Of a stretch of 64,000 nt of DNA, positions 1 to 64,000 are shown piece after piece. The DNA is from Temperatibacter marinus (GTDB taxonomy: Bacteria > Pseudomonadota > Alphaproteobacteria > Sphingomonadales > Kordiimonadaceae). A program made the translations under genes and the position numbers. Numbering within the stretch: position 1 is the first letter of the stretch; every line of letters begins with the position of its first letter. Below the pieces are notes generated by a model. It was given only the letters and a program-made list of their open reading frames with translations. It did not search any database and was not told where the DNA came from. The stretch lies in contig NZ_CP123872.1 in NCBI RefSeq assembly GCF_031598375.1, positions 930,001 to 994,000 on the forward strand, read 5' to 3'.

Positions 1-435
1 CAAAAGCTTCATACCCGTTTCGTCTTGGCGTGCTTTCGCCTCTTTAACAAGAGTTTGTAGATTACTCTCTAATTCACTTACGCTATTCCCTTCAGGCGCC
101 ATATCAATGTCGTGGAAACAATAATAAGGAACGCCAAGCTTTGTGAAAAATTCAAACGCTGCATCCATTTTATGACGCGCCGCTGTCATGGCGTCAGAAG
201 CGGTGTCCCATTCAAAAACTTGTGTGTCTGGACCAAATGGATCGGATCCTTTGCCGCAGAATGTATGCCAGTAACACACGGCAAATCTTAAATGATCCTT
301 CATGGACTTACCGCCCACTATCTTATTTTCATCATAATATTTAAAAGCTAAGGGGTTATCTGAAGTTGGACCCTCATATTGAATTTTGCCGATATCTTTG
401 AAATATTCTTTATTGCCAATGAATGGAGATGTCAT
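1..435 (-). CDS. xylA: Xylose isomerase, 3' part outside the window
   Basis: Xylose isomerase interconverts D-xylose and D-xylulose in the cytoplasm. The first 145 residues are visible, starting [12 protein letters not shown] and reading through to base 1 without a stop; the rest lies beyond the window edge. The family motif YYCFHDID is present, with the ring-opening His at about residue 108 and its Asp partner at 111. The ATG (complement of 433-435) has an AAGGA ribosome site just upstream. It starts 9 bases after the xylB stop, so xylB-xylA is an operon, and the LacI-type palindrome upstream of xylB probably controls both. Identity is near certain; only the C-terminal part cannot be checked. 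Confidence 0.95.
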
Positions 436-444
436 GGTCGTTCC

Positions 445-1947
445 TTATGCGTTGAATAGGGGAGTTAAAGTGGCTGTCAGACGTTTATAGTCTTCATAAA
501 CCGCTTGATATTTTGCTATGTTTGCTGCATCAGGGGCGCAGCATTTTTCTTCTTTTAATACTAAATGTTCTTGTGTTAATTTTTTGAGAGAAATAGGGCG
601 TTTCTGCATCTTTTCCAAACACCATAGCGCTTGTAAAGCTGCCCCAAATGCAGCATTTTCATCCTGCTCCAATATCTTGACAGGCAGGCCTAAGATATCA
701 GCGGCAATTTGACGCCATTCAGCGCTGCTGCTGCCCCCACCAGTGAGAACAACCTCTGTAAAAGTCATTTGGCATCTCGAGAAGGCCTCAAGGCCTGTTT
801 TCAATCCAAAAATAGCTGCTTCCATAGCGGATCTCAACAGATGTCCCTTGCTTGTATTCGTAGGATCAAGGCCGTAGAGCACAGCTTTGCCATTCGGTAA
901 ATTAGGTGTGCGCTCTCCATTATAAAAGGGCAGCGTCAAAACACCCTCAGACCCTACAGGCACATTAGAGACCAAGTGATCTATATCAGCAACATCAACC
1001 CCCATTAAGGCACGAACTTGCTCTGTTGCTACAGTACAATTCATCGTACATAAAAGAGGTAACCACCCCCCTGTGCTAGAGCAGAAAGCTGCCAAGTCGC
1101 CTTGCGTATCCACAACAGGAGAACTACTGAACCCAAACAAAGTACCAGAAGTGCCTAGACTGGCCGTGAGTGCTCCATCGAAAACATTAGCTGTTCCAAT
1201 GGCTGCCATCATATTATCCCCGCCGCCAGCCGATACAATAATACCCTCTGGCAATCCGAGTTTAACAGCAATGTCAGGTAAAATTTCTCCAACCGGTTCA
1301 TCTGCATCACAAAAAGTAGGAAGGCATGAGAGCAAATCACGTTGCCGGTCGATGGCCTTCACTATGGGTTTACACCAGCGTCGTGATTTTACATCGAGTA
1401 AACCCGTGCCTGAAGCATCTCCATATTCCATTGAATGGCGTCCTGTCAGAACATAGTTCAAATAATCATGAGGCAGCATGATCATGGCCATATTTGCATA
1501 GCGATCTGGATGATGTTTCTTAAGCCATAATATTTTAGATGCCGTGAAGCCAACGGCGATTTTATTGCCTGAAAGAGTGAAGCATTCTTCAGAACCGCCC
1601 ACAGCCTCCATCAGCTCTTCACACTCTGATGTGGTGGCGGTATCACACCATAGCTTCACTGGCGCAAGCACCTCACCTTCTCGGCTCACAGGGACAAAAC
1701 CATGTTGCTGCCCCGAGACACCGATCGCTTTGACCGACGCTTTACTTTTGTGATCAATTCGCTCTAAGCATCGCTGAAAAGCTGCCACCCAATGAGCAGC
1801 CTCTTGCTCTCTAGCTCCATCCGCACCAGAGTGCAGGGGATATGTTTCATAAGTACATGCAAGTGTTTCTTTTGAAAGCGCATCATAGACAAGAACTTTA
1901 AGTCCCTGTGTTCCTAGATCCACACCCATAACAATTTGACGATCCAT
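445..1947 (-). CDS. xylB: Xylulokinase (FGGY family)
   Basis: Xylulokinase phosphorylates D-xylulose to D-xylulose 5-phosphate, feeding the pentose phosphate pathway. The 500-residue protein has the usual FGGY length. The N-terminal phosphate motif GVDLGTQGLK lies at residues 8-17, a GTSGTLFGFS segment sits in the middle, and the C-terminal nucleotide-binding motif LTGGGSSSAEWRQ is at about residue 400. It is the first gene of the xylB-xylA operon and is divergent from the halogenase-family operon starting at 2172. An 18-bp perfect LacI-type palindrome lies 28 bases upstream of its start, so sugar-dependent repression is likely. Other FGGY kinases are possible in principle, but the adjacent xylA makes xylulose the substrate. 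Confidence 0.95.
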   Translation of the reverse strand: MDRQIVMGVDLGTQGLKVLVYDALSKETLACTYETYPLHSGADGAREQEAAHWVAAFQRCLERIDHKSKASVKAIGVSGQQHGFVPVSREGEVLAPVKLWCDTATTSECEELMEAVGGSEECFTLSGNKIAVGFTASKILWLKKHHPDRYANMAMIMLPHDYLNYVLTGRHSMEYGDASGTGLLDVKSRRWCKPIVKAIDRQRDLLSCLPTFCDADEPVGEILPDIAVKLGLPEGIIVSAGGGDNMMAAIGTANVFDGALTASLGTSGTLFGFSSSPVVDTQGDLAAFCSSTGGWLPLLCTMNCTVATEQVRALMGVDVADIDHLVSNVPVGSEGVLTLPFYNGERTPNLPNGKAVLYGLDPTNTSKGHLLRSAMEAAIFGLKTGLEAFSRCQMTFTEVVLTGGGSSSAEWRQIAADILGLPVKILEQDENAAFGAALQALWCLEKMQKRPISLKKLTQEHLVLKEEKCCAPDAANIAKYQAVYEDYKRLTATLTPLFNA

Positions 1948-1975
1948 AAGTCACTCTTTGCTGTTATTTTTTTGT

Positions 1976-1993
1976 AATGTAAACGTTTACATT
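1976..1993. promoter_or_regulatory. LacI-family operator, perfect 18-bp palindrome
   Basis: AATGTAAACGTTTACATT is a perfect inverted repeat with the central CG typical of LacI/GalR-family operators. It lies between divergent xylB and the halogenase-family operon (start 2172) and could control both. Related palindromes occur at 11516-11529, 11542-11555 and 15674-15691. The regulator is inferred; the LacI-type gene at 11931 is the only candidate in the window. Confidence 0.75.
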
Positions 1994-2171
1994 TTTCATG
2001 TCAATAGGAAGATTACCTCAAAGTATACAGAAGGGGTTTAAGGTGATACTTTACAGAAAATAAACGGTAATTTCCTTTACAATGGACCCTAAAATTTGCA
2101 TAAATAAAGAGTATAAAAGCAAGGCTTTGCTGCTGGGGAGGTGGCATTAGCGCCAGGGGAGTTCATGGGCC

Positions 2172-3701
2172 ATGAATGACGAGAAAATCAAGAGCATCTG
2201 CATTCTCGGCGGAGGCACCGCAGGCTGGATGACGGCTGCGGGTCTCGCAAAAAAACTAGAATCTCTGAATATAGAAATTTCTCTTGTGGAATCAGAACAG
2301 ATCGGCACAGTCGGTGTAGGAGAAGCCACCCTACCGCACATTCGATATTTCAACAAAACTTTAGGCCTTGATGAGGCTGAGTTTATGAAAGCTACCAACG
2401 CAACCATCAAGCTTGGCATTGAATTCTGCAATTGGGGTAAACTGGGAGATCGATATATTCACCCTTTTGGTGATTTTGGTGCTCCTATTAAAGATGTAGA
2501 TTTCTATCACTATTGGATTAAGTTAAATCAACAGGGTCTCGCTAAAAGATTAAGCGATTATTCATACCCCATTGTTGCTGCAGAAAATGGCAAATGTCGG
2601 CACCCATCTGAAAATATACATGAGATTGAATCAACTTTTGGCTATGCCTATCAATTTGACGCAGGTCTTTATGCCAAATACCTAAGGGCTTACGCTGAAA
2701 AGAAAGGCGTACACCGTCAAGAAGGCAAGGTAAAAGATGTTGCTATGCAACCGGAGACAGGGTTTATAACAACACTCACCTTAGACGATGACTCCACGAT
2801 TGAAGCTGATTTATATATAGACTGTTCTGGCTTTAGAGGCGTCCTCATCGAACAATCCCTAAAGACTGGTTTTGATGATTGGAGCCAGTGGCTCCCCTGC
2901 AACCGCGCCATCGCCATTCCCTGTGAATCAGCAGGGCGAATTGACCCTTATACGCGAGCTACAGCCCTCACTGCGGGTTGGCAGTGGCGCATTCCCTTGC
3001 AGCATAGAACCGGCAATGGGCATGTTTATTGGAATGAGCATATCTCTGATGACGAAGCCCTTAGCCAGCTCTTATCAAATCTTGACGGGAAACCACTTGC
3101 AGATCCTAATCAACTCTATTTTACCACGGGTAAACGTAAAAAACTTTGGAATAAAAATGTTGTATGCATTGGCCTGTCTGGCGGATTTTTAGAACCGTTA
3201 GAATCTACATCAATTTATCTTATTCAAGAAGGCATTACAGCGCTCCTAGAATTGTTTCCGGATAAGGCCTGCCGTCCATCTGATCAAAATGAATATAACC
3301 GGCGAATGGATCTTCAGTTTGATAGAATACGAGATTTCTTACTCTTACATTATGTTGCTACGCAAAGAGATGACAGTCCTATGTGGCAATATTTCTCGCA
3401 AATGACTTTGCCGGATAGTTTGACTGAAAAGATCAATGCGTGGACTGAAAGAGGTCTCATTCAGCGTTATGAGCATGGGGCCTTCCTACCGCCCAGCTGG
3501 GTCGCCGTAATGGCAGGGCAGAATTTAATCCCTCGTGGGTTCGATCCACGGGTAAATGCACTTTCCGATCAGGAATTAAATTCACAAACATCAGCAATAG
3601 CAGATGCTATTGAGAAAGCTGTCTCTCAAACGACAGATCATATGGATTTTCTAAAATTAATTGGCGCTGCCATTGACGAGACAAAGAGGACGAGGACATG
3701 A
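2172..3701 (+). CDS. Flavin-dependent (tryptophan-type) halogenase family protein, copy 1
   Basis: A 509-residue member of the tryptophan halogenase family, whose characterised members use FADH2, O2 and halide to make HOX and halogenate an aromatic ring. All signature elements are present: FAD motif GGGTAGW (13-19), the HOX-relay lysine K80 in TNATIKLG, WQWRIP (270-275) that blocks monooxygenation, and EPLESTSI (341-348) with the catalytic-type Glu344. The ATG follows an AGGGGAG ribosome site. The stop overlaps the next start (ATGA, 3698-3701), so the genes are co-transcribed. Related family members in Xanthomonas and Caulobacter relatives lie beside TonB-dependent receptors rather than natural-product clusters, as here. 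The true substrate is unknown and no flavin reductase gene is in the window. Confidence 0.88.
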   Translation: MNDEKIKSICILGGGTAGWMTAAGLAKKLESLNIEISLVESEQIGTVGVGEATLPHIRYFNKTLGLDEAEFMKATNATIKLGIEFCNWGKLGDRYIHPFGDFGAPIKDVDFYHYWIKLNQQGLAKRLSDYSYPIVAAENGKCRHPSENIHEIESTFGYAYQFDAGLYAKYLRAYAEKKGVHRQEGKVKDVAMQPETGFITTLTLDDDSTIEADLYIDCSGFRGVLIEQSLKTGFDDWSQWLPCNRAIAIPCESAGRIDPYTRATALTAGWQWRIPLQHRTGNGHVYWNEHISDDEALSQLLSNLDGKPLADPNQLYFTTGKRKKLWNKNVVCIGLSGGFLEPLESTSIYLIQEGITALLELFPDKACRPSDQNEYNRRMDLQFDRIRDFLLLHYVATQRDDSPMWQYFSQMTLPDSLTEKINAWTERGLIQRYEHGAFLPPSWVAVMAGQNLIPRGFDPRVNALSDQELNSQTSAIADAIEKAVSQTTDHMDFLKLIGAAIDETKRTRT

Positions 3702-5155
3702 ACAACCAACCCTTTTCTTCTCTTATTCTTTATGGTTCAGGCCTTGCCTTTGAATATACAGCCGCTGTTTTGAACAACTGTCTGCCAAAGACAGTAAAAC
3801 TCATTCTTCTAGAAGATGAAGAAGCGGCTCAGTATGATGACTTTTACGGGTCTACAATGCCGCCGCTAGCCTATAACTTCAATCGATCTGCATCCCTTGA
3901 GGAGCCTGACCTTATTCTTCGGTCAAACACAGCGCTTTCTTATGGCACCTCATACTCAAATTGGGGCGCAGCAAGTCAGTGGGTACAGTGTTTTCAATTG
4001 CCTCTTCCTGTTTGGAACGGCGTCCGCTTTCACCATTATTTAGCCCGTGTCGGCGCGCCTTTAGAACCTTTCTTGCCCGGAGCGCAAGTGGGATTAGCTG
4101 GACGATTTGCCCATCCACCGCCAGATCCAAAACAAATTCTATCTCGGACGGAATATGGATATTGTTTCTCGCCCTCAAGCATCACAGCTTTACTCAAAGA
4201 GAAAAATAAAGCCGCAGGCATTCACCGCATCATGGAAAGACTTACCCATGTTGAGAAGTCTGAGGGTGAAATTAGCGGTCTCACCCTTCAATCTGGCGAG
4301 ACCCTCTCTGCGGGGCTATATATTGACCTGAGCGGCCCTAAGAGACAATTAATCACTGCGCTTAGTGGGTCCTTTATGGCAAATCAGTCCCTGACTTTAG
4401 CGCACAGTAAAGTCAGGGCAAAAACGGAAAGCGGGTCGCTCAAAAAGCTCTCAGCGACGCACTATGGCTGGCAAGCCGCAACGCCCCTGCAAGAGGGGCA
4501 GGAACGATCAACACTATCCGGGCCTGAAGACCAAGAAGTAGCCATAAGAGACCATCAAGGAGATGACATACGAAGCTGCACTCTTTCAACGGGCTGCATC
4601 GAAGAAGCTTGGCAAAAGAATTGTATAGCAATTGGAATCGCAGCAGCAGCGCTTGATCCTATAACGCCAGCGCCCTTCCTTTTGTTAATGAAAGACATTG
4701 ATCGCTTAAGCACTCTTCTGCCTAATAGCCTTGATATGACCGTTGAATCAAAAGAATTCAATCGTAGACAACGCAACGACTATGATCATGTCATGCTCTT
4801 TCACAATGCTATGTTCAAAACAAAAAATTTGCCGAAGGCCGAATATTTCAACACCTCTCAAGCAAACGCTGTTGGCGATAAACTTGAGCGCAAAATTAGT
4901 CAGTTTGAAAGCCGCGGCGATTTAGTGACCTATGACCTTGAGCCCTTTAACGAGCAAGATTGGACCATTCTACACCACGGAATGAAGAGAAAACCCCAGC
5001 GGTACGATATTTATATCGACCCCCTCAGCGACACCCAAATCAATCAAAATTTGAAAATGATGAAAAGCTCAATCGATGCCTTGGTACCCAAGGTTCCACC
5101 ACATGATTTTTATATTGATAAGCTAAAAGCCTATCTGAAAAATAAGCAGGGATAA
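3698..5155 (+). CDS. Degenerate halogenase-family paralogue lacking the catalytic motifs, copy 2
   Basis: A 485-residue protein that aligns along its length with its neighbours but has lost the functional signature. The FAD motif GGGTAGW is GSGLAFE (third Gly replaced by Phe18), the catalytic Lys aligns with Ser81 in NTALSYGTSYSNWG, WQWRIP is WQAATP (258-263), and EPLESTSI is DPITPAPF (Glu to Thr323). The frame is open and uninterrupted, it overlaps the upstream gene by 4 bases, and the next gene starts 1 base after its stop. It therefore looks like a retained protein, not a decayed pseudogene. A non-catalytic partner or ligand-binding role is inference. Confidence 0.75.
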   Translation: MNNQPFSSLILYGSGLAFEYTAAVLNNCLPKTVKLILLEDEEAAQYDDFYGSTMPPLAYNFNRSASLEEPDLILRSNTALSYGTSYSNWGAASQWVQCFQLPLPVWNGVRFHHYLARVGAPLEPFLPGAQVGLAGRFAHPPPDPKQILSRTEYGYCFSPSSITALLKEKNKAAGIHRIMERLTHVEKSEGEISGLTLQSGETLSAGLYIDLSGPKRQLITALSGSFMANQSLTLAHSKVRAKTESGSLKKLSATHYGWQAATPLQEGQERSTLSGPEDQEVAIRDHQGDDIRSCTLSTGCIEEAWQKNCIAIGIAAAALDPITPAPFLLLMKDIDRLSTLLPNSLDMTVESKEFNRRQRNDYDHVMLFHNAMFKTKNLPKAEYFNTSQANAVGDKLERKISQFESRGDLVTYDLEPFNEQDWTILHHGMKRKPQRYDIYIDPLSDTQINQNLKMMKSSIDALVPKVPPHDFYIDKLKAYLKNKQG

Positions 5156-5156
5156 T

Positions 5157-6668
5157 ATGTTCAATAATAGTTTGAAATCTATCGTAATCTTAGGGGGTGG
5201 CTCTGCTGGTTGGATGACAGCGGCAGCACTTTCAAGCCTGTTAGACACTAATAAAGTGTCTGTAACAGTGGTTGAATCTGAAGATATTGGCACTGTCGGC
5301 GTTGGAGAGGCTACCATTCCAGATATTATTAACTTCAACAGAATTCTTGGTATTTCTGAAGAAGAATTCATGAAGGCCACACATGCAACTTTTAAACTAG
5401 GTATTGAGTTCAATAATTGGGGCAAGCAAGGAGACAGTTATTTCCATCCCTTCGGCACCCACGGTGTCGACATGAATGGCATCGATTTTCATCAATATTG
5501 GCTATATCTACAGTCAAAAGGGGACCGCTCTAAATTAGAGGATTACAGTATTAACGCCCTTGCCGCAGAAGATAATAAATTCTGTTTATCCAACAACGAC
5601 CCTCGATCGCCCCTTTCTCTTATCCGCCATGCCTATCACTTTGATGCAACACGCTATGCACATTTCTTACGAGACTATGCTGAAAAGCGCGGCGTTAAAC
5701 GGATAGAAGGTAAAGTCCAAGACGTTCAGCAAGATTCTGAAACTGGACATGTAACATCCTTGATACTTGAGTCTGAGCAAAGTGTTTCCGGTGAATTCTT
5801 CTTTGATTGCACCGGTTTCCGTTCTCTTCTTTTGACAAAAACACTTGGAGTCCCATTCAACGATTGGAGCCACTGGCTTCCCTGCGATTCTGCTCTTGCG
5901 GTTCCCTCTGAAAGAGCTGGACCTCTTTTACCTTATACAAAGTCAACAGCCAAGTCTTCTGGATGGCAGTGGCGCATTCCAACACAAGACCGTGTGGGGA
6001 ATGGACATATTTATGCCAGTGATTTCATAAGCGATAGTGACGCAGAAAAATCTCTCCTGGATGATTTGGATGGTGCGCCTCTTGCTGATCCAAGGCAACT
6101 GCGTTTCAAAACAGGTTGCCTTGAAAAATTTTGGGAGAAGAACTGCATTGCTATCGGCTTGTCTGCAGGGTTCTTAGAACCTCTAGAATCTACCTCAATC
6201 TATTTGATCCAAATGGGTATTAGTCGATTTATTGCGCTCTTTCCCGACGCTAGTCTTTCTGATGTTATTCGCGATGAATATAATCGCCACATGCGGCAAC
6301 AGTTTGATCAAGTCCGCGATTTTATTATCCTTCACTACTGCGCCACAGAGCGTACAGACAGTGATTTCTGGAATTATTGCCGAACCATGTCTATCCCAGA
6401 AAGTTTAGAGCGAAAAATAGATCTCTTTAAGCAGGGCGGTCGTATTTTCAGATATGAAGATGAGCTTTTTGCGACCCCAAGTTGGCTGGCTGTCATGATT
6501 GGTCAAAATATTAGCCCTGTAATCGGAGACCCTATTGTTGCTTCTCTGCCTTTTGAGCAAGTTGAGAAAAGTTTGAAATCAATGAATATGGGAATGAAGC
6601 GAACGACCGCTCAAATGCCAAGTCATCAAGATTTCATCAATCAATATTGCAAGGCACCTGCTTCGTAA
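5157..6668 (+). CDS. Flavin-dependent (tryptophan-type) halogenase family protein, copy 3
   Basis: A 503-residue protein with an intact family signature: GGGSAGW (13-19), Lys80 in HATFKLGIEF, WQWRIP (270-275) and EPLESTSI (341-348). It is most like copies 1 and 4 and shares blocks such as the HPFG segment near residue 97 and NDWSHWLPC near 235. It begins 1 base after copy 2 ends, with a short AGGGATAAT ribosome site inside the end of that gene, so translation is probably coupled. The family reaction is halogenation of an aromatic or indole-type ring with FADH2. Whether this clade halogenates anything in the cell is unknown. It could instead handle a flavin-dependent step linked to the outer-membrane receptor. 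Confidence 0.87.
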   Translation: MFNNSLKSIVILGGGSAGWMTAAALSSLLDTNKVSVTVVESEDIGTVGVGEATIPDIINFNRILGISEEEFMKATHATFKLGIEFNNWGKQGDSYFHPFGTHGVDMNGIDFHQYWLYLQSKGDRSKLEDYSINALAAEDNKFCLSNNDPRSPLSLIRHAYHFDATRYAHFLRDYAEKRGVKRIEGKVQDVQQDSETGHVTSLILESEQSVSGEFFFDCTGFRSLLLTKTLGVPFNDWSHWLPCDSALAVPSERAGPLLPYTKSTAKSSGWQWRIPTQDRVGNGHIYASDFISDSDAEKSLLDDLDGAPLADPRQLRFKTGCLEKFWEKNCIAIGLSAGFLEPLESTSIYLIQMGISRFIALFPDASLSDVIRDEYNRHMRQQFDQVRDFIILHYCATERTDSDFWNYCRTMSIPESLERKIDLFKQGGRIFRYEDELFATPSWLAVMIGQNISPVIGDPIVASLPFEQVEKSLKSMNMGMKRTTAQMPSHQDFINQYCKAPAS

Positions 6669-6693
6669 TGGAAGAAAGTTTTGAAAGAATACC

Positions 6694-8205
6694 ATGTTAA
6701 ATGATGTGAATATTAAAAAAATAGTAATTGTTGGTGGCGGCACCGCCGGCTGGATGGCCGCAGCAGCTTTGAGTCGATTGATGCCCCATCCTGAAATTTC
6801 TATTCGTTTAATCGAATCGGAAACAATAGGAACCATTGGAGTCGGTGAAGCAACGATTCCCCACATCCAACATTTCAATCAACTCCTCAATCTGCAAGAA
6901 GATGAATTTGTAAAGCGCACAAATGCAACGTTTAAGCTTGGTATTGAATTTGTAAACTGGCAAAAAAAGGGCCAGAGCTATATCCACCCCTTCGGTGATT
7001 ACGGTATCCCTATGCAAGGGATTCGTTTTTACAATTATTGGTACCGACATCAGATGATGGGCCATACCCACTCAATTGATGACTATAACCTTCAAATCAT
7101 GGCTGCAAAGGCGGGGAAATTCCAAAGACCAGAGCGCCTTCAGAATTCACCCCTTAGTCAAATTGAATATGCTTATCATTTTGACGCGACACTTTATGCG
7201 AAATTTATGCGTGAGTTTTCAGAAAAAAACGGTGTCATCAGAACAGTAGGCAAAGTCACCACGGTTCAACAGAACAATGAGAATGGCTTTATTGAAAGTA
7301 TCACCCTTGAATCCGGAGAGGTTATCGAGGGAGAACTCTTCATCGATTGCACAGGTTTTCAAGGCCTGCTCATTGAAAAGGCGTTGAAGACTGGCTTTGA
7401 AGATTGGTCAGATCTCTTACCTTGTAACCGCGCTGTGACAGTTTTAAGTGAGCGGGCGGCTGATCCAATTCCTTATACACGATCAACAGCCCAAAAGGCC
7501 GGCTGGCAGTGGCGCATTCCCTTGCAGTCTAGAACCGGGAATGGGCATGTCTATTGCAACACCTATATGAGTGATGACGAAGCCGCAAAAGTTTTGATGG
7601 AAGGGCTTGATAGTACTGCCATTAGTGATCCAAGGTTGATCTATTTTAAAACCGGTATTCGCGACAAAGTGTGGAATAAGAATGTTATTTCTCTTGGATT
7701 AGCAGCAGGATTTATGGAGCCCCTTGAATCCACATCTATTCACCTAATTCAAACATCCATCGCGCGATTGATGACCAACTTTCCTGATCGAAATTTCAAC
7801 GAGGCAGACATTAAATATTTTAATGACCGCACTCGCCTTGAATTTGAACAAATCAGAGACTTTCTCATTTTGCACTATCATGCCACTGAACGGGAGGATA
7901 GTGATTTTTGGACCTATTGTCGCACTATGGAAATTCCGGAAAGCCTGAAGGAGCGAATGGCGATTTTCGAGGAGAATGCCCGCCTCTATCGACATGATAA
8001 TGAATTATTTGGGGAAGCCAGTTGGTTTGCTGTTATGCACGGCCAAGGCCTCACACCTAAGGGGTATCACCCGCACGCTAATATGATGCCAGCGGCAGAA
8101 CTTGATCAACGGATGAGTGATATTAGGCGCACATGGAATGCTTGCCTCGATCAGATGCCGTCCCATCAAAATTTTATTGATCGTCACTGTAAATCATCCG
8201 CATAA
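6694..8205 (+). CDS. Flavin-dependent (tryptophan-type) halogenase family protein, copy 4
   Basis: A 503-residue protein with all expected motifs: VGGGTAGW (13-20), Lys81 in NATFKLGIEF, WQWRIP (271-276) and EPLESTSI (342-349, Glu345). It is the last gene of the four-gene operon, 25 bases after copy 3, and is followed by a strong bidirectional terminator shared with the convergent TonB-dependent receptor gene. That neighbour and the sugar genes around it are the best clue to its role: family members in this setting travel with oligosaccharide receptors. The product and substrate are not known, and a regenerating flavin reductase would have to come from elsewhere in the genome. Confidence 0.87.
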   Translation: MLNDVNIKKIVIVGGGTAGWMAAAALSRLMPHPEISIRLIESETIGTIGVGEATIPHIQHFNQLLNLQEDEFVKRTNATFKLGIEFVNWQKKGQSYIHPFGDYGIPMQGIRFYNYWYRHQMMGHTHSIDDYNLQIMAAKAGKFQRPERLQNSPLSQIEYAYHFDATLYAKFMREFSEKNGVIRTVGKVTTVQQNNENGFIESITLESGEVIEGELFIDCTGFQGLLIEKALKTGFEDWSDLLPCNRAVTVLSERAADPIPYTRSTAQKAGWQWRIPLQSRTGNGHVYCNTYMSDDEAAKVLMEGLDSTAISDPRLIYFKTGIRDKVWNKNVISLGLAAGFMEPLESTSIHLIQTSIARLMTNFPDRNFNEADIKYFNDRTRLEFEQIRDFLILHYHATEREDSDFWTYCRTMEIPESLKERMAIFEENARLYRHDNELFGEASWFAVMHGQGLTPKGYHPHANMMPAAELDQRMSDIRRTWNACLDQMPSHQNFIDRHCKSSA

Positions 8206-8249
8206 GCTGATCATACAGACCAGGGAGAATGGCGATAAGATTTAGCCAT

Positions 8250-8281
8250 AAAAAAAGGAAGGCACATGGCCTTCCTTTTTT
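8250..8281. terminator. Bidirectional intrinsic terminator
   Basis: A hairpin with stem AAAAAAGGAAGGC, loop ACATG and matching arm GCCTTCCTTTTTT. The A and T runs on both sides let it end the halogenase operon (plus strand) and the TonB-dependent receptor (minus strand). Confidence 0.9.
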
Positions 8282-8300
8282 GTTCTTTAAGGTTCTAAAC

Positions 8301-11300
8301 TTAGAACTTGAAGCGAATACCCGCTTTAATACGACGATCGCCTAAGAAAGCGGTCCGGCCAAATGTTTGACCATCAGCATCAATTTGCTGATCAGCTTTC
8401 GCTCTTGTATTCAAGATGTTAGCCACCTGAACACGAAGCTGCATCATATCATTCAGTTCATATTTGATCGATCCGTCAAGGTATCCCCGGTCCTGCTGGA
8501 TAATTGGGTTACCTGTCACGAAGTCACGATAAGAACTGAGATGCGATGAGCGCCAGTTATAGGCAAGACGGACTTCAAGTTTGTCATCCTGATAAATACC
8601 GATCAGGTTAGCAGTATGCTTAGAAAGTCCTAGATAGTCATTCACACCGTATCTGAAGATACGCTCAAAACTATCAGGTGTCCCGTCACCGTCCGCATCA
8701 ACAATCGGAAGCGGTGCATCTGTTTTCGCGTCAATATATGTATAGTTCGCCTGAACACCTAGGTGTCCCAAGAAACCATCAAGGTGTGTGAAGAATTGCT
8801 GATAGGCAACCTCAAACCCTTTAATTGTTGCTTCATCCTGGTTCAAATCACCATTGTAAACAATCGCTACTTCTTGACCATCAAGTGTTACAGTTTCTAA
8901 GGTTTGAGAACCATAGATAATGTTGTTCGAGATGTCTTTATAGAATAAAGAGAAAGTAAAGCTATCTTGCTCACCGAAGTAATACTCATAGCCTAAATCA
9001 AAGTTCCACGATTCAATCGCTTCAAGATTAGGGTTACCACCATAAATATTAATGAGGTTAGGTACCACATCAGTGACTGTTGGTGGATCAGTATCTTCAT
9101 CTACAATGTAGCGAAGAGCACCAACTGCCACTTGGCTTGAGCGAAGCTGTGAAATATTTGGACGCGTAATCTGCTTACTTCCGGCAAAACGAATCAACGA
9201 AGTTTCGCTAACATTCCATTTAACGTTCAAAGATGGAAGCCAGTAGCCAACATTACTGAACTGACCGCTACGATCGATACTCTCTTGATCGAAGAAAGCA
9301 GTTGTTTGAGGTGCTAGTGTTCTCGCATCATCGTCTGTAATGTCATTATAATCCAGCTGGCCTTGGCCGCTCACTGAGGATTTAGTATAGCGCAGACCAA
9401 CGTTTGCATCGAGAGACATACCATTGTCAAACTCATTGCCCATATCTAAGCGAACATAAAAGTCTGTTGTTTTCTCAACGATGTCACCAATTGTACCGCG
9501 AGACCAGTCCACTTGACCGTCACGGCGCAGGGGATTCCAATCAGGCGTAATTAGCGGATCTGTATCAACCATTTGCACGAAGGCATCATAGTCTGAAAGC
9601 AGCTCACGATTTGCAAAAACAACTTCAGTATTGTCACCTGTAACAACGCCGCCACCAAAGAAGTTAGAGAAATCTACAGTTTCAAAGCCAGGTGTTGCGA
9701 GAGCATTCATTGGCAGAAGACCGCCGCCCCATGATGGTGCAAGTGCAGCCCAGTTCAATCCTGCAGAGCGGTTCACTTGATCACGTTCCGCATAGCGCGC
9801 ACCAAATTTCACAGACTCGAACCAACTGTCGTTGTCGAAATCATATTGAACATCACCCTTGATTGCGAACATATCGCCTTCATTGTCTTGGAATTCATCC
9901 GCAGCAAAAAGAAGGAATGAGTTAACAGGGTCCGAAAGGTCGCCATTGTATGCAGGTGTTAACCCGCCGCGTGCTTGTGGGTTGTTGTCTGGATCGACAA
10001 CAAGACGGACACGAGGATCATCAAGATCAGCATTCAATTCAAAGTCAGAATAGAAGCGTGTTCCAGCCCATAGGCGTGACATATCAAAGCTAGCCGATGT
10101 TTTGTGTGCATCGATATTAACAAAAAGCTGCTCTGTCGGCATCCATTTGATGTTGATGCTCAGATCATCAGTCATCGATTTTTCTTCTTGGTGAATACCA
10201 AGATTTGTAAAGTTCGCACCGCGAGAACCTGTCCAGTCACGAAGACCGTTAGAAACCACGCCAGATTCAAACAAAGCAGAAACTGATTGTGTCATTTCAC
10301 AAGTTGGATTTGACGGTGTTGGATCGTTAGAACCATTACACTGTGCGAGACCATTAGAAGAGAAAGGTGTTGTTGTATAGTCACCTGTAGGGCCCGTTTG
10401 GAACCACATTTCACCATCAGAGAACCACTCAAGTGTCCGCTCATCACTCGTAACTGTATTCTCAATTCGAGAATATTTCGCTGTTACCTCAAGGTTACCC
10501 TCTTCATTGCGCCATTGACCCGCAAGATAGTAACTGTCACGACTCCGATCAACTTCGTTTGTACGCAGCTGGAAACCACCAGGCACTGCGACTGTTTGAC
10601 CATCTAGGTCAATTGGTAACAATTGACCAATTTGGAACCCTTCAAGAGAAGACTTCAGCTCTGATGTTGAGAAAGACCCAAGAAGGCCAACTTCACCACT
10701 ACTGACTTCCCAGCGATCACCAAGTACAACACTGATATCAGGTGTAAACTCATCTCTTAAGTCTGTGTATGTACCATCAACAGTCACAACAGCAATACGC
10801 CCAGAACGGTCGAATGGCTCTAGTGTGCGCAGGTTAATCGTACCACCGATACCCCCTTGAATAAGATCTGCTGAAGAGTTTTTGAATACCTCTACAGATC
10901 CAATCAATTCAGGCGGAACAGTGCCAAAATCTAAAGAGCGGCCACCATTGGCTGAGAAAGCATCTCGGCCGTTAAATTCTGAGCGAACAAGCTGTAGGCC
11001 ACGAATAAGGTTATCGCCGCCTTCAGGTGATGGGAAATCGCCATCACTGGCACCCAGACCAAAGCGCTGAACCACAACGCCAGGTACACGTGCTAAGGCT
11101 TCAGCAACAGATAGATCAGGCAGTGTTGACACGTCAGATGCAGAAATCGTATCCACAGCTGTATCCGCATTACGCTTCATGTCTCTTGCTGATTTTAACG
11201 ATGCACGAATACCAGTAACGGTAATTTCTTCCACATCATCTTTATCATCTTCATCCGCATCTTGTGCGGTCGCATTTGCTGCAAGCATCATTGGAGTCAG

Positions 11301-11354
11301 CATTACTGAACCCATCAGCATTGAACGAAATGCCTTGTGTTTTTTACTAATCAT
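8301..11354 (-). CDS. TonB-dependent receptor, oligosaccharide (Xanthomonas/Caulobacter) type
   Basis: An outer-membrane beta-barrel receptor for energised uptake through TonB-ExbBD. The 1017-residue product has a signal peptide (about 1-30, ending ANATAQ), an acidic stretch, a TonB-box-like EEITVTGIRASL, a plug domain with RVPGVVVQRFG and NLIRGLQLVRSEFNGRD, and a barrel ending in phenylalanine (AGIRFKF). The plug and length fit the large class seen in Caulobacter and Xanthomonas carbohydrate loci. It is divergent from the LacI-type regulator at 11931, and two LacI-type palindromes lie in the shared promoter region. With GH16, GH3 and a sugar carrier close by, a beta-glucan or xylan oligosaccharide is the likely ligand; the exact sugar cannot be read from sequence. 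Confidence 0.93.
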   Translation of the reverse strand: MISKKHKAFRSMLMGSVMLTPMMLAANATAQDADEDDKDDVEEITVTGIRASLKSARDMKRNADTAVDTISASDVSTLPDLSVAEALARVPGVVVQRFGLGASDGDFPSPEGGDNLIRGLQLVRSEFNGRDAFSANGGRSLDFGTVPPELIGSVEVFKNSSADLIQGGIGGTINLRTLEPFDRSGRIAVVTVDGTYTDLRDEFTPDISVVLGDRWEVSSGEVGLLGSFSTSELKSSLEGFQIGQLLPIDLDGQTVAVPGGFQLRTNEVDRSRDSYYLAGQWRNEEGNLEVTAKYSRIENTVTSDERTLEWFSDGEMWFQTGPTGDYTTTPFSSNGLAQCNGSNDPTPSNPTCEMTQSVSALFESGVVSNGLRDWTGSRGANFTNLGIHQEEKSMTDDLSINIKWMPTEQLFVNIDAHKTSASFDMSRLWAGTRFYSDFELNADLDDPRVRLVVDPDNNPQARGGLTPAYNGDLSDPVNSFLLFAADEFQDNEGDMFAIKGDVQYDFDNDSWFESVKFGARYAERDQVNRSAGLNWAALAPSWGGGLLPMNALATPGFETVDFSNFFGGGVVTGDNTEVVFANRELLSDYDAFVQMVDTDPLITPDWNPLRRDGQVDWSRGTIGDIVEKTTDFYVRLDMGNEFDNGMSLDANVGLRYTKSSVSGQGQLDYNDITDDDARTLAPQTTAFFDQESIDRSGQFSNVGYWLPSLNVKWNVSETSLIRFAGSKQITRPNISQLRSSQVAVGALRYIVDEDTDPPTVTDVVPNLINIYGGNPNLEAIESWNFDLGYEYYFGEQDSFTFSLFYKDISNNIIYGSQTLETVTLDGQEVAIVYNGDLNQDEATIKGFEVAYQQFFTHLDGFLGHLGVQANYTYIDAKTDAPLPIVDADGDGTPDSFERIFRYGVNDYLGLSKHTANLIGIYQDDKLEVRLAYNWRSSHLSSYRDFVTGNPIIQQDRGYLDGSIKYELNDMMQLRVQVANILNTRAKADQQIDADGQTFGRTAFLGDRRIKAGIRFKF

Positions 11355-11515
11355 ATTTCCTCCCTCTGAAATAGAAATGTCGATGTAATAATCAAACTGT
11401 TAAATCAGTACTCCCCCGATGAAATACTGATAGGATTAAATTATCAGCATAAAGCTAAATACTCTCGCGTTTAATGTCCAGTGATTTTAAGTAAAAATCC
11501 TATATTTTTCCTCTC

Positions 11516-11529
11516 TGTAAGCGCTTCCA
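11516..11529. promoter_or_regulatory. LacI-type operator, near-palindrome
   Basis: TGTAAGCGCTTCCA differs by one base from the perfect palindrome TGTAAGCGCTTACA. It lies 162 bases upstream of the receptor start and 13 bases from a second palindrome. The same AGCGCT core recurs at 15674-15691. Confidence 0.6.
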
Positions 11530-11541
11530 CATTCGATCAAT

Positions 11542-11555
11542 TGTAACCGGTTACA
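11542..11555. promoter_or_regulatory. LacI-type operator, perfect 14-bp palindrome
   Basis: TGTAACCGGTTACA is a perfect inverted repeat with the outer TGTAA/TTACA halves of the other sites but an ACCGGT core. Its centre is 26 bases from the neighbouring site. The spacing suggests two dimers on nearby faces, either of one regulator or of two related ones. Confidence 0.65.
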
Positions 11556-11930
11556 TGAAAAGGCTAGTAATCTCAATCGTTTCAGCGTAAATGGAGACAT
11601 TACCCTTGTTGTAAATTTGCAACAAAACCGAGGGGAAATAGATTTGCTATGAAAATAGATGTTTCAGTCTGGTCGCATTTACGTAGTCAAAATTTTATTT
11701 TGAGTCGCATTCACGGCATCTCAAATGGAGATGAGTGTGGATATGCGCGCAACCAACCCTAGAGATGGAATTATAAGAAACCCTTTATCATCGATTAGGT
11801 GAGCCTCAATCGACTTTTAAAGTTGCGTAAAATATTGGAATGATAATTCAGCCTAGATTTTTTGTTAGAACATCTATACAAAATCTGCATAAGCTATTCA
11901 TTCTAGAATATAAAGACTAAGGGAAAATTT

Positions 11931-12935
11931 ATGGCAACCATTTATGAAGTGTCAAAACTTGCAGGCGTTTCGCTCGCTACAGTTTCACGCGTCATTAATG
12001 GCAATGAAAAAGTTCGCGACGTCACACGTAAAAAAGTGATGAAAGCCGTTGAGGAATTAAATTACCGGCCCAATAGTGTTGCGAAATCTCTTGCGTCAAA
12101 TAAAACTGATAGTATTGGCATTCTTGTATCAGAACTCCACGGTCCAATCTTTGGGAGCATGATGAGTGAAATTGAGGCCACTCTTAGAAATGCGGGCAAG
12201 CATGTCATTTTCACGGCAGGCCATAGTGACGAGCAAAGCGAGCGAGAAGGCATTGAATTTCTTCTGAATAGAAATTGCGACGCCCTTATCCTTCATGTGG
12301 AAGCCATCAGTGATGCAGATCTTGTGGCCTATCAGGCCCGCGCCAAAACACCTTTTATATTTCTAAATCATTTTATAGATGCCCTTCCTGACAATTGTAT
12401 CTATCTCAACAACGAATTGGGGGGGCAATTATCAGCGCAAGCTTTAATAGATAAGGGGCATAAACACCTTGCTTATATTGCTGGTCCTTTCTGGAAACAA
12501 GATGCGAATGAGCGTTTTCGCGGATTTAAAAACTCTTTAGAAGCTGCAGAGTTTATACTTGACGATGACCTTGTCTTTGAAGGTGATTATCATGAGGACA
12601 GTGGCTACCTTGGAATGAAGCAAATTCTCGAAACCAAAAAACCGTTTACTGGTGTTGCATGTGCCAACGATGAAATGGCGGCTGGTGCAATGCGTGCTAT
12701 TCGGGAAGCCGGTATCACAATTCCTGACGATATTTCTATTGTTGGGTTTGATAATATTATTTTCACTCGCTTCATGAGCCCCAAACTCACAACCATTCAT
12801 TTCCCAATTGATGCGATGGGGAAAATGGCTGCACAACTTGTCATGAAACGCCTTTACGGCATGGAAATGAAAGATCCTGTTCAATACCAATTTGATCCCA
12901 CGTTAATTGAAAGGGAAAGCATCCGCTCTCTCTAA
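11931..12935 (+). CDS. LacI/GalR-family transcriptional regulator
   Basis: A 334-residue sugar-responsive repressor of standard length. The N-terminal helix-turn-helix spans about residues 2-25 (TIYEVSKLAGVSLATVSRVING), followed by the hinge helix NSVAKSLASNKTDSIGILV and a periplasmic-binding-protein-like effector domain with the late motif GFDNIIFTRFMSPKLTTI. AAGGGA lies 8 bases before the ATG. It is divergent from the receptor gene, with two LacI-type palindromes between them, so it probably controls that receptor and itself. The related palindromes at xylB/halogenase and at GH3/GH16 make those genes likely further targets. The inducer is unknown. Confidence 0.93.
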   Translation: MATIYEVSKLAGVSLATVSRVINGNEKVRDVTRKKVMKAVEELNYRPNSVAKSLASNKTDSIGILVSELHGPIFGSMMSEIEATLRNAGKHVIFTAGHSDEQSEREGIEFLLNRNCDALILHVEAISDADLVAYQARAKTPFIFLNHFIDALPDNCIYLNNELGGQLSAQALIDKGHKHLAYIAGPFWKQDANERFRGFKNSLEAAEFILDDDLVFEGDYHEDSGYLGMKQILETKKPFTGVACANDEMAAGAMRAIREAGITIPDDISIVGFDNIIFTRFMSPKLTTIHFPIDAMGKMAAQLVMKRLYGMEMKDPVQYQFDPTLIERESIRSL

Positions 12936-12941
12936 GTTTAA

Positions 12942-12963
12942 CGTGTCATTCTTAGATGACACG
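12942..12963. terminator. Hairpin between convergent regulator and GH3 genes
   Basis: CGTGTCAT and ATGACACG pair around the loop TCTTAG, just after the regulator stop and before the GH3 stop. There is no U-run, so it is a hairpin of uncertain terminator strength. Confidence 0.45.
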
Positions 12964-12975
12964 CCGCCCCTCTCT

Positions 12976-15663
12976 TTACCGCCCTTTAATCTGTTTACGC
13001 CCCGTGCAGCTACGGTTTGAGCTTTCTCGAAGGGTCGCCGCAATATTTGAAACTGACAGTGACTGTTCACCGGAAGTGGACAAGACCATGGGCGAGGATA
13101 GCGCTTTAAATTTTTTGATGTCTTTAGAAAAACAAGTGAAAGGGACTGAGATGCGCTGCCAACCTTGCCCGACGATCGCAGTCAAATGCTGCGTTAAATC
13201 AACAGATAGACGACATTCGTCCCCGCACAAAAGTGAGTAAATAAGCGGTGATGTAAGCGCTTGGTCAATTTTCACATCCAGCGCAATCACGCCCCCTTTT
13301 GCGGCGATTTCTGAAAAATCATAGGATGCATTGCCCGCAAATGCAAAGATGCCCACAACTGCTTCATCTTTACTGTTCCAGTGAATTGTCAAAGCGTCTT
13401 CTTGAATCTCCTTATCGGTTGTAGAGACGATCAAATCCCGCTCAGCTGTGGAACCAAAAGCCCCACTCATCACGTTGCGACTTTCGCCTGACTGAAGGAA
13501 AACTTTCCACGATGCTAAGGTTCTGCCTTGATAAATCATTTTCTCAGCAGACCCAGTAGAGCGACCAGAGACAGTCTCCGATAGGTGTTTAATCTCTACT
13601 GAATCACGATACCTAAGTCCGTATCCAAGCTCGAACTGAGGATCATACTCTGGGTGGTGAGGGTTTAATATCTCTTGATCTGGGCGCTTGGGCCATGAAA
13701 ATGACAATCTGCCTTTAAAATCATGATTAATAGACCCATCAGCCTTAGCAACCAACACATCAGCGACACCCCGACCTTCACTTCCTGGTAACCAAGCCGC
13801 AACAAAAGCATCCGAGGCGTTCATTTCTGGCGCGGCCCACATAGGCCTCCCCGACAAGAATATGCTCACTGTTGGAATATCTTTCTCTTTAAGGGCCTTC
13901 AGAATAGGCAGGCCTGTCTTTTCTGTAGGTTCAAATTCGAGAGTCTCGCGGTCTCCTTGTGATTCTGCATAGGGTTCTTCGCCGTAGATCACGAGAGCAA
14001 CATCAACTTCTGCATCTGTCATGCCATCCTCGGCCAATATTGCCTGACCCCCTACGGCCTCAATGGCCTCTTTTAGCCCCATCCACAAGGACTGTCCGCC
14101 AGGGAAATCTGAGTTTTCATTACCTGTGCCTTGCCAAGTAATGGTCCACCCTCCTGATTGTTTGCCAATATCATGCGCCCCGTCTCCAGCAACCAAAACT
14201 TTCATCCCGGGTTTAAGGGGAAGGATATTATCATTATTTTTCAACAAGACTAAGGATTGACGTACGGCATCCCGAGCCACTTCCTTATGCTCGTGACTGC
14301 CAATGATCCCTTCCTGTGCCGCAATGCCTCGCGTAGAGGGCATACCTTTATCAAAGAGACCTGCTCTGAATTTCACACGAAGAACCCTCGAGACAGCATC
14401 ATCCAAACGCTCCGTTGGAATGACACCACTCTCGACTTGCTGGACAGTATTGCTGTAGAATTTTTTCCAATCTTCAATCACCATGACAAGGTCTATGCCT
14501 GCATTAATCGCATCGGCACAAGACGCGTTGGTACAGCCCGGCAGTTGGCCATGCCCGTTCCAATCGCTGACAATCAGCCCATCTAGGCCCATTTGCCCTT
14601 TCAAAATATCAGTCATAAGATATTTATGACCGTGCATTTTATCGCCCTTCCAGCTAGAAAAGCTCGCCATCGCTGTTTGTGCACCAGATTCTAATGCCGT
14701 AATATATCCTGCTGCATGTATATCGCGCAGCTCTTCTTCCTCAACGTCTGTATTACCTTGATCCGTACCATTCACTGTACCGCCATCACCAAGCCAATGT
14801 TTTGCCGTAGCGACCACATGTTCTCCATCAAGAAAGGAAGCCGTCCCAGGAATGCCCTGAAGCCCATAAACAAGCTCTCCAGCATAGGACTTCACGACGG
14901 CAGGGTCTTCGCTGAAACTTTCATAAGTTCTGCCCCATCTGTCATTCTGAACAACGGCCAGGGTGGGGGCAAATGTCCAATCTATACCCGTGACCCGCAT
15001 CTCTCTTGCTGTGACGCGGCCAATCTGTCGCATTAAGGCTGGATTCCTAGCAGCCCCAAGGCCGATGTTATGGGGGAAAATTGTCGCGCCGATCACATTA
15101 TTATGACCATGTACAGCATCGCTGCCCCAAATGATTGGAATAGCTACTTTGCCATCTGTTACATCCATAGAGGCTTTATAATAGGCATCAGCCAAATCCA
15201 GCCATTCTTTTGGTGTCGCATATTTATTACGGTTGGGCATTGACCCGCCCCCATTTAAGACGGAACCCAGGTGATATGCCTTTACATCTTCAGGAGTGAC
15301 ATGTTGAATTTCAGCTTGAATGATCTGACCGACTTTTTCCTCGACAGACATCTGATCCAACAGGTCTTTGATTTTCTTTTCTTGCGCCATAGTTTTGAGA
15401 ATTGGGCTGGTTAATTTTGGCCATGCCTCGGCACCAAGAAGAGAAGGGGTTCTGTCAGCGGTCTCAGCCATAGACTCTGCTGATTGCTCCCTGGATTTTG
15501 ATTGCTCGCTAGCCTTTGATTGCTCCCTGGCCTTTGATTGGGCCTGATCAGCCTGCTGTTCACTGCATGCTGCTGCTGATAAAACTACTGCACTCATGAT
15601 TAATCCTTTTACTGTCCTTACTGACAAAGTCATGAACCGCTCCCTAAATAACTGAACTTTCAT
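12976..15663 (-). CDS. GH3-family exo-beta-glucosidase, lipoprotein
   Basis: An exported glycoside hydrolase family 3 enzyme that removes terminal beta-glucosyl (or xylosyl) units from oligosaccharides. The lipobox LSAAAC puts the lipidated Cys at residue 33 of 895. The start may instead be Met11 (MTLSVRTV), which gives a more usual signal peptide. A Gln/Ser/Lys/Glu-rich linker (about 40-62) made of three 6-residue repeats follows. The GH3 core has KHWLGDGG (287-294) and the nucleophile Asp367 in VSDWNG. The second GH3 domain follows, then a beta-rich C-terminal region of about 200 residues of the kind found in ExoP-like enzymes. It is divergent from GH16 at 15752, with a LacI-type site between. 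Activity on laminari-oligosaccharides is likely but not proven. Confidence 0.92.
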   Translation of the reverse strand: MKVQLFRERFMTLSVRTVKGLIMSAVVLSAAACSEQQADQAQSKAREQSKASEQSKSREQSAESMAETADRTPSLLGAEAWPKLTSPILKTMAQEKKIKDLLDQMSVEEKVGQIIQAEIQHVTPEDVKAYHLGSVLNGGGSMPNRNKYATPKEWLDLADAYYKASMDVTDGKVAIPIIWGSDAVHGHNNVIGATIFPHNIGLGAARNPALMRQIGRVTAREMRVTGIDWTFAPTLAVVQNDRWGRTYESFSEDPAVVKSYAGELVYGLQGIPGTASFLDGEHVVATAKHWLGDGGTVNGTDQGNTDVEEEELRDIHAAGYITALESGAQTAMASFSSWKGDKMHGHKYLMTDILKGQMGLDGLIVSDWNGHGQLPGCTNASCADAINAGIDLVMVIEDWKKFYSNTVQQVESGVIPTERLDDAVSRVLRVKFRAGLFDKGMPSTRGIAAQEGIIGSHEHKEVARDAVRQSLVLLKNNDNILPLKPGMKVLVAGDGAHDIGKQSGGWTITWQGTGNENSDFPGGQSLWMGLKEAIEAVGGQAILAEDGMTDAEVDVALVIYGEEPYAESQGDRETLEFEPTEKTGLPILKALKEKDIPTVSIFLSGRPMWAAPEMNASDAFVAAWLPGSEGRGVADVLVAKADGSINHDFKGRLSFSWPKRPDQEILNPHHPEYDPQFELGYGLRYRDSVEIKHLSETVSGRSTGSAEKMIYQGRTLASWKVFLQSGESRNVMSGAFGSTAERDLIVSTTDKEIQEDALTIHWNSKDEAVVGIFAFAGNASYDFSEIAAKGGVIALDVKIDQALTSPLIYSLLCGDECRLSVDLTQHLTAIVGQGWQRISVPFTCFSKDIKKFKALSSPMVLSTSGEQSLSVSNIAATLRESSNRSCTGRKQIKGR
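15482..15535 (-). repeat. Three 18-bp repeats coding the GH3 lipoprotein linker
   Basis: Three near-identical 18-bp units (GATTGCTCCCTGGATTTT, GATTGCTCGCTAGCCTTT, GATTGCTCCCTGGCCTTT on the plus strand) encode SKAREQ, SKASEQ and SKSREQ. They keep frame and form the flexible spacer between lipid anchor and catalytic domain. Confidence 0.85.
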
Positions 15664-15673
15664 ACATCATATA

Positions 15674-15691
15674 AATGTAAGCGCTTTCATT
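15674..15691. promoter_or_regulatory. LacI-type operator between GH3 and GH16 genes
   Basis: AATGTAAGCGCTTTCATT is an 18-bp inverted repeat with one mismatched pair. It lies 11 bases upstream of the GH3 start and about 60 bases before the GH16 start, in their shared divergent promoter. The AGCGCT core equals that of the site at 11516-11529. Confidence 0.65.
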
Positions 15692-15736
15692 TTTAAAAAT
15701 ATATGCTATAGATAATTTTGCAAGTGCATTTTTATC

Positions 15737-15744
15737 AAAGGAGG
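15737..15744 (+). promoter_or_regulatory. Strong ribosome site that fixes a TTG start
   Basis: AAAGGAGG lies 7 bases before the TTG at 15752. No in-frame ATG lies near, and the signal-peptide-like N-terminus begins at this TTG, so the ribosome site decides the start of the GH16 gene. Confidence 0.8.
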
Positions 15745-15751
15745 CGATAAA

Positions 15752-16552
15752 TTGACCAAAGCGTATTTTTATCTCGCAGGGGTGGTATCTATCCTCTTGT
15801 TTTCAACGCTTACAGAGAGCGACGATAAAAAATGGACCCTTGTTTTTGAAGATAATTTTGACAGCTCTACCCTTGATTCTAAGAATTGGGCAATTTCTCA
15901 TGGAAATGGCTGTCCAGAATTATGTGGCTTTGGCAATAAAGAATTGCAAGCCTACAACAAAGACAATGTGAAGCTAAAAGAAGGTAAACTCATTCTGTCA
16001 GCCCATTACAAGCAAGCAATGGAAAGAGATTATCAGGCCGGTAAAATCACCACGGAGCCTATGGGTGGCTGGAAGTATGGCAAATTCTCTGTTCGCGCTA
16101 AACTGCCAAAAGCCTTAGGCACATGGCCGGCAATATGGATGCTGCCTCAAGATTGGTCTTATGGCAGTTGGCCAAAATCTGGTGAGATCGATATCATGGA
16201 GCACGTTGGCTTTGAGGTTGATGCTGTACATGGCACCATACATACAGAAGCCTATAACCACAGTATTAAAACCCATAAAGGCAAAGAAGTCATCGTTAAA
16301 GGTGCCACAGAAGCCTTTCACACTTACACTGTTACTTGGACCAAAGACGTTTTAATTTGGGATATTGACGGACAAGAATATTTCAGAATACCTCGACAAA
16401 AGACAGACACAGCCAAAGAATGGCCCTTTGATCAGAAATTCCATCTTATTCTAAATGTGGCAGTCGGGGGGACTTGGGGTGGACTAAAGGGTATAAACAA
16501 CGCAGAATACCCAACAGCTATGGAAGTGGACTGGGTCAAAGTTTGGCAGTAA
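15752..16552 (+). CDS. GH16 endo-beta-1,3-glucanase (laminarinase type), exported
   Basis: A 266-residue family 16 glycoside hydrolase that cuts inside beta-1,3 or mixed-linkage glucans. The catalytic motif GEIDIMEHVG has nucleophile Glu145, Asp147 and acid/base Glu150. Upstream is the conserved FEDNFD...NW segment, and WKYGKFSVRAKLP and GTWPAIWMLP precede the motif. Residues 1-22 form a hydrophobic export signal without a lipobox Cys. Translation starts at TTG behind a full AAAGGAGG site. The gene is divergent from GH3 and 44 bases ahead of the sugar carrier, so endo-cleavage, exo-cleavage and uptake are linked. The enzyme is the clearest evidence that the locus serves a beta-glucan such as laminarin. 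Confidence 0.93.
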   Translation: MTKAYFYLAGVVSILLFSTLTESDDKKWTLVFEDNFDSSTLDSKNWAISHGNGCPELCGFGNKELQAYNKDNVKLKEGKLILSAHYKQAMERDYQAGKITTEPMGGWKYGKFSVRAKLPKALGTWPAIWMLPQDWSYGSWPKSGEIDIMEHVGFEVDAVHGTIHTEAYNHSIKTHKGKEVIVKGATEAFHTYTVTWTKDVLIWDIDGQEYFRIPRQKTDTAKEWPFDQKFHLILNVAVGGTWGGLKGINNAEYPTAMEVDWVKVWQ

Positions 16553-16596
16553 CACTGCATCTAGAAGAAGAATAAAAGACAAGTGGGAGGGAAACC

Positions 16597-18006
16597 ATGT
16601 CTGTTGAAGGAAAAATATATAACCTGGGCTATATAATGCTCATAAGTTTTGTTGCTACGATTGGTGGCTTTCTATTTGGCTTTGATAGCGGAGTCATTAA
16701 TGGTACCGTTGATGGTCTCCGAATAGCCTTTAACAGCGACAGTATGGGCACTGGTTTCAACGTCGCATCGATGTTACTGGGGTGTGCAGTAGGGGCCTTT
16801 TTTGCAGGACGACTAGCCGATCTCTATGGGCGTAAATCTATGCTCTTAGTGGCTGCCCTATTCTTCATTATCAGCGCCTGGGGGTCTGGCATTGCAGACT
16901 CTTCTATGGAATTTATTATCTACAGAGTGATTGGGGGCCTAGCAGTTGGGGCTGCGTCTGTGATGGCACCGGCCTATATCTCTGAGATTGCTCCTGCGCA
17001 TTTACGGGGTCGCCTTTCTTCGATCCAGCAGGTTGCAATCATCTCAGGTCTGTTTGCAGCATTTGTGAGTAACTATATGCTGGCAAATGTTGCCGGTGAA
17101 TCTACAGCTGCTTTTTGGCTTGGTTATGAAGCATGGCGCTGGATGTTCTGGATTGAACTTATTCCTGCTGTGCTTTTCTTGCTTTTGTTACTTGTCATTC
17201 CTGAAAGTCCAAGATATTTGGTTGTCAGCGGCAACCTGGATCAAGCCATAAATGTTTTAACCAAGCTCTCTAATGCGAAACAAGCGAAAGAGACTGCTAT
17301 CGAAATTGATAAGAGCTTGGCTGAGGACCATCACAAACCAAGCTTTAAAGATCTTTTCGATCCTTCGACAGGAAAGTTAAGAACAATTATGTGGGTCGGT
17401 ATTGGGCTTGCTACCTTTCAGCAATTGGTCGGTATTAATGTTGTCTTCTACTATGGGGCAGTCCTATGGCAAGCTGTTGGGTTTTCTGAAAGCGACGCCC
17501 TCATGATCAATATTATCAGTGGCGCCGTCAGCATTTTGGCTGTCGCCATTGCTCTCCTTCTCATTGACAAAATAGGCCGCAAACCACTTCTATGGTTCGG
17601 ATCCTTAGGTATGGCTGTTACACTGTCTATCCTTGCTATTGCTTTTTCACAAGCGACCCTCAATGCAAGTGGTAATCCGTCTCTGCCTGGTTCTCTCGGA
17701 TTGGTGGCGCTTATTTCTGCTAACGCCTATGTATTCTTCTTTAATATGAGCTGGGGTCCTGTCATGTGGGTAGCTCTTGGCGAAATGTTTCCTAATCAAA
17801 TACGTGGATCGGGCCTTGCAATCGCCGGACTTTTCCAATGGGGGAGCAATTTTGCCATAACGATGACTTTCCCAGTGATGCTTGCTGGTATTGGCTTGGC
17901 AGGGGCCTATAGCATTTATGCAGCCTTTGCCGCTCTCTCTGTTCTCTTTGTTCTTAAAATGGTCAAAGAAACGAAAGGGCTGGAACTAGAGGAAATGGAA
18001 TCGTAA
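16597..18006 (+). CDS. MFS sugar porter (sugar:H+ symporter family)
   Basis: A 469-residue inner-membrane carrier of the sugar porter family, which imports mono- or disaccharides, usually with protons. Family signatures are present: GGFLFGFDSGVINGT in helix 1, GRLADLYGRKS in loop 2-3, GRLSSIQQ after helix 4, PESPRYL after helix 6, QQLVGINVVFYYG in helix 7 and the final PETKG-like KETKGLE. Twelve hydrophobic segments are visible. It lies 44 bases after GH16 with a GGGAGGG ribosome site, and a terminator follows at 18034. It probably imports the glucose (or xylose) released by the GH16 and GH3 enzymes. Confidence 0.94.
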   Translation: MSVEGKIYNLGYIMLISFVATIGGFLFGFDSGVINGTVDGLRIAFNSDSMGTGFNVASMLLGCAVGAFFAGRLADLYGRKSMLLVAALFFIISAWGSGIADSSMEFIIYRVIGGLAVGAASVMAPAYISEIAPAHLRGRLSSIQQVAIISGLFAAFVSNYMLANVAGESTAAFWLGYEAWRWMFWIELIPAVLFLLLLLVIPESPRYLVVSGNLDQAINVLTKLSNAKQAKETAIEIDKSLAEDHHKPSFKDLFDPSTGKLRTIMWVGIGLATFQQLVGINVVFYYGAVLWQAVGFSESDALMINIISGAVSILAVAIALLLIDKIGRKPLLWFGSLGMAVTLSILAIAFSQATLNASGNPSLPGSLGLVALISANAYVFFFNMSWGPVMWVALGEMFPNQIRGSGLAIAGLFQWGSNFAITMTFPVMLAGIGLAGAYSIYAAFAALSVLFVLKMVKETKGLELEEMES

Positions 18007-18033
18007 CCTTTTTTCATGCATAACTAACCATAT

Positions 18034-18067
18034 GAAGGGTCAGTGATTTTCACTGGCCTTTTTTTAT
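18034..18067 (+). terminator. Intrinsic terminator after the sugar carrier
   Basis: GAAGGGTCAGTG pairs with CACTGGCCTT around ATTTT (one G-T pair), and a T-run follows. Confidence 0.8.
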
Positions 18068-18165
18068 TAATCACCTGGTTGCGAGAAAATAAAAACCCTG
18101 TAAAAAATTTCATTGGGCTGAAGTGTTTTTAATATTGACTTTCATTATCATGAGTGTAAATGGTA

Positions 18166-18182
18166 TTGCGAATTATTTGCAA
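18166..18182. promoter_or_regulatory. Fur-like palindrome before the siderophore receptor
   Basis: TTGCGAATTATTTGCAA is a 17-bp inverted repeat (seven of eight pairs match around a central T), ending 14 bases before the receptor start. Its AAT-x-ATT centre resembles alphaproteobacterial Fur boxes. Iron control is inferred from the palindrome and the gene it precedes. Confidence 0.55.
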
Positions 18183-18196
18183 CAAGGATTATCGTA

Positions 18197-20308
18197 ATGC
18201 AAGCCCTCCCTAAAATTATTCTTACTTCTCTCTTAAGCACATCAATTTTATCAAGTTCTGTTTGCGCTCATGAAACATCAACAGAAGAGAAGATTGAAGA
18301 AATTGAGGTTACAGGAAAACAAGTTTCAATTGATAAAATGAATGCGGTTAAAACCCCAACACCTCTGGTGGATATCCCTCAGAGTTTATCAATTATCGAC
18401 AGTCGCCAAATCGCAGATCAAGCCTTCTCCAATTTTGGAGACATTCTTCGATACACCCCAGGTCTTTCTATCAGTCAGGGAGAAGGGCACCGTGATGCCA
18501 TTATCATTCGTGGGATACAAACGACCGCTGATTTTTTCCTGGATGGTTTTAGAGACGATGTACAATATTATCGTCCGCTCTATAACCTAGAGCAAATTGA
18601 AGTCCTTCGCGGTTCAAACGCTTTACTTTTTGGTCGCGGCGGCGGGGGCGGCATTATTAACCGTGTGACAAAGAAGGCTAACCTTGAAACGGATATCATA
18701 GGGCTGAATGCAAGCCTGGATAGCTTTGGCGCTTACGCACTGACATTCGATTACAATACTGAAATCAATGATAATGCGGCTTTCCGCCTTAACGCTTTTT
18801 ACGAAGATATGAATAATCATAGAGATTTTTTTGATGGCGAACGCTTTGCTATTAACCCGAAGTTTTTGTTCAAACCTTCTGAAGAAACCGATATTCACCT
18901 AAGCTATGAATATATTGATGATGACCGCACTGTAGATCGGGGTGTACCATCTCAAAATGTTGACAATGGTCCTGACGTGCCTCTTAAAGGGTATCAGGAA
19001 ACATTCTTCGGGTCTCCTGAAGAGAATTTTACGACGTTACAAGCCCACATCTTAAGAGCACGGGTTGATCATGAATTCTCTGAAGTCTTGCGCGGCAATA
19101 TCGGCGTTCAATATGCGGACTATGATAAATGGTACCAAAATCTATATTCAAGTGAAGAAGTCGTGGTTACAAACGGCGCTTTCTCAGAAGTTGAATTAGA
19201 CGGCTATAGTGATGCCACAGACCGCGAAAACACCCTTGTTCAAGCTAACCTAATTGGTGAACCTGAATTTGCTGGATTTAAACATACTTTTCTTCTAGGC
19301 CTCGAATTTGGATCACAAAAAACATCAAACTCACGCCGTGATAATGTCTTTGCTGCGAATGGTGACGATCAATTGGTAATTCCTTTCTCAGATCCTTTGG
19401 TTATTCCTGATTTTTCATACGTGAGCACATCCCGCAATCGTTCTTCTGACGTTTCATTCCTGTCGGTCTATTTCCAAGATCAAATCGATGTAACAGATTG
19501 GTTCAAAGTCATCGGGGGTCTCCGTTTCGATCGGTTTGATATTGATGTCACTGATGTCATTGTGAACAGCAGTTTCTCTCGCACAGATGAAGAAGTAACC
19601 CCGCGCTTTGGTGCGATCGTGAAGCCAATGGAAAATTTGTCAGCTTATTATAGCTACAGCGAAACTTTCTTACCCCGTTCCGGAGATCAATTCTTAACCC
19701 TCAACCTGGATAGTGAGAGCACGCGTCCACAATCATTCAAAAACTCAGAGCTTGGTCTAAAATGGGATATGAATGATCGCTTTAGTCTTACGGCTGCTTT
19801 GTTTGATCTTGACCGAGAAAGTTACACATCTGTAGATCCAGATGATGCTTCTCAGCTTATAATTATCGAAGGGTCTGTAACTCAGGGCTTTGAAATTCAA
19901 GCAACAGGCTATCTCTCTGATAAATGGTATATCTCTGTTGGGTACAGCTATATTGACGGTAAAGTTGCGCGTGTCGATGACAGTGGTAATTCAGGTAATA
20001 AAACGCGTCAGACCCCAGAAAATATGCTCTCTATTTGGAATCGTGTTACTCTTTCAGATGCCTTCAGCATCGGCTTCGGCGCCACCTACCAGGATAGCTA
20101 TTTTGTTCGTGAAGACAATAGTGTCGAAGTCCCGAGTTACTTCCGGGTGGACGCCGCTGCTTACTACACACTGAATGAGACAACACGCCTGCAGTTGAAT
20201 GTAGAAAACCTCTTTGACGAAGATTATTATCCAGACGCTCACAGCAATGATAATATCTCTACTGGCAAGCCTTTGAATGTCAAACTCGGCATCCAACTTT
20301 CTTTCTAA
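18197..20308 (+). CDS. TonB-dependent siderophore receptor
   Basis: A 703-residue outer-membrane receptor of the ferric-siderophore class. It has a signal peptide (about 1-24, ending VCAHE), a TonB box in EEIEVTGKQ, a plug with DIPQSLSIID, ILRYTPGLSISQGEG, DAIIIRGIQTTADFFLDGFRDD and EVLRGSNALLFGRGGGGG, and a barrel ending GIQLSF. The plug pattern and length match Fiu/FhuA-like catecholate or hydroxamate receptors rather than the sugar receptors nearby. AAGGATT precedes the ATG, and a Fur-like palindrome sits immediately upstream, so iron starvation probably induces it. No siderophore biosynthesis or ABC transporter genes lie alongside, which suggests uptake of siderophores made by other organisms. 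Confidence 0.92.
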   Translation: MQALPKIILTSLLSTSILSSSVCAHETSTEEKIEEIEVTGKQVSIDKMNAVKTPTPLVDIPQSLSIIDSRQIADQAFSNFGDILRYTPGLSISQGEGHRDAIIIRGIQTTADFFLDGFRDDVQYYRPLYNLEQIEVLRGSNALLFGRGGGGGIINRVTKKANLETDIIGLNASLDSFGAYALTFDYNTEINDNAAFRLNAFYEDMNNHRDFFDGERFAINPKFLFKPSEETDIHLSYEYIDDDRTVDRGVPSQNVDNGPDVPLKGYQETFFGSPEENFTTLQAHILRARVDHEFSEVLRGNIGVQYADYDKWYQNLYSSEEVVVTNGAFSEVELDGYSDATDRENTLVQANLIGEPEFAGFKHTFLLGLEFGSQKTSNSRRDNVFAANGDDQLVIPFSDPLVIPDFSYVSTSRNRSSDVSFLSVYFQDQIDVTDWFKVIGGLRFDRFDIDVTDVIVNSSFSRTDEEVTPRFGAIVKPMENLSAYYSYSETFLPRSGDQFLTLNLDSESTRPQSFKNSELGLKWDMNDRFSLTAALFDLDRESYTSVDPDDASQLIIIEGSVTQGFEIQATGYLSDKWYISVGYSYIDGKVARVDDSGNSGNKTRQTPENMLSIWNRVTLSDAFSIGFGATYQDSYFVREDNSVEVPSYFRVDAAAYYTLNETTRLQLNVENLFDEDYYPDAHSNDNISTGKPLNVKLGIQLSF

Positions 20309-20328
20309 AATGAAGAATTAAACTTTAG

Positions 20329-20363
20329 AAAAGCCAACTCAAATTCTCTGAGTTGGCTTTTTT
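20329..20363 (+). terminator. Intrinsic terminator after the siderophore receptor
   Basis: AAAAGCCAACTCA pairs with TGAGTTGGCTTTT around AATTCTC, and a T-run follows. Confidence 0.88.
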
Positions 20364-20390
20364 CATTCTAGGTCAAGGCTAAAGATAGCC

Positions 20391-20588
20391 TTAAACAATC
20401 CCTTCCTCTTCTTTAAAAAAGAGAATGACCAAATAGATCAAAGCAAATGGGGGTAAAAAGGCCAAGAAGAAACCAATGAGGGCGGCACGATTAGCGTCTT
20501 CTGTTTTACGCATGCCTAACCGGTAACTTATATAGGTGATTGTTGAAATATAAATGATTGCTGTCAGAATTATTGTTGTAGACCACAT
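20391..20588 (-). CDS. Small two-helix membrane protein
   Basis: A 65-residue protein with two hydrophobic segments (about 4-22 and 38-59), a short basic loop (YRLGMRKTEDANR) and an acidic tail KEEEGIV. I do not recognise a family. It lies 53 bases downstream of the Cro/CI-type regulator on the same strand, and the ATG has a GGAG-type ribosome site. Small HTH regulators of the YozG type are often co-encoded with a short membrane protein, so the pair is probably a two-gene operon. No function can be assigned. Confidence 0.65.
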   Translation of the reverse strand: MWSTTIILTAIIYISTITYISYRLGMRKTEDANRAALIGFFLAFLPPFALIYLVILFFKEEEGIV

Positions 20589-20641
20589 AATAGTCTCTCC
20601 TTTTTATTGTGATGTTTATATTTTTAACTGCGCTTCAGTGC

Positions 20642-20854
20642 TCACGCCTCTTCGAGATCAATAAGATCTCCTGGTTTACACTCCAGCGCTTCACAAAGAG
20701 CCAAGAGCGTCGTAAACCGAATGGCTTTTGCCTTACCTGTTTTCAATTTTGAAAGATTAGCGATTGTAATACCAATCTCCTCAGATAGGTCTATCAACTT
20801 ACGCTGACGTTTGACCAATAGTAGGTCTAGGTTGATCTTAATTTTATTATTCAT
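20642..20854 (-). CDS. Small Cro/CI-type (YozG-like) transcriptional regulator
   Basis: A 70-residue, single-domain DNA-binding protein. The helix-turn-helix covers about residues 18-45 (LIDLSEEIGITIANLSKLKTG), and the C-terminus has the typical LLALCEALECKPGDLIDLEE. The length and ending match the HTH_26/YozG group, whose members often regulate a neighbouring membrane protein. It is followed by the two-helix protein at 20391. The upstream region is very AT-rich. No operator could be assigned. Confidence 0.85.
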   Translation of the reverse strand: MNNKIKINLDLLLVKRQRKLIDLSEEIGITIANLSKLKTGKAKAIRFTTLLALCEALECKPGDLIDLEEA

Positions 20855-21155
20855 ACTCTTGTATCCTTTAACTAAGAATCACCTTATAAATTTATCTTTA
20901 AAAGGTCAATAATTATCTTTTATCGATAAATATTTATTAAATAATGATGATTTATAGTTATTTGATATTCAACCGTAATATGGCTCTCAGAGAAAGAGAT
21001 CGGCGTACTATGAATATATGTCTCATTGATTTCAAAACATTTTGAAAGGGAAGTGGACTAATATGAGAAGCTATAGTGTTTAATCTATTATTTTACTATC
21101 TTCTTAAAAGGTCGTATAAAAGAAATAGCATAATTTAAAAGGACCAATATATATT
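20855..21155. other. AT-rich intergenic region
   Basis: A 301-base stretch between the divergent regulator at 20854 and the gene at 21156. It is very AT-rich. I see no gene, strong hairpin or clear operator in it. Confidence 0.6.
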
Positions 21156-21824
21156 ATGAGCGTCTTTATCTATCTTGTTCTAATAATTTTGACGGCCGTA
21201 AATTTCCCTTCCCTTGCCGAAGAAAGAGAGTCTTCCTGTTATCTGGCTAGAAAATTCACAGAAGATAAAAGTATACTCTCACGTTTTCAGAAACTATATA
21301 AAAGCAAAGGTATGTGCATTAAGTTTTTGGATATGTCATATCCAAAAGCAACCTCCATGTTTAAGTACGGAAATTTAGATATCGATTTTGCTAGAGTTGC
21401 TCATTATGGCACAGAAGAAAACATTCCTGTCGTTAAAATAAATCCGGCATGGATTACCAACGAAGGAATGCTCGTCTGCAGGCAAGGTATTTCTTGTACA
21501 TCCCATACAATTCCTCAATTAACTGTAGGATCGATAAGAAATACACTATGGAGTAAAAAATTTGCTGTGAAGGCAAAAAAAAGTCTAATTGTTAACAATG
21601 CCAAAAGCTTAATAAGGCTTATAGAAAACGAAAGGGTTGATGCCATTTTACTATCAAGCTTTTTTAAGGACAGGTCCTTTGCAAAGCCTAAAATTCCCCA
21701 TACCAGTATAGTCCTACAAAATGCGGATATACATATATGGGTTCATAAGGACTTAAAACAACTCTTTAAAGTCACTAAGCAAATTATTCCCGATATAAAG
21801 CTTACACTCTCTCAGGGCAGCTAA
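21156..21824 (+). CDS. Exported solute-binding-protein-like protein, orphan
   Basis: A 222-residue protein with a signal peptide (1-22, ending SLAEE). The rest resembles short periplasmic substrate-binding domains of the amino-acid type: a segment YGNLDIDFARVAHYG where a bilobed fold would meet, then TVGSIRNTLWSKKFA and NAKSLIRLIENERVDAILLSS, the common pattern of the second lobe. Four Cys (residues about 28, 49, 107, 113) could form disulfides. No ABC permease or sensor kinase lies near, and the gene is AT-rich compared with the core regions, which suggests later acquisition. The ligand is unknown; a binding or sensing role is inference. Confidence 0.7.
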   Translation: MSVFIYLVLIILTAVNFPSLAEERESSCYLARKFTEDKSILSRFQKLYKSKGMCIKFLDMSYPKATSMFKYGNLDIDFARVAHYGTEENIPVVKINPAWITNEGMLVCRQGISCTSHTIPQLTVGSIRNTLWSKKFAVKAKKSLIVNNAKSLIRLIENERVDAILLSSFFKDRSFAKPKIPHTSIVLQNADIHIWVHKDLKQLFKVTKQIIPDIKLTLSQGS

Positions 21825-21963
21825 CCTCTCTACATGCTCTCTTATTTCAGGCGTCATTCCTTTATATACTGAAGCTAAATGAGCCCTGCTGTGTTGAGAT
21901 ATATTCTATTCCTACGGGAAGTAATTCATATATTTTTACAACGGGCTAATAACTATTAAGACA

Positions 21964-22959
21964 TTAAACGGCTTTCACCACTGTCTGATCAATAGCGCCA
22001 AATATACTATGGCCTTCAGCATTGAACATTTCAATACGAACTGAATCTCCAAACCTCATAAAAGGTGTTTTTGGTTCACCATATGTCAAAGATTCAACCA
22101 TACGCATTTCTGCAATGCAACTATAGCCTAGGCCACCTTCAGAAATCGGAAGACCGGGCGTCCCATCATCAGCTTTATTAGACACTGTGCCCGAACCAAC
22201 AATGGTTCCTGACCCCAAAGGGCGTGTTTTTGCAGCATGCGCAATAAGAGTGGGGAAATCAAAGACCATATTATCCCCTGCATTGGCGCACCCAAACGGC
22301 TTTCCATTGTAAGTGACGATTAGGGGCAAATTTAACTTCTTGCCGTCCCAAGCAGCCCCCAATTCATCCGGCGTCACACAGACTGGGCTAAAAGCGCTTG
22401 ACGGTTTAGATTGGAAAAACCCAAAGCCCTTTGCTAACTCTCCTGGAATTAACCCTCTCAACGAAACATCATTTACAAGCATGATAAGCCGAATTGCTTC
22501 AGCTGCCTCTCTTGGACTAGCTCCCATTGGTACGTCGCTCGTAACTACTGCAACTTCGCCTTCCATATCAATGCCGAAAGCCTCATCTGCAACTAGAATA
22601 GTATCTCTAGGGCCTAGAAAAGAATCTGAACCTCCTTGATACATTAATGGATCATGCCAAAAAGAAGATGGCATCTCAGCATTTCTAGCTTTGCGGACTA
22701 ATTCCACATGATTTACATAAGCCGAACCATCTGCCCATTGAAAGGCTCTTGGCAAGGGAGAATCACACGCTCGTTCGTCAAAAAGGGTGCCTTGGCCCCT
22801 ATTCACATTGCTAGATAGAGCTTCGAGATTTGGAACGATCTTGTCCCAATTATCCAGTGCAATTTGCAAAGTCATATCGGTTGGCAAATAGCGCTTTAAA
22901 TCTCGTGATACTACTACCAAACAACCATCACGATCATGTTTAAGACTTGCTAATTTCAT
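21964..22959 (-). CDS. Fumarylacetoacetate hydrolase (FAH) family protein
   Basis: A 331-residue enzyme of the FAH family, which hydrolyses or isomerises ring-cleavage products in aromatic catabolism. The likely metal ligands are Glu133 and Glu135 (GIDMEGEVAVV) and Asp164 (LVNDVSLRGL). GSGTIVGSGTVSN and MRFGDSVRIEM near the end are typical. Its start overlaps the upstream VOC gene by 4 bases. It is the last gene of the island's minus-strand run, so it probably catalyses the last C-C bond hydrolysis before central metabolism. The substrate (fumarylpyruvate-like or acylpyruvate-like) is not determinable. Confidence 0.9.
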   Translation of the reverse strand: MKLASLKHDRDGCLVVVSRDLKRYLPTDMTLQIALDNWDKIVPNLEALSSNVNRGQGTLFDERACDSPLPRAFQWADGSAYVNHVELVRKARNAEMPSSFWHDPLMYQGGSDSFLGPRDTILVADEAFGIDMEGEVAVVTSDVPMGASPREAAEAIRLIMLVNDVSLRGLIPGELAKGFGFFQSKPSSAFSPVCVTPDELGAAWDGKKLNLPLIVTYNGKPFGCANAGDNMVFDFPTLIAHAAKTRPLGSGTIVGSGTVSNKADDGTPGLPISEGGLGYSCIAEMRMVESLTYGEPKTPFMRFGDSVRIEMFNAEGHSIFGAIDQTVVKAV

Positions 22960-23498
22960 TCAGCCTTTCCTAACTCTCTTTCATGTAACCACGCTGCATG
23001 GCGAGGTGCTTTCTTAGTTCGGGACCATTCAGTAATCATTTCTTCAGCAACTGAATTTAAACGTTCCATATCTCCTTTCCTTGCACAATTCGCTACAAGT
23101 TCCAAACGATGGCCATTGGGATCTAAGAAATATATTGATTTGAATATACCGTGATCCGTAGGCCCTAAAACTTCAACGCCAAAGCATTCCATTCTTTTCT
23201 TTGCCTCTAATAGAGCGTGCTCATCTGTAACTTCGAATGCAATATGCTGTACCCATTCTGGTGTATTTTTGTCACGTCCCATTGCTGGCTTTGTTGGCAA
23301 TTCAAAGAAAGCCAGAATATTTCCCATACCTGCATCCAAAAAAACATGCATGTATGGCTCTGGCTGTTTTGTTGAAGGCACGCAGTCTTCAGCAATAGCG
23401 AGGACAAGGTCCATTTTTAATACCTTCTTATACCAATCAACGGTTTCTTTGGCCTCACGACACCGATAGGCTACATGGTGAATTTTTTGAATATCCAT
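22956..23498 (-). CDS. VOC-family (glyoxalase/extradiol dioxygenase) protein
   Basis: A 180-residue vicinal-oxygen-chelate protein. Candidate metal ligands follow the family pattern: His8 (KIHHVAY), His85 (WVQHIAFEV) and Glu133 (NGHRLELVA). It sits between the DUF2783 gene and the FAH-family gene and overlaps the latter by 4 bases. A role as ring-cleaving dioxygenase or as an isomerase of the cleavage product would complete the path from hydroxylase to FAH hydrolase, since no other ring-cleavage enzyme is visible. The single domain of about 140 residues plus a helical tail is shorter than classic two-domain extradiol enzymes, so the exact reaction is open. Confidence 0.87.
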   Translation of the reverse strand: MDIQKIHHVAYRCREAKETVDWYKKVLKMDLVLAIAEDCVPSTKQPEPYMHVFLDAGMGNILAFFELPTKPAMGRDKNTPEWVQHIAFEVTDEHALLEAKKRMECFGVEVLGPTDHGIFKSIYFLDPNGHRLELVANCARKGDMERLNSVAEEMITEWSRTKKAPRHAAWLHERELGKAE

Positions 23499-23499
23499 G

Positions 23500-23718
23500 T
23501 TAAACTCCTTCGTGATGCTCTATGGTATTAGATCTAGCAATTTCTGAAGCTTGGGCTATGACATCGAAGTCGGCAATATGATTGGCAAGTATCAAGATTA
23601 GCTTTGCGTTTGCTGTTAAACTTTGATTTGCAGTTAGCCCCTTGTGCATATCGATGATAACTTCGTATACATCGTCAGGAACTGGAATATTGTTTTCCAG
23701 TATTAAGTTAGTTGACAT
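23500..23718 (-). CDS. DUF2783-type small protein
   Basis: A 72-residue protein starting MSTNLILENNIPVPDD. An upstream in-frame ATG would overlap the hydroxylase gene by about 95 bases; the start at 23718 overlaps by only 11 and is preferred. The sequence HKGLTANQSLTANAKLILILANHI matches my recollection of the DUF2783 family, which occurs next to FAD-dependent aromatic hydroxylases. Its function is unknown. Here it lies directly between hydroxylase and VOC gene (1-base gap to the latter), so a role with the hydroxylase is likely. Confidence 0.75.
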   Translation of the reverse strand: MSTNLILENNIPVPDDVYEVIIDMHKGLTANQSLTANAKLILILANHIADFDVIAQASEIARSNTIEHHEGV

Positions 23719-25387
23719 TTCGGCCCACCTTTTTTGCAAGTGCGCGATCACGTGCTGCAAATAGGTCAGACGCTGTAGCTTTTTTCCATCTCCCTGCAAC
23801 ATATTGGTCGGGCCGAAATAAATAAGCAGTACCTATTTGAGCATCTAAACGCTTCGCTAAAAGTCCTTTACAGTCATTAATCACTTTAAAATCAGGATCC
23901 ACTTCAAAATCACTAACTAAAAAAACTTCAGACGGAATTTCATTTTCACAAAATTCTTTGAGCTGAGAACGGTACTTAGAAGATAATTTATTTCCATCAC
24001 AAAACAGAATGACCTTAAATGCCGATCCCACTTGATCAATAAACCACCCTTCAACCGTTCCAAGTGAAATGGGTGCATCAATCGAGTTGGCCCCTGGCGC
24101 CACGCCGCCAGCCCAATTTTCACGATCAAGCGTATTTAATCTTGAGTTATGATAAGCTACTGGTAATGAAAGCCTGCCAGAATTAACAAACCCTCTAGCA
24201 AATTCATACTTATGAGATAATTCGAGTACCGCATCCCTGAAAGTCTTAGATATGGTACTTTTGGGCGTTATAAAATCTGTAGATCGTGTTGAGTTAAGAA
24301 TGTTAACTTTTGCAGCATAAGAACGTTCTTCATCATAGCTCTCTATCAAAGGTATGTCCGCAAGGCCTCTTAATACCAAATCCATCTTCCAGCCAATATT
24401 ATCTGTATCTTGAAATCCAGTATTAGCGCCGCGTGCACCAAATGGAGAAACAAGGTGTGCTGAATCACCAGCAAAAATTACGCGATCTACAACCATATTT
24501 TTCACTTGGCGACAATTAAAAGTGTAAACAGAAACCCATTCATACTCGAACTCAATATCGTCACCAAACATGGCTTTTATATATGGAGTAACATTCTCAT
24601 GTCTTGCGATTTCTTCTCGATCAATATCCCAGCCTACTTGCAAATCAACTCTCCAAACATCATCAGGCTGTTTGTGTAGCAAAGCCGATTTCCCAGGATT
24701 AAAAGAAGGGTCAAACCAAAAATGTCTTTCTACAGGGCGTTCCTGTTTGAATTTTAAGTCGGCAATCAAAAAATTATCCTGAAAAGTTTCGCCTTCAAAT
24801 CCAACGGCTAACTTTTCGCGCACTAAGCTCTTAGAACCATCGCAAGCGATTACCCAGTCAGCCTCGATCTCATAACCTCCTTCAAGGGTCAGCACCTGTG
24901 CTGTAACACCCTTCGCAGAATTGATGAGGTCAGCCACCTCATTGCCCCAACGAATTTCAACATTTTTAAGCTTGACCAACTCAGCAATACAAAATTCTTC
25001 ATTATAATATTGTTGAATATTGATCATGCCTGGTAATTTTTGATCTTTCAGCGGCAGCAAGTCAAAACTATAAACAGGGACAGGGTTATCTTTAAAAAAA
25101 ACACGTCCAATATTCCAACTTAGTCCCTTATCTAGCATAGGCTGCGCATAACCCAATCTGTCCATAATTTCCAAAGATCTCTTCGCAAAGCATATGGCCC
25201 TAGAACCATCGGACACCTGTGTTGATCTATCCAATAAAGTAACATTGTGCCCCCTCAAACCTAACTCTAATGCAGTAGCCAGACCGATTGGACCTGCCCC
25301 AACAATTAAGACCGTGGCTTTCTCCAACTTTCCTGTTTGAACAGCAGCTGGGATAACGGGAGCATACTTAGATGAAATATGCGGCAT
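23708..25387 (-). CDS. FAD-dependent aromatic hydroxylase (PheA/MhpA-like)
   Basis: A 559-residue class A flavoprotein monooxygenase that would add an OH group to a phenolic ring using NAD(P)H and O2. The three family motifs are present: GxGxxG in VGAGPIGLATALEL (29-42), the DG motif VIACDGSKSLVR (179-190) and the GD motif FAGDSAHLVSPFGARG (305-320). The C-terminal thioredoxin-like extension fits the MhpA/phenol hydroxylase group. It lies 31 bases after the MBL-fold gene and overlaps the DUF2783 gene. With VOC and FAH genes next in line, it should be the first ring-activating step. The substrate is unknown; the penicillin acylase-like gene upstream hints at an arylacetate or aryl amine. Confidence 0.9.
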   Translation of the reverse strand: MPHISSKYAPVIPAAVQTGKLEKATVLIVGAGPIGLATALELGLRGHNVTLLDRSTQVSDGSRAICFAKRSLEIMDRLGYAQPMLDKGLSWNIGRVFFKDNPVPVYSFDLLPLKDQKLPGMINIQQYYNEEFCIAELVKLKNVEIRWGNEVADLINSAKGVTAQVLTLEGGYEIEADWVIACDGSKSLVREKLAVGFEGETFQDNFLIADLKFKQERPVERHFWFDPSFNPGKSALLHKQPDDVWRVDLQVGWDIDREEIARHENVTPYIKAMFGDDIEFEYEWVSVYTFNCRQVKNMVVDRVIFAGDSAHLVSPFGARGANTGFQDTDNIGWKMDLVLRGLADIPLIESYDEERSYAAKVNILNSTRSTDFITPKSTISKTFRDAVLELSHKYEFARGFVNSGRLSLPVAYHNSRLNTLDRENWAGGVAPGANSIDAPISLGTVEGWFIDQVGSAFKVILFCDGNKLSSKYRSQLKEFCENEIPSEVFLVSDFEVDPDFKVINDCKGLLAKRLDAQIGTAYLFRPDQYVAGRWKKATASDLFAARDRALAKKVGRNVN

Positions 25388-25418
25388 ACAAACCCTCGCT
25401 TAGTGGTATAAATTTCAA

Positions 25419-26378
25419 TTAATCCTGTAACTTTTTCCAAACTTCCTGATCACGATTATCTGTCCAGATACGGGGCCAATCAATTCCATCAAACTCATCC
25501 CATAGCCTTTGAACATTAAATGGAAGGCAATGCTCAAAAATAGGCCATCTTCCAAATTTTGGTTCTAAAGCTTTATGAGTTACCTCAAACGCCTCTTTCA
25601 AACTACCACCTCTGTTGTGAACCTTGCCTACATGATTGATCATATCTGTTAAAAATCCCCGAGATTGTTCTATAGCCCCCTCTACTTCACAACGGCCTTG
25701 TGCAACAACACCCCTGCCTCCAATCATTATTTCTGCGCCATATAATTTTATTCTATCGAGAGTGCTAGAAGACCAATCCATATGAAAGGCATCCCCTGTA
25801 TAAAGAGCTGCCTGAGCTTCTACGAGATCCCCAGCAAACATAATCTTTTGCTTAGGAAGCCACGCTATGATATCCCCTGCTGTATGCCCCCTTCCACAAT
25901 GTTCAAGAATTAACACACCTCGATCACCGCCCAACTCAATAGAAAGCCGATCGGAGAACGTAATATCAGGATGCGTAAGTCCTGGAATTCCTTCAGGTTC
26001 TCGAAACAGTCTAGGCATTCTACCAAATTCGCTATCCCAGTCCTGCTGGCCGCGTTCATCGATTAATATTTTTGTATTCTCATGAGCAATGATAGATTCA
26101 GCGTTAAAGGCCGATGCCCCTAACACTCGCACTGCATGATAGTGGGATAACACCAGATACTTGACAGGCTTATTTGTATGAATTCTTAATTTTTTGAGCC
26201 AATCGTTCGCAGCTTTAGGAGTAGCACGAGCCTCAAAGGCGACAATGAAATCTTCCCCTTCTATCGCCCCAACATTTGGATCTCCCTCAGCAGTTAAAGC
26301 ATAGACTCCATCAGCCAACACTTTTAAAGATTCAACTTTTTCTCCATGATCTGCTGAAGAAGCGAACGGTTTAGACAT
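25419..26378 (-). CDS. Metallo-beta-lactamase-fold protein with altered metal motif
   Basis: A 319-residue MBL-fold protein. The canonical HxHxDH is HYHAVR here (residues 79-84): both first histidines are kept, but Asp and the following His are replaced by Val83 and Arg84. Later ligand positions look intact (His in HCGRGHTAGD, His in IFEHCLPFNVQRL). I believe similar HYHAVR sequences occur in MBL proteins of other aromatic-degradation clusters, so this may be a subfamily trait. It is the first gene after the operator at 26437-26456 and leads the run MBL-hydroxylase-DUF2783-VOC-FAH. It has no signal peptide, so it is cytoplasmic. A lactonase or thioesterase-like step is possible. Confidence 0.8.
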   Translation of the reverse strand: MSKPFASSADHGEKVESLKVLADGVYALTAEGDPNVGAIEGEDFIVAFEARATPKAANDWLKKLRIHTNKPVKYLVLSHYHAVRVLGASAFNAESIIAHENTKILIDERGQQDWDSEFGRMPRLFREPEGIPGLTHPDITFSDRLSIELGGDRGVLILEHCGRGHTAGDIIAWLPKQKIMFAGDLVEAQAALYTGDAFHMDWSSSTLDRIKLYGAEIMIGGRGVVAQGRCEVEGAIEQSRGFLTDMINHVGKVHNRGGSLKEAFEVTHKALEPKFGRWPIFEHCLPFNVQRLWDEFDGIDWPRIWTDNRDQEVWKKLQD

Positions 26379-26436
26379 GTTTTTCTCCTTAATTTTTATT
26401 CCTATAGCTATTATATAAAATTAAAGGGGCCAGATA

Positions 26437-26456
26437 TGTCCTCTGGATATAGGACT
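26437..26456. promoter_or_regulatory. Island operator, copy 1 (TGTCCT-N8-AGGACT)
   Basis: TGTCCT at 26437-26442 and AGGACT at 26451-26456 form an inverted repeat with 8 bases between. Its centre is 68 bases upstream of the MBL-fold gene. The same repeat with identical spacing lies before two other units of the island (31772-31791, 34399-34418). Confidence 0.6.
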
Positions 26457-26473
26457 AATGACAATAAGCATGA

Positions 26474-27316
26474 CTAATGAGCGCGCGCTACTTTCAGGCA
26501 CATATTAAAAAGCTCATTTTGTGATGAAATATTCAGCTTTGCATAAGATCGCTTGCGATATGTGGCCACACTAGTTGGAGCGATGCCGAGGTCGAAACCA
26601 ATACCAATTGTTGTATATCCCAGCAAAATTCTCTCACAAACTTGACGTTCTCGCATTGTAAGGGAGTCAAATGGTGGTGAATCTTTAGAGATAACATTAT
26701 GGACAATACTTTTTCTGACTATATTTTCACTGCCGTTGTCAGGAAAAGCGTTTCCATTAGCCCTAGCTATATCATAATGAACAGCGATCAGTGCAGTCGC
26801 AAGTGGCATCAAGTCCTTGAGCACAGACCATTCTACATTAGAATATTTAACCGAATCTACCATTCTATAAAAATTACAATAGACACGCCCATCTTCAACT
26901 TTTCCAACCGAGGCTGCTTTATCAATCAATCCTCGACGATCAAAGAAATGATTTTGATAAGCTGGATCATAATCGACTGAAATCACCTTTTTATCCAATT
27001 CAATATACTCGTCAGAATCGGAATTCTGAATCTCTTTAAAGTTTGGATCGTCCTTATAGAATTTATCCACATAGTCTCTGGCGAGTTCTTCCGCTTCTCT
27101 GTCTGGCATTCTACTATGCGTAAACAAATGGCCAGCATTACCTCTATCCGAATAGGTAAAGACGACACAGTGATCTACAGGAACAACTTCGGAAAGAAAA
27201 TTCATCAAGCACTTTTCAAAAGCTTCTCCACCCATCGAACGGACGACATCTGCAATCGAACAAACATACTCTCCAATTTCAGGGTTTTTATGAAACAAGC
27301 TAATGAGCTCTGACAT
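26474..27316 (-). CDS. LuxR-family transcriptional regulator
   Basis: A 280-residue regulator with a C-terminal LuxR-type helix-turn-helix (about 214-275): LTMRERQVCERILLGYTTIGIGFDLG, then IAPTSVATYRKRSYAKLNISSQNELF. The N-terminal 200 residues do not show a response-regulator receiver. They could be a ligand-binding domain, but I cannot match them to the acyl-homoserine-lactone type. No synthase gene lies nearby. It sits in the middle of the minus-strand catabolic run, 10 bases after the symporter gene, and is the only DNA-binding protein there. It is thus the natural candidate for binding the 6-8-6 inverted repeats found at three promoters of the island. Confidence 0.9.
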   Translation of the reverse strand: MSELISLFHKNPEIGEYVCSIADVVRSMGGEAFEKCLMNFLSEVVPVDHCVVFTYSDRGNAGHLFTHSRMPDREAEELARDYVDKFYKDDPNFKEIQNSDSDEYIELDKKVISVDYDPAYQNHFFDRRGLIDKAASVGKVEDGRVYCNFYRMVDSVKYSNVEWSVLKDLMPLATALIAVHYDIARANGNAFPDNGSENIVRKSIVHNVISKDSPPFDSLTMRERQVCERILLGYTTIGIGFDLGIAPTSVATYRKRSYAKLNISSQNELFNMCLKVARAH

Positions 27317-27326
27317 TTTTTACTCC

Positions 27327-29012
27327 CTAGTGTTCACCTGCATTCAAGACTTCCGAGCCGATTTCTGACTTACGTACTTGAGCTGGAAAAGCCCTCCTTT
27401 CTTCTCGAGCCCGATCACTTTTATCCCATTTAGAGACTAGAATAATAGTCAAGAAAGTGAATGGCATCGCCACAACTGTGGGGTAAGTATAAGGGAAAGG
27501 GGCCCTATCAAATCCAAACACCGAAACGAATATCGCAGGACTTAAAACGATTAATACCGCACAAACCGACAACCCAATATACCCACCCCATATGACTCCG
27601 CGTGTGGTCAATCCTTGCCAATAGAGAGAGAGAATAATGATAGGGCAGTTAACACTAGCTGCAATAGCTAGAGCAATGGCAGCTGTTACGGCAACATTCT
27701 GTCCTTCAAAAGCGAAGCCAAAAATTACGGCCAATATTCCTAAAATCACGGTGGCATATTTTGTGACTTTCACTTCTTTTTCAGGATGATCATCTACTTT
27801 CTTAAATAGTTGGCCATAGAGGTCATGTGAAAGAGTTGCCGCACCCGAAAGAGCTAATCCGGCGACAACGGCTAGAATTGTTGCGAAACTAACGGCAGCC
27901 ATAAAACCGAACATAAAATCACCACCAAGTAATCTGGAAACATGAATGGCAACCATATTAGCCCCTCCTGTTAGAAGGCCGGCCTCATCGAGAATCGTGT
28001 CATTTCCAAACAAAACAAAAGAAGCCCCGATCCCAATGACCAAAATAACACCATAAAAATAGCCCATTATTGACGTCGCGTAAAAAACAGATTTTCGAGC
28101 ATCAACAGCATCTTTCACCGTAAAAAAGCGCATCAGGATATGTGGCAATCCCATTATCCCGAATGTCATAGTCAAAGAGACTGTTATAATGGCAAAAGGA
28201 TCACTGGCGAACCATCCACCTGGGATAAATAAAGACGAGCCAAGATCACTTTTCTCAATGGCATTTTGAACAAGCCTTTCAAAAGAGAACCCGACATGAA
28301 CAAGGATCGCATAGGCAAGATATGTCCCGCCGATTAAAAGCAAGCTCGCTTTAATGATTTGGACCCAGGTTGTGGCAACCATACCGCCAAATGCTACATA
28401 GACAATCATCAATATTCCAACAATGATGACTGCCCATTTATAGTCTAGCCCGAATAAAATTTGAATGAGAGTACCGGCTCCAACCATCTGTGCAATTAAA
28501 TAAAAAAGTACAATACTAAGGGACACGCACGATGCCATAATTCGGATTGGACGAGCTTCAAACCTAGATGCCAGTACATCGATGAATGTGAAGCTTCCTA
28601 GATTGCGAAATCGTTCAGCAACAACCATTAAAATTATTGGCCACCCTATCATTATACCAACAGAAAGAATGAAAGCATCAATTCCGCGAAAATAAAGAGC
28701 GCCCGTTATACCCAAAAAAGTAGCTGCTGACATAAAATCACCAGCAATCGCCATTCCATTTTGCCAAGGTTTTAAGCCGCCTCCAGCAACAAAAAACTCT
28801 TTCCGGGAACGGACCTGATTAGCGGCCCACCATGTAATGCCGAGTGTAGACAAAACAAAAATGAGAAAAGTCCCTATTGCTACGGGATTAATAGCCTGTT
28901 TTTCGCCACTTGATATTATCGCATCGGCCGAAAGACCTTTACAAAAGAGAGGAGTAAAAACCATAAATCCGATTAGCATTGAAAGATAGTTAATCATGTT
29001 TTTTTTCTTCAC
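27327..29012 (-). CDS. Sodium:solute symporter, ActP type
   Basis: A 561-residue inner-membrane carrier of the SSS family, closest in layout to the cation/acetate symporter ActP. It has about 13 membrane helices and family stretches such as FFVAGGGLKPWQNGMAIAGDFMSAATFLG and GLALSGAATLSHDLYG. The annotated start is a GTG (MKKKNMIN), overlapping the DUF485 gene by 23 bases; an ATG at 28997 (MINYLSML) is the alternative. The charged KKK favours the longer form as a signal or first-helix n-region. SSS members carry short or aryl carboxylates. In this island an aromatic acid released by the acylase is a reasonable substrate, but acetate remains possible. Confidence 0.9.
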   Translation of the reverse strand: MKKKNMINYLSMLIGFMVFTPLFCKGLSADAIISSGEKQAINPVAIGTFLIFVLSTLGITWWAANQVRSRKEFFVAGGGLKPWQNGMAIAGDFMSAATFLGITGALYFRGIDAFILSVGIMIGWPIILMVVAERFRNLGSFTFIDVLASRFEARPIRIMASCVSLSIVLFYLIAQMVGAGTLIQILFGLDYKWAVIIVGILMIVYVAFGGMVATTWVQIIKASLLLIGGTYLAYAILVHVGFSFERLVQNAIEKSDLGSSLFIPGGWFASDPFAIITVSLTMTFGIMGLPHILMRFFTVKDAVDARKSVFYATSIMGYFYGVILVIGIGASFVLFGNDTILDEAGLLTGGANMVAIHVSRLLGGDFMFGFMAAVSFATILAVVAGLALSGAATLSHDLYGQLFKKVDDHPEKEVKVTKYATVILGILAVIFGFAFEGQNVAVTAAIALAIAASVNCPIIILSLYWQGLTTRGVIWGGYIGLSVCAVLIVLSPAIFVSVFGFDRAPFPYTYPTVVAMPFTFLTIILVSKWDKSDRAREERRAFPAQVRKSEIGSEVLNAGEH

Positions 29013-29298
29013 GAATTCGCTTTATTTCAGGGTCAATAGCCCTCTTAGACCACCACGAATAATACCCAGAAATAAAAACTCCCATGAAGATAGAGAACAA
29101 CGACATGACAATGACGAGGTTGACTTCTCCCAAAATTGAGAGTTGAGCAAGATCCTTTCCTGCTGACAGTAAAAAGCCATAAAAGGCATAGACTATGAGT
29201 AAAATTGCACTAAGAGAAAATGACATGACCAACCTTACTCTCACTATTTTCTGGATGTCAGAAGGCTTTTTCTGCCTCGTTGTATAGCCTGCTCTCAT
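28990..29298 (-). CDS. DUF485 membrane protein, partner of the ActP-type symporter
   Basis: A 102-residue DUF485 (YjcH-like) protein with two membrane helices (about 25-48 and 60-82), a basic N-terminus (RAGYTTRQKKPSDIQKI) and a charged tail IKRIREEKKHD. In many bacteria a DUF485 gene directly precedes actP, as here with a 23-base overlap. The protein probably helps assembly or activity of the carrier. A weak TGTCC-containing inverted repeat lies about 100 bases upstream (29394-29412), but it is too degenerate to count with the three better operators. Confidence 0.9.
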   Translation of the reverse strand: MRAGYTTRQKKPSDIQKIVRVRLVMSFSLSAILLIVYAFYGFLLSAGKDLAQLSILGEVNLVIVMSLFSIFMGVFISGYYSWWSKRAIDPEIKRIREEKKHD

Positions 29299-29421
29299 TT
29301 CAGACTTCCTTTCGTTTTGCTACCCTAGGCAATAACATTGCAGGTAACTCTATAGCTGGAGAAACACTCATAAATGCGAATAAAAACCTCAATTGTCCAT
29401 GTATATGGGATATAGTTTAGG

Positions 29422-31683
29422 TCAAAAAGATGCAGACAATGTCGCACCAAACGTTCTCGGCGGACCCCATATACCTATTGCCCCTGGACCTATGATGTAA
29501 GAATGAGCGACATATGCTTTATCAAAAATATTCTTTGCCCAAAGAGCAATCTGGTATCTCTCGTCATTCGACGTCCAAGATACGCGTGCATCGGTTAAAT
29601 TACGTTCGCTAATCACTGGTAAATCACTTTGGTAATCCATTCGCTCCTCATCAATATGAGTGAAGTGAATATTGAAATCTAGGGTGCCCTTATTCTCCAT
29701 TGGAAGTGAATAGTTCAGATCCAAATTGTAAGAGTTTCTTGGAGCCTGTCGTAAATCTTTTCCTGAGACATCAGTGCCGTTAATTATTAAATCATTCCCA
29801 ACAGTATCTAAAAATGCATAATTAGCGTTTACATGGAAATACTCTGTAAGCTGCCAGACCATTTCCACTTCAAAACCTTTAATTTCTGCACTCCCTAGGT
29901 TGGTTGTTGTGAATGTTCCAAATGAAGATTCGGGAACAGGCCCAAATCGCACAACCTGCAAATCTTTATAGTCCATATAAAATCCTGTAACATTCATTCG
30001 AAGCTGATTTGCAAAAAAATCGCCTTTAAAACCAATTTCATAGTTTGTAACAGTTTCAGGTTCTACAATATTTTGCGCCACGGCCTCAACACCTGCTGAT
30101 CCTGCAAAACCACCACTTTTAAAGCCAGTTGCCCACGTTGCGAAAACCATTAAATCATCTGTCGCCTGATATTGAATAGAGGCCATTGGAGAAAAATCAC
30201 TCCATGAACCATCAACTTCAACATTGAAAACCTCTGCAATAATTCCCAAACTACCGCCAACGCTGCCACATAGCTCAAAATTGGGAAACCCAGCTGCGGC
30301 TCTAACAGCCTCATCAAGCCCACAGTTAACTGCCGTTGTAGTATATTCTTTTCTATCATGTGAATATCGACCACCAAAAGAAAGTGTCCAATCTTCAGCG
30401 AATGTCCACTGGGCCTGTCCATAAGCAGCATAGGATGTTGTTTTATTCGCAGTAAGGGAATATTCATTGCCAACAATGACTTGCCCTGTATCGACAGTAT
30501 TTCTTTGAATACTCCACTGTTCAGGGCGATCCGTATTTTCAGTAAAAAAATACAGGCCTGCAATAAACTCCAAAGAATGCCCAAGATTTGATGTCCAGCG
30601 AATCTCTTCTGAAAAAGTCTCAACTTTCTCTTCAATATGATCAATCACATCTGACCCATAAACATCAGCATCCAAATCATAATTTCCCCCAAGGGGTGCT
30701 CCTACCGAAGGCATTGCCCAATCAGTATCAATGCTACGAAATGATGTAATTGTCGTCAAAATTCCGTTTCCAAATTGCACATCACCCTGCAAGCTTAGCC
30801 CTCCCCCTTTACGGTCGGTATACCCCTCAACAGGAGCAGCTGTCGTTTGAGGTTTGTTTGCCCCAAGCGCTTCAGCCGTCCCTACATAATCAAAGTTGCC
30901 ATTCCTAAAGGGGAATCGACCCGTATCTTCACGATGATCTTCCATATAGTCACCAGAAAGAAGCCAGTCACTCCTATCCAATGCCAATCTCAACTGTCCT
31001 CTGAATGAGGTTTGATCTTCATCATTCACATCTTTATTCAAGAGCGTATTACGAACAAATCCATCATGACTTCTGTGATTTACAACCACCTTCCCGAATA
31101 GATTGTCACTCAATGGCCCACTTATTAATCCTTGAGCCCTAAATATATTTTCATTACCATATGTAAGTGCAGATTTTATCACCAACTCATCTGTCGGCTT
31201 TTTACTTACAACATTGATGGCACCCCCGATTGTATTTCGCCCAAACAAAGCACCCTGAGGTCCTTTCAGGACTTCAATTCGCTGCAAATCAAACATGTCA
31301 AAATTAATGCCCGCTCCGCGACCGATATACACACCATCCAAAAACAGTGCGACAGAGTTATCCAAACCAGCGCCATCATCCGAGGAACCAACACCTCGCA
31401 TAGAAAAGGAGGCCTGACCCGGTGAAAATTCCCCATAAGCCAGACCTGGAGTATTCATTGCAATTCCATGTGCGTCAAAAATATCTCGTTTTAGAATCAA
31501 ATCTTCACTCAACACAGAAACTGTGACCGGAACATCCTGAACATTTGCACTTCTATGTTGGGCCGTTACAATGATCTCTTCTAGTGCATGGCCACGATCA
31601 TCATCCTCAGCATAAGCTGAAGAATGACCAACCAATAACGAAATTGTAGAAACAGTTGCGACTAATCCGTACATCCTCTGCAT
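29422..31683 (-). CDS. TonB-dependent receptor of the catabolic island
   Basis: A 753-residue outer-membrane receptor. I place the start at the ATG of 31683 (MQRMYGLVATVS), because AGGAG lies 8 bases before it and a signal peptide follows directly. A longer in-frame form from 31764 lacks both. The TonB box is in LEEIIVTAQHR, the plug contains ANVQDVPVTVSVLSE, NTPGLAYGEFSPGQASFSMRGVG and VLKGPQGALFGRNTIGGAINVVSKKP, and the barrel ends ATLSASF. This plug pattern is common in sphingomonad-type receptors for organic molecules. It lies between acylase and symporter genes with its own copy of the island operator, so the ligand is probably the acylated aromatic compound the island degrades. Confidence 0.92.
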   Translation of the reverse strand: MQRMYGLVATVSTISLLVGHSSAYAEDDDRGHALEEIIVTAQHRSANVQDVPVTVSVLSEDLILKRDIFDAHGIAMNTPGLAYGEFSPGQASFSMRGVGSSDDGAGLDNSVALFLDGVYIGRGAGINFDMFDLQRIEVLKGPQGALFGRNTIGGAINVVSKKPTDELVIKSALTYGNENIFRAQGLISGPLSDNLFGKVVVNHRSHDGFVRNTLLNKDVNDEDQTSFRGQLRLALDRSDWLLSGDYMEDHREDTGRFPFRNGNFDYVGTAEALGANKPQTTAAPVEGYTDRKGGGLSLQGDVQFGNGILTTITSFRSIDTDWAMPSVGAPLGGNYDLDADVYGSDVIDHIEEKVETFSEEIRWTSNLGHSLEFIAGLYFFTENTDRPEQWSIQRNTVDTGQVIVGNEYSLTANKTTSYAAYGQAQWTFAEDWTLSFGGRYSHDRKEYTTTAVNCGLDEAVRAAAGFPNFELCGSVGGSLGIIAEVFNVEVDGSWSDFSPMASIQYQATDDLMVFATWATGFKSGGFAGSAGVEAVAQNIVEPETVTNYEIGFKGDFFANQLRMNVTGFYMDYKDLQVVRFGPVPESSFGTFTTTNLGSAEIKGFEVEMVWQLTEYFHVNANYAFLDTVGNDLIINGTDVSGKDLRQAPRNSYNLDLNYSLPMENKGTLDFNIHFTHIDEERMDYQSDLPVISERNLTDARVSWTSNDERYQIALWAKNIFDKAYVAHSYIIGPGAIGIWGPPRTFGATLSASF

Positions 31684-31771
31684 CACTTTTTCTCCTAACG
31701 CATTTGGTAAATAAAATAACGATATTATAATTGCCATTTCGTCTAGACTAGCGCTCAAGTGCACTAATATC

Positions 31772-31791
31772 TGTCCCCGAAAAGAAGGACA
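31772..31791. promoter_or_regulatory. Island operator, copy 2 (TGTCCC-N8-AGGACA)
   Basis: TGTCCC at 31772-31777 and AGGACA at 31786-31791, spaced by 8 bases, centred 98 bases upstream of the receptor start. Spacing and half-sites equal those of the other two copies. Confidence 0.6.
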
Positions 31792-31831
31792 GGAATAAAT
31801 TTAAATTCTCTTATTCGAGAAAAAAAGCCCT

Positions 31832-34330
31832 TTAATATTTTAACTTTTCAGACCTCACCGCTACAGCTTCCACTTCTTCTTTTGTGAAGGGTAATTGCTT
31901 TTGCTCAAACCTAAGATACATTCCAATTTGATCTCTATAATGCTGGCTAAAACCAGTTGTCTGAGCAACAAAACCACTTTGGCCTGGAGGGGTAACATCA
32001 GTGCCTATGATCCCCTCATTATGCATCACAGATAGGTTGTTTTCGGATCCGCGATTCATCGTAATTGGGATACTAATAGACAATTGAGGAAGCGTTTGAG
32101 GGATTCCATAAAAATTAACAGAGCGAAATACTTGGCGTGCAACAGGCAATCTCCATTTCTTGAGGTCACCGCCATATCGGTTACTTAATTCTAAGCCTAT
32201 TTGTCGGAGAGTTGATAAAATTACATGAGATTTTTTCTGACCATTAAAAAAATCAAAACGCTGAGGAACACCTGATTTCTCTTCCAACAAAGCGTTATAT
32301 AAAATCTTCACACCGGGCGTGATATTTGTGGAACTTGTTCTTGGCTCAATTGCATACCCAGGAGACTGATAAAGATAAAAGAATTCTGACCCGATATCAT
32401 CCCGAAGGACAGTTTCTAACATCTTCGATAACCAAGCATTTAGTATCACTGGTCCTGCATGATCATAATAAAAATTATGATCTTTATCTTTCCAAGTCTG
32501 ATCCCACGAGCGTAAGTGTGCGACTAAAATCGCAGCCATATCTGAGTCTGGTAATTCAGAAACTGCATTTTCTAGAAAGGGTAAAAAATAACGTATATTT
32601 AGATCTTTAAATGAGGCCGTGCGGTTTAATTCAATCACGTCTTGATATGACATTTTTTTCTTACTGTCTAAAACTTCAAACAGTTCAGTTGCACGGTCAG
32701 CAGATGTCCAAACAACATACCAAGGATCCCCGTTTGGCCAAAAGTTGGCAGGCTTGTTGTTCCAATTTACAATATACCCTATTTTTGGGTTATAAACTTG
32801 GGGTAATTTATGAGGAGATATAACACCTTGCCATTCCATATTGCCAGTACCAGGAGTAGGTAAACGTGAGTCTTGGCCTTCCGCACGGTTAGGAAAATGA
32901 CCACTATAAAAATATCCAATATTCCCTGCTTTATCAATGTAATACCAGTTGACAGAGACAGCGTTACGGGCTGCAGCGGTTTTCCATTGGTCATAAGTGG
33001 TTGCTTCCATTTGATCCATAAAAGCAAAAAGACTCTGCACTTCTTTCCCGTCCCATGTACGTTTTCTTGAAAATGCAATTTTGGAATGATTATCTTGACG
33101 AACAATAGGGCCATGAACAGTCCTTGAAATATTAAACTGTATACTTTCCAGCCCTTTAACATGAATTATTTCTTGATGTTTTTCCATAGGGCGAAATCTT
33201 CCCTTGTAAAAATATTCATCAAGATTATTGGGATTCAATTCTTCAATGAAATAATCAACCGTATCTCCCATTCCCGCCGTACTGCCCCAAGCAATATGTT
33301 TATTGTGAGCGAAAAAAATCGGGGGGATCGCAAAATATGAATTTCCGACCACATCCAGTCCTGCCCCATGTAAGCCTACACTATAAACATAAGAAGGATT
33401 GATCCAACCAAACTGAGGGCCATTTAGTAAATAACCATTTGAATCCTCTGACTTACTTTGCCCAATCAACCAAATATTACTGGCTGACGCATGGCCAGCA
33501 GAGCCACTTATTCCAGAAGCAGCTAATTCAGATTTATAATAACTTACCGCCTCTTTAAGGTTTACATTCTTGTAGCTACCATCACTATTAAACACCATTC
33601 TCGGTGCGACCAATAAATCACGATTGATCTTCGGCAGACTAGAGTATTCATTTTCTTTGATGAGCGAGGCTTTCTTGGCCACCTTCGTTGGGACTGTCGT
33701 TGGGGCCTTTGGATCGTTAATCCAGTTTAACTGATTAAAAATTACGAGAGCTTTCTCTTCACCATGTTGAGCTTGCAAGGCGTTTAACAGAGCAAGATTC
33801 TCCAGCTCTGTTGAAAAGTCAGAGAACCGATCAGCAACCACAGCGGTGAATACCATTGCCACATCGACAGCGTCCCACATTCTCGGTAAAAAATTATATA
33901 CTGCATACTCTTTTGGTAACAGTTTATCGGGGTCAGTCTCAATGAATTTTATCCAACGATTCATACCATCTGCATAGCCTTCTAAGACAGCCCGCTGATT
34001 AGGCAATAACGCTTCGACCTGTTCTCTCACAGACGTAATAGACAATTCTACCCTCATCGCTTTATCAAAGGAGATATATTTATCACCTAGCACTTCTGAG
34101 ACCGTGCCTTTTGCTGAGCGCCTGATCATTTCCATCTGGAACAACCTATCTTGTGCAACAGAATAACCATAGCCTAGAAACAAACCGTATTTGTCGTCAG
34201 CATATATGTGTGGAACGCCCTTTTGATCTCTTTTTATTATTACTTCTTTTTGTGAAAAATCTGCATGTGATACAGCTGACAGTATTAGTAAAAAAAGTAT
34301 CAATGAAACCTGTTTTGATATGCCCGTCAT
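31832..34330 (-). CDS. Penicillin G acylase-like N-terminal-nucleophile hydrolase
   Basis: An 832-residue precursor of a periplasmic amidase. It has a signal peptide (about 1-23, ending SHADF), an alpha-chain region, a spacer and the beta chain beginning at Ser284 in HASASNIWLIG. The family cleaves itself before this Ser, which then serves as nucleophile. The following NGPQFGW, VGLHGAGLDVVGN, WGSTAGMGD and the late NRGSENN (oxyanion Asn) and PPGQSGFVA are very close to classical penicillin G acylases, more than to the AHL acylases PvdQ/QuiP. Such enzymes release phenylacetate-like acids from amides. It heads the minus-strand island and has its own operator at 34399. The natural substrate is unknown; an arylacetyl amide or aryl-acyl homoserine lactone are options. 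Confidence 0.93.
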   Translation of the reverse strand: MTGISKQVSLILFLLILSAVSHADFSQKEVIIKRDQKGVPHIYADDKYGLFLGYGYSVAQDRLFQMEMIRRSAKGTVSEVLGDKYISFDKAMRVELSITSVREQVEALLPNQRAVLEGYADGMNRWIKFIETDPDKLLPKEYAVYNFLPRMWDAVDVAMVFTAVVADRFSDFSTELENLALLNALQAQHGEEKALVIFNQLNWINDPKAPTTVPTKVAKKASLIKENEYSSLPKINRDLLVAPRMVFNSDGSYKNVNLKEAVSYYKSELAASGISGSAGHASASNIWLIGQSKSEDSNGYLLNGPQFGWINPSYVYSVGLHGAGLDVVGNSYFAIPPIFFAHNKHIAWGSTAGMGDTVDYFIEELNPNNLDEYFYKGRFRPMEKHQEIIHVKGLESIQFNISRTVHGPIVRQDNHSKIAFSRKRTWDGKEVQSLFAFMDQMEATTYDQWKTAAARNAVSVNWYYIDKAGNIGYFYSGHFPNRAEGQDSRLPTPGTGNMEWQGVISPHKLPQVYNPKIGYIVNWNNKPANFWPNGDPWYVVWTSADRATELFEVLDSKKKMSYQDVIELNRTASFKDLNIRYFLPFLENAVSELPDSDMAAILVAHLRSWDQTWKDKDHNFYYDHAGPVILNAWLSKMLETVLRDDIGSEFFYLYQSPGYAIEPRTSSTNITPGVKILYNALLEEKSGVPQRFDFFNGQKKSHVILSTLRQIGLELSNRYGGDLKKWRLPVARQVFRSVNFYGIPQTLPQLSISIPITMNRGSENNLSVMHNEGIIGTDVTPPGQSGFVAQTTGFSQHYRDQIGMYLRFEQKQLPFTKEEVEAVAVRSEKLKY

Positions 34331-34398
34331 TATATTTCTCCACAGTGCATGGCCATTTACTCAATTGTATAATATAAATTAAAATACCCTTGTTTGCC

Positions 34399-34418
34399 TG
34401 TCCTAGAATTAGAGGACA
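34399..34418. promoter_or_regulatory. Island operator, copy 3 (TGTCCT-N8-AGGACA)
   Basis: TGTCCT at 34399-34404 and AGGACA at 34413-34418 form a perfect 6-8-6 inverted repeat centred 78 bases upstream of the acylase start. It is the best-conserved of the three copies. Confidence 0.65.
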
Positions 34419-34679
34419 TCCTTCATCAAACGTAGAACCACAGTAAATTAATTCTATAATGCTATAACTAACTCCAATGTGCCTGCACGTTCAGGTGCCC
34501 TTCAAAGGATTAGATTATGTTACTGTGAAAATTGTAACACCCAAAATTCGGGAATATTATGAGGGTGAAAATTCTATTCAAGCGACAAACTTAAACGGTT
34601 ATTGTTTGTAGTGAGAAAGCGCACTTTGGCTAGCCCTTCTCTCGCAAAAGTCATTAGAAACGCAAAAGACACACTTTTC

Positions 34680-34708
34680 AATGCGCTCCATAACAAAAAA
34701 GCCAGTCC
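34680..34708. repeat. Partial second copy of the tRNA-Gly trailer
   Basis: 29 bases identical to 34825-34853, the trailer and left terminator arm downstream of tRNA-Gly. This copy lacks the right hairpin arm. It may be a scar of recombination at the tRNA end or the remains of a second tRNA unit. Confidence 0.8.
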
Positions 34709-34713
34709 CCCTA

Positions 34714-34798
34714 GAACTATATTTTAATGGGAACTATATTTTAATGGGAACTATATTTTAATGGGAACTATATTTTAATGGGAACTATATTTTGATGG
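34714..34798. repeat. Tandem array, 5 x 17 bp
   Basis: Five head-to-tail copies of GAACTATATTTTAATGG at 34714, 34731, 34748, 34765 and 34782. The first four are identical and the fifth has TTTTGATGG. There are no spacers, so it is not a CRISPR array. The unit shares TTAATGGGAAC with the reverse complement of the tRNA 5' flank (34951-34961). Confidence 0.92.
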
Positions 34799-34840
34799 TT
34801 TTTTGATTGTATGGCCAAACTTTTAATGCGCTCCATAACA

Positions 34841-34868
34841 AAAAAGCCAGTCCGAAGACTGGCTTTTT
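34841..34868 (-). terminator. Intrinsic terminator of tRNA-Gly
   Basis: AAAAAGCCAGTC pairs with GACTGGCTTTTT around CGAA, just downstream of the tRNA on the minus strand. The A and T runs on both arms make it bidirectional in form. Confidence 0.88.
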
Positions 34869-34875
34869 GATTTAA

Positions 34876-34950
34876 TGGAGCGGGCGATGAGATTCGAACT
34901 CACGACATTCACCTTGGCAAGGTGACGCTCTACCCCTGAGCTACGCCCGC
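34876..34950 (-). tRNA. tRNA-Gly (anticodon GCC)
   Basis: Read on the minus strand it starts GCGGGCGTAGCTCAG, has the anticodon arm CCTTGCCAAGG with anticodon GCC, the T-arm core GTTCGAATC, and ends CGCCCGC-T-CCA with encoded CCA. The acceptor stem GCGGGCG/CGCCCGC pairs fully. It decodes GGC and GGU. It is the only RNA gene seen and lies at the right border of the AT-rich catabolic island. Confidence 0.97.
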
Positions 34951-35252
34951 GTTCCCATTAATGGAACAGGATAAGTTTTCCTGCTGTGGCGCGCATAATA
35001 TCGCGTGTTCTTTGCATTGCAACAGAAAATTTCAAAAAAATGAAATAATTCCATAACTAACTGATATATATAATATTATTTCTCATATTATTCTTTATTC
35101 ATTCCCTTTTCCAATACCAAAAGCGGCGAATCTTTTATTTCTCCTCTTTTCAGCAAATCTTTTTGTCTCTAAAAGGGGGCGTAAGAATATAAATCTGCCT
35201 CTCTTAGGCTAAGATAAACAATGATGCTTTAACAAAACAGAATGGATCACCC
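34951..35252. other. Divergent promoter region of tRNA-Gly and the thioredoxin-TPR gene
   Basis: About 300 AT-rich bases holding the tRNA promoter (minus strand) and the promoter of the gene at 35253. The inverted repeat GTTCC...GGAAC at 34951-34967 lies at the tRNA 5' end. I see nothing else in it. Confidence 0.6.
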
Positions 35253-36245
35253 ATGAATGACCAAATGATGCCTCCTAGTGGTATAGCTGCCCCTCAAGAC
35301 CCAACAGCGTCTCCTCAACAAGCAGCGCCACAAAGTGACACACCTCTGGTAAGTGAAGCCACCTTAGAAACATTTGGCCCTCTTGTTGTGGATGCCAGCA
35401 TGCACGTGCCCGTTATTGTTGATTTTTGGGCAGAATGGTGTGAACCCTGTAAACAATTGATGCCGCTTATAGAATCCGCCGTGATAAATGCATCGGGTGC
35501 GGTTAAATTAGTAAAAGTGAACGCAGACGAAAATCAGGAACTCTGTTCTCAACTTCGCATTCAAAGTTTACCAACTGTCATGGCTTTCTTTCAGGGACGC
35601 CCAGTCGATGGCTTTCAAGGAGCTGTTCCTGAAAGCCAACTGAAAGAATTTATTCAGCGCGTCATCGAGAAAACAGGGGCTCAACCCGCTGAAGGATCCA
35701 TAGACTCTCAAATCAATGCGGTTCTCGATCAAGTTGAAACTATGCTAGATGCTGAAGCCTATGATCAAGCCATGGCAATGCTAGCCCAAGTCTTACAGGC
35801 CGCACCAGATCATGATAAAGCAAAAATCTTATTTGCTGAGGCCACTGTTGCGACAGGTAACCGCGATCAAGCGGCAGAAATTTTGGCTACCTTAAGCGCT
35901 GAAATTAACACGGATAAGGCACTTAAGTCCCGTCGTGATCAATTGGTCACAAAAATGGATTTACTGGCGCAAACTGAAGGTCTAGGGAACAAAGTGGCCC
36001 TTCTAGAAGCGATAGAGGCTGACACGAATAACCATCAAGCCCGGTTTGATCTTTCTCTCATTTATATCGCTGAAGATGATCAAAACAAAGCTGCTGAAGA
36101 ATTGCTTCAAATTCTCATGCGCGAAATGGATTGGAATGAGGAAGCTGCTCGAAAACAATTGTTAAAGCTTTTTGAAGTGGCTGGACCCAAGGATCCTTTC
36201 ACTTTAAAATATCGTCGCCGTTTATCGTCCCTCATGTTTAGTTAA
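35253..36245 (+). CDS. Thioredoxin-TPR protein (YbbN/CnoX-like)
   Basis: A 330-residue cytoplasmic protein made of a thioredoxin fold (about 35-145) and a TPR-rich C-terminal half. The active site [11 protein letters not shown] has both cysteines (Cys63, Cys66), unlike E. coli CnoX, which lacks the full CxxC, so redox activity is expected. The family acts as a chaperone-redoxin that protects proteins under oxidative stress. The first 30 residues are Pro/Gln-rich and probably disordered. The Trm112 gene follows 8 bases later, an arrangement I recall from other alphaproteobacteria. Confidence 0.92.
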
Positions 36246-36253
36246 GGTGTTTT

Positions 36254-36469
36254 ATGACCGACTGTAATCCTTCTGAAGATCATATCAGCGCTGATAGAAA
36301 AGTTTTAGAAAGACTTGTGTGCCCTGTCACCAAAGAAAGTTTAGTCTATAATCGAGACTCCAATGAGCTCATCAGCAAAAAAGCACAGCTTGCCTATCCT
36401 GTTCGATATGGCATTCCCATCATGCTGGTGGATGAAGCAAGGGAACTCTCTGACGAAGACTTAAGCTAA
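36254..36469 (+). CDS. Trm112 family protein
   Basis: A 71-residue protein of the Trm112/YcaR family. The core [42 protein letters not shown] is typical, and only the single Cys of CPVT is present, as usual in bacterial short forms. Eukaryotic Trm112 activates methyltransferases; the bacterial role is less clear. It follows the thioredoxin-TPR gene by 8 bases and overlaps the convergent SDR gene by 9 bases at its 3' end. Confidence 0.92.
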
Positions 36470-37345
36470 CGGCGTCAATCCCTCTTTGTAAGATGGATAT
36501 CGAAGATTAACATTAAGCTCAGTCCTCATTTTCCTATTATCAATTCTTTTATTTTCTTCATAAAAGCTTCGCGCCATAAAGCTCATGTCTGCTGACTCGT
36601 AGTTTTCAGCTTTGGGTGGCGCTATGCCAAGTAAGTCTGCTGCAAATTTTGTTACCTCCTGGGGAGGACAAGGCTGGCCATCAGATACATTATATATACG
36701 CCGCAATGATTGCTGCAGTGATTGCCGCGGTGTCTGTGCAGCAGCGAAACAAACTTCTGCAATATCAGCCACATGAATTCGATTAAAAACTTGGTCTTTT
36801 TTGATGATCATCCGTGCCTTTCCAGATCGCAGCTTATCTATTGCACTCCGACCTGGACCGTATATGCCTGTTAATCGAAATATATCAAGCGGGAGAGAAA
36901 GCTCCTTAGAGAGACTTTGCCACTGAGTTTCTGCATGCAACCGATCATCGGCTCTCTTATTCGATGGATTAAGCGGAAAATCTTCTGTAACCCATTCGCC
37001 AGCAGCATCCCCGTAAACAGACGTTGTTGAAAGATATCCAATCCATTGAAGTGAGGGTAATTGGCCAATAGCCTTAGCGAGTGCCTGCCACTGTTCCCTG
37101 TTTTTCTCTACCGAAACCGGGGCCGTCATTATAAGATGAGTGGTCGACACTGGCAGGCTAGGGCTTTGGTAATCTACCTCGAGTAACTTGGTCGCTTGAG
37201 GAAAAGGTTTGATCCTTTTCTTTTCTTGACTGGCGGCGCGTGTGGTCACTGTTACTGTCATTTCATTAGACGCTGGGTCAGTTAAAAATTTTTCAGCAAT
37301 ATAAGCGGCACTATATCCGGCCCCTATCAGAAGTAAATGCTCCAC
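36461..37345 (-). CDS. NAD(P)-dependent epimerase/SDR-like protein (YeeZ type)
   Basis: A 294-residue atypical extended short-chain dehydrogenase. The N-terminal nucleotide motif is [17 protein letters not shown] (4-20), LSTTSVYGD matches the active-site Ser/Tyr strand, and [17 protein letters not shown] follows. The usual YxxxK is not kept (RADDRLHAE occupies the site), as in YeeZ-like proteins, so dehydrogenase activity is doubtful. It is convergent with Trm112 (9-base overlap) and divergent from the TPR gene at 37422. Substrate unknown. Confidence 0.85.
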
Positions 37346-37421
37346 ACGTCCATCCTTTATTGTATAGTCTTGTCATGATTTTAGCCTTGAAAAGACCTCA
37401 ATTGACTGGCATTTATGCCCT

Positions 37422-38249
37422 ATGATCAAAGATAACATAAGATATATACTGTGCCTGACCACAGTTATTTTTTCAAGCTCTGCAGCTAGTCTTGCACAAG
37501 AGCAAGACTTTCATCCGGCCAAGGCTTCTGAAACCTATGAAAAATGCATCACACTGGTTCATTCCTCCCCTCAAAGGGCATTGAAAATGGCCCTTGAGTG
37601 GCAATCAGCTGGTGGCGGAACGCCCGCACGGCATTGTGAAGCACTTGGTCTTTATAAACGCAACAAATACAAACCAGCTGGACTGATGCTTGATCGGGTC
37701 GCAGAAGACATGCGGACAGGAAAGGACATGCCCTTCCTTGACGGCAAGCGGACGATTGCCAATGAATATATGTTAGCCTCCGTCTATCAGCAGGCAGCAA
37801 ATGCATGGCTTCAAGCTGAAGATTTAGCCATGGCAGTTTCAGCGGCGGATAGTGCAGAAGCAACAGCCCCAAAAGGAACGCTCTTATACCAAGAGATTCT
37901 TGCCGACCGTGCCCGCATTCTTGTGGCAGATGAAAATTTCGAGGCCGCCTATGAAGACATGGCCCGTCTCATTCAATTAAAGCCAGAAGATGGAAATTAC
38001 CGACTGCTTTACGCCTCAGCCGCTCGGATGACCAATCGCTTAGAAATCGCGCTTACTTCACTCACCGTCATTCTCACGCAACGACCTGATCACCTTGTGG
38101 CTCTGCTTGAACGCGGCCATGTTTATGAATTACTAGGCCGCAAAGATTTTGCACGCGAGGATTGGCTTAAAATTATGGACTTGGACCCAGATAGTGCCCT
38201 GGCTCAAACCGCTCAGCGTAATTTACAACGCCTTATTCAAACCCCTTAA
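37422..38249 (+). CDS. Exported TPR-repeat protein
   Basis: A 275-residue protein with a signal peptide (about 1-25, ending SLAQE) and at least four tetratricopeptide-like helical pairs, clearest at about 160-260 (ILVADENFEAAYEDMARLIQLKPED, then LLERGHVYELLGRKDFAREDWLKIMDLDPDS). A Cys pair (residues about 42 and 72) may form a disulfide. TPR proteins scaffold protein complexes; no partner is indicated. Its 3' end overlaps the convergent Mur-ligase gene by 4 bases. Confidence 0.85.
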   Translation: MIKDNIRYILCLTTVIFSSSAASLAQEQDFHPAKASETYEKCITLVHSSPQRALKMALEWQSAGGGTPARHCEALGLYKRNKYKPAGLMLDRVAEDMRTGKDMPFLDGKRTIANEYMLASVYQQAANAWLQAEDLAMAVSAADSAEATAPKGTLLYQEILADRARILVADENFEAAYEDMARLIQLKPEDGNYRLLYASAARMTNRLEIALTSLTVILTQRPDHLVALLERGHVYELLGRKDFAREDWLKIMDLDPDSALAQTAQRNLQRLIQTP

Positions 38250-39994
38250 AAGCTAGGCGGACTCTCGTAAAGATCTGGCAGGTTATTCTCGTATAGAACA
38301 GCATCTCCTGCACGGACATTTGTACGCACCCACGCCTCTGCTTCCGCTTGAGAAGAAAATTCTATAAGGGTCAAGTGATCCTTATTAACACCTTTGATGC
38401 CCGCAACAAAAGTAGGAATGCGTGAAGGTGTGACAACAAGGATCACATCACATTGCTGGGCAGCGATAACGCCCAGTCGCTTATGTTCTTCATCATGCTT
38501 AGCTCCAAGCTCAACCATACCCGGCGTTACCAAAATTCTACGACCTTCCGGTTTGACAATTGCATTTAACGCAATCAATGCCCCCTCAAAACCAATAGGG
38601 TTACTATTATAGGCATCATTCACAGTAGCAATTGGTCCAGAGCGATCCACTTCTGTGCGGTGGCGAATTTGAGGCAATGATTTCAAACTTGCTCTGATGA
38701 CACTGAATGGAAGCCCTAAAGAGCGCGCAACCGCTATAGCAGATAGGATATTCTCAACCTGATGCGGCCCATATAAGGGCACAAAAATCTTATGCTCTTG
38801 GTCCTCTTCCGCTATAATTAAATGCAGGCCATCTTCTTTTTGATCAAGAGAGGCAACGCTTAACGCACCCTCTTTTCCAGCTCGAATATAATTGGCACGA
38901 ACAGTCTCTGTCATGGGATCAAGTAGGTGAGATGGAATCCCATCTGTATTGATAATGACAGGATTGTCCGCTTGTTTCATAGCTGTAGCCGACGCAAGTT
39001 CAAATTTTGCAGAAGCCACAGTCTCTAAGGTCTTAAACCTTTCATAGTGGGCGGCTCCCACAGCCGTAATCAGTCCCACATCGGGCGGCGTTAAACGGCA
39101 AAGCTTTGCTATAGACCCCGGTCCATAAGCCCCCATTTCAACAATGAAATAACTGTGATCTTCATTCAACTGCTCGCGAATAACTCTAGTAATTCCCATC
39201 TCAGTATTCACGCTGCCAGGCGTCGCTAGCGTCGGATGAACGCTGGATAAAATATGCTGCAAAATAGTTTTAGTGCTGGTTTTGCCAAAGGAGCCTGTAA
39301 TAGCAATAACTGTAGGCTGAAGTAGGGCGAATTTGGCCTTCGCTTCTGCCAAAAATCTTGCTTGGACTCTGGCCTCATAAGGTTCTAAAAACTTATTAGC
39401 TCCCATCAAAAAGACTGGTGTTAACTGGACCCCCAATAGAAAAGCAAGATAGAGGCCTGTAATCCGCCAATCTAATGTTTGTAAGGGATTCATCCAACTG
39501 TCTAAGCTGCTGTCTAAAACCAAGCGGGTTCCGTTTGGGAAAGATAGAGCCCCAATCGTCAAGAGAAGATACCCCCCTAACAGCAAGAGCACCGCATTGC
39601 GATTAATCCGCGCCACCCGTTCTGTCCGAACCAGGGGCTTTTTAGAGCTTTGCCTATTCCCACGAGATTTTATCACCCCTCCAATCAAACCAACTACTGC
39701 GCAAATGATTGAAGCATCCTCAAGATAGGCAAAGATTGGGTGTTGTCCTTGAAATTGACTAAATAGGGTGCACATAATTGCCGCACCCAAGCCAAGGGAC
39801 GCAACTTTATCCCATGCTCTATGCCTTTTAATCCAGGCAATAAATCTCACACTGTCATATTCCTCTTGTTGATAAAACATGAGGTATGTCTGCATGCGGT
39901 CATAAGCCATCAAGAGGAATAAGGGCCAAAAAATTAAGACGTAAAACAAGGGCTGGAAATCTTGACCAAATATAGTATTCACCCACTCTGTCAT
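38246..39994 (-). CDS. Membrane-anchored Mur ligase-family protein (MurF-like)
   Basis: A 582-residue protein with two parts. Residues 1-200 hold about five hydrophobic helices (near 17-32, 64-80, 92-106, 133-152, 178-198). Residues 225-575 are a Mur ligase, with P-loop ITGSFGKTST (232-241), FIVEMGAYGPGSI, PVIINTDG, GPHQVENILSAIAVA and NDAYNSNP. Mur ligases join amino acids or dipeptides to a carboxylate with ATP. Normal MurF enzymes are soluble, so the membrane half is unusual. It is the third gene of a tight operon behind a Ddl-like ATP-grasp ligase and an alpha/beta hydrolase (4-base overlap). A D-Ala-D-Ala-like dipeptide could be the shared intermediate, but the product is unknown. Confidence 0.85.
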   Translation of the reverse strand: MTEWVNTIFGQDFQPLFYVLIFWPLFLLMAYDRMQTYLMFYQQEEYDSVRFIAWIKRHRAWDKVASLGLGAAIMCTLFSQFQGQHPIFAYLEDASIICAVVGLIGGVIKSRGNRQSSKKPLVRTERVARINRNAVLLLLGGYLLLTIGALSFPNGTRLVLDSSLDSWMNPLQTLDWRITGLYLAFLLGVQLTPVFLMGANKFLEPYEARVQARFLAEAKAKFALLQPTVIAITGSFGKTSTKTILQHILSSVHPTLATPGSVNTEMGITRVIREQLNEDHSYFIVEMGAYGPGSIAKLCRLTPPDVGLITAVGAAHYERFKTLETVASAKFELASATAMKQADNPVIINTDGIPSHLLDPMTETVRANYIRAGKEGALSVASLDQKEDGLHLIIAEEDQEHKIFVPLYGPHQVENILSAIAVARSLGLPFSVIRASLKSLPQIRHRTEVDRSGPIATVNDAYNSNPIGFEGALIALNAIVKPEGRRILVTPGMVELGAKHDEEHKRLGVIAAQQCDVILVVTPSRIPTFVAGIKGVNKDHLTLIEFSSQAEAEAWVRTNVRAGDAVLYENNLPDLYESPPSF

Positions 39995-40791
39995 GTGTCA
40001 TACCCTTTCAAGAAGTCATCAAGATAGGCCTTAACCTGATAAGCCCCACGATCCAAAACATCCAAATGCCCCAGTGAGGAGAGTTCAATATAATTCGAGT
40101 GAGGGATGAGGCGGGCATATTTCTGGCCCATAGACGGCGGGGTTTCCGTATCAAACTGTCCATAAAGTAACAAAGTAGGACAGGCAATGGACCTTGCTCT
40201 ATCCGCCAAATTTTCATTCACCACTTTTACAAAAGTCTCTCTGAGTTCGCCTGCATTTTTATAATCAACACTGCCATATCGTCGGCGAAACTCATCCCTC
40301 TTATTCGTCTTGAACATGAAATCTTGAAGATGAGCAATCTTCCCCTTTAATTTCAAAGTCCATGACTTTAACAACCATAAAGGACTGCGCCGCCGCTTAA
40401 GGCCAGCGCCCGCAATCATCACAACACCAGCAACCCACTCTGGGAAGAGATGAGCCATTTGAACGCTTACACGGCAACCAAAGCTATGGCCAACTAAAAT
40501 AACAGGTCCCTCGATCTCTAAAGCTTCCAACTGCTCTTTAAGCATGGTGGCATAAACGGCCGTCCCTGCGCCTTTCATTAATCGTTCCGTCTCACCAAAT
40601 CCTGGCTGGTCAAAAAGATAATGAGGGCCCTGATGATCAAGGCTTGAGGCAATTTTGAGAAGAGAGTGATGGTCCTGGCCCCAGCCATGTAACCAAATAA
40701 TCGGGATGCCCTGCTGCTCAGCTCCTATGGTTTTATATGCCCAAGAAACGACCACGTTACGCCCCAAAAATTGATGCATTTCCAAGTGCAC
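39991..40791 (-). CDS. Alpha/beta hydrolase between two peptide-ligase genes
   Basis: A 266-residue alpha/beta-fold hydrolase. The nucleophile elbow is VGHSFG (Ser103), the oxyanion segment is WLHGWGQDH (33-41), the acid is probably the Asp in YGQFDTETP, and the His lies in LGHLDVL. It overlaps the upstream Ddl-like gene by 35 bases (a start at Met5 would shorten this to 23) and the downstream Mur ligase gene by 4, so all three are co-translated. Esterase, amidase or peptidase activity is possible. The operon suggests it acts on the ligase product or substrate. Confidence 0.87.
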   Translation of the reverse strand: MHLEMHQFLGRNVVVSWAYKTIGAEQQGIPIIWLHGWGQDHHSLLKIASSLDHQGPHYLFDQPGFGETERLMKGAGTAVYATMLKEQLEALEIEGPVILVGHSFGCRVSVQMAHLFPEWVAGVVMIAGAGLKRRRSPLWLLKSWTLKLKGKIAHLQDFMFKTNKRDEFRRRYGSVDYKNAGELRETFVKVVNENLADRARSIACPTLLLYGQFDTETPPSMGQKYARLIPHSNYIELSSLGHLDVLDRGAYQVKAYLDDFLKGYDT

Positions 40792-41992
40792 TGCTTGTAG
40801 AAGCTGACCGCTCTTTTGTCAGCTGAAACCCTTCTTGAATTATCGCGTCTGTCAGCTCAAGGAAAGAGAAGGACGGCGAAGCCGCTTCCCAGAGAAAATA
40901 AGCAAATGATCCAGGTATTGTATTAATCTCGTTCAACCAGATTTCACCGGTTTCTCTGTTGCTGAGAAAATCGATCCGCACACTGCCAGCGAGGTCTAAG
41001 CGATCAAATGCCGTCTTAGCGTTCTCCTGAAGTTGATTAATTTGTACTTTAGATAAATGATCAGGATTTAAAGTTCGCCCAAGGGAAACCATCCCTTCAG
41101 AAGCAGATCCTCCTGTTTTGTGACCAAGTTTTTTACCACTCTTGCTGCCTTGCATATATTTTTCTTGGAAATCAAGGAGGTCACTACCTCGTTTTGGCTC
41201 TTCGATGGCGCTTGTCTCTAGGGATCCATCCGCCAGGCGACGGACCGCAATATTATACTCTGTCAAATTTTGGACAAAGGGTTCTATAATTACAGCATGA
41301 TCCATTCGGAATGCACTGAGAATCGCTGCCATACAATCATCTGGATCCTCTGCTTTTGCCACCCCAACACTTGATCCCAAATTACAGGGTTTTACAATCA
41401 AAGGATAGGGGGTGCTCCCTAGTGCCTCTTTTAATAAAGCAGCTAGGTGATCATCCTCAAGATATGTTCCTTTCTTCGGCCGCTTTAAAATAAGGTCAGG
41501 AAGACAAGGGACTGATACTGTGCGAAGGATATGCTTTGTAAATCCTTTATCCATGGTACTGCTTGCCGCTAAGGGTCGGCAGCCCGCATAGGGAATGGCG
41601 GCAAAATCAAACAATCCCTGTAACGTTCCATCTTCGCCGTTTGACCCATGGATCGCAGGCACAGCAAGGTCAAAAGGATACTCAATCCGTTCTGAGCCAA
41701 AAAGCTTTTTCCGTTCGGTATAAAGAAGAGGATTACCGCCTTGAGAAGCTGATATATCAAGGTGCAACTGAGACAAGGCCATTTTTTCAGCATCTATAGG
41801 ATAGTTAGAACGATCTAAGAGAGCCTCTCCGCCCCAAAATTGACCTAATGGATCCACATAGACGGGCAAGGGAGAATATTTGAGCGGCGATAAAGCTTCT
41901 ATGAATTGCAAAGCCGTTAAAACACTTACATCATGTTCTACGCTGCGTCCGCCAAAAAAGACGGCTATATTCTTTTTGTTTGTTGCTGTCAT
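40757..41992 (-). CDS. D-alanine-D-alanine ligase-like ATP-grasp enzyme
   Basis: A 411-residue protein from the ATG at 41992 (MTATNKKNIAVFFGG). It has the N-terminal Ddl motif FFGGRSVEHDVSVLTA, ADGSLETSAIEEP, the ATP-grasp PLIVKPCNLGSSVGVAK, and the C-terminal VRIDFLSNRETGEIWLNEINTIPG with the metal-binding Glu and Asn. Ddl joins two D-alanines for the cell wall. The open frame continues upstream to 42286, with possible starts at 42166 and 42286; that extension is basic and contains GTSSGTS, but it runs into the promoter of the divergent gene at 42198, so I prefer 41992. It is first in an operon with a hydrolase and a Mur ligase, unlike a standard cell-wall ddl. Confidence 0.88.
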   Translation of the reverse strand: MTATNKKNIAVFFGGRSVEHDVSVLTALQFIEALSPLKYSPLPVYVDPLGQFWGGEALLDRSNYPIDAEKMALSQLHLDISASQGGNPLLYTERKKLFGSERIEYPFDLAVPAIHGSNGEDGTLQGLFDFAAIPYAGCRPLAASSTMDKGFTKHILRTVSVPCLPDLILKRPKKGTYLEDDHLAALLKEALGSTPYPLIVKPCNLGSSVGVAKAEDPDDCMAAILSAFRMDHAVIIEPFVQNLTEYNIAVRRLADGSLETSAIEEPKRGSDLLDFQEKYMQGSKSGKKLGHKTGGSASEGMVSLGRTLNPDHLSKVQINQLQENAKTAFDRLDLAGSVRIDFLSNRETGEIWLNEINTIPGSFAYFLWEAASPSFSFLELTDAIIQEGFQLTKERSASTSSALGNASIFGA

Positions 41993-42197
41993 CAATGATG
42001 TCCCAGATGAAGTCCCAGATGAGGTCGGTGGCGCCCAAACCGTTCCACTTTCTTGATTTGTACCCAATTCATGTTCTGATGGAAAGCATAAAGATAAGTT
42101 TGGCAAAAGTTTGTTTAAGCGGGCGCATTTGGAATTGTCCCTTTTCTTTTTTCTCTTTTGCGCCATACTTATGTCAAACAACATTAGGAGGCTTACA

Positions 42198-43088
42198 ATG
42201 AATAAAACATTTCTCTTTAGTGCGGGTTTGCTTTCAGCATCTCTCGCCTTGCCTGCAACTGCACAGCAAAATGAAGTGACAATCAAAGCACAGAAACTTA
42301 CGGATTCTGTCTATGTTCTCTTTGGCCAAGGCGGCAACATTGGTCTGCAATTTGGCAAAGACGGTGCCTATTTAATCGATGATCAATTTTCAAATTTATC
42401 AGAAAAAATTCTTGCTAAAGTAAAAGAAATTAGCGGCATGACCCCCAAATATGTGATCAACACACACTATCATTTTGACCATACAGGCGGGAATGAGAAT
42501 ATGGGCAAAGCTGGTGCCATTATGGTCTCGCATGATAATGTTCGTCTTCGCATTTCGAAAGAAACATTTGTGAAAACATTTAATGCTAGAAACCCACCTA
42601 CAAAAAAAGTAGGGCTGCCTCAAGTGACTTTTAATGAAGAGCTTTCTATTCACTTGAATGGGGAAGAAGCTCGGTTGTATCACATTCCTAATGCCCATAC
42701 TGACGGCGACAGCATCGCTCATTTTAAAAGCTCAAATGTGATCCATATGGGCGACACATTCTTTAATGGCATGTATCCTTTCATCGATGTTAGCGGCGGC
42801 GGCAGTATCCACGGTGTGATTAAAGCCATGGAGAAAGCCCACAGTCTATCAAATGAGGCTACTCAAATTATTCCCGGTCACGGTCAAGTTACAGATAAAG
42901 CCGGTGTGAAAGCTTATAAAGAAATGCTTGAAGTTGCCAGAGATCGTATTGCAAAACTGAAAGAGGCCGGCAAAACCCTCAAAGAAGTTCAAGACGCAAA
43001 TCCAATGCGTGATTTCGACGAGCGTTATAAAGGCGGGGGAGCTGGTTGGAATTTGTTGTTTATGGAATTTGTATACTCTTCTCTATAA
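42198..43088 (+). CDS. Exported metallo-beta-lactamase-fold hydrolase
   Basis: A 296-residue protein from the ATG at 42198, chosen because TAGGAGGC precedes it and a signal peptide (1-22, ending ALPATAQQ) follows. The zinc motif is complete: NTHYHFDHTGG, then HTDGDSIAHF and IIPGHGQV. Proteins of this group are periplasmic MBL-fold hydrolases of broad or unknown specificity, including members of the quinoprotein-relay type. It is divergent from the Ddl-like gene and ends at a terminator. The beta-lactam-like fold does not by itself imply antibiotic resistance. Confidence 0.9.
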   Translation: MNKTFLFSAGLLSASLALPATAQQNEVTIKAQKLTDSVYVLFGQGGNIGLQFGKDGAYLIDDQFSNLSEKILAKVKEISGMTPKYVINTHYHFDHTGGNENMGKAGAIMVSHDNVRLRISKETFVKTFNARNPPTKKVGLPQVTFNEELSIHLNGEEARLYHIPNAHTDGDSIAHFKSSNVIHMGDTFFNGMYPFIDVSGGGSIHGVIKAMEKAHSLSNEATQIIPGHGQVTDKAGVKAYKEMLEVARDRIAKLKEAGKTLKEVQDANPMRDFDERYKGGGAGWNLLFMEFVYSSL

Positions 43089-43110
43089 AATCAGATTGAG
43101 TGCAACACAC

Positions 43111-43140
43111 AAAAAAGGCTCCCAATAGGAGCCTTTTTTT
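43111..43140. terminator. Bidirectional intrinsic terminator
   Basis: AAAAAAGGCTCC pairs with GGAGCCTTTTTT around a short CAATA loop, between convergent MBL-fold and amidohydrolase genes. Confidence 0.9.
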
Positions 43141-43157
43141 CATTAAAAGTTCAACGA

Positions 43158-44786
43158 TTATTTCTGCTGTTTTTTTGCTTCCTCAACAAGGGCACGTACC
43201 TCAGCACGCAATTTCACGGCATCATAAATCACCCCGTCTTTAATCGTGTATTTCACGCCGCCTACACGCTCCACTTTACCTGTTTCGTCATTTAGCTTCA
43301 TATGGCCCGTGCCGTATAGCACTTTAAAGTTTCGGATAGGATTCTCATCCACAATCACTAAATCAGCTATCTTGCCAGGCTCAACCGAGCCATATTGATC
43401 GTCAATGCCTAGAAGCTCTGCCCCGTTCAAAGTTGCAGACTTGAGCACTTCAAGTGGATGGAAACCTGCTTCTTGTAACAGTTCAAATTCGCGGATGTAG
43501 TCAAAACCAAATAACTTGAAAATGAACCCGCTATCCGACCCTACAGTGACACGGCCACCACGATTTTTATAGTCATTGATGAAACGCATCCAAATACGGA
43601 AATTACGTTTCCAATTTATTTCGTCTTCGGTTGTCCAATCAAAATGATAACTGCCGTGTAAAACTCTGTTTGGTTGGAAGAATGTCCACATAGACGGTAA
43701 GGTATAGCTGTCATGCCAATCAGCATTTCGCGATCGCATCACATCACGATTGGCTTCATAAATTGTGAATGTCGGATTCAAGGTGAAATCAAGACTGAGA
43801 AGTTCTTTCATCACCTTTTCATAATGATTACTTCCCTTTTTAGCCGCTTGTTTCCATAGCTTACCTGCCTCACCAAAACGGTTTTGTTCGTTATTATAGT
43901 TATAATCGAGAGGATAATCTTGTACTATGCGATCTTCAAAAAGTGCTTCAGGCAACCCATACCAATGTTCCATACTATTCAGTCCCATCCGGGCGCTATC
44001 GAGAACATTTGTCCGTGTAACGGACATCTGAGCATGATGGAAGGCAGTGCGCAGCCCTTGTTTTTTGGCCTCATCAAACAACGCCGCTAATACTTTAGGT
44101 TGGCCGCCAAAGACTTTTATCCCAGAAGCCCCCCCTTTTTTTAAACCCCGCACCCATTTACGCGCAGCTTCAGGGGATTTTATACTGCTTGGAAATGCAC
44201 AGTAAGGATAAAGACGCGGGCCCGCGCCTTTATTAGCAGCTGTTTTCTTTGCTTGCTTGAGTGTATAGTCTAATCCTAATCCGCAACTGACCTCTCGGCT
44301 GTTTGTAATACCGTGCGCCAGCCAAAGTTTCAGAATATATTCCATCGATGGCATCGTGCCATTTGGCAGACCCCAGCCAGGATTTCCAATATGAGAATGA
44401 GCATCTACAAAGCCCGGTAATACATAAGACCCATGCGCATCAATTTCATAATCGCCTTTGGCAGGGCGGTATTTAGGATTAATCGGAACACCAGGGTTAC
44501 CCACACTTGAAATACCGTCGATCTTATTATTGATTATAACAATATCGACTGGCCCTCTTGGAGGCGCCCCTGTTCCATCTATCAAAGTCGCACCGCGAAT
44601 AACGAGACGTTTATAAGGCCCCTTCATATCGCCTGCTTTTAGTGTTGGAATGTCTGCAGGCAATTTTAAGCCCATTTTTGCGATCCGGGCGGTCGCCTCG
44701 TTGCCTGGTGTTGGCTTATCATCCGCAATCACAATAGGCGACAAGAGAGTGGCCAGTGCTGAAATTTTTACCCATGTTTTTATCAT
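43158..44786 (-). CDS. Exported amidohydrolase-family enzyme
   Basis: A 542-residue metal-dependent hydrolase with a signal peptide (about 1-21). The N-terminal LVIRGATLIDGTG, the metal motif FVDAHSHIGN (His130, His132), the mid-chain histidines in TAFHHAQMSV and NSMEHWYG, and the late SDSGFIF plus PGKIADLVIVDENP are typical of imidazolonepropionase/dipeptidase-like amidohydrolases. It would act in the periplasm on a cyclic amide, peptide or similar compound. It is transcribed alone; the porin gene upstream ends in its own terminator. Confidence 0.9.
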   Translation of the reverse strand: MIKTWVKISALATLLSPIVIADDKPTPGNEATARIAKMGLKLPADIPTLKAGDMKGPYKRLVIRGATLIDGTGAPPRGPVDIVIINNKIDGISSVGNPGVPINPKYRPAKGDYEIDAHGSYVLPGFVDAHSHIGNPGWGLPNGTMPSMEYILKLWLAHGITNSREVSCGLGLDYTLKQAKKTAANKGAGPRLYPYCAFPSSIKSPEAARKWVRGLKKGGASGIKVFGGQPKVLAALFDEAKKQGLRTAFHHAQMSVTRTNVLDSARMGLNSMEHWYGLPEALFEDRIVQDYPLDYNYNNEQNRFGEAGKLWKQAAKKGSNHYEKVMKELLSLDFTLNPTFTIYEANRDVMRSRNADWHDSYTLPSMWTFFQPNRVLHGSYHFDWTTEDEINWKRNFRIWMRFINDYKNRGGRVTVGSDSGFIFKLFGFDYIREFELLQEAGFHPLEVLKSATLNGAELLGIDDQYGSVEPGKIADLVIVDENPIRNFKVLYGTGHMKLNDETGKVERVGGVKYTIKDGVIYDAVKLRAEVRALVEEAKKQQK

Positions 44787-44841
44787 TCCAAATCCCTTCC
44801 TCTATAATATCTTTTACAGTACTCCTGAGAAAAGAGCTGGC

Positions 44842-44881
44842 AAGTAAAAAAACTCGATCAATAGACCGAGCTTTTTTACTT
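44842..44881 (-). terminator. Intrinsic terminator after the porin gene
   Basis: AAGTAAAAAA plus CTCG pairs with CGAG plus TTTTTTACTT around a loop of about 10 bases, between the porin stop and the amidohydrolase start. Confidence 0.75.
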
Positions 44882-44916
44882 ATTCTGGAATTTTAAAGTC
44901 TCTTGAGGGATAAACC

Positions 44917-46041
44917 TTAGAAAGAGAATGTGCCTCTTAAGACAGACACCACAACATCCTCAGCCCCTTGACCTCCAGGATTATTAATCGCTTGAACATC
45001 AAATTGAAGCGTAAACCAATCGGTGATTGGCGCTTTATAAAAGAGCTCATAAGCGGTTTCACTGCCTTTAGAAAAAGGCGATGCCGACACATCAGAGAAT
45101 TTCACAGTTGACAATCCCGCCCCGAAAACATCATTTTCTCGAGATTGGAAGGGACCCTTCCATTGCATCCCTAAGCCCACATGCCGAGACAAAGCACTTA
45201 CTCTTTTATCAGCATGGCCGTATTGAGCATAAACGCCAATTCCATTTTCTGTCAGTGTTTGATCATAAACGACATAATATCCATCTGTCCCGTCAACGGT
45301 ACGTCCAGAGAAACGATCTCGGTCACCCTCTAAGCGCCACCCACCAAGTTTGACACCACCCGGTAAGCCGTTGATTCCTTGCTCCCATGTATAGCGTCCT
45401 TCAAGGAAAATGGCGAATTCATTGGCATCAAAGAAATTATGAAGTTTAAAGGTATTTTCATCCCGCCCACTGTTCCAGCTCGCATCGTAAACGCCCATGG
45501 CAAAGGTGAAGGAATCAGAGAGCTTCAAAAAAGTGTTGATGCTCATGGAAGGGGGACCTTGAGCAATAATAGTAGGGCTTCTTTCTGTTGAAAATCCAAG
45601 GTGATTGCGCGCATTTTCAGGCGCAAAAAATTCACTCTTAGGTTCAACTTTCCCAATTTTTACCCGCACGGCACCGTCCAAGAAAACATGTTGATACCAA
45701 AACATATGGATCCGGTCATATTCAGGATCATCTAATCCGTCAAATTGCTGAATATCAAAGATATTATTAACGCCGTGCTCACCGTTATGATTTTGATATT
45801 GGAAAAACAAAGTACCGTTTTCTAAGCCAAGCAATTTATTCATGTCGGCTTTTAGGTTTAGGGTGAATCGTTGTTTTGAGGACCCGCCTGCATCACTGCC
45901 TAAAGGCGCTGCTTGTAGACCCACTTCATATGAGCCCCCTAAATCTATGCCAACCTCTTCAAGGTCATTTGCTACTAGGGCTGTAGAATAGCTCATTGCA
46001 GCTATGCATACGAGCGTTGTAAACGCATTTTTATATGTCAT
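44917..46041 (-). CDS. OprB-type carbohydrate-selective porin
   Basis: A 374-residue outer-membrane beta-barrel with a signal peptide (about 1-24, ending ALVAND). The protein starts with a beta strand of the type GGSYEVGLQ, has FTLNLKADMNKLLGLENGTLFFQYQNH and KIGKVEPKSEFFAPEN, and ends in Phe (RGTFSF), all in keeping with OprB porins, which allow sugar diffusion. It stands alone with its own terminator. The sugar locus lies about 27 kb away, so a link cannot be drawn from position. Confidence 0.87.
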   Translation of the reverse strand: MTYKNAFTTLVCIAAMSYSTALVANDLEEVGIDLGGSYEVGLQAAPLGSDAGGSSKQRFTLNLKADMNKLLGLENGTLFFQYQNHNGEHGVNNIFDIQQFDGLDDPEYDRIHMFWYQHVFLDGAVRVKIGKVEPKSEFFAPENARNHLGFSTERSPTIIAQGPPSMSINTFLKLSDSFTFAMGVYDASWNSGRDENTFKLHNFFDANEFAIFLEGRYTWEQGINGLPGGVKLGGWRLEGDRDRFSGRTVDGTDGYYVVYDQTLTENGIGVYAQYGHADKRVSALSRHVGLGMQWKGPFQSRENDVFGAGLSTVKFSDVSASPFSKGSETAYELFYKAPITDWFTLQFDVQAINNPGGQGAEDVVVSVLRGTFSF

Positions 46042-46087
46042 GGTTTTCTTTCCAAATTATTGTTTCTGAGTAACAGAAAGGTCGCTT

Positions 46088-47890
46088 TTATCCTGAACGA
46101 ATTTCAGAAAGAAAGGCCTCAACTTCTGTCTGAAGGGTTTCAGCTTGACGCTTCAACTCGATAGAAGATTGATTCACTTCTCCAGCGGCGGCACCCGTTT
46201 CATTCGCGATGGCCGATACTGCAGAAACATTCTGACCAACTGATTGAGTCCCTTCAGCTGCTTGACTAGAGTTTCGGCTAATCTCTTGGGTAGAGGCTGC
46301 TTGCTCCTCAACAGCCGATGCAATTGCAACAGAAATTTCATTTAAACGTGAGATTGTTGATGAAATATCTTCAACTGAATTAACCGCACTGCCTGTCACT
46401 GTTTGTAATTCTGTAACTTGCTCTGCAATTTCAGATGTCGCACTTGCTGTTTGATTGGCAAGAGCTTTCACTTCACTGGCGACGACTGCAAACCCTTTTC
46501 CAGCCTCACCCGCACGCGCTGCCTCAATGGTGGCATTGAGGGCTAAAAGATTTGTTTGCTCAGCAATATCATTAATCAAAGATACAACTTGATCAATTTT
46601 GCTGGTGGCATCATTCAAATTACCTACCTGATTGGCTGCAGTCTCAGAAACAGACAAAGCTTCCGTCGAAATTTTAGCCGCTTCATTCACCTGATGGCTA
46701 ATTTCTGCCACAGAGGCTGACATTTCTTCAGAGGCGCTGGCCACCATTGTGACATTCTGACCTGCTTGTGAGGCAGCTTCAGCAGCTTTCTGTGCTTCAT
46801 TATTGGTGCGATCCGCAGATTGTGTCATCACATTTGACGTTTCTGTTAATGACATGACCGAGTCGTTTACAGATCTTAAGACACCGCCAACACGGCTATC
46901 AAACTGTTCAGCCAGAGCCATTTGTGACTGTTTTTTCTCTGCTTCTGCTTCCTCTGCCACAACACGCTGTGCTTCGATCGCTGCCTTTTCTTGCTCTTCG
47001 CGCTCTCGAGCCCGCTGCTCTTTCATTTCAAACTCTTGCTGACGCTGCTTTTCAGCTTCTTCAGACAGACGCTTATTCTCAATAGCTGACTCACGGAAGA
47101 TTTCAACGGCTTCAGCCATATCACCAATTTCATCCGCACGGCCAATGCCAGGAACAGTCAAGGTATATTCACCGCCAGCTAATCGCTTCATGCTCTCAGT
47201 AATCGAGATGATTGGATTAGCCACAAGACGACCAATATACATGGCCAGTCCTATCCCAAGAAGAAGACCAAGAAGAGTAAAGGTGTAAATATAAGTGTAA
47301 GTTGATGAAGCAGTCTCTTCATTTTTCACAAGACGCTCTTCCATCAGTCTTTGCTCAATCGAAGCAAAATTAGCCATCAGTCCGCGAAATTTGTCAAAAT
47401 ATTGTTTCCCGCGCGCTTCACCAATAAGAGAAGCAACCTCCTCCATAGTTCTGCTTGAACCCACGTCGCGTCTAAACTGAATGGCTGGCTCAGTCACATT
47501 AGACTGCCATTCTTTTAACACGTCTCTCACTTCATCTAGGCGCGCCATTTGGGGCGGGTTATCGCTCACAGTATTCTTTAATTCTGCTATTAACTTATAA
47601 ACTTTTTTCTCTCCCCCTTCATAGGGCTCAAGAAATTCATCTTTTCCAGCGAGCATAAAACCTCGCATCCCGGTTTCCATATCAACAGCAGAAGCAACAA
47701 TGGCAGTAGATTTTGCTAAAACATTTTGCGTGTGCTGCACCCATTTACTTGTTTCTAAAAGGTTCGCGATATTGCTGATAACAATAGCGGCTAGAAGAAC
47801 AAGTAAAAGGAGAGGGGCACTTACCCCCGTGAGGATTTTTGATCGCGTTTTAAGGTTAGTAAAACTGAAAGATTTCTTCATCTCTGACAT
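46088..47890 (-). CDS. Methyl-accepting chemotaxis protein with CHASE3-like sensor
   Basis: A 600-residue chemoreceptor. It has a first membrane helix at about 20-40, a helical CHASE3-like periplasmic domain with [20 protein letters not shown] (about 40-185), a second helix at about 190-212, a HAMP domain, a charged Glu/Gln/Arg-rich coiled coil (about 265-320), and the signalling domain with the tip [19 protein letters not shown]. There is no CheR-binding pentapeptide at the C-terminus. AGGAAAATTT precedes the ATG. No che genes lie nearby. The ligand is unknown. Confidence 0.94.
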
Positions 47891-48072
47891 GACAAATTTT
47901 CCTATAATTCCCTAGATCCAAGTGAATGAATTCCTTGGCGATATTTTCGACCCCATATATGGGTATTAGACTAAAGTTAAAATAATGTTAAAGATGAAAG
48001 GCTTTCTTCAAAGTAGGCATTGCAAAATAGTAAGTATTATCAATAAATTACCGATAAACTGGAAAAATACAC

Positions 48073-48414
48073 CTATAAAATTTCAAGAATACTTTCCGGC
48101 GGGCGCCCAACGGCTGCTTTCCCATTTGCAAAGACGATTGGACGCTCAATAAGCTTCGGCGTTTCAGTCATTGCCGTAATCAAAGCATCCCCTTCCTTTT
48201 CTGCAAGTCCCTGCTCTTTATAGGCAGTTTCTTTCACGCGCATCAATGACCGTGGCTCGCAACCCAACTGATCCAATACGCCCTTAACTTCGTCGACTGA
48301 AGGCACGTCTTCAAGATAAAGCCGAATAGTCGGTGAAATCCCTTTTTCCTCTAAAAGGGTTAAAGTTTGACGCGATTTACTACAACGTGGATTGTGCCAA
48401 AGAGTAACAGACAT
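48073..48414 (-). CDS. arsC: Arsenate reductase (ArsC/glutaredoxin-like family)
   Basis: A 113-residue protein starting MSVTLWHNPRCSKSRQTL; the start at 48414 has a GGAGGC ribosome site and matches family length, whereas the longer open frame lacks one. The catalytic Cys11 and Arg15 (CSKSR) and the later Arg in ERPIVFANGKAAVGRP fit the glutathione/glutaredoxin-linked ArsC family, which reduces arsenate to arsenite. No arsenite pump or ArsR lies nearby, so another thiol-redox role (YffB/Spx-like) is possible. Confidence 0.88.
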   Translation of the reverse strand: MSVTLWHNPRCSKSRQTLTLLEEKGISPTIRLYLEDVPSVDEVKGVLDQLGCEPRSLMRVKETAYKEQGLAEKEGDALITAMTETPKLIERPIVFANGKAAVGRPPESILEIL

Positions 48415-48612
48415 AGAAAAGCCTCCAGAATTAAAGTGTTTGCGAGCTTCTACAGATGAGAAGGAAACTTTGGGCTCGCTCATAGCAAGCCAACCCAATT
48501 TTCGTCACCTTAGCAATCTACTTTTTAATTTCAACCTCAAACACAGCCTTTGCTTGACTTTTTGCGGCGAAGAGGCAAGTTAGCCTTGCGTTTAGATTTA
48601 GGGAGTTTTCCG

Positions 48613-49821
48613 ATGAAACATAAGACAGGTACTGACAAATCAATCACATCAAAATGGTCCCGTAAGACACAGCTCGTGCGCGGTGGATCCTTTAGAAGCG
48701 ATATGGGCGAAATGTCAGAAGCTCTGTTCCTGACATCTGCCTTTGCTGTTGAAGAAGCGGAAGAGGCAGAAGGGCGCTTTGACGGCTCTCGAGAAGGCTT
48801 TGTTTATAGTCGTCAAGAAAACCCCACCGTGAAGATGTTTGAAAATCGAATGGCACTTCTTGAGGGAGCTGATGTTGGGCGGGCAACTGCCACAGGCATG
48901 GCGGCGATGCACGCCGCGATATTCTGTCAGGTTAAATCCGGGGATCATGTCTTAGCCTCCAAAGCTCTTTTTGGATCTAATCGTTGGTTCATGGATGAAT
49001 TACTACCTCGATTCGGCGTAGAAACCACTGTGGTTGATGGGCCAAATCTTGATGAATGGAAAGCCGGTATTCAGGATAATACCACTGTCTTTTTTGCAGA
49101 AAGTATGGCCAACCCTACCTTAGATATGGTTGATATCCAGGCCTTGGCAGATCTTGCTCATAATGTCGGGGCGCGCCTTGTGATTGATAATGTCTTTTCT
49201 ACGCCTGTTTTGCTCAACCCCTTAGATTTTGGTGCTGATGTTGTAGCTTACTCCACCACCAAACATGTGGACGGTCAAGGGCGATGCATGGGGGGTATTG
49301 TGTTATGCAGTCAAGCCTTTGATGAAGAATTTTTATATCCCTTCTTTCGTCATACAGGGTCCGCAATATCACCTTTTAATGCATGGGTACATCTCAAAGC
49401 CTTAGAGACATTGGATATGAGAATTCATGCCATGTGCGATAATGCAGAAAAAGTCGCAGCGGCGCTCGCAGAACGGCTTGAAGATGTACGGTATCCTTCC
49501 TTACCCTCCTATGCTCAATATGACTTGGCAAAAAAACAAATGAAACGGGGCGGCAATATGGTTACGCTCTCAATTCCTGGGGGGAAAGATCAAGCTTTCA
49601 AATTTATGAATGCTTTAGAGATTTTTGATATTACCAATAACCTTGGAGATAGCCGCTCTATTGCAACCCATAACTGGACAACCACACATAAGGCTCTCCC
49701 AGAAGAAACGAGAAGAGAATTGGGTGTAAATACAGGAATGATCAGGATGTCAATTGGTCTAGAAGACGGAGATGATCTCGTCAAAGATCTGATGCATGCC
49801 CTGGATCAAGCAGGAATATAA
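48613..49821 (+). CDS. metZ: O-succinylhomoserine sulfhydrylase
   Basis: A 402-residue PLP enzyme of the Cys/Met metabolism family; it makes homocysteine from O-succinylhomoserine and sulfide. The PLP lysine is Lys217 in AYSTTKHVDGQGR. Other marks are GFVYSRQENPTVKMFE, ATGMAAMHAA and the late LGDSRSIATHNWTTTH. The ATG at 48613 has GGGAG upstream and gives the usual length; an in-frame ATG at 48550 adds a basic stretch and is less likely. apaG follows after 2 bases, as in many alphaproteobacteria. I looked for a SAM riboswitch upstream and did not find a convincing match. Confidence 0.92.
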   Translation: MKHKTGTDKSITSKWSRKTQLVRGGSFRSDMGEMSEALFLTSAFAVEEAEEAEGRFDGSREGFVYSRQENPTVKMFENRMALLEGADVGRATATGMAAMHAAIFCQVKSGDHVLASKALFGSNRWFMDELLPRFGVETTVVDGPNLDEWKAGIQDNTTVFFAESMANPTLDMVDIQALADLAHNVGARLVIDNVFSTPVLLNPLDFGADVVAYSTTKHVDGQGRCMGGIVLCSQAFDEEFLYPFFRHTGSAISPFNAWVHLKALETLDMRIHAMCDNAEKVAAALAERLEDVRYPSLPSYAQYDLAKKQMKRGGNMVTLSIPGGKDQAFKFMNALEIFDITNNLGDSRSIATHNWTTTHKALPEETRRELGVNTGMIRMSIGLEDGDDLVKDLMHALDQAGI

Positions 49822-49823
49822 GA

Positions 49824-50282
49824 ATGAGTGACGGCTCTAACCAAGTGGGTCAAGAAAAGCTATTTGAAGGCCTCATGACATATGAGGCCACCACGCACGC
49901 AATTCGCGTGAGTGTTCAAAGTTTTTACATGAATCATGAAAGCGATGTTGATCGGGGATATTACTTTTGGGGATACCGTGTTGAAATTGCTAATATCGGT
50001 TCAGAAACAGCTCAGCTCCTGAATCGTCATTGGATCATCATAGATGCCAAAGGCAAAAAAGAAGAAGTTGTAGGCGCTGGCGTGATTGGTGAGCAGCCAA
50101 TTCTAGCACCGGGCGAACGCTTTACTTATACCAGCGGCTGTCCTCTATCAACACCATCAGGCTTCATGAAAGGCTCCTATGAATTCATCTGGCAAAGCGG
50201 GCCCTATGAGAATTCCATATTCCAGGTTGAAATTCCTGCGTTTTCGTTAGATAGTCCCTATGTTGTAAATGCTGTAAATTAA
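49824..50282 (+). CDS. apaG: ApaG-family protein
   Basis: A 152-residue beta-sandwich protein of the ApaG/DUF525 family. Typical stretches are YRVEIANIGSETAQLLNRHWIIIDAKGK, VGAGVIGEQPILAPGERFTYTSGCPL and GSYEFI. ApaG affects cobalt/magnesium balance in Salmonella, and its fold also occurs in eukaryotic F-box proteins; its biochemical action is unclear. It is directly downstream of metZ (2-base gap). Confidence 0.95.
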   Translation: MSDGSNQVGQEKLFEGLMTYEATTHAIRVSVQSFYMNHESDVDRGYYFWGYRVEIANIGSETAQLLNRHWIIIDAKGKKEEVVGAGVIGEQPILAPGERFTYTSGCPLSTPSGFMKGSYEFIWQSGPYENSIFQVEIPAFSLDSPYVVNAVN

Positions 50283-50293
50283 AAAGTCATACG

Positions 50294-50329
50294 CTTAATT
50301 GTTTGGGGAGACTTAATTGTTTGGGGAGA
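50294..50329 (+). repeat. Exact 18-bp tandem duplication over the trkH ribosome site
   Basis: CTTAATTGTTTGGGGAGA occurs twice without a gap (50294-50311, 50312-50329). Each unit carries a GGGGAG Shine-Dalgarno-like element, and the trkH GTG start follows 10 bases after the second. Confidence 0.92.
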
Positions 50330-50339
50330 CAGGGACGCC

Positions 50340-51788
50340 GTGATTGACCTACGCCCTATTTTATATGCTATTGGAATCCTGGTCATTTTCTTGGGGTTTG
50401 GTATGCTTATTCCTGCCTTGGTTGACGTCTTTATGGGCAATCCAGATTGGCTAACTTTTGTATCCTCAGCTTTTGTCACTTTATTCGTTGGTGCTGCCTT
50501 CTATCTTGCCAATAAAGGGACTGAACAAGCTCTTAACCTTAAACAGGCTTTTTTAATGACCACGGCGCTTTGGGTGGTATTGCCTTTTTTCGCGGCTTTT
50601 CCTCTTGCCTTCTCTGAATTAAACTTGAGCTTTACTGATGCCTATTTTGAAGCCATGAGCGGGCTGACGACAACCGGGTCTACTGTCCTGACAGGTTTGG
50701 ACTCGATGCCACCAGGAATTTTGTTGTGGCGGGCGATACTTCAGTGGTTTGGGGGCATTGGAATTGTTGTAATGGCAGTCGCAATTTTGCCTATGCTACA
50801 GGTGGGTGGTATGCAACTTTTCCACATGGAAAGCAGTGACACCAGCGATAAAATACTTCCGCGTGCCCGACAAATCACAAGTGCAATTGGCGGGTTATAC
50901 ATTACCTTTACAGCTATCTGTGCATTGATGCTTATCATCGCAGGACTCACGCCGTTCGATGCCATCGCTCATGCGATGACCACTATTGCAACAGGAGGAT
51001 TCTCAACCAGTGATGGATCCGTAGGGCATTTTGACAGTGCTTTTGTGGATTTTATTATCATCCTCTTTATGATCGTAGGCTCTTTGCCCTTTGTGCTTTA
51101 TTTACAAGTCTTAAGAGGGAAACCTCTGGCTTTTTGGCGCGATGAACAAGCCCGGACATTCCTGTATATTGTGGCCATCCTCGTTGGAATCGTCACTCTC
51201 TGGCTCATATATTTTAAAGGATATGGCCCTTTTGAAGCCTTGCGATATGGAAGTTTTAACATCATCTCAATCATGACAGGCACTGGTTATGCTACAATGG
51301 ATTATGGGGCTTGGGGCACTTTCTCGGTCACCATGTTCTTTTGTATTATGTTTATTGGCGGATGTGCGGGCAGCACCAGCTGCGGCATTAAAATCTTTAG
51401 ATTCCAAGTTTTATTTAAAAATATGAAGAACTGGATCGGGAAAAGTATGCACCCAAACGGAATTTTCATTCCGCGCTACAACGGGGCTAAAATTTCTCCC
51501 GATGTCACAAGCTCTGTAATGAGCTTTTTAGCCTTCTTTTTAATCTGCTATATGATTCTGGCCGTATTAGTAGCATTAACAGGCGTTGATTGGGTAACGG
51601 CTTTTTCTGGTGCAGGAACCGCCATTGCCAATGTTGGCCCTGGACTAGGAGATACAATTGGCCCTGCGGGCACATTCCAAACGCTGCCTGATAGTGCTAA
51701 ATGGATTTTATGTGCAGGCATGCTTTTAGGACGTTTAGAACTGTTTACTGTCTTAGTGCTTTTTTCAAAAACTTTCTGGAAGAGCTAA
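50340..51788 (+). CDS. trkH: TrkH-family potassium uptake protein
   Basis: A 482-residue membrane channel subunit that takes up K+ together with cytoplasmic TrkA. Selectivity-filter-like loops are visible: SGLTTTGSTVL (first), ATGGFSTSD (second), MTGTGYATMD (third) and GTAIANVGPGLG (fourth), each with the needed Gly. About ten membrane helices are present, and MLLGRLELFTVLVLF ends it. Translation starts at GTG behind a tandemly duplicated ribosome-site region. No trkA is adjacent. Confidence 0.93.
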   Translation: MIDLRPILYAIGILVIFLGFGMLIPALVDVFMGNPDWLTFVSSAFVTLFVGAAFYLANKGTEQALNLKQAFLMTTALWVVLPFFAAFPLAFSELNLSFTDAYFEAMSGLTTTGSTVLTGLDSMPPGILLWRAILQWFGGIGIVVMAVAILPMLQVGGMQLFHMESSDTSDKILPRARQITSAIGGLYITFTAICALMLIIAGLTPFDAIAHAMTTIATGGFSTSDGSVGHFDSAFVDFIIILFMIVGSLPFVLYLQVLRGKPLAFWRDEQARTFLYIVAILVGIVTLWLIYFKGYGPFEALRYGSFNIISIMTGTGYATMDYGAWGTFSVTMFFCIMFIGGCAGSTSCGIKIFRFQVLFKNMKNWIGKSMHPNGIFIPRYNGAKISPDVTSSVMSFLAFFLICYMILAVLVALTGVDWVTAFSGAGTAIANVGPGLGDTIGPAGTFQTLPDSAKWILCAGMLLGRLELFTVLVLFSKTFWKS

Positions 51789-51809
51789 GAAAACCTATAA
51801 AGGATTATA

Positions 51810-52568
51810 ATGCGCACTTTTATCTTGATGAGTATTTTCATTCTATTCACAGCCCCACTCTATGGAGCTGATGTAGCTCTCAAGGCATATATTCAAGGTG
51901 ACCTAACCCGAGCTATTGAACTGGCAAAACAGTCTCAAGACATGGAAGAACAATTCCTAGAATGTAAAATCACTATGGTGCAATCAGGCTTGTACGGCGC
52001 TTACAAAGACTATAAATCCGAAATTGATCGGATCACGTCCATTTGTGAAAGCTTTCATGAAAAATATCCACAGCATTTTAACGGCCGCTTAAGCGTTGCC
52101 ATGTCTTATGCTTTAAAAAGTAAGATTTATTCAAGCGCTTCTCTTGCTAAAAAGTCCAAAAAAATGTTTGAAGAAATTGTAGATAAATACCCCAACAACC
52201 CTGAAGCATTAGGGGCCTTAGCCACATGGCATTCTGAAATTGATCGAGCAGGATTTTTTGTCCGCATGGCTCTTGGTGGCAGTAAAAAGAAGGCTGATAA
52301 ACTTTTTGCCAAAGCCGTGACTTTGGGCGATTTTTCTCTACCTCTTCAAATCAAATATCTTAATTATCTTGCTTACGGAAAAAAAAGAGAAGCAGCCGAA
52401 GTGCTGGCAAAGAAAATAGCTGCGAAAGCCCCTGTAGAGCCCTATGAGATTTTCATGCAAAGTCAAGCATCAAAAATTATCACAGCGATGCGCACTGGTA
52501 AAAAGAAGAAATTGATGAAAGCAATGGCCGCAGCCACTGCCTTTGCAAAAACTGAAAAAGACGGTTAA
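51810..52568 (+). CDS. Exported TPR-like protein of unknown function
   Basis: A 252-residue protein with a signal peptide (1-19, ending PLYGAD) and a helical body that looks TPR-like, for example YIQGDLTRAIELAKQS and MFEEIVDKYPNNPEALGALATWH. The C-terminal third is Lys/Ala-rich (KKKLMKAMAAATAFAKTEK). It lies 21 bases after trkH and may be co-transcribed. Its stop overlaps the convergent TerB-like gene by 4 bases. I do not recognise a specific family. Confidence 0.8.
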   Translation: MRTFILMSIFILFTAPLYGADVALKAYIQGDLTRAIELAKQSQDMEEQFLECKITMVQSGLYGAYKDYKSEIDRITSICESFHEKYPQHFNGRLSVAMSYALKSKIYSSASLAKKSKKMFEEIVDKYPNNPEALGALATWHSEIDRAGFFVRMALGGSKKKADKLFAKAVTLGDFSLPLQIKYLNYLAYGKKREAAEVLAKKIAAKAPVEPYEIFMQSQASKIITAMRTGKKKKLMKAMAAATAFAKTEKDG

Positions 52569-52981
52569 CTCAAAATCACTTTTTGACGTGCCGCAATCCC
52601 ACGTTCAATCGCCGCTGCAGTTAATCGGTCAATGTTAAAATAGTGCCTTATCATTTCCAATAAACGTAATTCTTCTTGGCTCAGCATACCATCAGACGCG
52701 GCAACTTCGCATGCAATAGAATACATCAGATCATAATGAGTCTCTGGCACAGCTTCTTCAATCAAACCAAAGACAGCGTCTAACCCTTCATCAGATTGAA
52801 GCAATTCTATGCAGCTCTGCGTATCTGTTCTCAACCGTTCCACATGATAGTCCATAAAGGCTGGAAGATAGCCAACCATACCTGTCATACGGGTTAGCTC
52901 ACTATCTGTCATAGTTTCGTCGGATGCAGAAACAACAACCATTGTATAAACCAAAGCGGTTTCTGGACTGATGGTAGACAT
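52565..52981 (-). CDS. TerB-like (tellurite-resistance/DjlA N-terminal) domain protein
   Basis: A 138-residue all-helical protein with the acidic repeats of the TerB fold: VSASDETMTDSELTRMTGMVG and ACEVAASDGMLSQEELRLLEMI. Each has a D-x-x-x-x-x-x-E motif that can bind a metal ion. Single TerB-domain proteins occur widely; their roles are mostly unknown, and no other ter genes are present. It is downstream of no other gene on its strand except, at a distance, the helicase. Confidence 0.85.
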   Translation of the reverse strand: MSTISPETALVYTMVVVSASDETMTDSELTRMTGMVGYLPAFMDYHVERLRTDTQSCIELLQSDEGLDAVFGLIEEAVPETHYDLMYSIACEVAASDGMLSQEELRLLEMIRHYFNIDRLTAAAIERGIAARQKVILS

Positions 52982-53075
52982 GTATTTTCTCCTCGCTGTC
53001 TTATCTTGTTACGATAAAAGGTAAGCGCTGAATTGTCGAGTTCAATATCCGGATAATAAAAAAGACGAAGAGCCT

Positions 53076-55856
53076 TTAAAGGTCTCTGAAAAAATCTCTT
53101 GTTTGCTGAATTGCCTCCCGAATACCAATCCGCTCTATCTCAACACCTTCAGGCATCGCTGAGAGCAGTCGTGTGGGCGTTGCGCCGTCTAGCATAACAA
53201 AAACACCTCGATCTGTGGCTCGGCGTACCAAACGACCATAGGCCTGTGCAAGTTTAAGTCTTGTGAGCATTTCATCATATCCACGCCCTCCAAAAGCAGT
53301 GCGTCTCGCACGGTGCAAAAGAGTCGGTCGCGGCCATGGTACCCTGTCATAGATGAGAAGCCTAAGTGATGACCCTGGAACATCCACACCGTCTCTCACT
53401 GCATCAGTCCCAAGCAAACAAGCATCTTTGTCTTCGCGGAATATATCTACTAGCGTTGATACATCAATCGGATCAACATGTTGGGCATAGAGCGGAATGT
53501 GATAACTTTCAAGATCCGCAGCCATAGCATGATACGTAGCCTTCAATCTAGAAATAGCCGTGAAGAGACCTAACGCCCCTCCGCCTGCAGCGAGCATCAG
53601 GGCTTTGTAGGCCCCAGCCACTTGTTTCACATCATTTTTATTCACATCACCCACGATTAGAATCCGTGTGTTTTTTGCATAATCAAAAGGACTTTCCAGG
53701 GAAAGCCTTTTTGCAGGAACTGCCATATGCGTTGCGCCAACACGCATATCAGCTGCACCCCATCGCTTGCTTGCTTCCTCTTCCCCTTCCAAAGATTTAT
53801 CCCGCAATGTCGCGCTTGTAACAAGGACCCCGTGGGTTTCTTCTAGAACTTCTTGAGCAAGGGGTTTAGTGGGATCGATGAAATGGCGATGCATTCCAAT
53901 GTCTCTTTCTCGTCCTTCAATGCGATCCAACTCAAACCAATCTGTAAATCCTTCAGGAATCTCCCCGCCAATATCACTGGCCATAACTTGCCACGTAAAA
54001 ACCTGATCCGCCCTCAAGGACAAAGATCGTGCAGTGGATTCTAATTTGCCTCTTTCGCCCGCATCAAATTCATCAGCCTCTTCCGCAAGTTTGTTCAACA
54101 TATGCTTCGCCAGCGCTTTCATGGGTTTGGTTAACTGCGAAAGCTCTTGAGCCAATATGGTGGCTGCTTCTGTTAAACCTTCAATTGGATTGAGAGGCGA
54201 AACTTCTATTGAATGAGGGCCTGTGTCCTGTTCACTCCGGGTAAGAATATGCGTCCGCAACACTTGAAGAAAGAGTTCAAAGGCGCCGTAAGGATCCTGA
54301 CTTTGGAGCCTATTCTGCCACCCTTCCGCCGGGAGAATACGGGCAGCGTGGGTAATATGGCTTATAAGATCTGTGGCTTCTTCATCGCCGACAATCAATT
54401 CAGCAAGGCGTTTTTCTAAACCGCGCGCTCGACTTCTGGATCCTTGTTCTTTGCCTCGAAGCCAGCGCCGTAGATCCGTCCCCTCCATACCTGATAAATG
54501 GGCTGAAAAGCTGCTATCCGCGGCGTCGAATAAATGATGGCCTTCATCAAAAACCAATCTCTTAGGTAAGTCTGGGTCCCCTTTTCGCATCACAGCCTGC
54601 GCCATCACAAGCGCATGATTGGCAATAACAAGATCCGCTTGACGGGCTTTTCTGACCGCTTTCTCAATGAAGCATTTACGATAATGCGTACAACCCGTAA
54701 ACAGACATTCTCCTCGCCTATCTGTGAGACCCATGATACGGCCATGACCAAAATGAGCGCCGAGCCAGTTGGGAAAATCTCCCCCAATCATATCTCCGTC
54801 ACGACTAAATCTTGCCCACCGAACAACAAGCCCCATGAGTATCCGATCACGGTCTGCTCCCTGTCTAACCTTAAGAGCTGCAATGGTCTCTTCTATATTT
54901 AAAATACAGGCGTAATTTTCACGTCCTTTTCGCACAACCGCTCTTTTGGCTTTAATTTTTGGATCAGGGTAGAGTTTTGATAATTCTTGATCCAGCTGAC
55001 GCTGCAAATTTTTTGTATAAGTAGATAACCACACCGAGCCTTCATTTTTTTCTGCCCATAAACTGGCTGGGGCAATATAACCCAATGTTTTTCCAGTCCC
55101 AGTTCCTGCTTCTAACAATTGAAAATTAGGCCCGGAAGCCATTTCCCTTGGCCGAAACCCATGAATAGCGGCACTTGCATAGCGCTGCTGTCCTTCACGA
55201 CTTTCACTGGCAGGCCCGAGTAGAGCTTTTAGTCGGCTTAAGGCTTCTTTGCTTTCAACCGGCTGATCATCAGCTGGCGGTGGTGGTGCATGATCTTCTA
55301 TTTCCGTAAGGTCTTGCCAAAAAGCCAATCCATTTTGTCGATCATATGAGGACAAGGGAGAGAGGGCTTGGACAGCCAACTGACCCCATGCCCATCCTGA
55401 ACGGGCCATATCGGATGCCACAGACAAGGCACCTCCTCGGTAAGCATATGTTTCGCTCGCAAGGTCCGTTATTAAATGCTGTGCAACCTCTTGTAAGGCG
55501 ATGACTTCATCTTCTAGATTTTGCGGCATATCCGCCTGTGATTGCATCAAGGCCTGCATTAACCCTTTAAGGGTTGGCAAAGCAAATCGAGCGGGTCTTG
55601 TGAAGGCATAAAGTTCAAGGATGTCATAACTGCGAAAAGGACCAAGACCCAATCGACGCGCCACAAGAGGCATGTTAACAACAAGATGCTGATCTCTAGA
55701 AATCGCATCTGCTGCCCCTATCAAATCAAGAAATGTCAGCTCACCGTCAGCACTGAGCCGCACGGCGGCAGACACTCCAACCGCCATGGCAGGGAGGTCT
55801 TTCAAAGAAATGTGTGTCTTATTTTCTCGTTGAGAAGGATTTGTCATAAAAGCCAC
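53076..55856 (-). CDS. DinG/XPD-type ATP-dependent DNA helicase
   Basis: A 926-residue superfamily 2 helicase. Walker A is EAGTGTGKT (249-257), motif II is DEGH (437-440), and Cys317, Cys384, Cys389 and Cys395 are placed to bind an iron-sulfur cluster as in XPD/DinG. The C-terminal motifs LGTDAVRDGVDVPG and LAQAYGRLVRRATDRG are intact. Residues 20-110 look like a remnant exonuclease (DEDD) fold: LVVNMPLVARRLG and SYDILELYAFTRP align with the usual HNxxFD and DTLxLAR stretches but without the acidic residues. It probably unwinds replication or repair intermediates such as R-loops and D-loops. Confidence 0.93.
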   Translation of the reverse strand: MAFMTNPSQRENKTHISLKDLPAMAVGVSAAVRLSADGELTFLDLIGAADAISRDQHLVVNMPLVARRLGLGPFRSYDILELYAFTRPARFALPTLKGLMQALMQSQADMPQNLEDEVIALQEVAQHLITDLASETYAYRGGALSVASDMARSGWAWGQLAVQALSPLSSYDRQNGLAFWQDLTEIEDHAPPPPADDQPVESKEALSRLKALLGPASESREGQQRYASAAIHGFRPREMASGPNFQLLEAGTGTGKTLGYIAPASLWAEKNEGSVWLSTYTKNLQRQLDQELSKLYPDPKIKAKRAVVRKGRENYACILNIEETIAALKVRQGADRDRILMGLVVRWARFSRDGDMIGGDFPNWLGAHFGHGRIMGLTDRRGECLFTGCTHYRKCFIEKAVRKARQADLVIANHALVMAQAVMRKGDPDLPKRLVFDEGHHLFDAADSSFSAHLSGMEGTDLRRWLRGKEQGSRSRARGLEKRLAELIVGDEEATDLISHITHAARILPAEGWQNRLQSQDPYGAFELFLQVLRTHILTRSEQDTGPHSIEVSPLNPIEGLTEAATILAQELSQLTKPMKALAKHMLNKLAEEADEFDAGERGKLESTARSLSLRADQVFTWQVMASDIGGEIPEGFTDWFELDRIEGRERDIGMHRHFIDPTKPLAQEVLEETHGVLVTSATLRDKSLEGEEEASKRWGAADMRVGATHMAVPAKRLSLESPFDYAKNTRILIVGDVNKNDVKQVAGAYKALMLAAGGGALGLFTAISRLKATYHAMAADLESYHIPLYAQHVDPIDVSTLVDIFREDKDACLLGTDAVRDGVDVPGSSLRLLIYDRVPWPRPTLLHRARRTAFGGRGYDEMLTRLKLAQAYGRLVRRATDRGVFVMLDGATPTRLLSAMPEGVEIERIGIREAIQQTRDFFRDL

Positions 55857-55929
55857 TTTACTGGGTCTTTACTGAAAGAAAAGAAAAAAGAACAAAAGGG
55901 GAATCGTCGCAGCGCTTTTCTCTCTCGCC

Positions 55930-56409
55930 CTATTTTTCCAAAGTCAGTGCTGTCACTTTATATCCTAGCGTTTGAAAAAATTTCACAGCATCCTTATTCA
56001 TATAAGTCACTTCCAATTTTAATTTTTCATAGCTTAACTTTCGGACATGGGCTTCAACGTCATGGTGCAACTTAGTGGCGATATAGGACAATCGATGGGC
56101 TTTTTTCACATACACCGTCGTCAGTCGGGCATAACTTTTATAGGCTTCTCTAACTGTTAGATCTTCCCTATCTTCAAATAAAACCAAAACAAACCCAACC
56201 AATATTTCAGCAACTTCTGCCACATAGATCAAACCACCATCAGCCATAACACGGCCTTGCAAAGCCTTCATCTGTGCGACAGCAGCAGCGGGCATGATGT
56301 CGAGTTCATTCGTATATTTAAATTGATCTCTTACGAATTCTGTCATCATCTTTTCGATAGCAGATTGATCTTCTGGTATTGTTTCCCGAATTAATAGTGT
56401 ATGTGTCAT
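55930..56409 (-). CDS. GNAT-family N-acetyltransferase
   Basis: A 159-residue acetyltransferase. The family core is present: strand GGLIYVAEVAEILVGFVLVLFED, then ARLTTVYVKKAHRLSYIATKLHHDVEAHVRKL in the acetyl-CoA binding region, then LKLEVTYMNKDAVKFFQTLGYK. The usual Q/RxxGxG/A is loose here (HRLSYI). It is divergent from lysS. Substrate unknown. Confidence 0.85.
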   Translation of the reverse strand: MTHTLLIRETIPEDQSAIEKMMTEFVRDQFKYTNELDIMPAAAVAQMKALQGRVMADGGLIYVAEVAEILVGFVLVLFEDREDLTVREAYKSYARLTTVYVKKAHRLSYIATKLHHDVEAHVRKLSYEKLKLEVTYMNKDAVKFFQTLGYKVTALTLEK

Positions 56410-56507
56410 TAGATAACCCTTGATAATTCTTGACCAAAGTCACTGAAATCCCTATTAAAACGGCAATTTGTGACTGAATGTCATCCGTGAACATAAAGGA
56501 TAAAAGA

Positions 56508-58079
56508 ATGACTGAAAACCGTGATCTTGCTCTTGCGTCAAAAACTTGGTGTTTTAAAGAAGCTGAAGCTTTGTTGAAACGCATCAAGGGCAAGACACCT
56601 GAAAAGGGCTATGTGCTCTTTGAAACAGGATACGGTCCATCAGGGTTGCCGCATATTGGCACCTTTGGTGAAGTCTCCCGCACAACAATGGTGATGCGCG
56701 CTTTTCAAGAAATTTCAGACATCCCTACAAAGCTTATCTGTTTTTCTGATGATATGGACGGCTTCCGAAAAGTTCCGACCAATATTCCTGACCAAGAGAA
56801 AATGGCCGCCTATATCGGACAGCCTCTAACAAAAGTACCTGATCCCTTCGGCACACACGCTTCTTTTGGCGAGCATAACAATGCACGTCTCCAAACTTTT
56901 CTAGATCAGTTTAATTTTGAGTATGACTTTTATAGCGCAACAGAATGCTATCAGTCTGGCAGAATGGACGCTACGCTCCTGAAAATTTGCCAACGCTATG
57001 AAAAAGTCATCAATGTCATTCTTCCCACTCTGGGCGAAGAGCGTAGAAAAACTTATAGTCCTTTCTTGCCTCTCTGCCCTAAAACCGGCGTTGTTCTGCA
57101 AGTTCCTGTAGAGATCGTCGATGCTAGTGCAGGGATCATTGCCTTTGATGATAGCGAAGGGGAGCGTCAAGAAGTCTCTGTAACGGGTGGTAACGTAAAA
57201 TGTCAATGGAAGGTTGATTGGGCCATGCGCTGGGATGCCTTGGATGTGGACTATGAAATGTCAGGTAAGGATCTAAGCGAATCTGTAAAACTTTCTTCTA
57301 TTATTCGAAGAATTCTTGGAGGTACACCGCCTGCAGGGATCACGTATGAACTTTTCCTTGATGAAAAAGGTGAAAAAATTAGTAAATCTAAAGGGAATGG
57401 ACTTTCTATTGAGGAATGGCTTGCTTATGCCAGCCCTGAAAGTTTGAGTCTTTATATGTATCAATCACCAAAAAAAGCAAAACGCCTTTACTTTGATGTG
57501 ATCCCTAAGGCTGTGGACGAATATCTCACTTTTGTGCAGAACTTTCCGACTCAAGAGATAACGGATCAATATAAGAACCCTGCTTGGTATGTTCATAACG
57601 GAGCCGTCCCTGCAACGACAGTTCCTGTCAGCTTTGCCCTCTTGCTCAACCTTGTCTCCGCTGCTGGAGCAGAAGATAAAGAAACTCTGTGGGGTTTTGT
57701 CTCAAAATATGCAGCCGGGGCAAATGCTGCTCAATTCCCTTACCTTGATCAACTTATGGGCTATGCTTTAAAATACTATGAAGACTTCGTTTTGCCGACC
57801 AAAGAATTTAGGACAGCAACTGCGCAAGAAATCACGGCATTTTCAAGTTTGAAGAATAGACTACACGCCTTGAATCCAGGGGAACAAGACGCCGAAAAAA
57901 TCATGACTGAAGTCTATTCTGCTGGGAAAGATGCGGAATTTGAAAATTTGAGAAATTGGTTTAAAGCCTGCTATGAGGTTCTGCTGGGTCAAAGTCAAGG
58001 GCCACGAATGGGGGGCTTTATCGCACTCTATGGTATTGAAGAAACCCTCACCCTCATTGATGAAAAGGTTTTTTCATGA
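56508..58079 (+). CDS. lysS: Lysyl-tRNA synthetase, class I
   Basis: A 523-residue class I LysRS, the archaeal-type enzyme used by many alphaproteobacteria in place of class II. It charges tRNA-Lys. The HIGH motif is PHIGT (48-52) and the KMSKS motif is KISKS (290-294). The ATG at 56508 has AAAGGA 7 bases upstream; an in-frame ATG at 56478 has no site. The gene overlaps the next by 4 bases. This enzyme class is a good marker of alphaproteobacterial origin in this context. Confidence 0.96.
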   Translation: MTENRDLALASKTWCFKEAEALLKRIKGKTPEKGYVLFETGYGPSGLPHIGTFGEVSRTTMVMRAFQEISDIPTKLICFSDDMDGFRKVPTNIPDQEKMAAYIGQPLTKVPDPFGTHASFGEHNNARLQTFLDQFNFEYDFYSATECYQSGRMDATLLKICQRYEKVINVILPTLGEERRKTYSPFLPLCPKTGVVLQVPVEIVDASAGIIAFDDSEGERQEVSVTGGNVKCQWKVDWAMRWDALDVDYEMSGKDLSESVKLSSIIRRILGGTPPAGITYELFLDEKGEKISKSKGNGLSIEEWLAYASPESLSLYMYQSPKKAKRLYFDVIPKAVDEYLTFVQNFPTQEITDQYKNPAWYVHNGAVPATTVPVSFALLLNLVSAAGAEDKETLWGFVSKYAAGANAAQFPYLDQLMGYALKYYEDFVLPTKEFRTATAQEITAFSSLKNRLHALNPGEQDAEKIMTEVYSAGKDAEFENLRNWFKACYEVLLGQSQGPRMGGFIALYGIEETLTLIDEKVFS

Positions 58080-58378
58080 CCCGCACGCTCAAAGTTCTTG
58101 TTTTAAAAGAAAAGCAAACTGTTCTTGAAGGTACATTTGATGTTGAAGATCAAGATTATCAAGTGGTGGTTGAATTGCTAAAAGAGATTACCCTTACTCG
58201 GGAAGGAGCTGAGGATTTATTGATCGGCTACATGCATGCAGAGCAGGCAGGGGCAATTACAGAGGATGTTGGTAAAATGGCCCTTGTGGCAGCAACCTAT
58301 ATCTTAAGTCAGGGCGAAACAGAAATTTCAATTTTCTCAGACCTAAAACCAACTTCTGATCTGGGATATGCCGGTTAA
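58076..58378 (+). CDS. Conserved-looking small protein co-translated with lysS
   Basis: A 100-residue soluble protein whose ATG overlaps the lysS stop (ATGA), implying translational coupling. It begins with beta strands (TLKVLVLKEKQTVLEGTFDVEDQDY) and goes on with an acidic helical stretch. It shows no signal peptide, membrane segment or metal motif. I do not recognise a family. Confidence 0.75.
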   Translation: MTRTLKVLVLKEKQTVLEGTFDVEDQDYQVVVELLKEITLTREGAEDLLIGYMHAEQAGAITEDVGKMALVAATYILSQGETEISIFSDLKPTSDLGYAG

Positions 58379-58534
58379 AAAATGACTTCAACTGCCCTAA
58401 GAAATAAATATTAAAACGGGAAACAACTCCTTTTTTGTCCTTTTTGTCGCAAAATTCCCGCACTTTATCGCATTGTAATTTCCTTCTTCGCCTCTTGCCC
58501 TATCATAAAGAGACGACAAAGAAAGTTACCGGCC

Positions 58535-58711
58535 ATGAATAATCAAAAAGATAATAAGCCGATAAACTGGGCGGGGGTCGCCACCTTAGTAGGTGCTGGA
58601 ATAGGCAGTTTTATTGGGCTAGAGTACGATCATATCATTCTATACACCCTGATTGGGGCGCTTATAGGCTTGTTGGTTGGTACCTATGTGACTAAAAAGA
58701 GAAAGTCTTAG
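58535..58711 (+). CDS. Small glycine-zipper membrane protein (58 residues)
   Basis: A 58-residue protein, MNNQKDNKPINWAGVATL onward, with two glycine-rich hydrophobic segments (about 13-28 and 35-52: ATLVGAGIGSFIGL and LIGALIGLLVGTYV) and the basic tail TKKRKS. Such glycine-zipper hairpins insert in the inner membrane. It stands alone between the lysS operon and the convergent TetR gene. The reading frame ends with TAG at 58709-58711. Function unknown. Confidence 0.65.
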   Translation: MNNQKDNKPINWAGVATLVGAGIGSFIGLEYDHIILYTLIGALIGLLVGTYVTKKRKS

Positions 58712-58721
58712 CTTTAACGCA

Positions 58722-59342
58722 TCATTGAGGGGCATAGGGTCCAATATAGCGAAGAACCATTTCAATGGCTTCTTCCATAAAGAGGGATGCTTGAGTTTCA
58801 TCTTTTTCTTCTATTGCTAAATCAATACAGAGCGATAAATTTGCAATCATCACATTTAAAATTACTGAGCGTTTATTCTCCGGAAATTCAAAGCCAAGGA
58901 GAATAATAAATTTCTCAAACATTTGCCCCATAGGGCCTTCAAGGTTGGCCGTTGCGTCTAAAAGAGGTCGGGTTGCATTATGCCAACGAGTTAACACTCT
59001 AAAACTTTTATGATCCCGGGCAACGCGCCAAAAATTCTGTAACATTTTTTTGATGAACTCATCCCAGGCTGTTTGTCCTAGCAACTCTTCAGCTTTCTTG
59101 ATCTGGGCTTGCTCTATGGAGTTATAGGCTTCGATATAGAGATATTCGAACATCGTATCCCGATCATCAAAAAACTGATAAAAGGATCCCACAGGAATAC
59201 CCGCTCGCTGAGCAATTTCACTGGTTGTCGCGGCTTCAAAACCCCCACTCAACGCGAGGTCTTCCGCTGCTTTTAGAATGCCCTTCAGGCGCTCTTTCGA
59301 CCTTACCTGCTTAGGGATTTTTTTGAGTAATTCTTTATTCAT
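58722..59342 (-). CDS. TetR-family transcriptional regulator
   Basis: A 206-residue repressor. The N-terminal DNA-binding domain (about 15-62) reads RLKGILKAAEDLALSGGFEAATTSEIAQRAGI then PVGSFYQFFDDRDTMFEYLY, the classic TetR helix-turn-helix. The C-terminal ligand domain is helical with no match I can name. It is divergent from the TonB-dependent receptor at 59626, with about 280 bases between, so that receptor is its likely target. Confidence 0.93.
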   Translation of the reverse strand: MNKELLKKIPKQVRSKERLKGILKAAEDLALSGGFEAATTSEIAQRAGIPVGSFYQFFDDRDTMFEYLYIEAYNSIEQAQIKKAEELLGQTAWDEFIKKMLQNFWRVARDHKSFRVLTRWHNATRPLLDATANLEGPMGQMFEKFIILLGFEFPENKRSVILNVMIANLSLCIDLAIEEKDETQASLFMEEAIEMVLRYIGPYAPQ

Positions 59343-59625
59343 ATGTCAAAATTGGCTTTCCTATAACCTTTAATGAGGTTTTAATGCCACTGTGATAAAA
59401 AAGCAAACGATGGGTAAAAATACTTCTTAAACGGCTGATTTTGAGCGATTTTTCCCTATACATTGTTAAAAAATAGGTTGAAAGTACCAGTTAGGACTTG
59501 CTTTTAGGACACGAACCCAATTACGGTAAAAAGTGAGCAGGTTTCACATTTGTAGAAATTTGACCTAAAAAAAAGAATTTATGCGCCATCATATATTTAT
59601 GAGTCGTCATATCAGGAGGGAAATC
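59343..59625. promoter_or_regulatory. Divergent promoter region, TetR regulator and TonB-dependent receptor
   Basis: A 283-base gap without a gene. Candidate sites are a direct repeat TTAGGAC at 59491-59497 and 59504-59510, and a loose inverted repeat AACCT...AGGTT at 59365-59380 near the TetR start. AGGAGGG at 59614-59620 is the receptor ribosome site and fixes its start at 59626. Confidence 0.5.
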
Positions 59626-62403
59626 ATGACACCTAGTCGTTTAAGGAAATTTTTAGTATCGAGTGCCAGTGTACTGGCCCTTACCGCACCAACAATAGCT
59701 GTTGCTCAGGATGATGATGATGATCTGATGCTGGAAGAAATTGTTGTTACAGCTCAGAAACGTGAACAAAATTCACAGGATGTACCGATTGCGCTGACTG
59801 CTATCTCTGCCAATGATATTAATAAACTCGCTGCGGATAACATGCGCGACCTTGCTATTTTCACGCCTGGCTTAGAAGTCGGCGGTAACACACAAGCAAG
59901 CTTTAAAATCCGCGGTGTGCAAACATCTGATTTTGGTGTTGGAACTGATCCCGCTGTCGCAATTTACGTTGACGGGGTTTACTCAACTCGTTCAGGCGCT
60001 TCGCTTGTTATGTTCAATGATGTTGAGCGTGTGGAGGTTTTAAAAGGACCCCAAGGAACTCTCTTTGGCCGGAATACTGCTGCCGGTGCTGTTTCTATCA
60101 CATCTAAGAAACCGACAATGGACGAACTCTATGGGTCTGTTGATCTGCGCTATGGTCGGTATGATAAAAAGAAATTCACAGGCATGATCAATGTGCCATT
60201 TACTGAGAATTTGGCCCTGCGTGCTAATTTAGTAGTTAACCGCAGAGATGGCTATGCCTCTGATGCCGTGACAGGCGATAAATACGGCACAGAAGCCAAT
60301 GAAACAGGGCGTATCAGATTGCGCTGGGAGCCTTCAAGCACCACATCGGTGACATTGGGCTACGAATTCGATCACACCGATCAAGATGATGACAGTGTTC
60401 TTGTTGGTCTCGGCAATGGTCAAATTCGATTCCAAAGTGAACGCCTCGGCGATATTGTTGCGCATGGTGATGTTATTCCTCTGCTTGCACCAATGCTAGG
60501 CTTGCCTCTTACAGCTGATACACCAACATCTGTTCTTGACAGTATTCCCGTTTCAGCGATTTATGCTGGCCTTGCAGGCTTAGGTTATAACCCTGCAAAT
60601 GCAGGTAATCGCTGGGACTTTGTGAGAGATGCAAACACTCTCGACGGGGCAAATGGATTTGGCCGTTTCACCTCGGATATTGGAAATGGCCGCGAAAGTC
60701 GTGATTTAGATGGATTCTCTCTTTCAATTGAGCATGAATTTGATTTTGCGACCATGACTTCTGTTTCTTCCTATAAGAAATTCACCACCTTCAACCGCCA
60801 AGAAGAAGATGGTACAGCGGATCCGAATTTCTACTTCGATACAGATAATGTTGAAGAAAATGAACACTTCTACCAAGAACTTCGCTTTAATGGATCAAAC
60901 GATACTTTTACGTGGGCAGCCGGAGGTTCTTTCTATAAGGAAGATGCATATCAGCGGTCTGATACACACGGAACAACCAATTCAATTGATACAACACTTT
61001 ATAATGTAGGGGCGACAGCTGGCGTTCTTGCAGCAGGTCTTGATTTTTCTGATGGAATTAACAATCCCTGTGAAAACCTCTATTTCGATAGTTGGACAAG
61101 ATACCTTGGTTTCTCAGAGCTACCGCTTGCATGTTTTGATCCAGGTCTTGGCGCGCTCGCTGCCGGCCTAGGTCTTAGCCCCACAGCCAGCTTTGAAGAT
61201 GCAATGCAAGGTCTTTATGGCTCTAGTTGGTATGGTCGTCGCTGGACAGAAGATATGATCGGCTACGGCGAAACTACAAGCTGGGGGGTCTTCTTTGACG
61301 GTACTTGGCATGTGAATGAACGTCTCAATGTTACTGCAGGTCTACGCTATACCAAAGACAAGAAAAGCTGGCGCTGGGTTAATGAAGGTCGCAGTGTAGA
61401 AGGCTCTGAATTCTTGCCCGCGCCGGCAGAATTAACAGGGGCTCTTGCCGCCGCAGGTATCCCTGGTGTGAATAGCTTTGACGATCTTCATGCCTACCTA
61501 ATGTCAGCTGTCATTGGGGGCAATGGAGATCTGGTCTTTGATGGAGCTTATGACTTTGAACGCTCTGATTCATGGGACTATCTAAGTCCTCGCGTTGTTG
61601 TCGATTATCATATTACTGATGACATAATGATCTTTGGTTCATGGGCTATGGGCCATAAAGCCGGCGGTCATAATTCACAAGAGCTCAATTCTGTCTTTGA
61701 CAACGAAGAAGTGACTAATATTGAAATTGGCTTTAAGTCTTCCCTTCTAGATGGACGCATGCGCTTGAATATGTCTGGGTGGTCCTATAAATATGATGAC
61801 AAACAATCTATTCGACTTTCAGACGTTGATGGCTCTGGCATTCCTCAATATGTAACAAATACAGAAGACGTAAAAGGAAAGGGTGTCGATATGGACTTCC
61901 AATTCCTTGTTACAGACGGTCTACGTCTCTTTGCGAATGCCTCTTATCAGGAAATTAGCTGTGCCGAAAACTGTGAAGTCACACGCAGCGGTGTTGTCTA
62001 TGATACGACAGGTCAGCCAAACGGAGAGCCTGATTTTATGGCAAGCGTTGGTCTTGATTATGCCTATGATCTTGGGGATAATGGGGTGATTGATCTAAAT
62101 ATTACTCATAGCTATAGAGCTGCAAACACTGTCAATGAAGTCTGCCAAAGCGAAGGCACTTGCGGGGTCTCCACATGGGGCCGTCAAACATGGACTACTG
62201 GTGTTTCTCAAAACAGAACAAATGCCCGCATTGCTTGGACAAATAGCGATGCAGACATCAAACTTTCTGTCTACGGCAGCAACATCTTTGACAATGTCTA
62301 CCGCGGCGGCGCAGGCGGACTCTTGCTTTCTACAATGTTTGCCCCACGTACAGGTCTTGGTGTCGGGGCTACATATGGCTTAGATCTTGGCTTCAAATTC
62401 TAA
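59626..62403 (+). CDS. TonB-dependent receptor, TetR-linked
   Basis: A 925-residue outer-membrane receptor from the ATG at 59626, chosen because AGGAGGG lies 5 bases before it and a signal peptide (MTPSRLRKFLVSSASVL to AVAQ) follows. A run of five Asp precedes the TonB box EEIVVTAQKREQ. The plug holds SQDVPIALTAISAND, FTPGLEVGGNTQASFKIRGVQ and VLKGPQGTLFGRNTAAGAVSITSKKP, and the barrel ends LDLGFKF. It belongs to the sphingomonad-type class that often takes up hydrophobic or plant/algal compounds. It is divergent from the TetR regulator and ends at an intrinsic terminator, so it forms its own unit. Confidence 0.92.
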   Translation: MTPSRLRKFLVSSASVLALTAPTIAVAQDDDDDLMLEEIVVTAQKREQNSQDVPIALTAISANDINKLAADNMRDLAIFTPGLEVGGNTQASFKIRGVQTSDFGVGTDPAVAIYVDGVYSTRSGASLVMFNDVERVEVLKGPQGTLFGRNTAAGAVSITSKKPTMDELYGSVDLRYGRYDKKKFTGMINVPFTENLALRANLVVNRRDGYASDAVTGDKYGTEANETGRIRLRWEPSSTTSVTLGYEFDHTDQDDDSVLVGLGNGQIRFQSERLGDIVAHGDVIPLLAPMLGLPLTADTPTSVLDSIPVSAIYAGLAGLGYNPANAGNRWDFVRDANTLDGANGFGRFTSDIGNGRESRDLDGFSLSIEHEFDFATMTSVSSYKKFTTFNRQEEDGTADPNFYFDTDNVEENEHFYQELRFNGSNDTFTWAAGGSFYKEDAYQRSDTHGTTNSIDTTLYNVGATAGVLAAGLDFSDGINNPCENLYFDSWTRYLGFSELPLACFDPGLGALAAGLGLSPTASFEDAMQGLYGSSWYGRRWTEDMIGYGETTSWGVFFDGTWHVNERLNVTAGLRYTKDKKSWRWVNEGRSVEGSEFLPAPAELTGALAAAGIPGVNSFDDLHAYLMSAVIGGNGDLVFDGAYDFERSDSWDYLSPRVVVDYHITDDIMIFGSWAMGHKAGGHNSQELNSVFDNEEVTNIEIGFKSSLLDGRMRLNMSGWSYKYDDKQSIRLSDVDGSGIPQYVTNTEDVKGKGVDMDFQFLVTDGLRLFANASYQEISCAENCEVTRSGVVYDTTGQPNGEPDFMASVGLDYAYDLGDNGVIDLNITHSYRAANTVNEVCQSEGTCGVSTWGRQTWTTGVSQNRTNARIAWTNSDADIKLSVYGSNIFDNVYRGGAGGLLLSTMFAPRTGLGVGATYGLDLGFKF

Positions 62404-62430
62404 GAACTCCGACAAAAAGTAAATAGGATC

Positions 62431-62461
62431 AGGCTCGTTTTTTTAGCGGGCCTTTTCTTTT
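62431..62461 (+). terminator. Intrinsic terminator after the receptor
   Basis: AGGCTCG pairs with CGGGCCT around a T-rich loop of 9 bases (one G-T pair), and TTTTCTTTT follows. Confidence 0.75.
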
Positions 62462-62522
62462 GACTTTTATCCCATTGGCCATATGCTTAAAGGAACTATC
62501 TATTCTATAGGAGGAATTGGTA

Positions 62523-63317
62523 ATGGCAGATCGCATACATGTAGGCATTCTCGGTGCCATGGGCCGCATGGGCCAGGAACTGGTTCAAGCAGTTCTAAAA
62601 ACCAAAGGTCTTGATTTAGCTGCTGGCAGCGAAAGAGAAGACCATCGCATGGTTGGAGGGGCTATACCTGGTACAGATGCCCCCCTTTTTTCAAAAGCGA
62701 AAGACGTTTTCAAAGCCTCCGATGTGGTGATTGATTTTACGAGTCCCGGCAACACTGCCGTTCATGCTGCTCTTGCTGGTGATACGAAAACCGCTTTAAT
62801 CGTTGGGACAACGGGTATTTCTAAAGATGACGATGCCCTTTTGGATGAAGCTGGTAACCTTGCTGTTATTATCCAAGCAGGTAACATGAGTATGGGAGTG
62901 AATCTTTTGACGGCTCTTACAAGACGTGTGGCCAAAGCCCTAGACAATGACTGGGATATAGAAGTTTATGAAGCCCATCACCGCAATAAAGTGGATGCTC
63001 CTTCTGGCACTGCGCTCATGTTAGGGGAGGCGGCGGCTGCAGGCAGAGGCGTAAATCACGATGACGTTTGTGATCGAGGTCGGGATGGCTTGACCGGTGC
63101 CCGAAAGAGGGGCGCTATTGGCTATAGCGCGATGCGCGGGGGCGGCATAGTCGGCGAACATACTGTTGGATTTTACAGCGAAAATGAACGTCTTGAACTG
63201 AGTCACAGAGCAGAAAACCGCGGCTTGTTTGCTTCGGGAGCCATGAAGGCCGCTCTTTGGTCAAAAGGCCAAAAGAATGGTCGATACGACATGCTTGATG
63301 TCCTTGGAATTGTGTAA
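62523..63317 (+). CDS. dapB: 4-hydroxy-tetrahydrodipicolinate reductase
   Basis: A 264-residue enzyme of lysine and diaminopimelate synthesis. It reduces the DapA product with NAD(P)H. The Rossmann motif is GILGAMGRMG (8-17), VGTTGIS is present, and the catalytic segment EAHHRNKVDAPSGTA (150-164) has His152 and Lys156. AGGAGGA lies 7 bases before the ATG at 62523; a TTG 6 bases upstream (62517) is within reach but less likely. The DUF350 gene follows after 16 bases. Confidence 0.96.
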   Translation: MADRIHVGILGAMGRMGQELVQAVLKTKGLDLAAGSEREDHRMVGGAIPGTDAPLFSKAKDVFKASDVVIDFTSPGNTAVHAALAGDTKTALIVGTTGISKDDDALLDEAGNLAVIIQAGNMSMGVNLLTALTRRVAKALDNDWDIEVYEAHHRNKVDAPSGTALMLGEAAAAGRGVNHDDVCDRGRDGLTGARKRGAIGYSAMRGGGIVGEHTVGFYSENERLELSHRAENRGLFASGAMKAALWSKGQKNGRYDMLDVLGIV

Positions 63318-63333
63318 AAAAGCGAAACTAATT

Positions 63334-63750
63334 ATGAACATTCCTGAATTTGATGCCTTTCTAGCTGGGTTTCCAGTCTTTCTCACTCATAGTGCTGTGA
63401 GCCTGTTTATTCTTTTCATCGGCACCCTCATTTATATGAAACTCACGCGTCACGATGAAATGGCTTTAATCCGTGAAGGCAATATTGCTGCGAGCCTCTC
63501 ACTCGGCGCCGCTATCGTTGGCTTAGCACTCCCTCTAGCCTTCTCGCTTGCGGCGTCGGCCAGTCTCTATGATTTAATCATATGGGGTGTTGTAGCCTTG
63601 TTACTTCAAATTGTCGCTTTTCGGGTTATGGATCTCTTTTTAAAAGACTTACCAGAGCGTATCGAAAAGGGGGAAATGGGATCAGCAATATTATTGGTTT
63701 CTGTTAAGCTTGGCACAGCGATGATTAATGCGGCTGCCATCGCTGGATAG
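63334..63750 (+). CDS. DUF350 membrane protein
   Basis: A 138-residue inner-membrane protein with four hydrophobic segments (about 12-30, 45-65, 72-95, 112-135), of the DUF350/YjfL type. The ATG at 63334 (MNIPEFDAFLAGF) avoids the overlap with dapB that an upstream start at 63277 would cause. It is followed by a trypsin-like protease gene after 5 bases. Function unknown. Confidence 0.82.
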   Translation: MNIPEFDAFLAGFPVFLTHSAVSLFILFIGTLIYMKLTRHDEMALIREGNIAASLSLGAAIVGLALPLAFSLAASASLYDLIIWGVVALLLQIVAFRVMDLFLKDLPERIEKGEMGSAILLVSVKLGTAMINAAAIAG

Positions 63751-63755
63751 GTTCA

Positions 63756-64000
63756 ATGAAGAAATTTGAACTTCCTTTTTATTTTATCCTCATCCTCTTT
63801 GTGATCATCAAATATTCAGGGGATTCAAGCGATGAGCCAAGAGAAAGAAGGCCCTCTCTGCCGCCCCCTTCTGTAGGGGAAACTCCCCTGCCTGACCTCT
63901 CAATGCCCAGAAATCGTTTGCAACCAAAAGAAGGATATACAGTCAATATTAAGGGCCGGCAAGGGAACGGCACAGGGACTGGCTTCGCTTATGACGGCAA
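63756..64000 (+). CDS. Exported trypsin-like serine protease, 5' part only
   Basis: 81 codons are visible, then the window ends. It begins MKKFELPFYFILILFVIIKY, an export signal or anchor, followed by a proline-rich, disordered stretch (about 28-50). Residues 66-81 read NIKGRQGNGTGTGFAYDG, the usual entry to a trypsin/S1-like fold where a strand leads into the catalytic His region. The His, Asp and Ser are outside the window, so protease activity cannot be checked. It follows the DUF350 gene by 5 bases, which suggests one operon. Confidence 0.65.
   Translation, partial: MKKFELPFYFILILFVIIKYSGDSSDEPRERRPSLPPPSVGETPLPDLSMPRNRLQPKEGYTVNIKGRQGNGTGTGFAYDG

Follow-up and report, generated by a model that had tools for sequence, protein, structure and literature searches.

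The closest described system for the conversion of hydroxyphenylacetates by way of homogentisate is that of mhaAB together with hmgABC in Pseudomonas putida U and Burkholderia xenovorans LB400, where MhaA (566 aa) and the small MhaB (60 aa) are described as jointly forming homogentisate from 3-hydroxyphenylacetate (PMC3053370). In the published account of isoflavone breakdown, two enzymes resembling FdeE and FdeC, respectively an FAD monooxygenase and a putative glyoxalase, are described as acting together, and the ifc hotspot also carries alpha/beta hydrolase and cupin genes (PMC11069340). Here, we report a minus-strand gene cluster of Temperatibacter marinus in a window of 64,000 nucleotides (contig NZ_CP123872.1, positions 930,001 to 994,000). 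With moderate confidence we read it as encoding both the peripheral and the central steps by which a hydroxyphenylacetyl compound is degraded through homogentisate, with a penicillin-G-acylase-type enzyme feeding the pathway. The central pathway is known; the front end is new, and the enzyme that cleaves the ring has been little recognised.

Ten minus-strand frames were identified across 21964–34330 from the ORF list and a Pfam profile search, each with a match above cut-off. The genes named in the preliminary description are all present on this single run, and a tenth gene absent from its list encodes an MBL-fold protein (25419–26378, PF00753). The run is headed by the gene of an Ntn hydrolase of the penicillin G acylase type (31832–34330), which matches Penicil_amidase PF01804 with 458 bits against a curated cut-off of 21.3. 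The motifs previously pointed out in it, SNIW with the nucleophile Ser284, NGPQFGW and NRGSENN, were all found in the translation. In the PDB its top matches are to penicillin G acylases, 7reo with E 7e-207 and the beta chain of 1cp9 with E 1e-147, and the first residue of such beta chains pairs with residue 284. The catalytic positions S284, Q306, A352, N524 and R546, read off the 7reo alignment, which is ungapped in that stretch, are kept; we take them to be Ser1, Gln23, Ala69, Asn241 and Arg263 of the beta chain in penicillin G acylase numbering. In what we presume to be the phenylacetyl pocket, four of seven positions are kept (Phe-alpha-146, Phe24, Phe57 and Ser67), and beta-Trp154 is changed to Phe, beta-Ile177 to Val and alpha-Met142 to Val, the alpha-chain positions having been mapped via equal-length stretches in the PDB search. 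A signal peptide is apparent by eye. The protein is of the penicillin G acylase type, and activity on phenylacetyl amides is predicted from the enzyme class. Assignment as an acyl homoserine lactone acylase was rejected, the NCBIfam PvdQ model scoring 83.9 bits where its cut-off is 950.

The FAD aromatic hydroxylase (23708–25387; PF01494, FAD_binding_3, 197 bits; PRK08132 subfamily 702 bits, cut-off 416) has 559 aa and stands beside a DUF2783 protein (PF10932) in the frame 23500–23802, whose start, judged by eye, is probably at 23718, giving a putative MhaB-like small coupling protein of about 72 aa (23500–23718). By analogy in size, layout and neighbours, the hydroxylase is probably MhaA-like and homogentisate-forming. 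HmgA or the VOC-type protein described below was found within 8 kb at 19 of the 47 hydroxylase places in the class, our own included, a count for which the VOC list held the best 23 of 31 places, the HmgA list was without two fragments and the HPPD column comprised five places; neighbourhoods were fetched for 40 of the 47. At the level of whole genomes, 40 of 42 with the hydroxylase encode HmgA or a strong VOC match anywhere, compared with 66 of 247 without it, genomes being treated as independent though they are related. A block of MBL, FAD and DUF2783 genes lies beside hmgA, fahA and maiA on three plasmids, and homologues of the MBL-fold and DUF2783 proteins occur in 48 and 57, respectively, of 76 hydroxylase loci. 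In the MBL-fold protein, HYHAVR replaces the usual zinc motif in an alignment of 14.

The candidate ring-cleavage enzyme is a VOC-type protein of 180 aa (22956–23498), 65% identical over 179 columns to PDB 9u42, an entry titled Homogentisate 1,2-Dioxygenase from Acinetobacter, the enzyme name being known here from that title alone. Its probable role is that of a homogentisate 1,2-dioxygenase, one that shares no relationship with HmgA. Residues H8, H85, H116, Y123 and E133 are invariant in two alignments (A1, 33 rows; A2, 52 rows), and all but H8 align with catechol 2,3-dioxygenase 1mpy; H8, H85 and E133 would form a 2-His-1-Glu metal site, with H116 and Y123 in the second shell. A structural model had a pLDDT of 41.8 from the single sequence and 86.5 with A2. 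The Foldseek PDB search with the VOC model ranked 9u42 first (E 6e-22), with a poor superposition (TM-score 0.42, rmsd 17.2). VIA-align placed methylmalonyl-CoA epimerases first (Z 12.8), a match to the common VOC fold; 2,6-dichlorohydroquinone dioxygenase 4huz scored Z 10.5 and 9u42 was not among the 50 rows listed. No NCBIfam model naming the enzyme was found, the second VOC copy of the genome matching nothing at E<=1e-20 and the highest score of the window copy being 38 bits with a model whose cut-off is 171, and no description of the 9u42 enzyme stood among the titles listed by literature searches, in one of them 15 of 60.

Gene context gives strong support to this assignment. The second copy stands between HPPD and FAH-MaiA, as it does in relatives, and VOC relatives occupy the position expected of hmgA in tyrosine operons. 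HPPD is present in 43 of 80 named loci. The survey behind the counts for the 76 hydroxylase loci covered homologues of the chosen markers in 140 loci, 80 of them picked by VOC, so that VOC counts in it are biased. In Acinetobacter baumannii the VOC gene lies between fahA-maiA and hppD, and a study of that species placed a type I ring-cleaving dioxygenase gene there, which its authors regarded as inactive and only distantly related to HmgA (PMC7646211). Among class genomes with HPPD, a strong VOC match was found in 15 of the 18 without HmgA and in 3 of the 71 with it (plus 4 weak), giving a Fisher p of 1.6e-11 with genomes treated as independent despite their shared ancestry; these counts were built from the HmgA, HPPD and VOC match lists, which consistently number 90 genomes with HmgA. 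Our own genome (G000) has one HPPD over cut-off, no PF20510 (HgmA_N) match and no HmgA match at E<=1e-10. The VOC does not in every case simply substitute for HmgA, since both occur together in 4 of the 80 loci and in those 3 of 71 genomes, and 3 of the 18 have neither.

The remaining genes suggest how a substrate would reach this core. A TonB-dependent receptor (PF00593 and PF07715), whose start was corrected by eye from 31764 to, probably, about 31683 (29422–31683), may import a (hydroxy)phenylacetic acid amide as far as the periplasm, where the acylase would cut it. The freed acid would then be imported by an ActP-like sodium:solute symporter (27327–29012; PF00474, 319.5 bits) with its DUF485 partner (28990–29298, PF04341); the symporter scores 699.5 bits with the ActP subfamily model, below the 750 cut-off, and is a probable arylacetate carrier. 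The hydroxylase and DUF2783 protein, by homology and neighbourhood, would convert 3-hydroxyphenylacetate or an isomer to homogentisate, and the VOC protein probably opens the ring. A maleylacetoacetate isomerase encoded in a second operon (G000:C1:2.42 Mb), together with the fumarylacetoacetate hydrolase of this cluster (21964–22959; short type with FAA_hydro_N_2; PF01557, PF18288; 3lzk, E 1e-145), would yield fumarate and acetoacetate. The LuxR-type regulator (26474–27316, PF00196) shows no Pfam match besides its HTH at E<=0.1, and our guess is that it senses the acid. Phenylacetate itself may not need the cluster, because the genome has PaaA/PaaC-type genes.

The claim that uptake, periplasmic deacylation, carrier import and ring degradation form one route is favoured in part, because the homogentisate pathway takes hydroxyphenylacetate, the type of acid that an enzyme of this class would release; the genes stand together and the acylase carries its apparent signal peptide, but fixed membership of the acylase is not supported. 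It might instead be a chance neighbour of a genuine homogentisate cluster, separately transcribed and acting on another amide such as acyl homoserine lactones or beta-lactam-like compounds, with the cluster taking free hydroxyphenylacetate or another precursor. The nine other genes are all present in genome G005 without it (receptor only 36% identical, symporter 70%). The acylase matched at E<=1e-50 in just one of 289 class genomes, our own, and none of the 76 other hydroxylase loci encodes a homologue; nor did any of 24 pattern-matching stretches from named genomes encode a relative. Its one relative near 40% identity (39–41%), in G031, lies in a stretch of 19.9 kb that contains no hydroxylase, the hydroxylase being on another contig, so the proposed linkage of the two genes fails in the single relative available and is observed in our own genome only. 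Because about 150 bp separate the acylase stop from the probable receptor start, a common transcript is only a possibility; promoter-like sites (52 against 41.4, sd 6.4, in shuffles) and terminator-like sites (12 against 11.0) from consensus scans carry no weight, the counts being close to shuffles. Against a chance association stand the alignment with both penicillin G acylase chains, the kept catalytic positions together with four of the seven pocket positions, and a match far better than that to PvdQ. The amide reading is also kept alive by G028, a draft 76% complete, where an unrelated AS-family amidase, apparently exported given its lipoprotein-like N-terminus, adjoins a homologous receptor (62–63% identity; a relative in G051 has 60%). 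A hydroxylase match, with an internal TAG, is near on the opposite side of that receptor. A homologue of either amidase occurs in only 3 of the 76 hydroxylase loci, two of which supplied the queries. On balance we regard a chance neighbourhood as the less likely of the two readings.

Another reading, in which the hydroxylase-VOC pair would attack a substrate resembling a catechol or a flavonoid, like the fde and ifc clusters, with homogentisate not an intermediate, was raised first from the FAD enzyme and glyoxalase and is now considered very improbable. A Variovorax locus that we take to be fde/ifc-like has a VOC 44% identical to ours with an alpha/beta hydrolase, an FAD enzyme and DUF2783. 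This reading was dropped on the hmgA-linked blocks, the 9u42 match and the VOC identities, which are 39–48% in comparisons with four VOCs of other contexts. In addition, FAH follows directly after the VOC, and the hydroxylase groups with HmgA-linked ones away from that of Variovorax in a quick tree with a long Variovorax branch. Pfam revealed no alpha/beta hydrolase or cupin gene among the ten.

As to the description of the run as an island, GC drops to 0.36–0.42 at 18–36 kb, compared with 0.45–0.46 in the remainder of 12–42 kb, beside an adjoining tRNA-Gly; no exact repeat of the tRNA of at least 12 bases was found elsewhere within the window. The LuxR regulator has counterparts of 64–68% identity at the loci that encode the hydroxylase in G005, G025 and G023. 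Candidate front ends are the acylase here, the exported-looking amidase in G028, a quinohemoprotein amine dehydrogenase in G051 and alcohol/aldehyde oxidation in Sphingobium.

Returning to the homogentisate reading, we tentatively propose a transferable core (MBL, FAD hydroxylase, DUF2783) combined with interchangeable front ends that make hydroxyphenylacetate and with cleavage by HmgA or a VOC-fold enzyme; the latter might then be widespread among Pseudomonadota as a second dioxygenase for homogentisate, and the scavenging of hydroxyphenylacetyl amides might be a natural task of enzymes of the penicillin G acylase type. Alkaptonuria involves the loss of homogentisate cleavage, a step that also lies behind bacterial pyomelanin. 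Of 89 HPPD-containing class genomes, 18 show no HmgA, and the VOC would fill this gap in the 15 of them that carry it. A literature search found no papers combining penicillin acylase, hydroxyphenylacetate and a physiological role, and the gene context offers a testable natural role for such an enzyme.

Compared with mhaAB and hmgABC, as far as their description extends, the locus likewise has a large FAD hydroxylase with a partner of ~60–70 aa and ring-cleavage and FAH genes nearby, but a VOC protein takes the place of HmgA, the isomerase is encoded elsewhere in the genome, and MBL-fold, receptor, carrier, regulator and acylase genes stand alongside the core. The VOC protein is almost as long as 9u42 and has His, Tyr and Glu conserved at the same places, whereas its gene lies next to a hydroxylase and not in a tyrosine operon. 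The naringenin fde and isoflavone ifc clusters likewise pair an FAD monooxygenase with a glyoxalase-type dioxygenase in the published account (PMC11069340), while the VOC here is closest to 9u42 and lacks the hydrolase and cupin company. With the penicillin G acylases (7reo, 1cp9, 1ai4, 3k3w and others) the acylase has in common the alignment of both chains, Ser at beta residue 1 and the catalytic positions, and it differs from them in Phe, Val and Val at three presumed pocket positions and in the placement of its gene within a homogentisate cluster.

The ring pathway encoded by this cluster is most likely the homogentisate route, and its notable part is a VOC-type dioxygenase unrelated to the canonical enzyme, HmgA. 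The minus-strand genes that the preliminary description had listed at 21964-34330 are all present, and with an MBL-fold gene missing from that list (25419-26378, minus strand, Pfam) they make ten open frames, every one with a Pfam match over cut-off. The VOC gene (22956-23498) encodes 180 aa, and neither VOC alignment shows any variation at the His, Tyr and Glu sites of type I ring-cleaving dioxygenases. The top match in a fold search was 9u42, released 2025-07-23 and entitled Crystal Structure of Homogentisate 1,2-Dioxygenase from Acinetobacter in Complex with Zn ion, a title that turned up only after the role of the VOC protein had been inferred. The 9u42 sequence is 95% identical to the product of the A. 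baumannii VOC gene and 65% identical to that of the window. Because the Foldseek agreement between 9u42 and the predicted VOC model was low (TM-score 0.42, rmsd 17.2), and 9u42 was not among the 50 rows listed by VIA-align for that model, the identity rests on sequence; the VOC protein of the window is a probable homogentisate 1,2-dioxygenase like 9u42, itself so named by its entry title. Among the matches listed from the open-licence literature, none described a VOC-type homogentisate dioxygenase.

The genome of T. marinus (3.18 Mb, one contig, G000:C1, with the window at 930001-994000) gave no match to HmgA and one HPPD over cut-off, and carries the VOC gene twice. The second copy lies within an operon-like run, HPPD-VOC-FAH-MaiA (locus L123 8045-11417, at 2.42 Mb of G000:C1; HPPD 396 bits against 277, MaiA 259 against 171), which reads as a tyrosine route without hmgA. 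Comparable orders were found in Acinetobacter baumannii (fahA-maiA-VOC-IclR-hppD, L251 6045-10735), where the gene is annotated merely as VOC family protein, and in Ideonella (hppD-VOC-fahA). The 80 named loci kept out of 591 found by the VOC profile contained HPPD in 43 cases, short FAH in 30, MaiA in 27, the hydroxylase in 18 and HmgA in 4. Among 59 relatives, T. marinus included, VOC (E<1e-70) was present in 38 and an HmgA match (1e-10) in 16, with both in a single genome, G041, and neither in six, the weak VOC matches of G053 and G054 being taken as absent. In the class sample, a strong VOC match occurred in 15 of 18 genomes with HPPD and without HmgA, as against 3 of 71 with both HPPD and HmgA, where four more had a weak match (Fisher p 1.6e-11, shared ancestry not corrected for). 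Of 18 class genomes in which their places were compared, 7 had VOC and HPPD at most 300 bp apart. Replacement of HmgA by VOC nevertheless has limits: both stand beside the hydroxylase in 4 of the 80 loci (L225, L229, L230, L231) and occur together in G041, and three class genomes with HPPD (G044, G279, G291) had neither HmgA nor VOC. A divergent HmgA of 376 aa (L142 8384-9514; TIGR01015 92.6 bits, cut-off 510.75) adjoins FAH and MaiA; homologues occur in 6 of the 76 hydroxylase loci, and it may represent another type of homogentisate dioxygenase.

The FAD hydroxylase belongs to the PRK08132 subfamily (NCBIfam, 702 bits, cut-off 416), named only as FAD-dependent oxidoreductase. On three plasmids, from Sphingobium, Paracoccus and Roseomonas, the block of MBL, FAD hydroxylase and DUF2783 genes adjoins hmgA, fahA and maiA, and the small Sphingobium gene, annotated as hypothetical, matches the DUF2783 protein of the window. 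Counted at E<=1e-90, the hydroxylase was present at 47 places in 42 of the 289 class genomes, T. marinus included, and an HmgA or VOC gene lay within 8 kb at 19 of these places (HmgA 13, VOC 6). HmgA or a strong VOC match was found anywhere in the genome in 40/42 genomes with the hydroxylase and 66/247 without it, these genomes not being independent. From 140 loci searched, 76 held the hydroxylase, accompanied by homologues of DUF2783 in 57 and of MBL in 48. The MBL protein has HYHAVR in 14/14 aligned sequences in place of the usual zinc motif, HxHxDH. In a quick tree of the hydroxylase, HmgA-linked and VOC-linked rows were intermixed, as expected if the ring-cleavage partner has been swapped repeatedly.

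The preliminary description had read the cluster as uptake, deacylation and ring degradation; ring degradation is borne out as the homogentisate route, while the link to the acylase is not conserved. Penicillin G acylases match the acylase over both their chains (E 7e-207 at best), the stretch between the chains being unmatched in the best alignments. The window enzyme retains the nucleophile and catalytic positions and four of seven positions assigned to the phenylacetyl pocket, and its N-terminus bears a signal peptide plain by eye. T. marinus encodes three Penicil_amidase proteins in total, and among the 289 class genomes only its own matched the acylase at E<=1e-50. The best relative, in G031, is 41% identical in the search and 39% by pairwise alignment, and the best hydroxylase match of that genome is on a different contig. 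In G005 the other nine genes form a single run without the acylase, with a receptor merely 36% identical, and no acylase homologue was found in the 76 hydroxylase loci. Between acylase and tRNA-Gly, a 17-bp tandem repeat (five copies, 98% match, 34714-34798) is bordered by two copies, by eye, of a T-rich stretch of ~29 bp each.

On balance we favour the reading in which a hydroxyphenylacetyl amide would be cleaved by the acylase and the acid carried in by the symporter, then converted by hydroxylase, VOC and FAH via homogentisate. The case for the acylase feeding this route is plausible; it draws on the class of the enzyme and on a comparable gene arrangement, not on conserved linkage. The analogue, in G028, runs hydroxylase, DUF2783, receptor (62% to that of the window) and an AS-family amidase, which scores 539.9 bits with the indoleacetamide hydrolase model, above its cut-off of 532, and has a lipoprotein-like signal at its N-terminus. 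The hydroxylase match there has one internal TAG, in a draft genome 76% complete, and this stop and the different gene order weaken the analogue, which slightly lowers our preferred reading and slightly raises the more doubtful one, that the acylase is a chance neighbour of a real homogentisate cluster. In Paracoccus an amidase adjoins the hydroxylase block, its signal not evident. Homologues of either amidase occur in only 3/76 hydroxylase loci, two of them the loci that supplied the queries, and with the acylase in 0/76, amide front ends are uncommon. Other neighbours, namely a quinohemoprotein amine dehydrogenase alpha subunit, an aldehyde dehydrogenase and a TonB receptor adjoining the G051 block (L072 717-7654), and, near that of Sphingobium, a receptor accompanied by a GMC oxidoreductase and an aldehyde dehydrogenase, suggest alternative routes to the same acid, hydroxyphenylacetate. 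T. marinus also carries PaaA/PaaC-type genes, so unsubstituted phenylacetate may be handled by these, outside the cluster.

The symporter is ActP-like at 699.5 bits, below the 750 cut-off. In G051 homologues of the receptor (60% identity) and of the symporter (58% identity) stand side by side, ~18 kb from the hydroxylase, which suggests that both act on one compound. Outside the cluster, the plus strand carries a gene of the sugar-transporter family and a further TonB-dependent receptor at 16597-20308, and a 222-aa plus-strand frame just past the FAH end (21156-21824) had no Pfam match at E<=1e-5.

From homology and neighbourhood we conclude that the FAD hydroxylase and DUF2783 pair would form homogentisate, most likely from 3-hydroxyphenylacetate. 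The pair (559 aa and about 72 aa) is similar in size and layout to 3-hydroxyphenylacetate 6-hydroxylase as described in PMC3053370, which gives a 566-aa flavoprotein, MhaA, and a 60-aa coupling protein, MhaB, with homogentisate as product. For the ring-cleavage step, PMC7646211 reports that no hmgA was found in A. baumannii and that a gene for a type I ring-cleaving dioxygenase, supposed there to be a distant HmgA relative without activity, lies between hmgC and hmgR. Judged by gene order, that gene would be the VOC gene of the A. baumannii locus L251.
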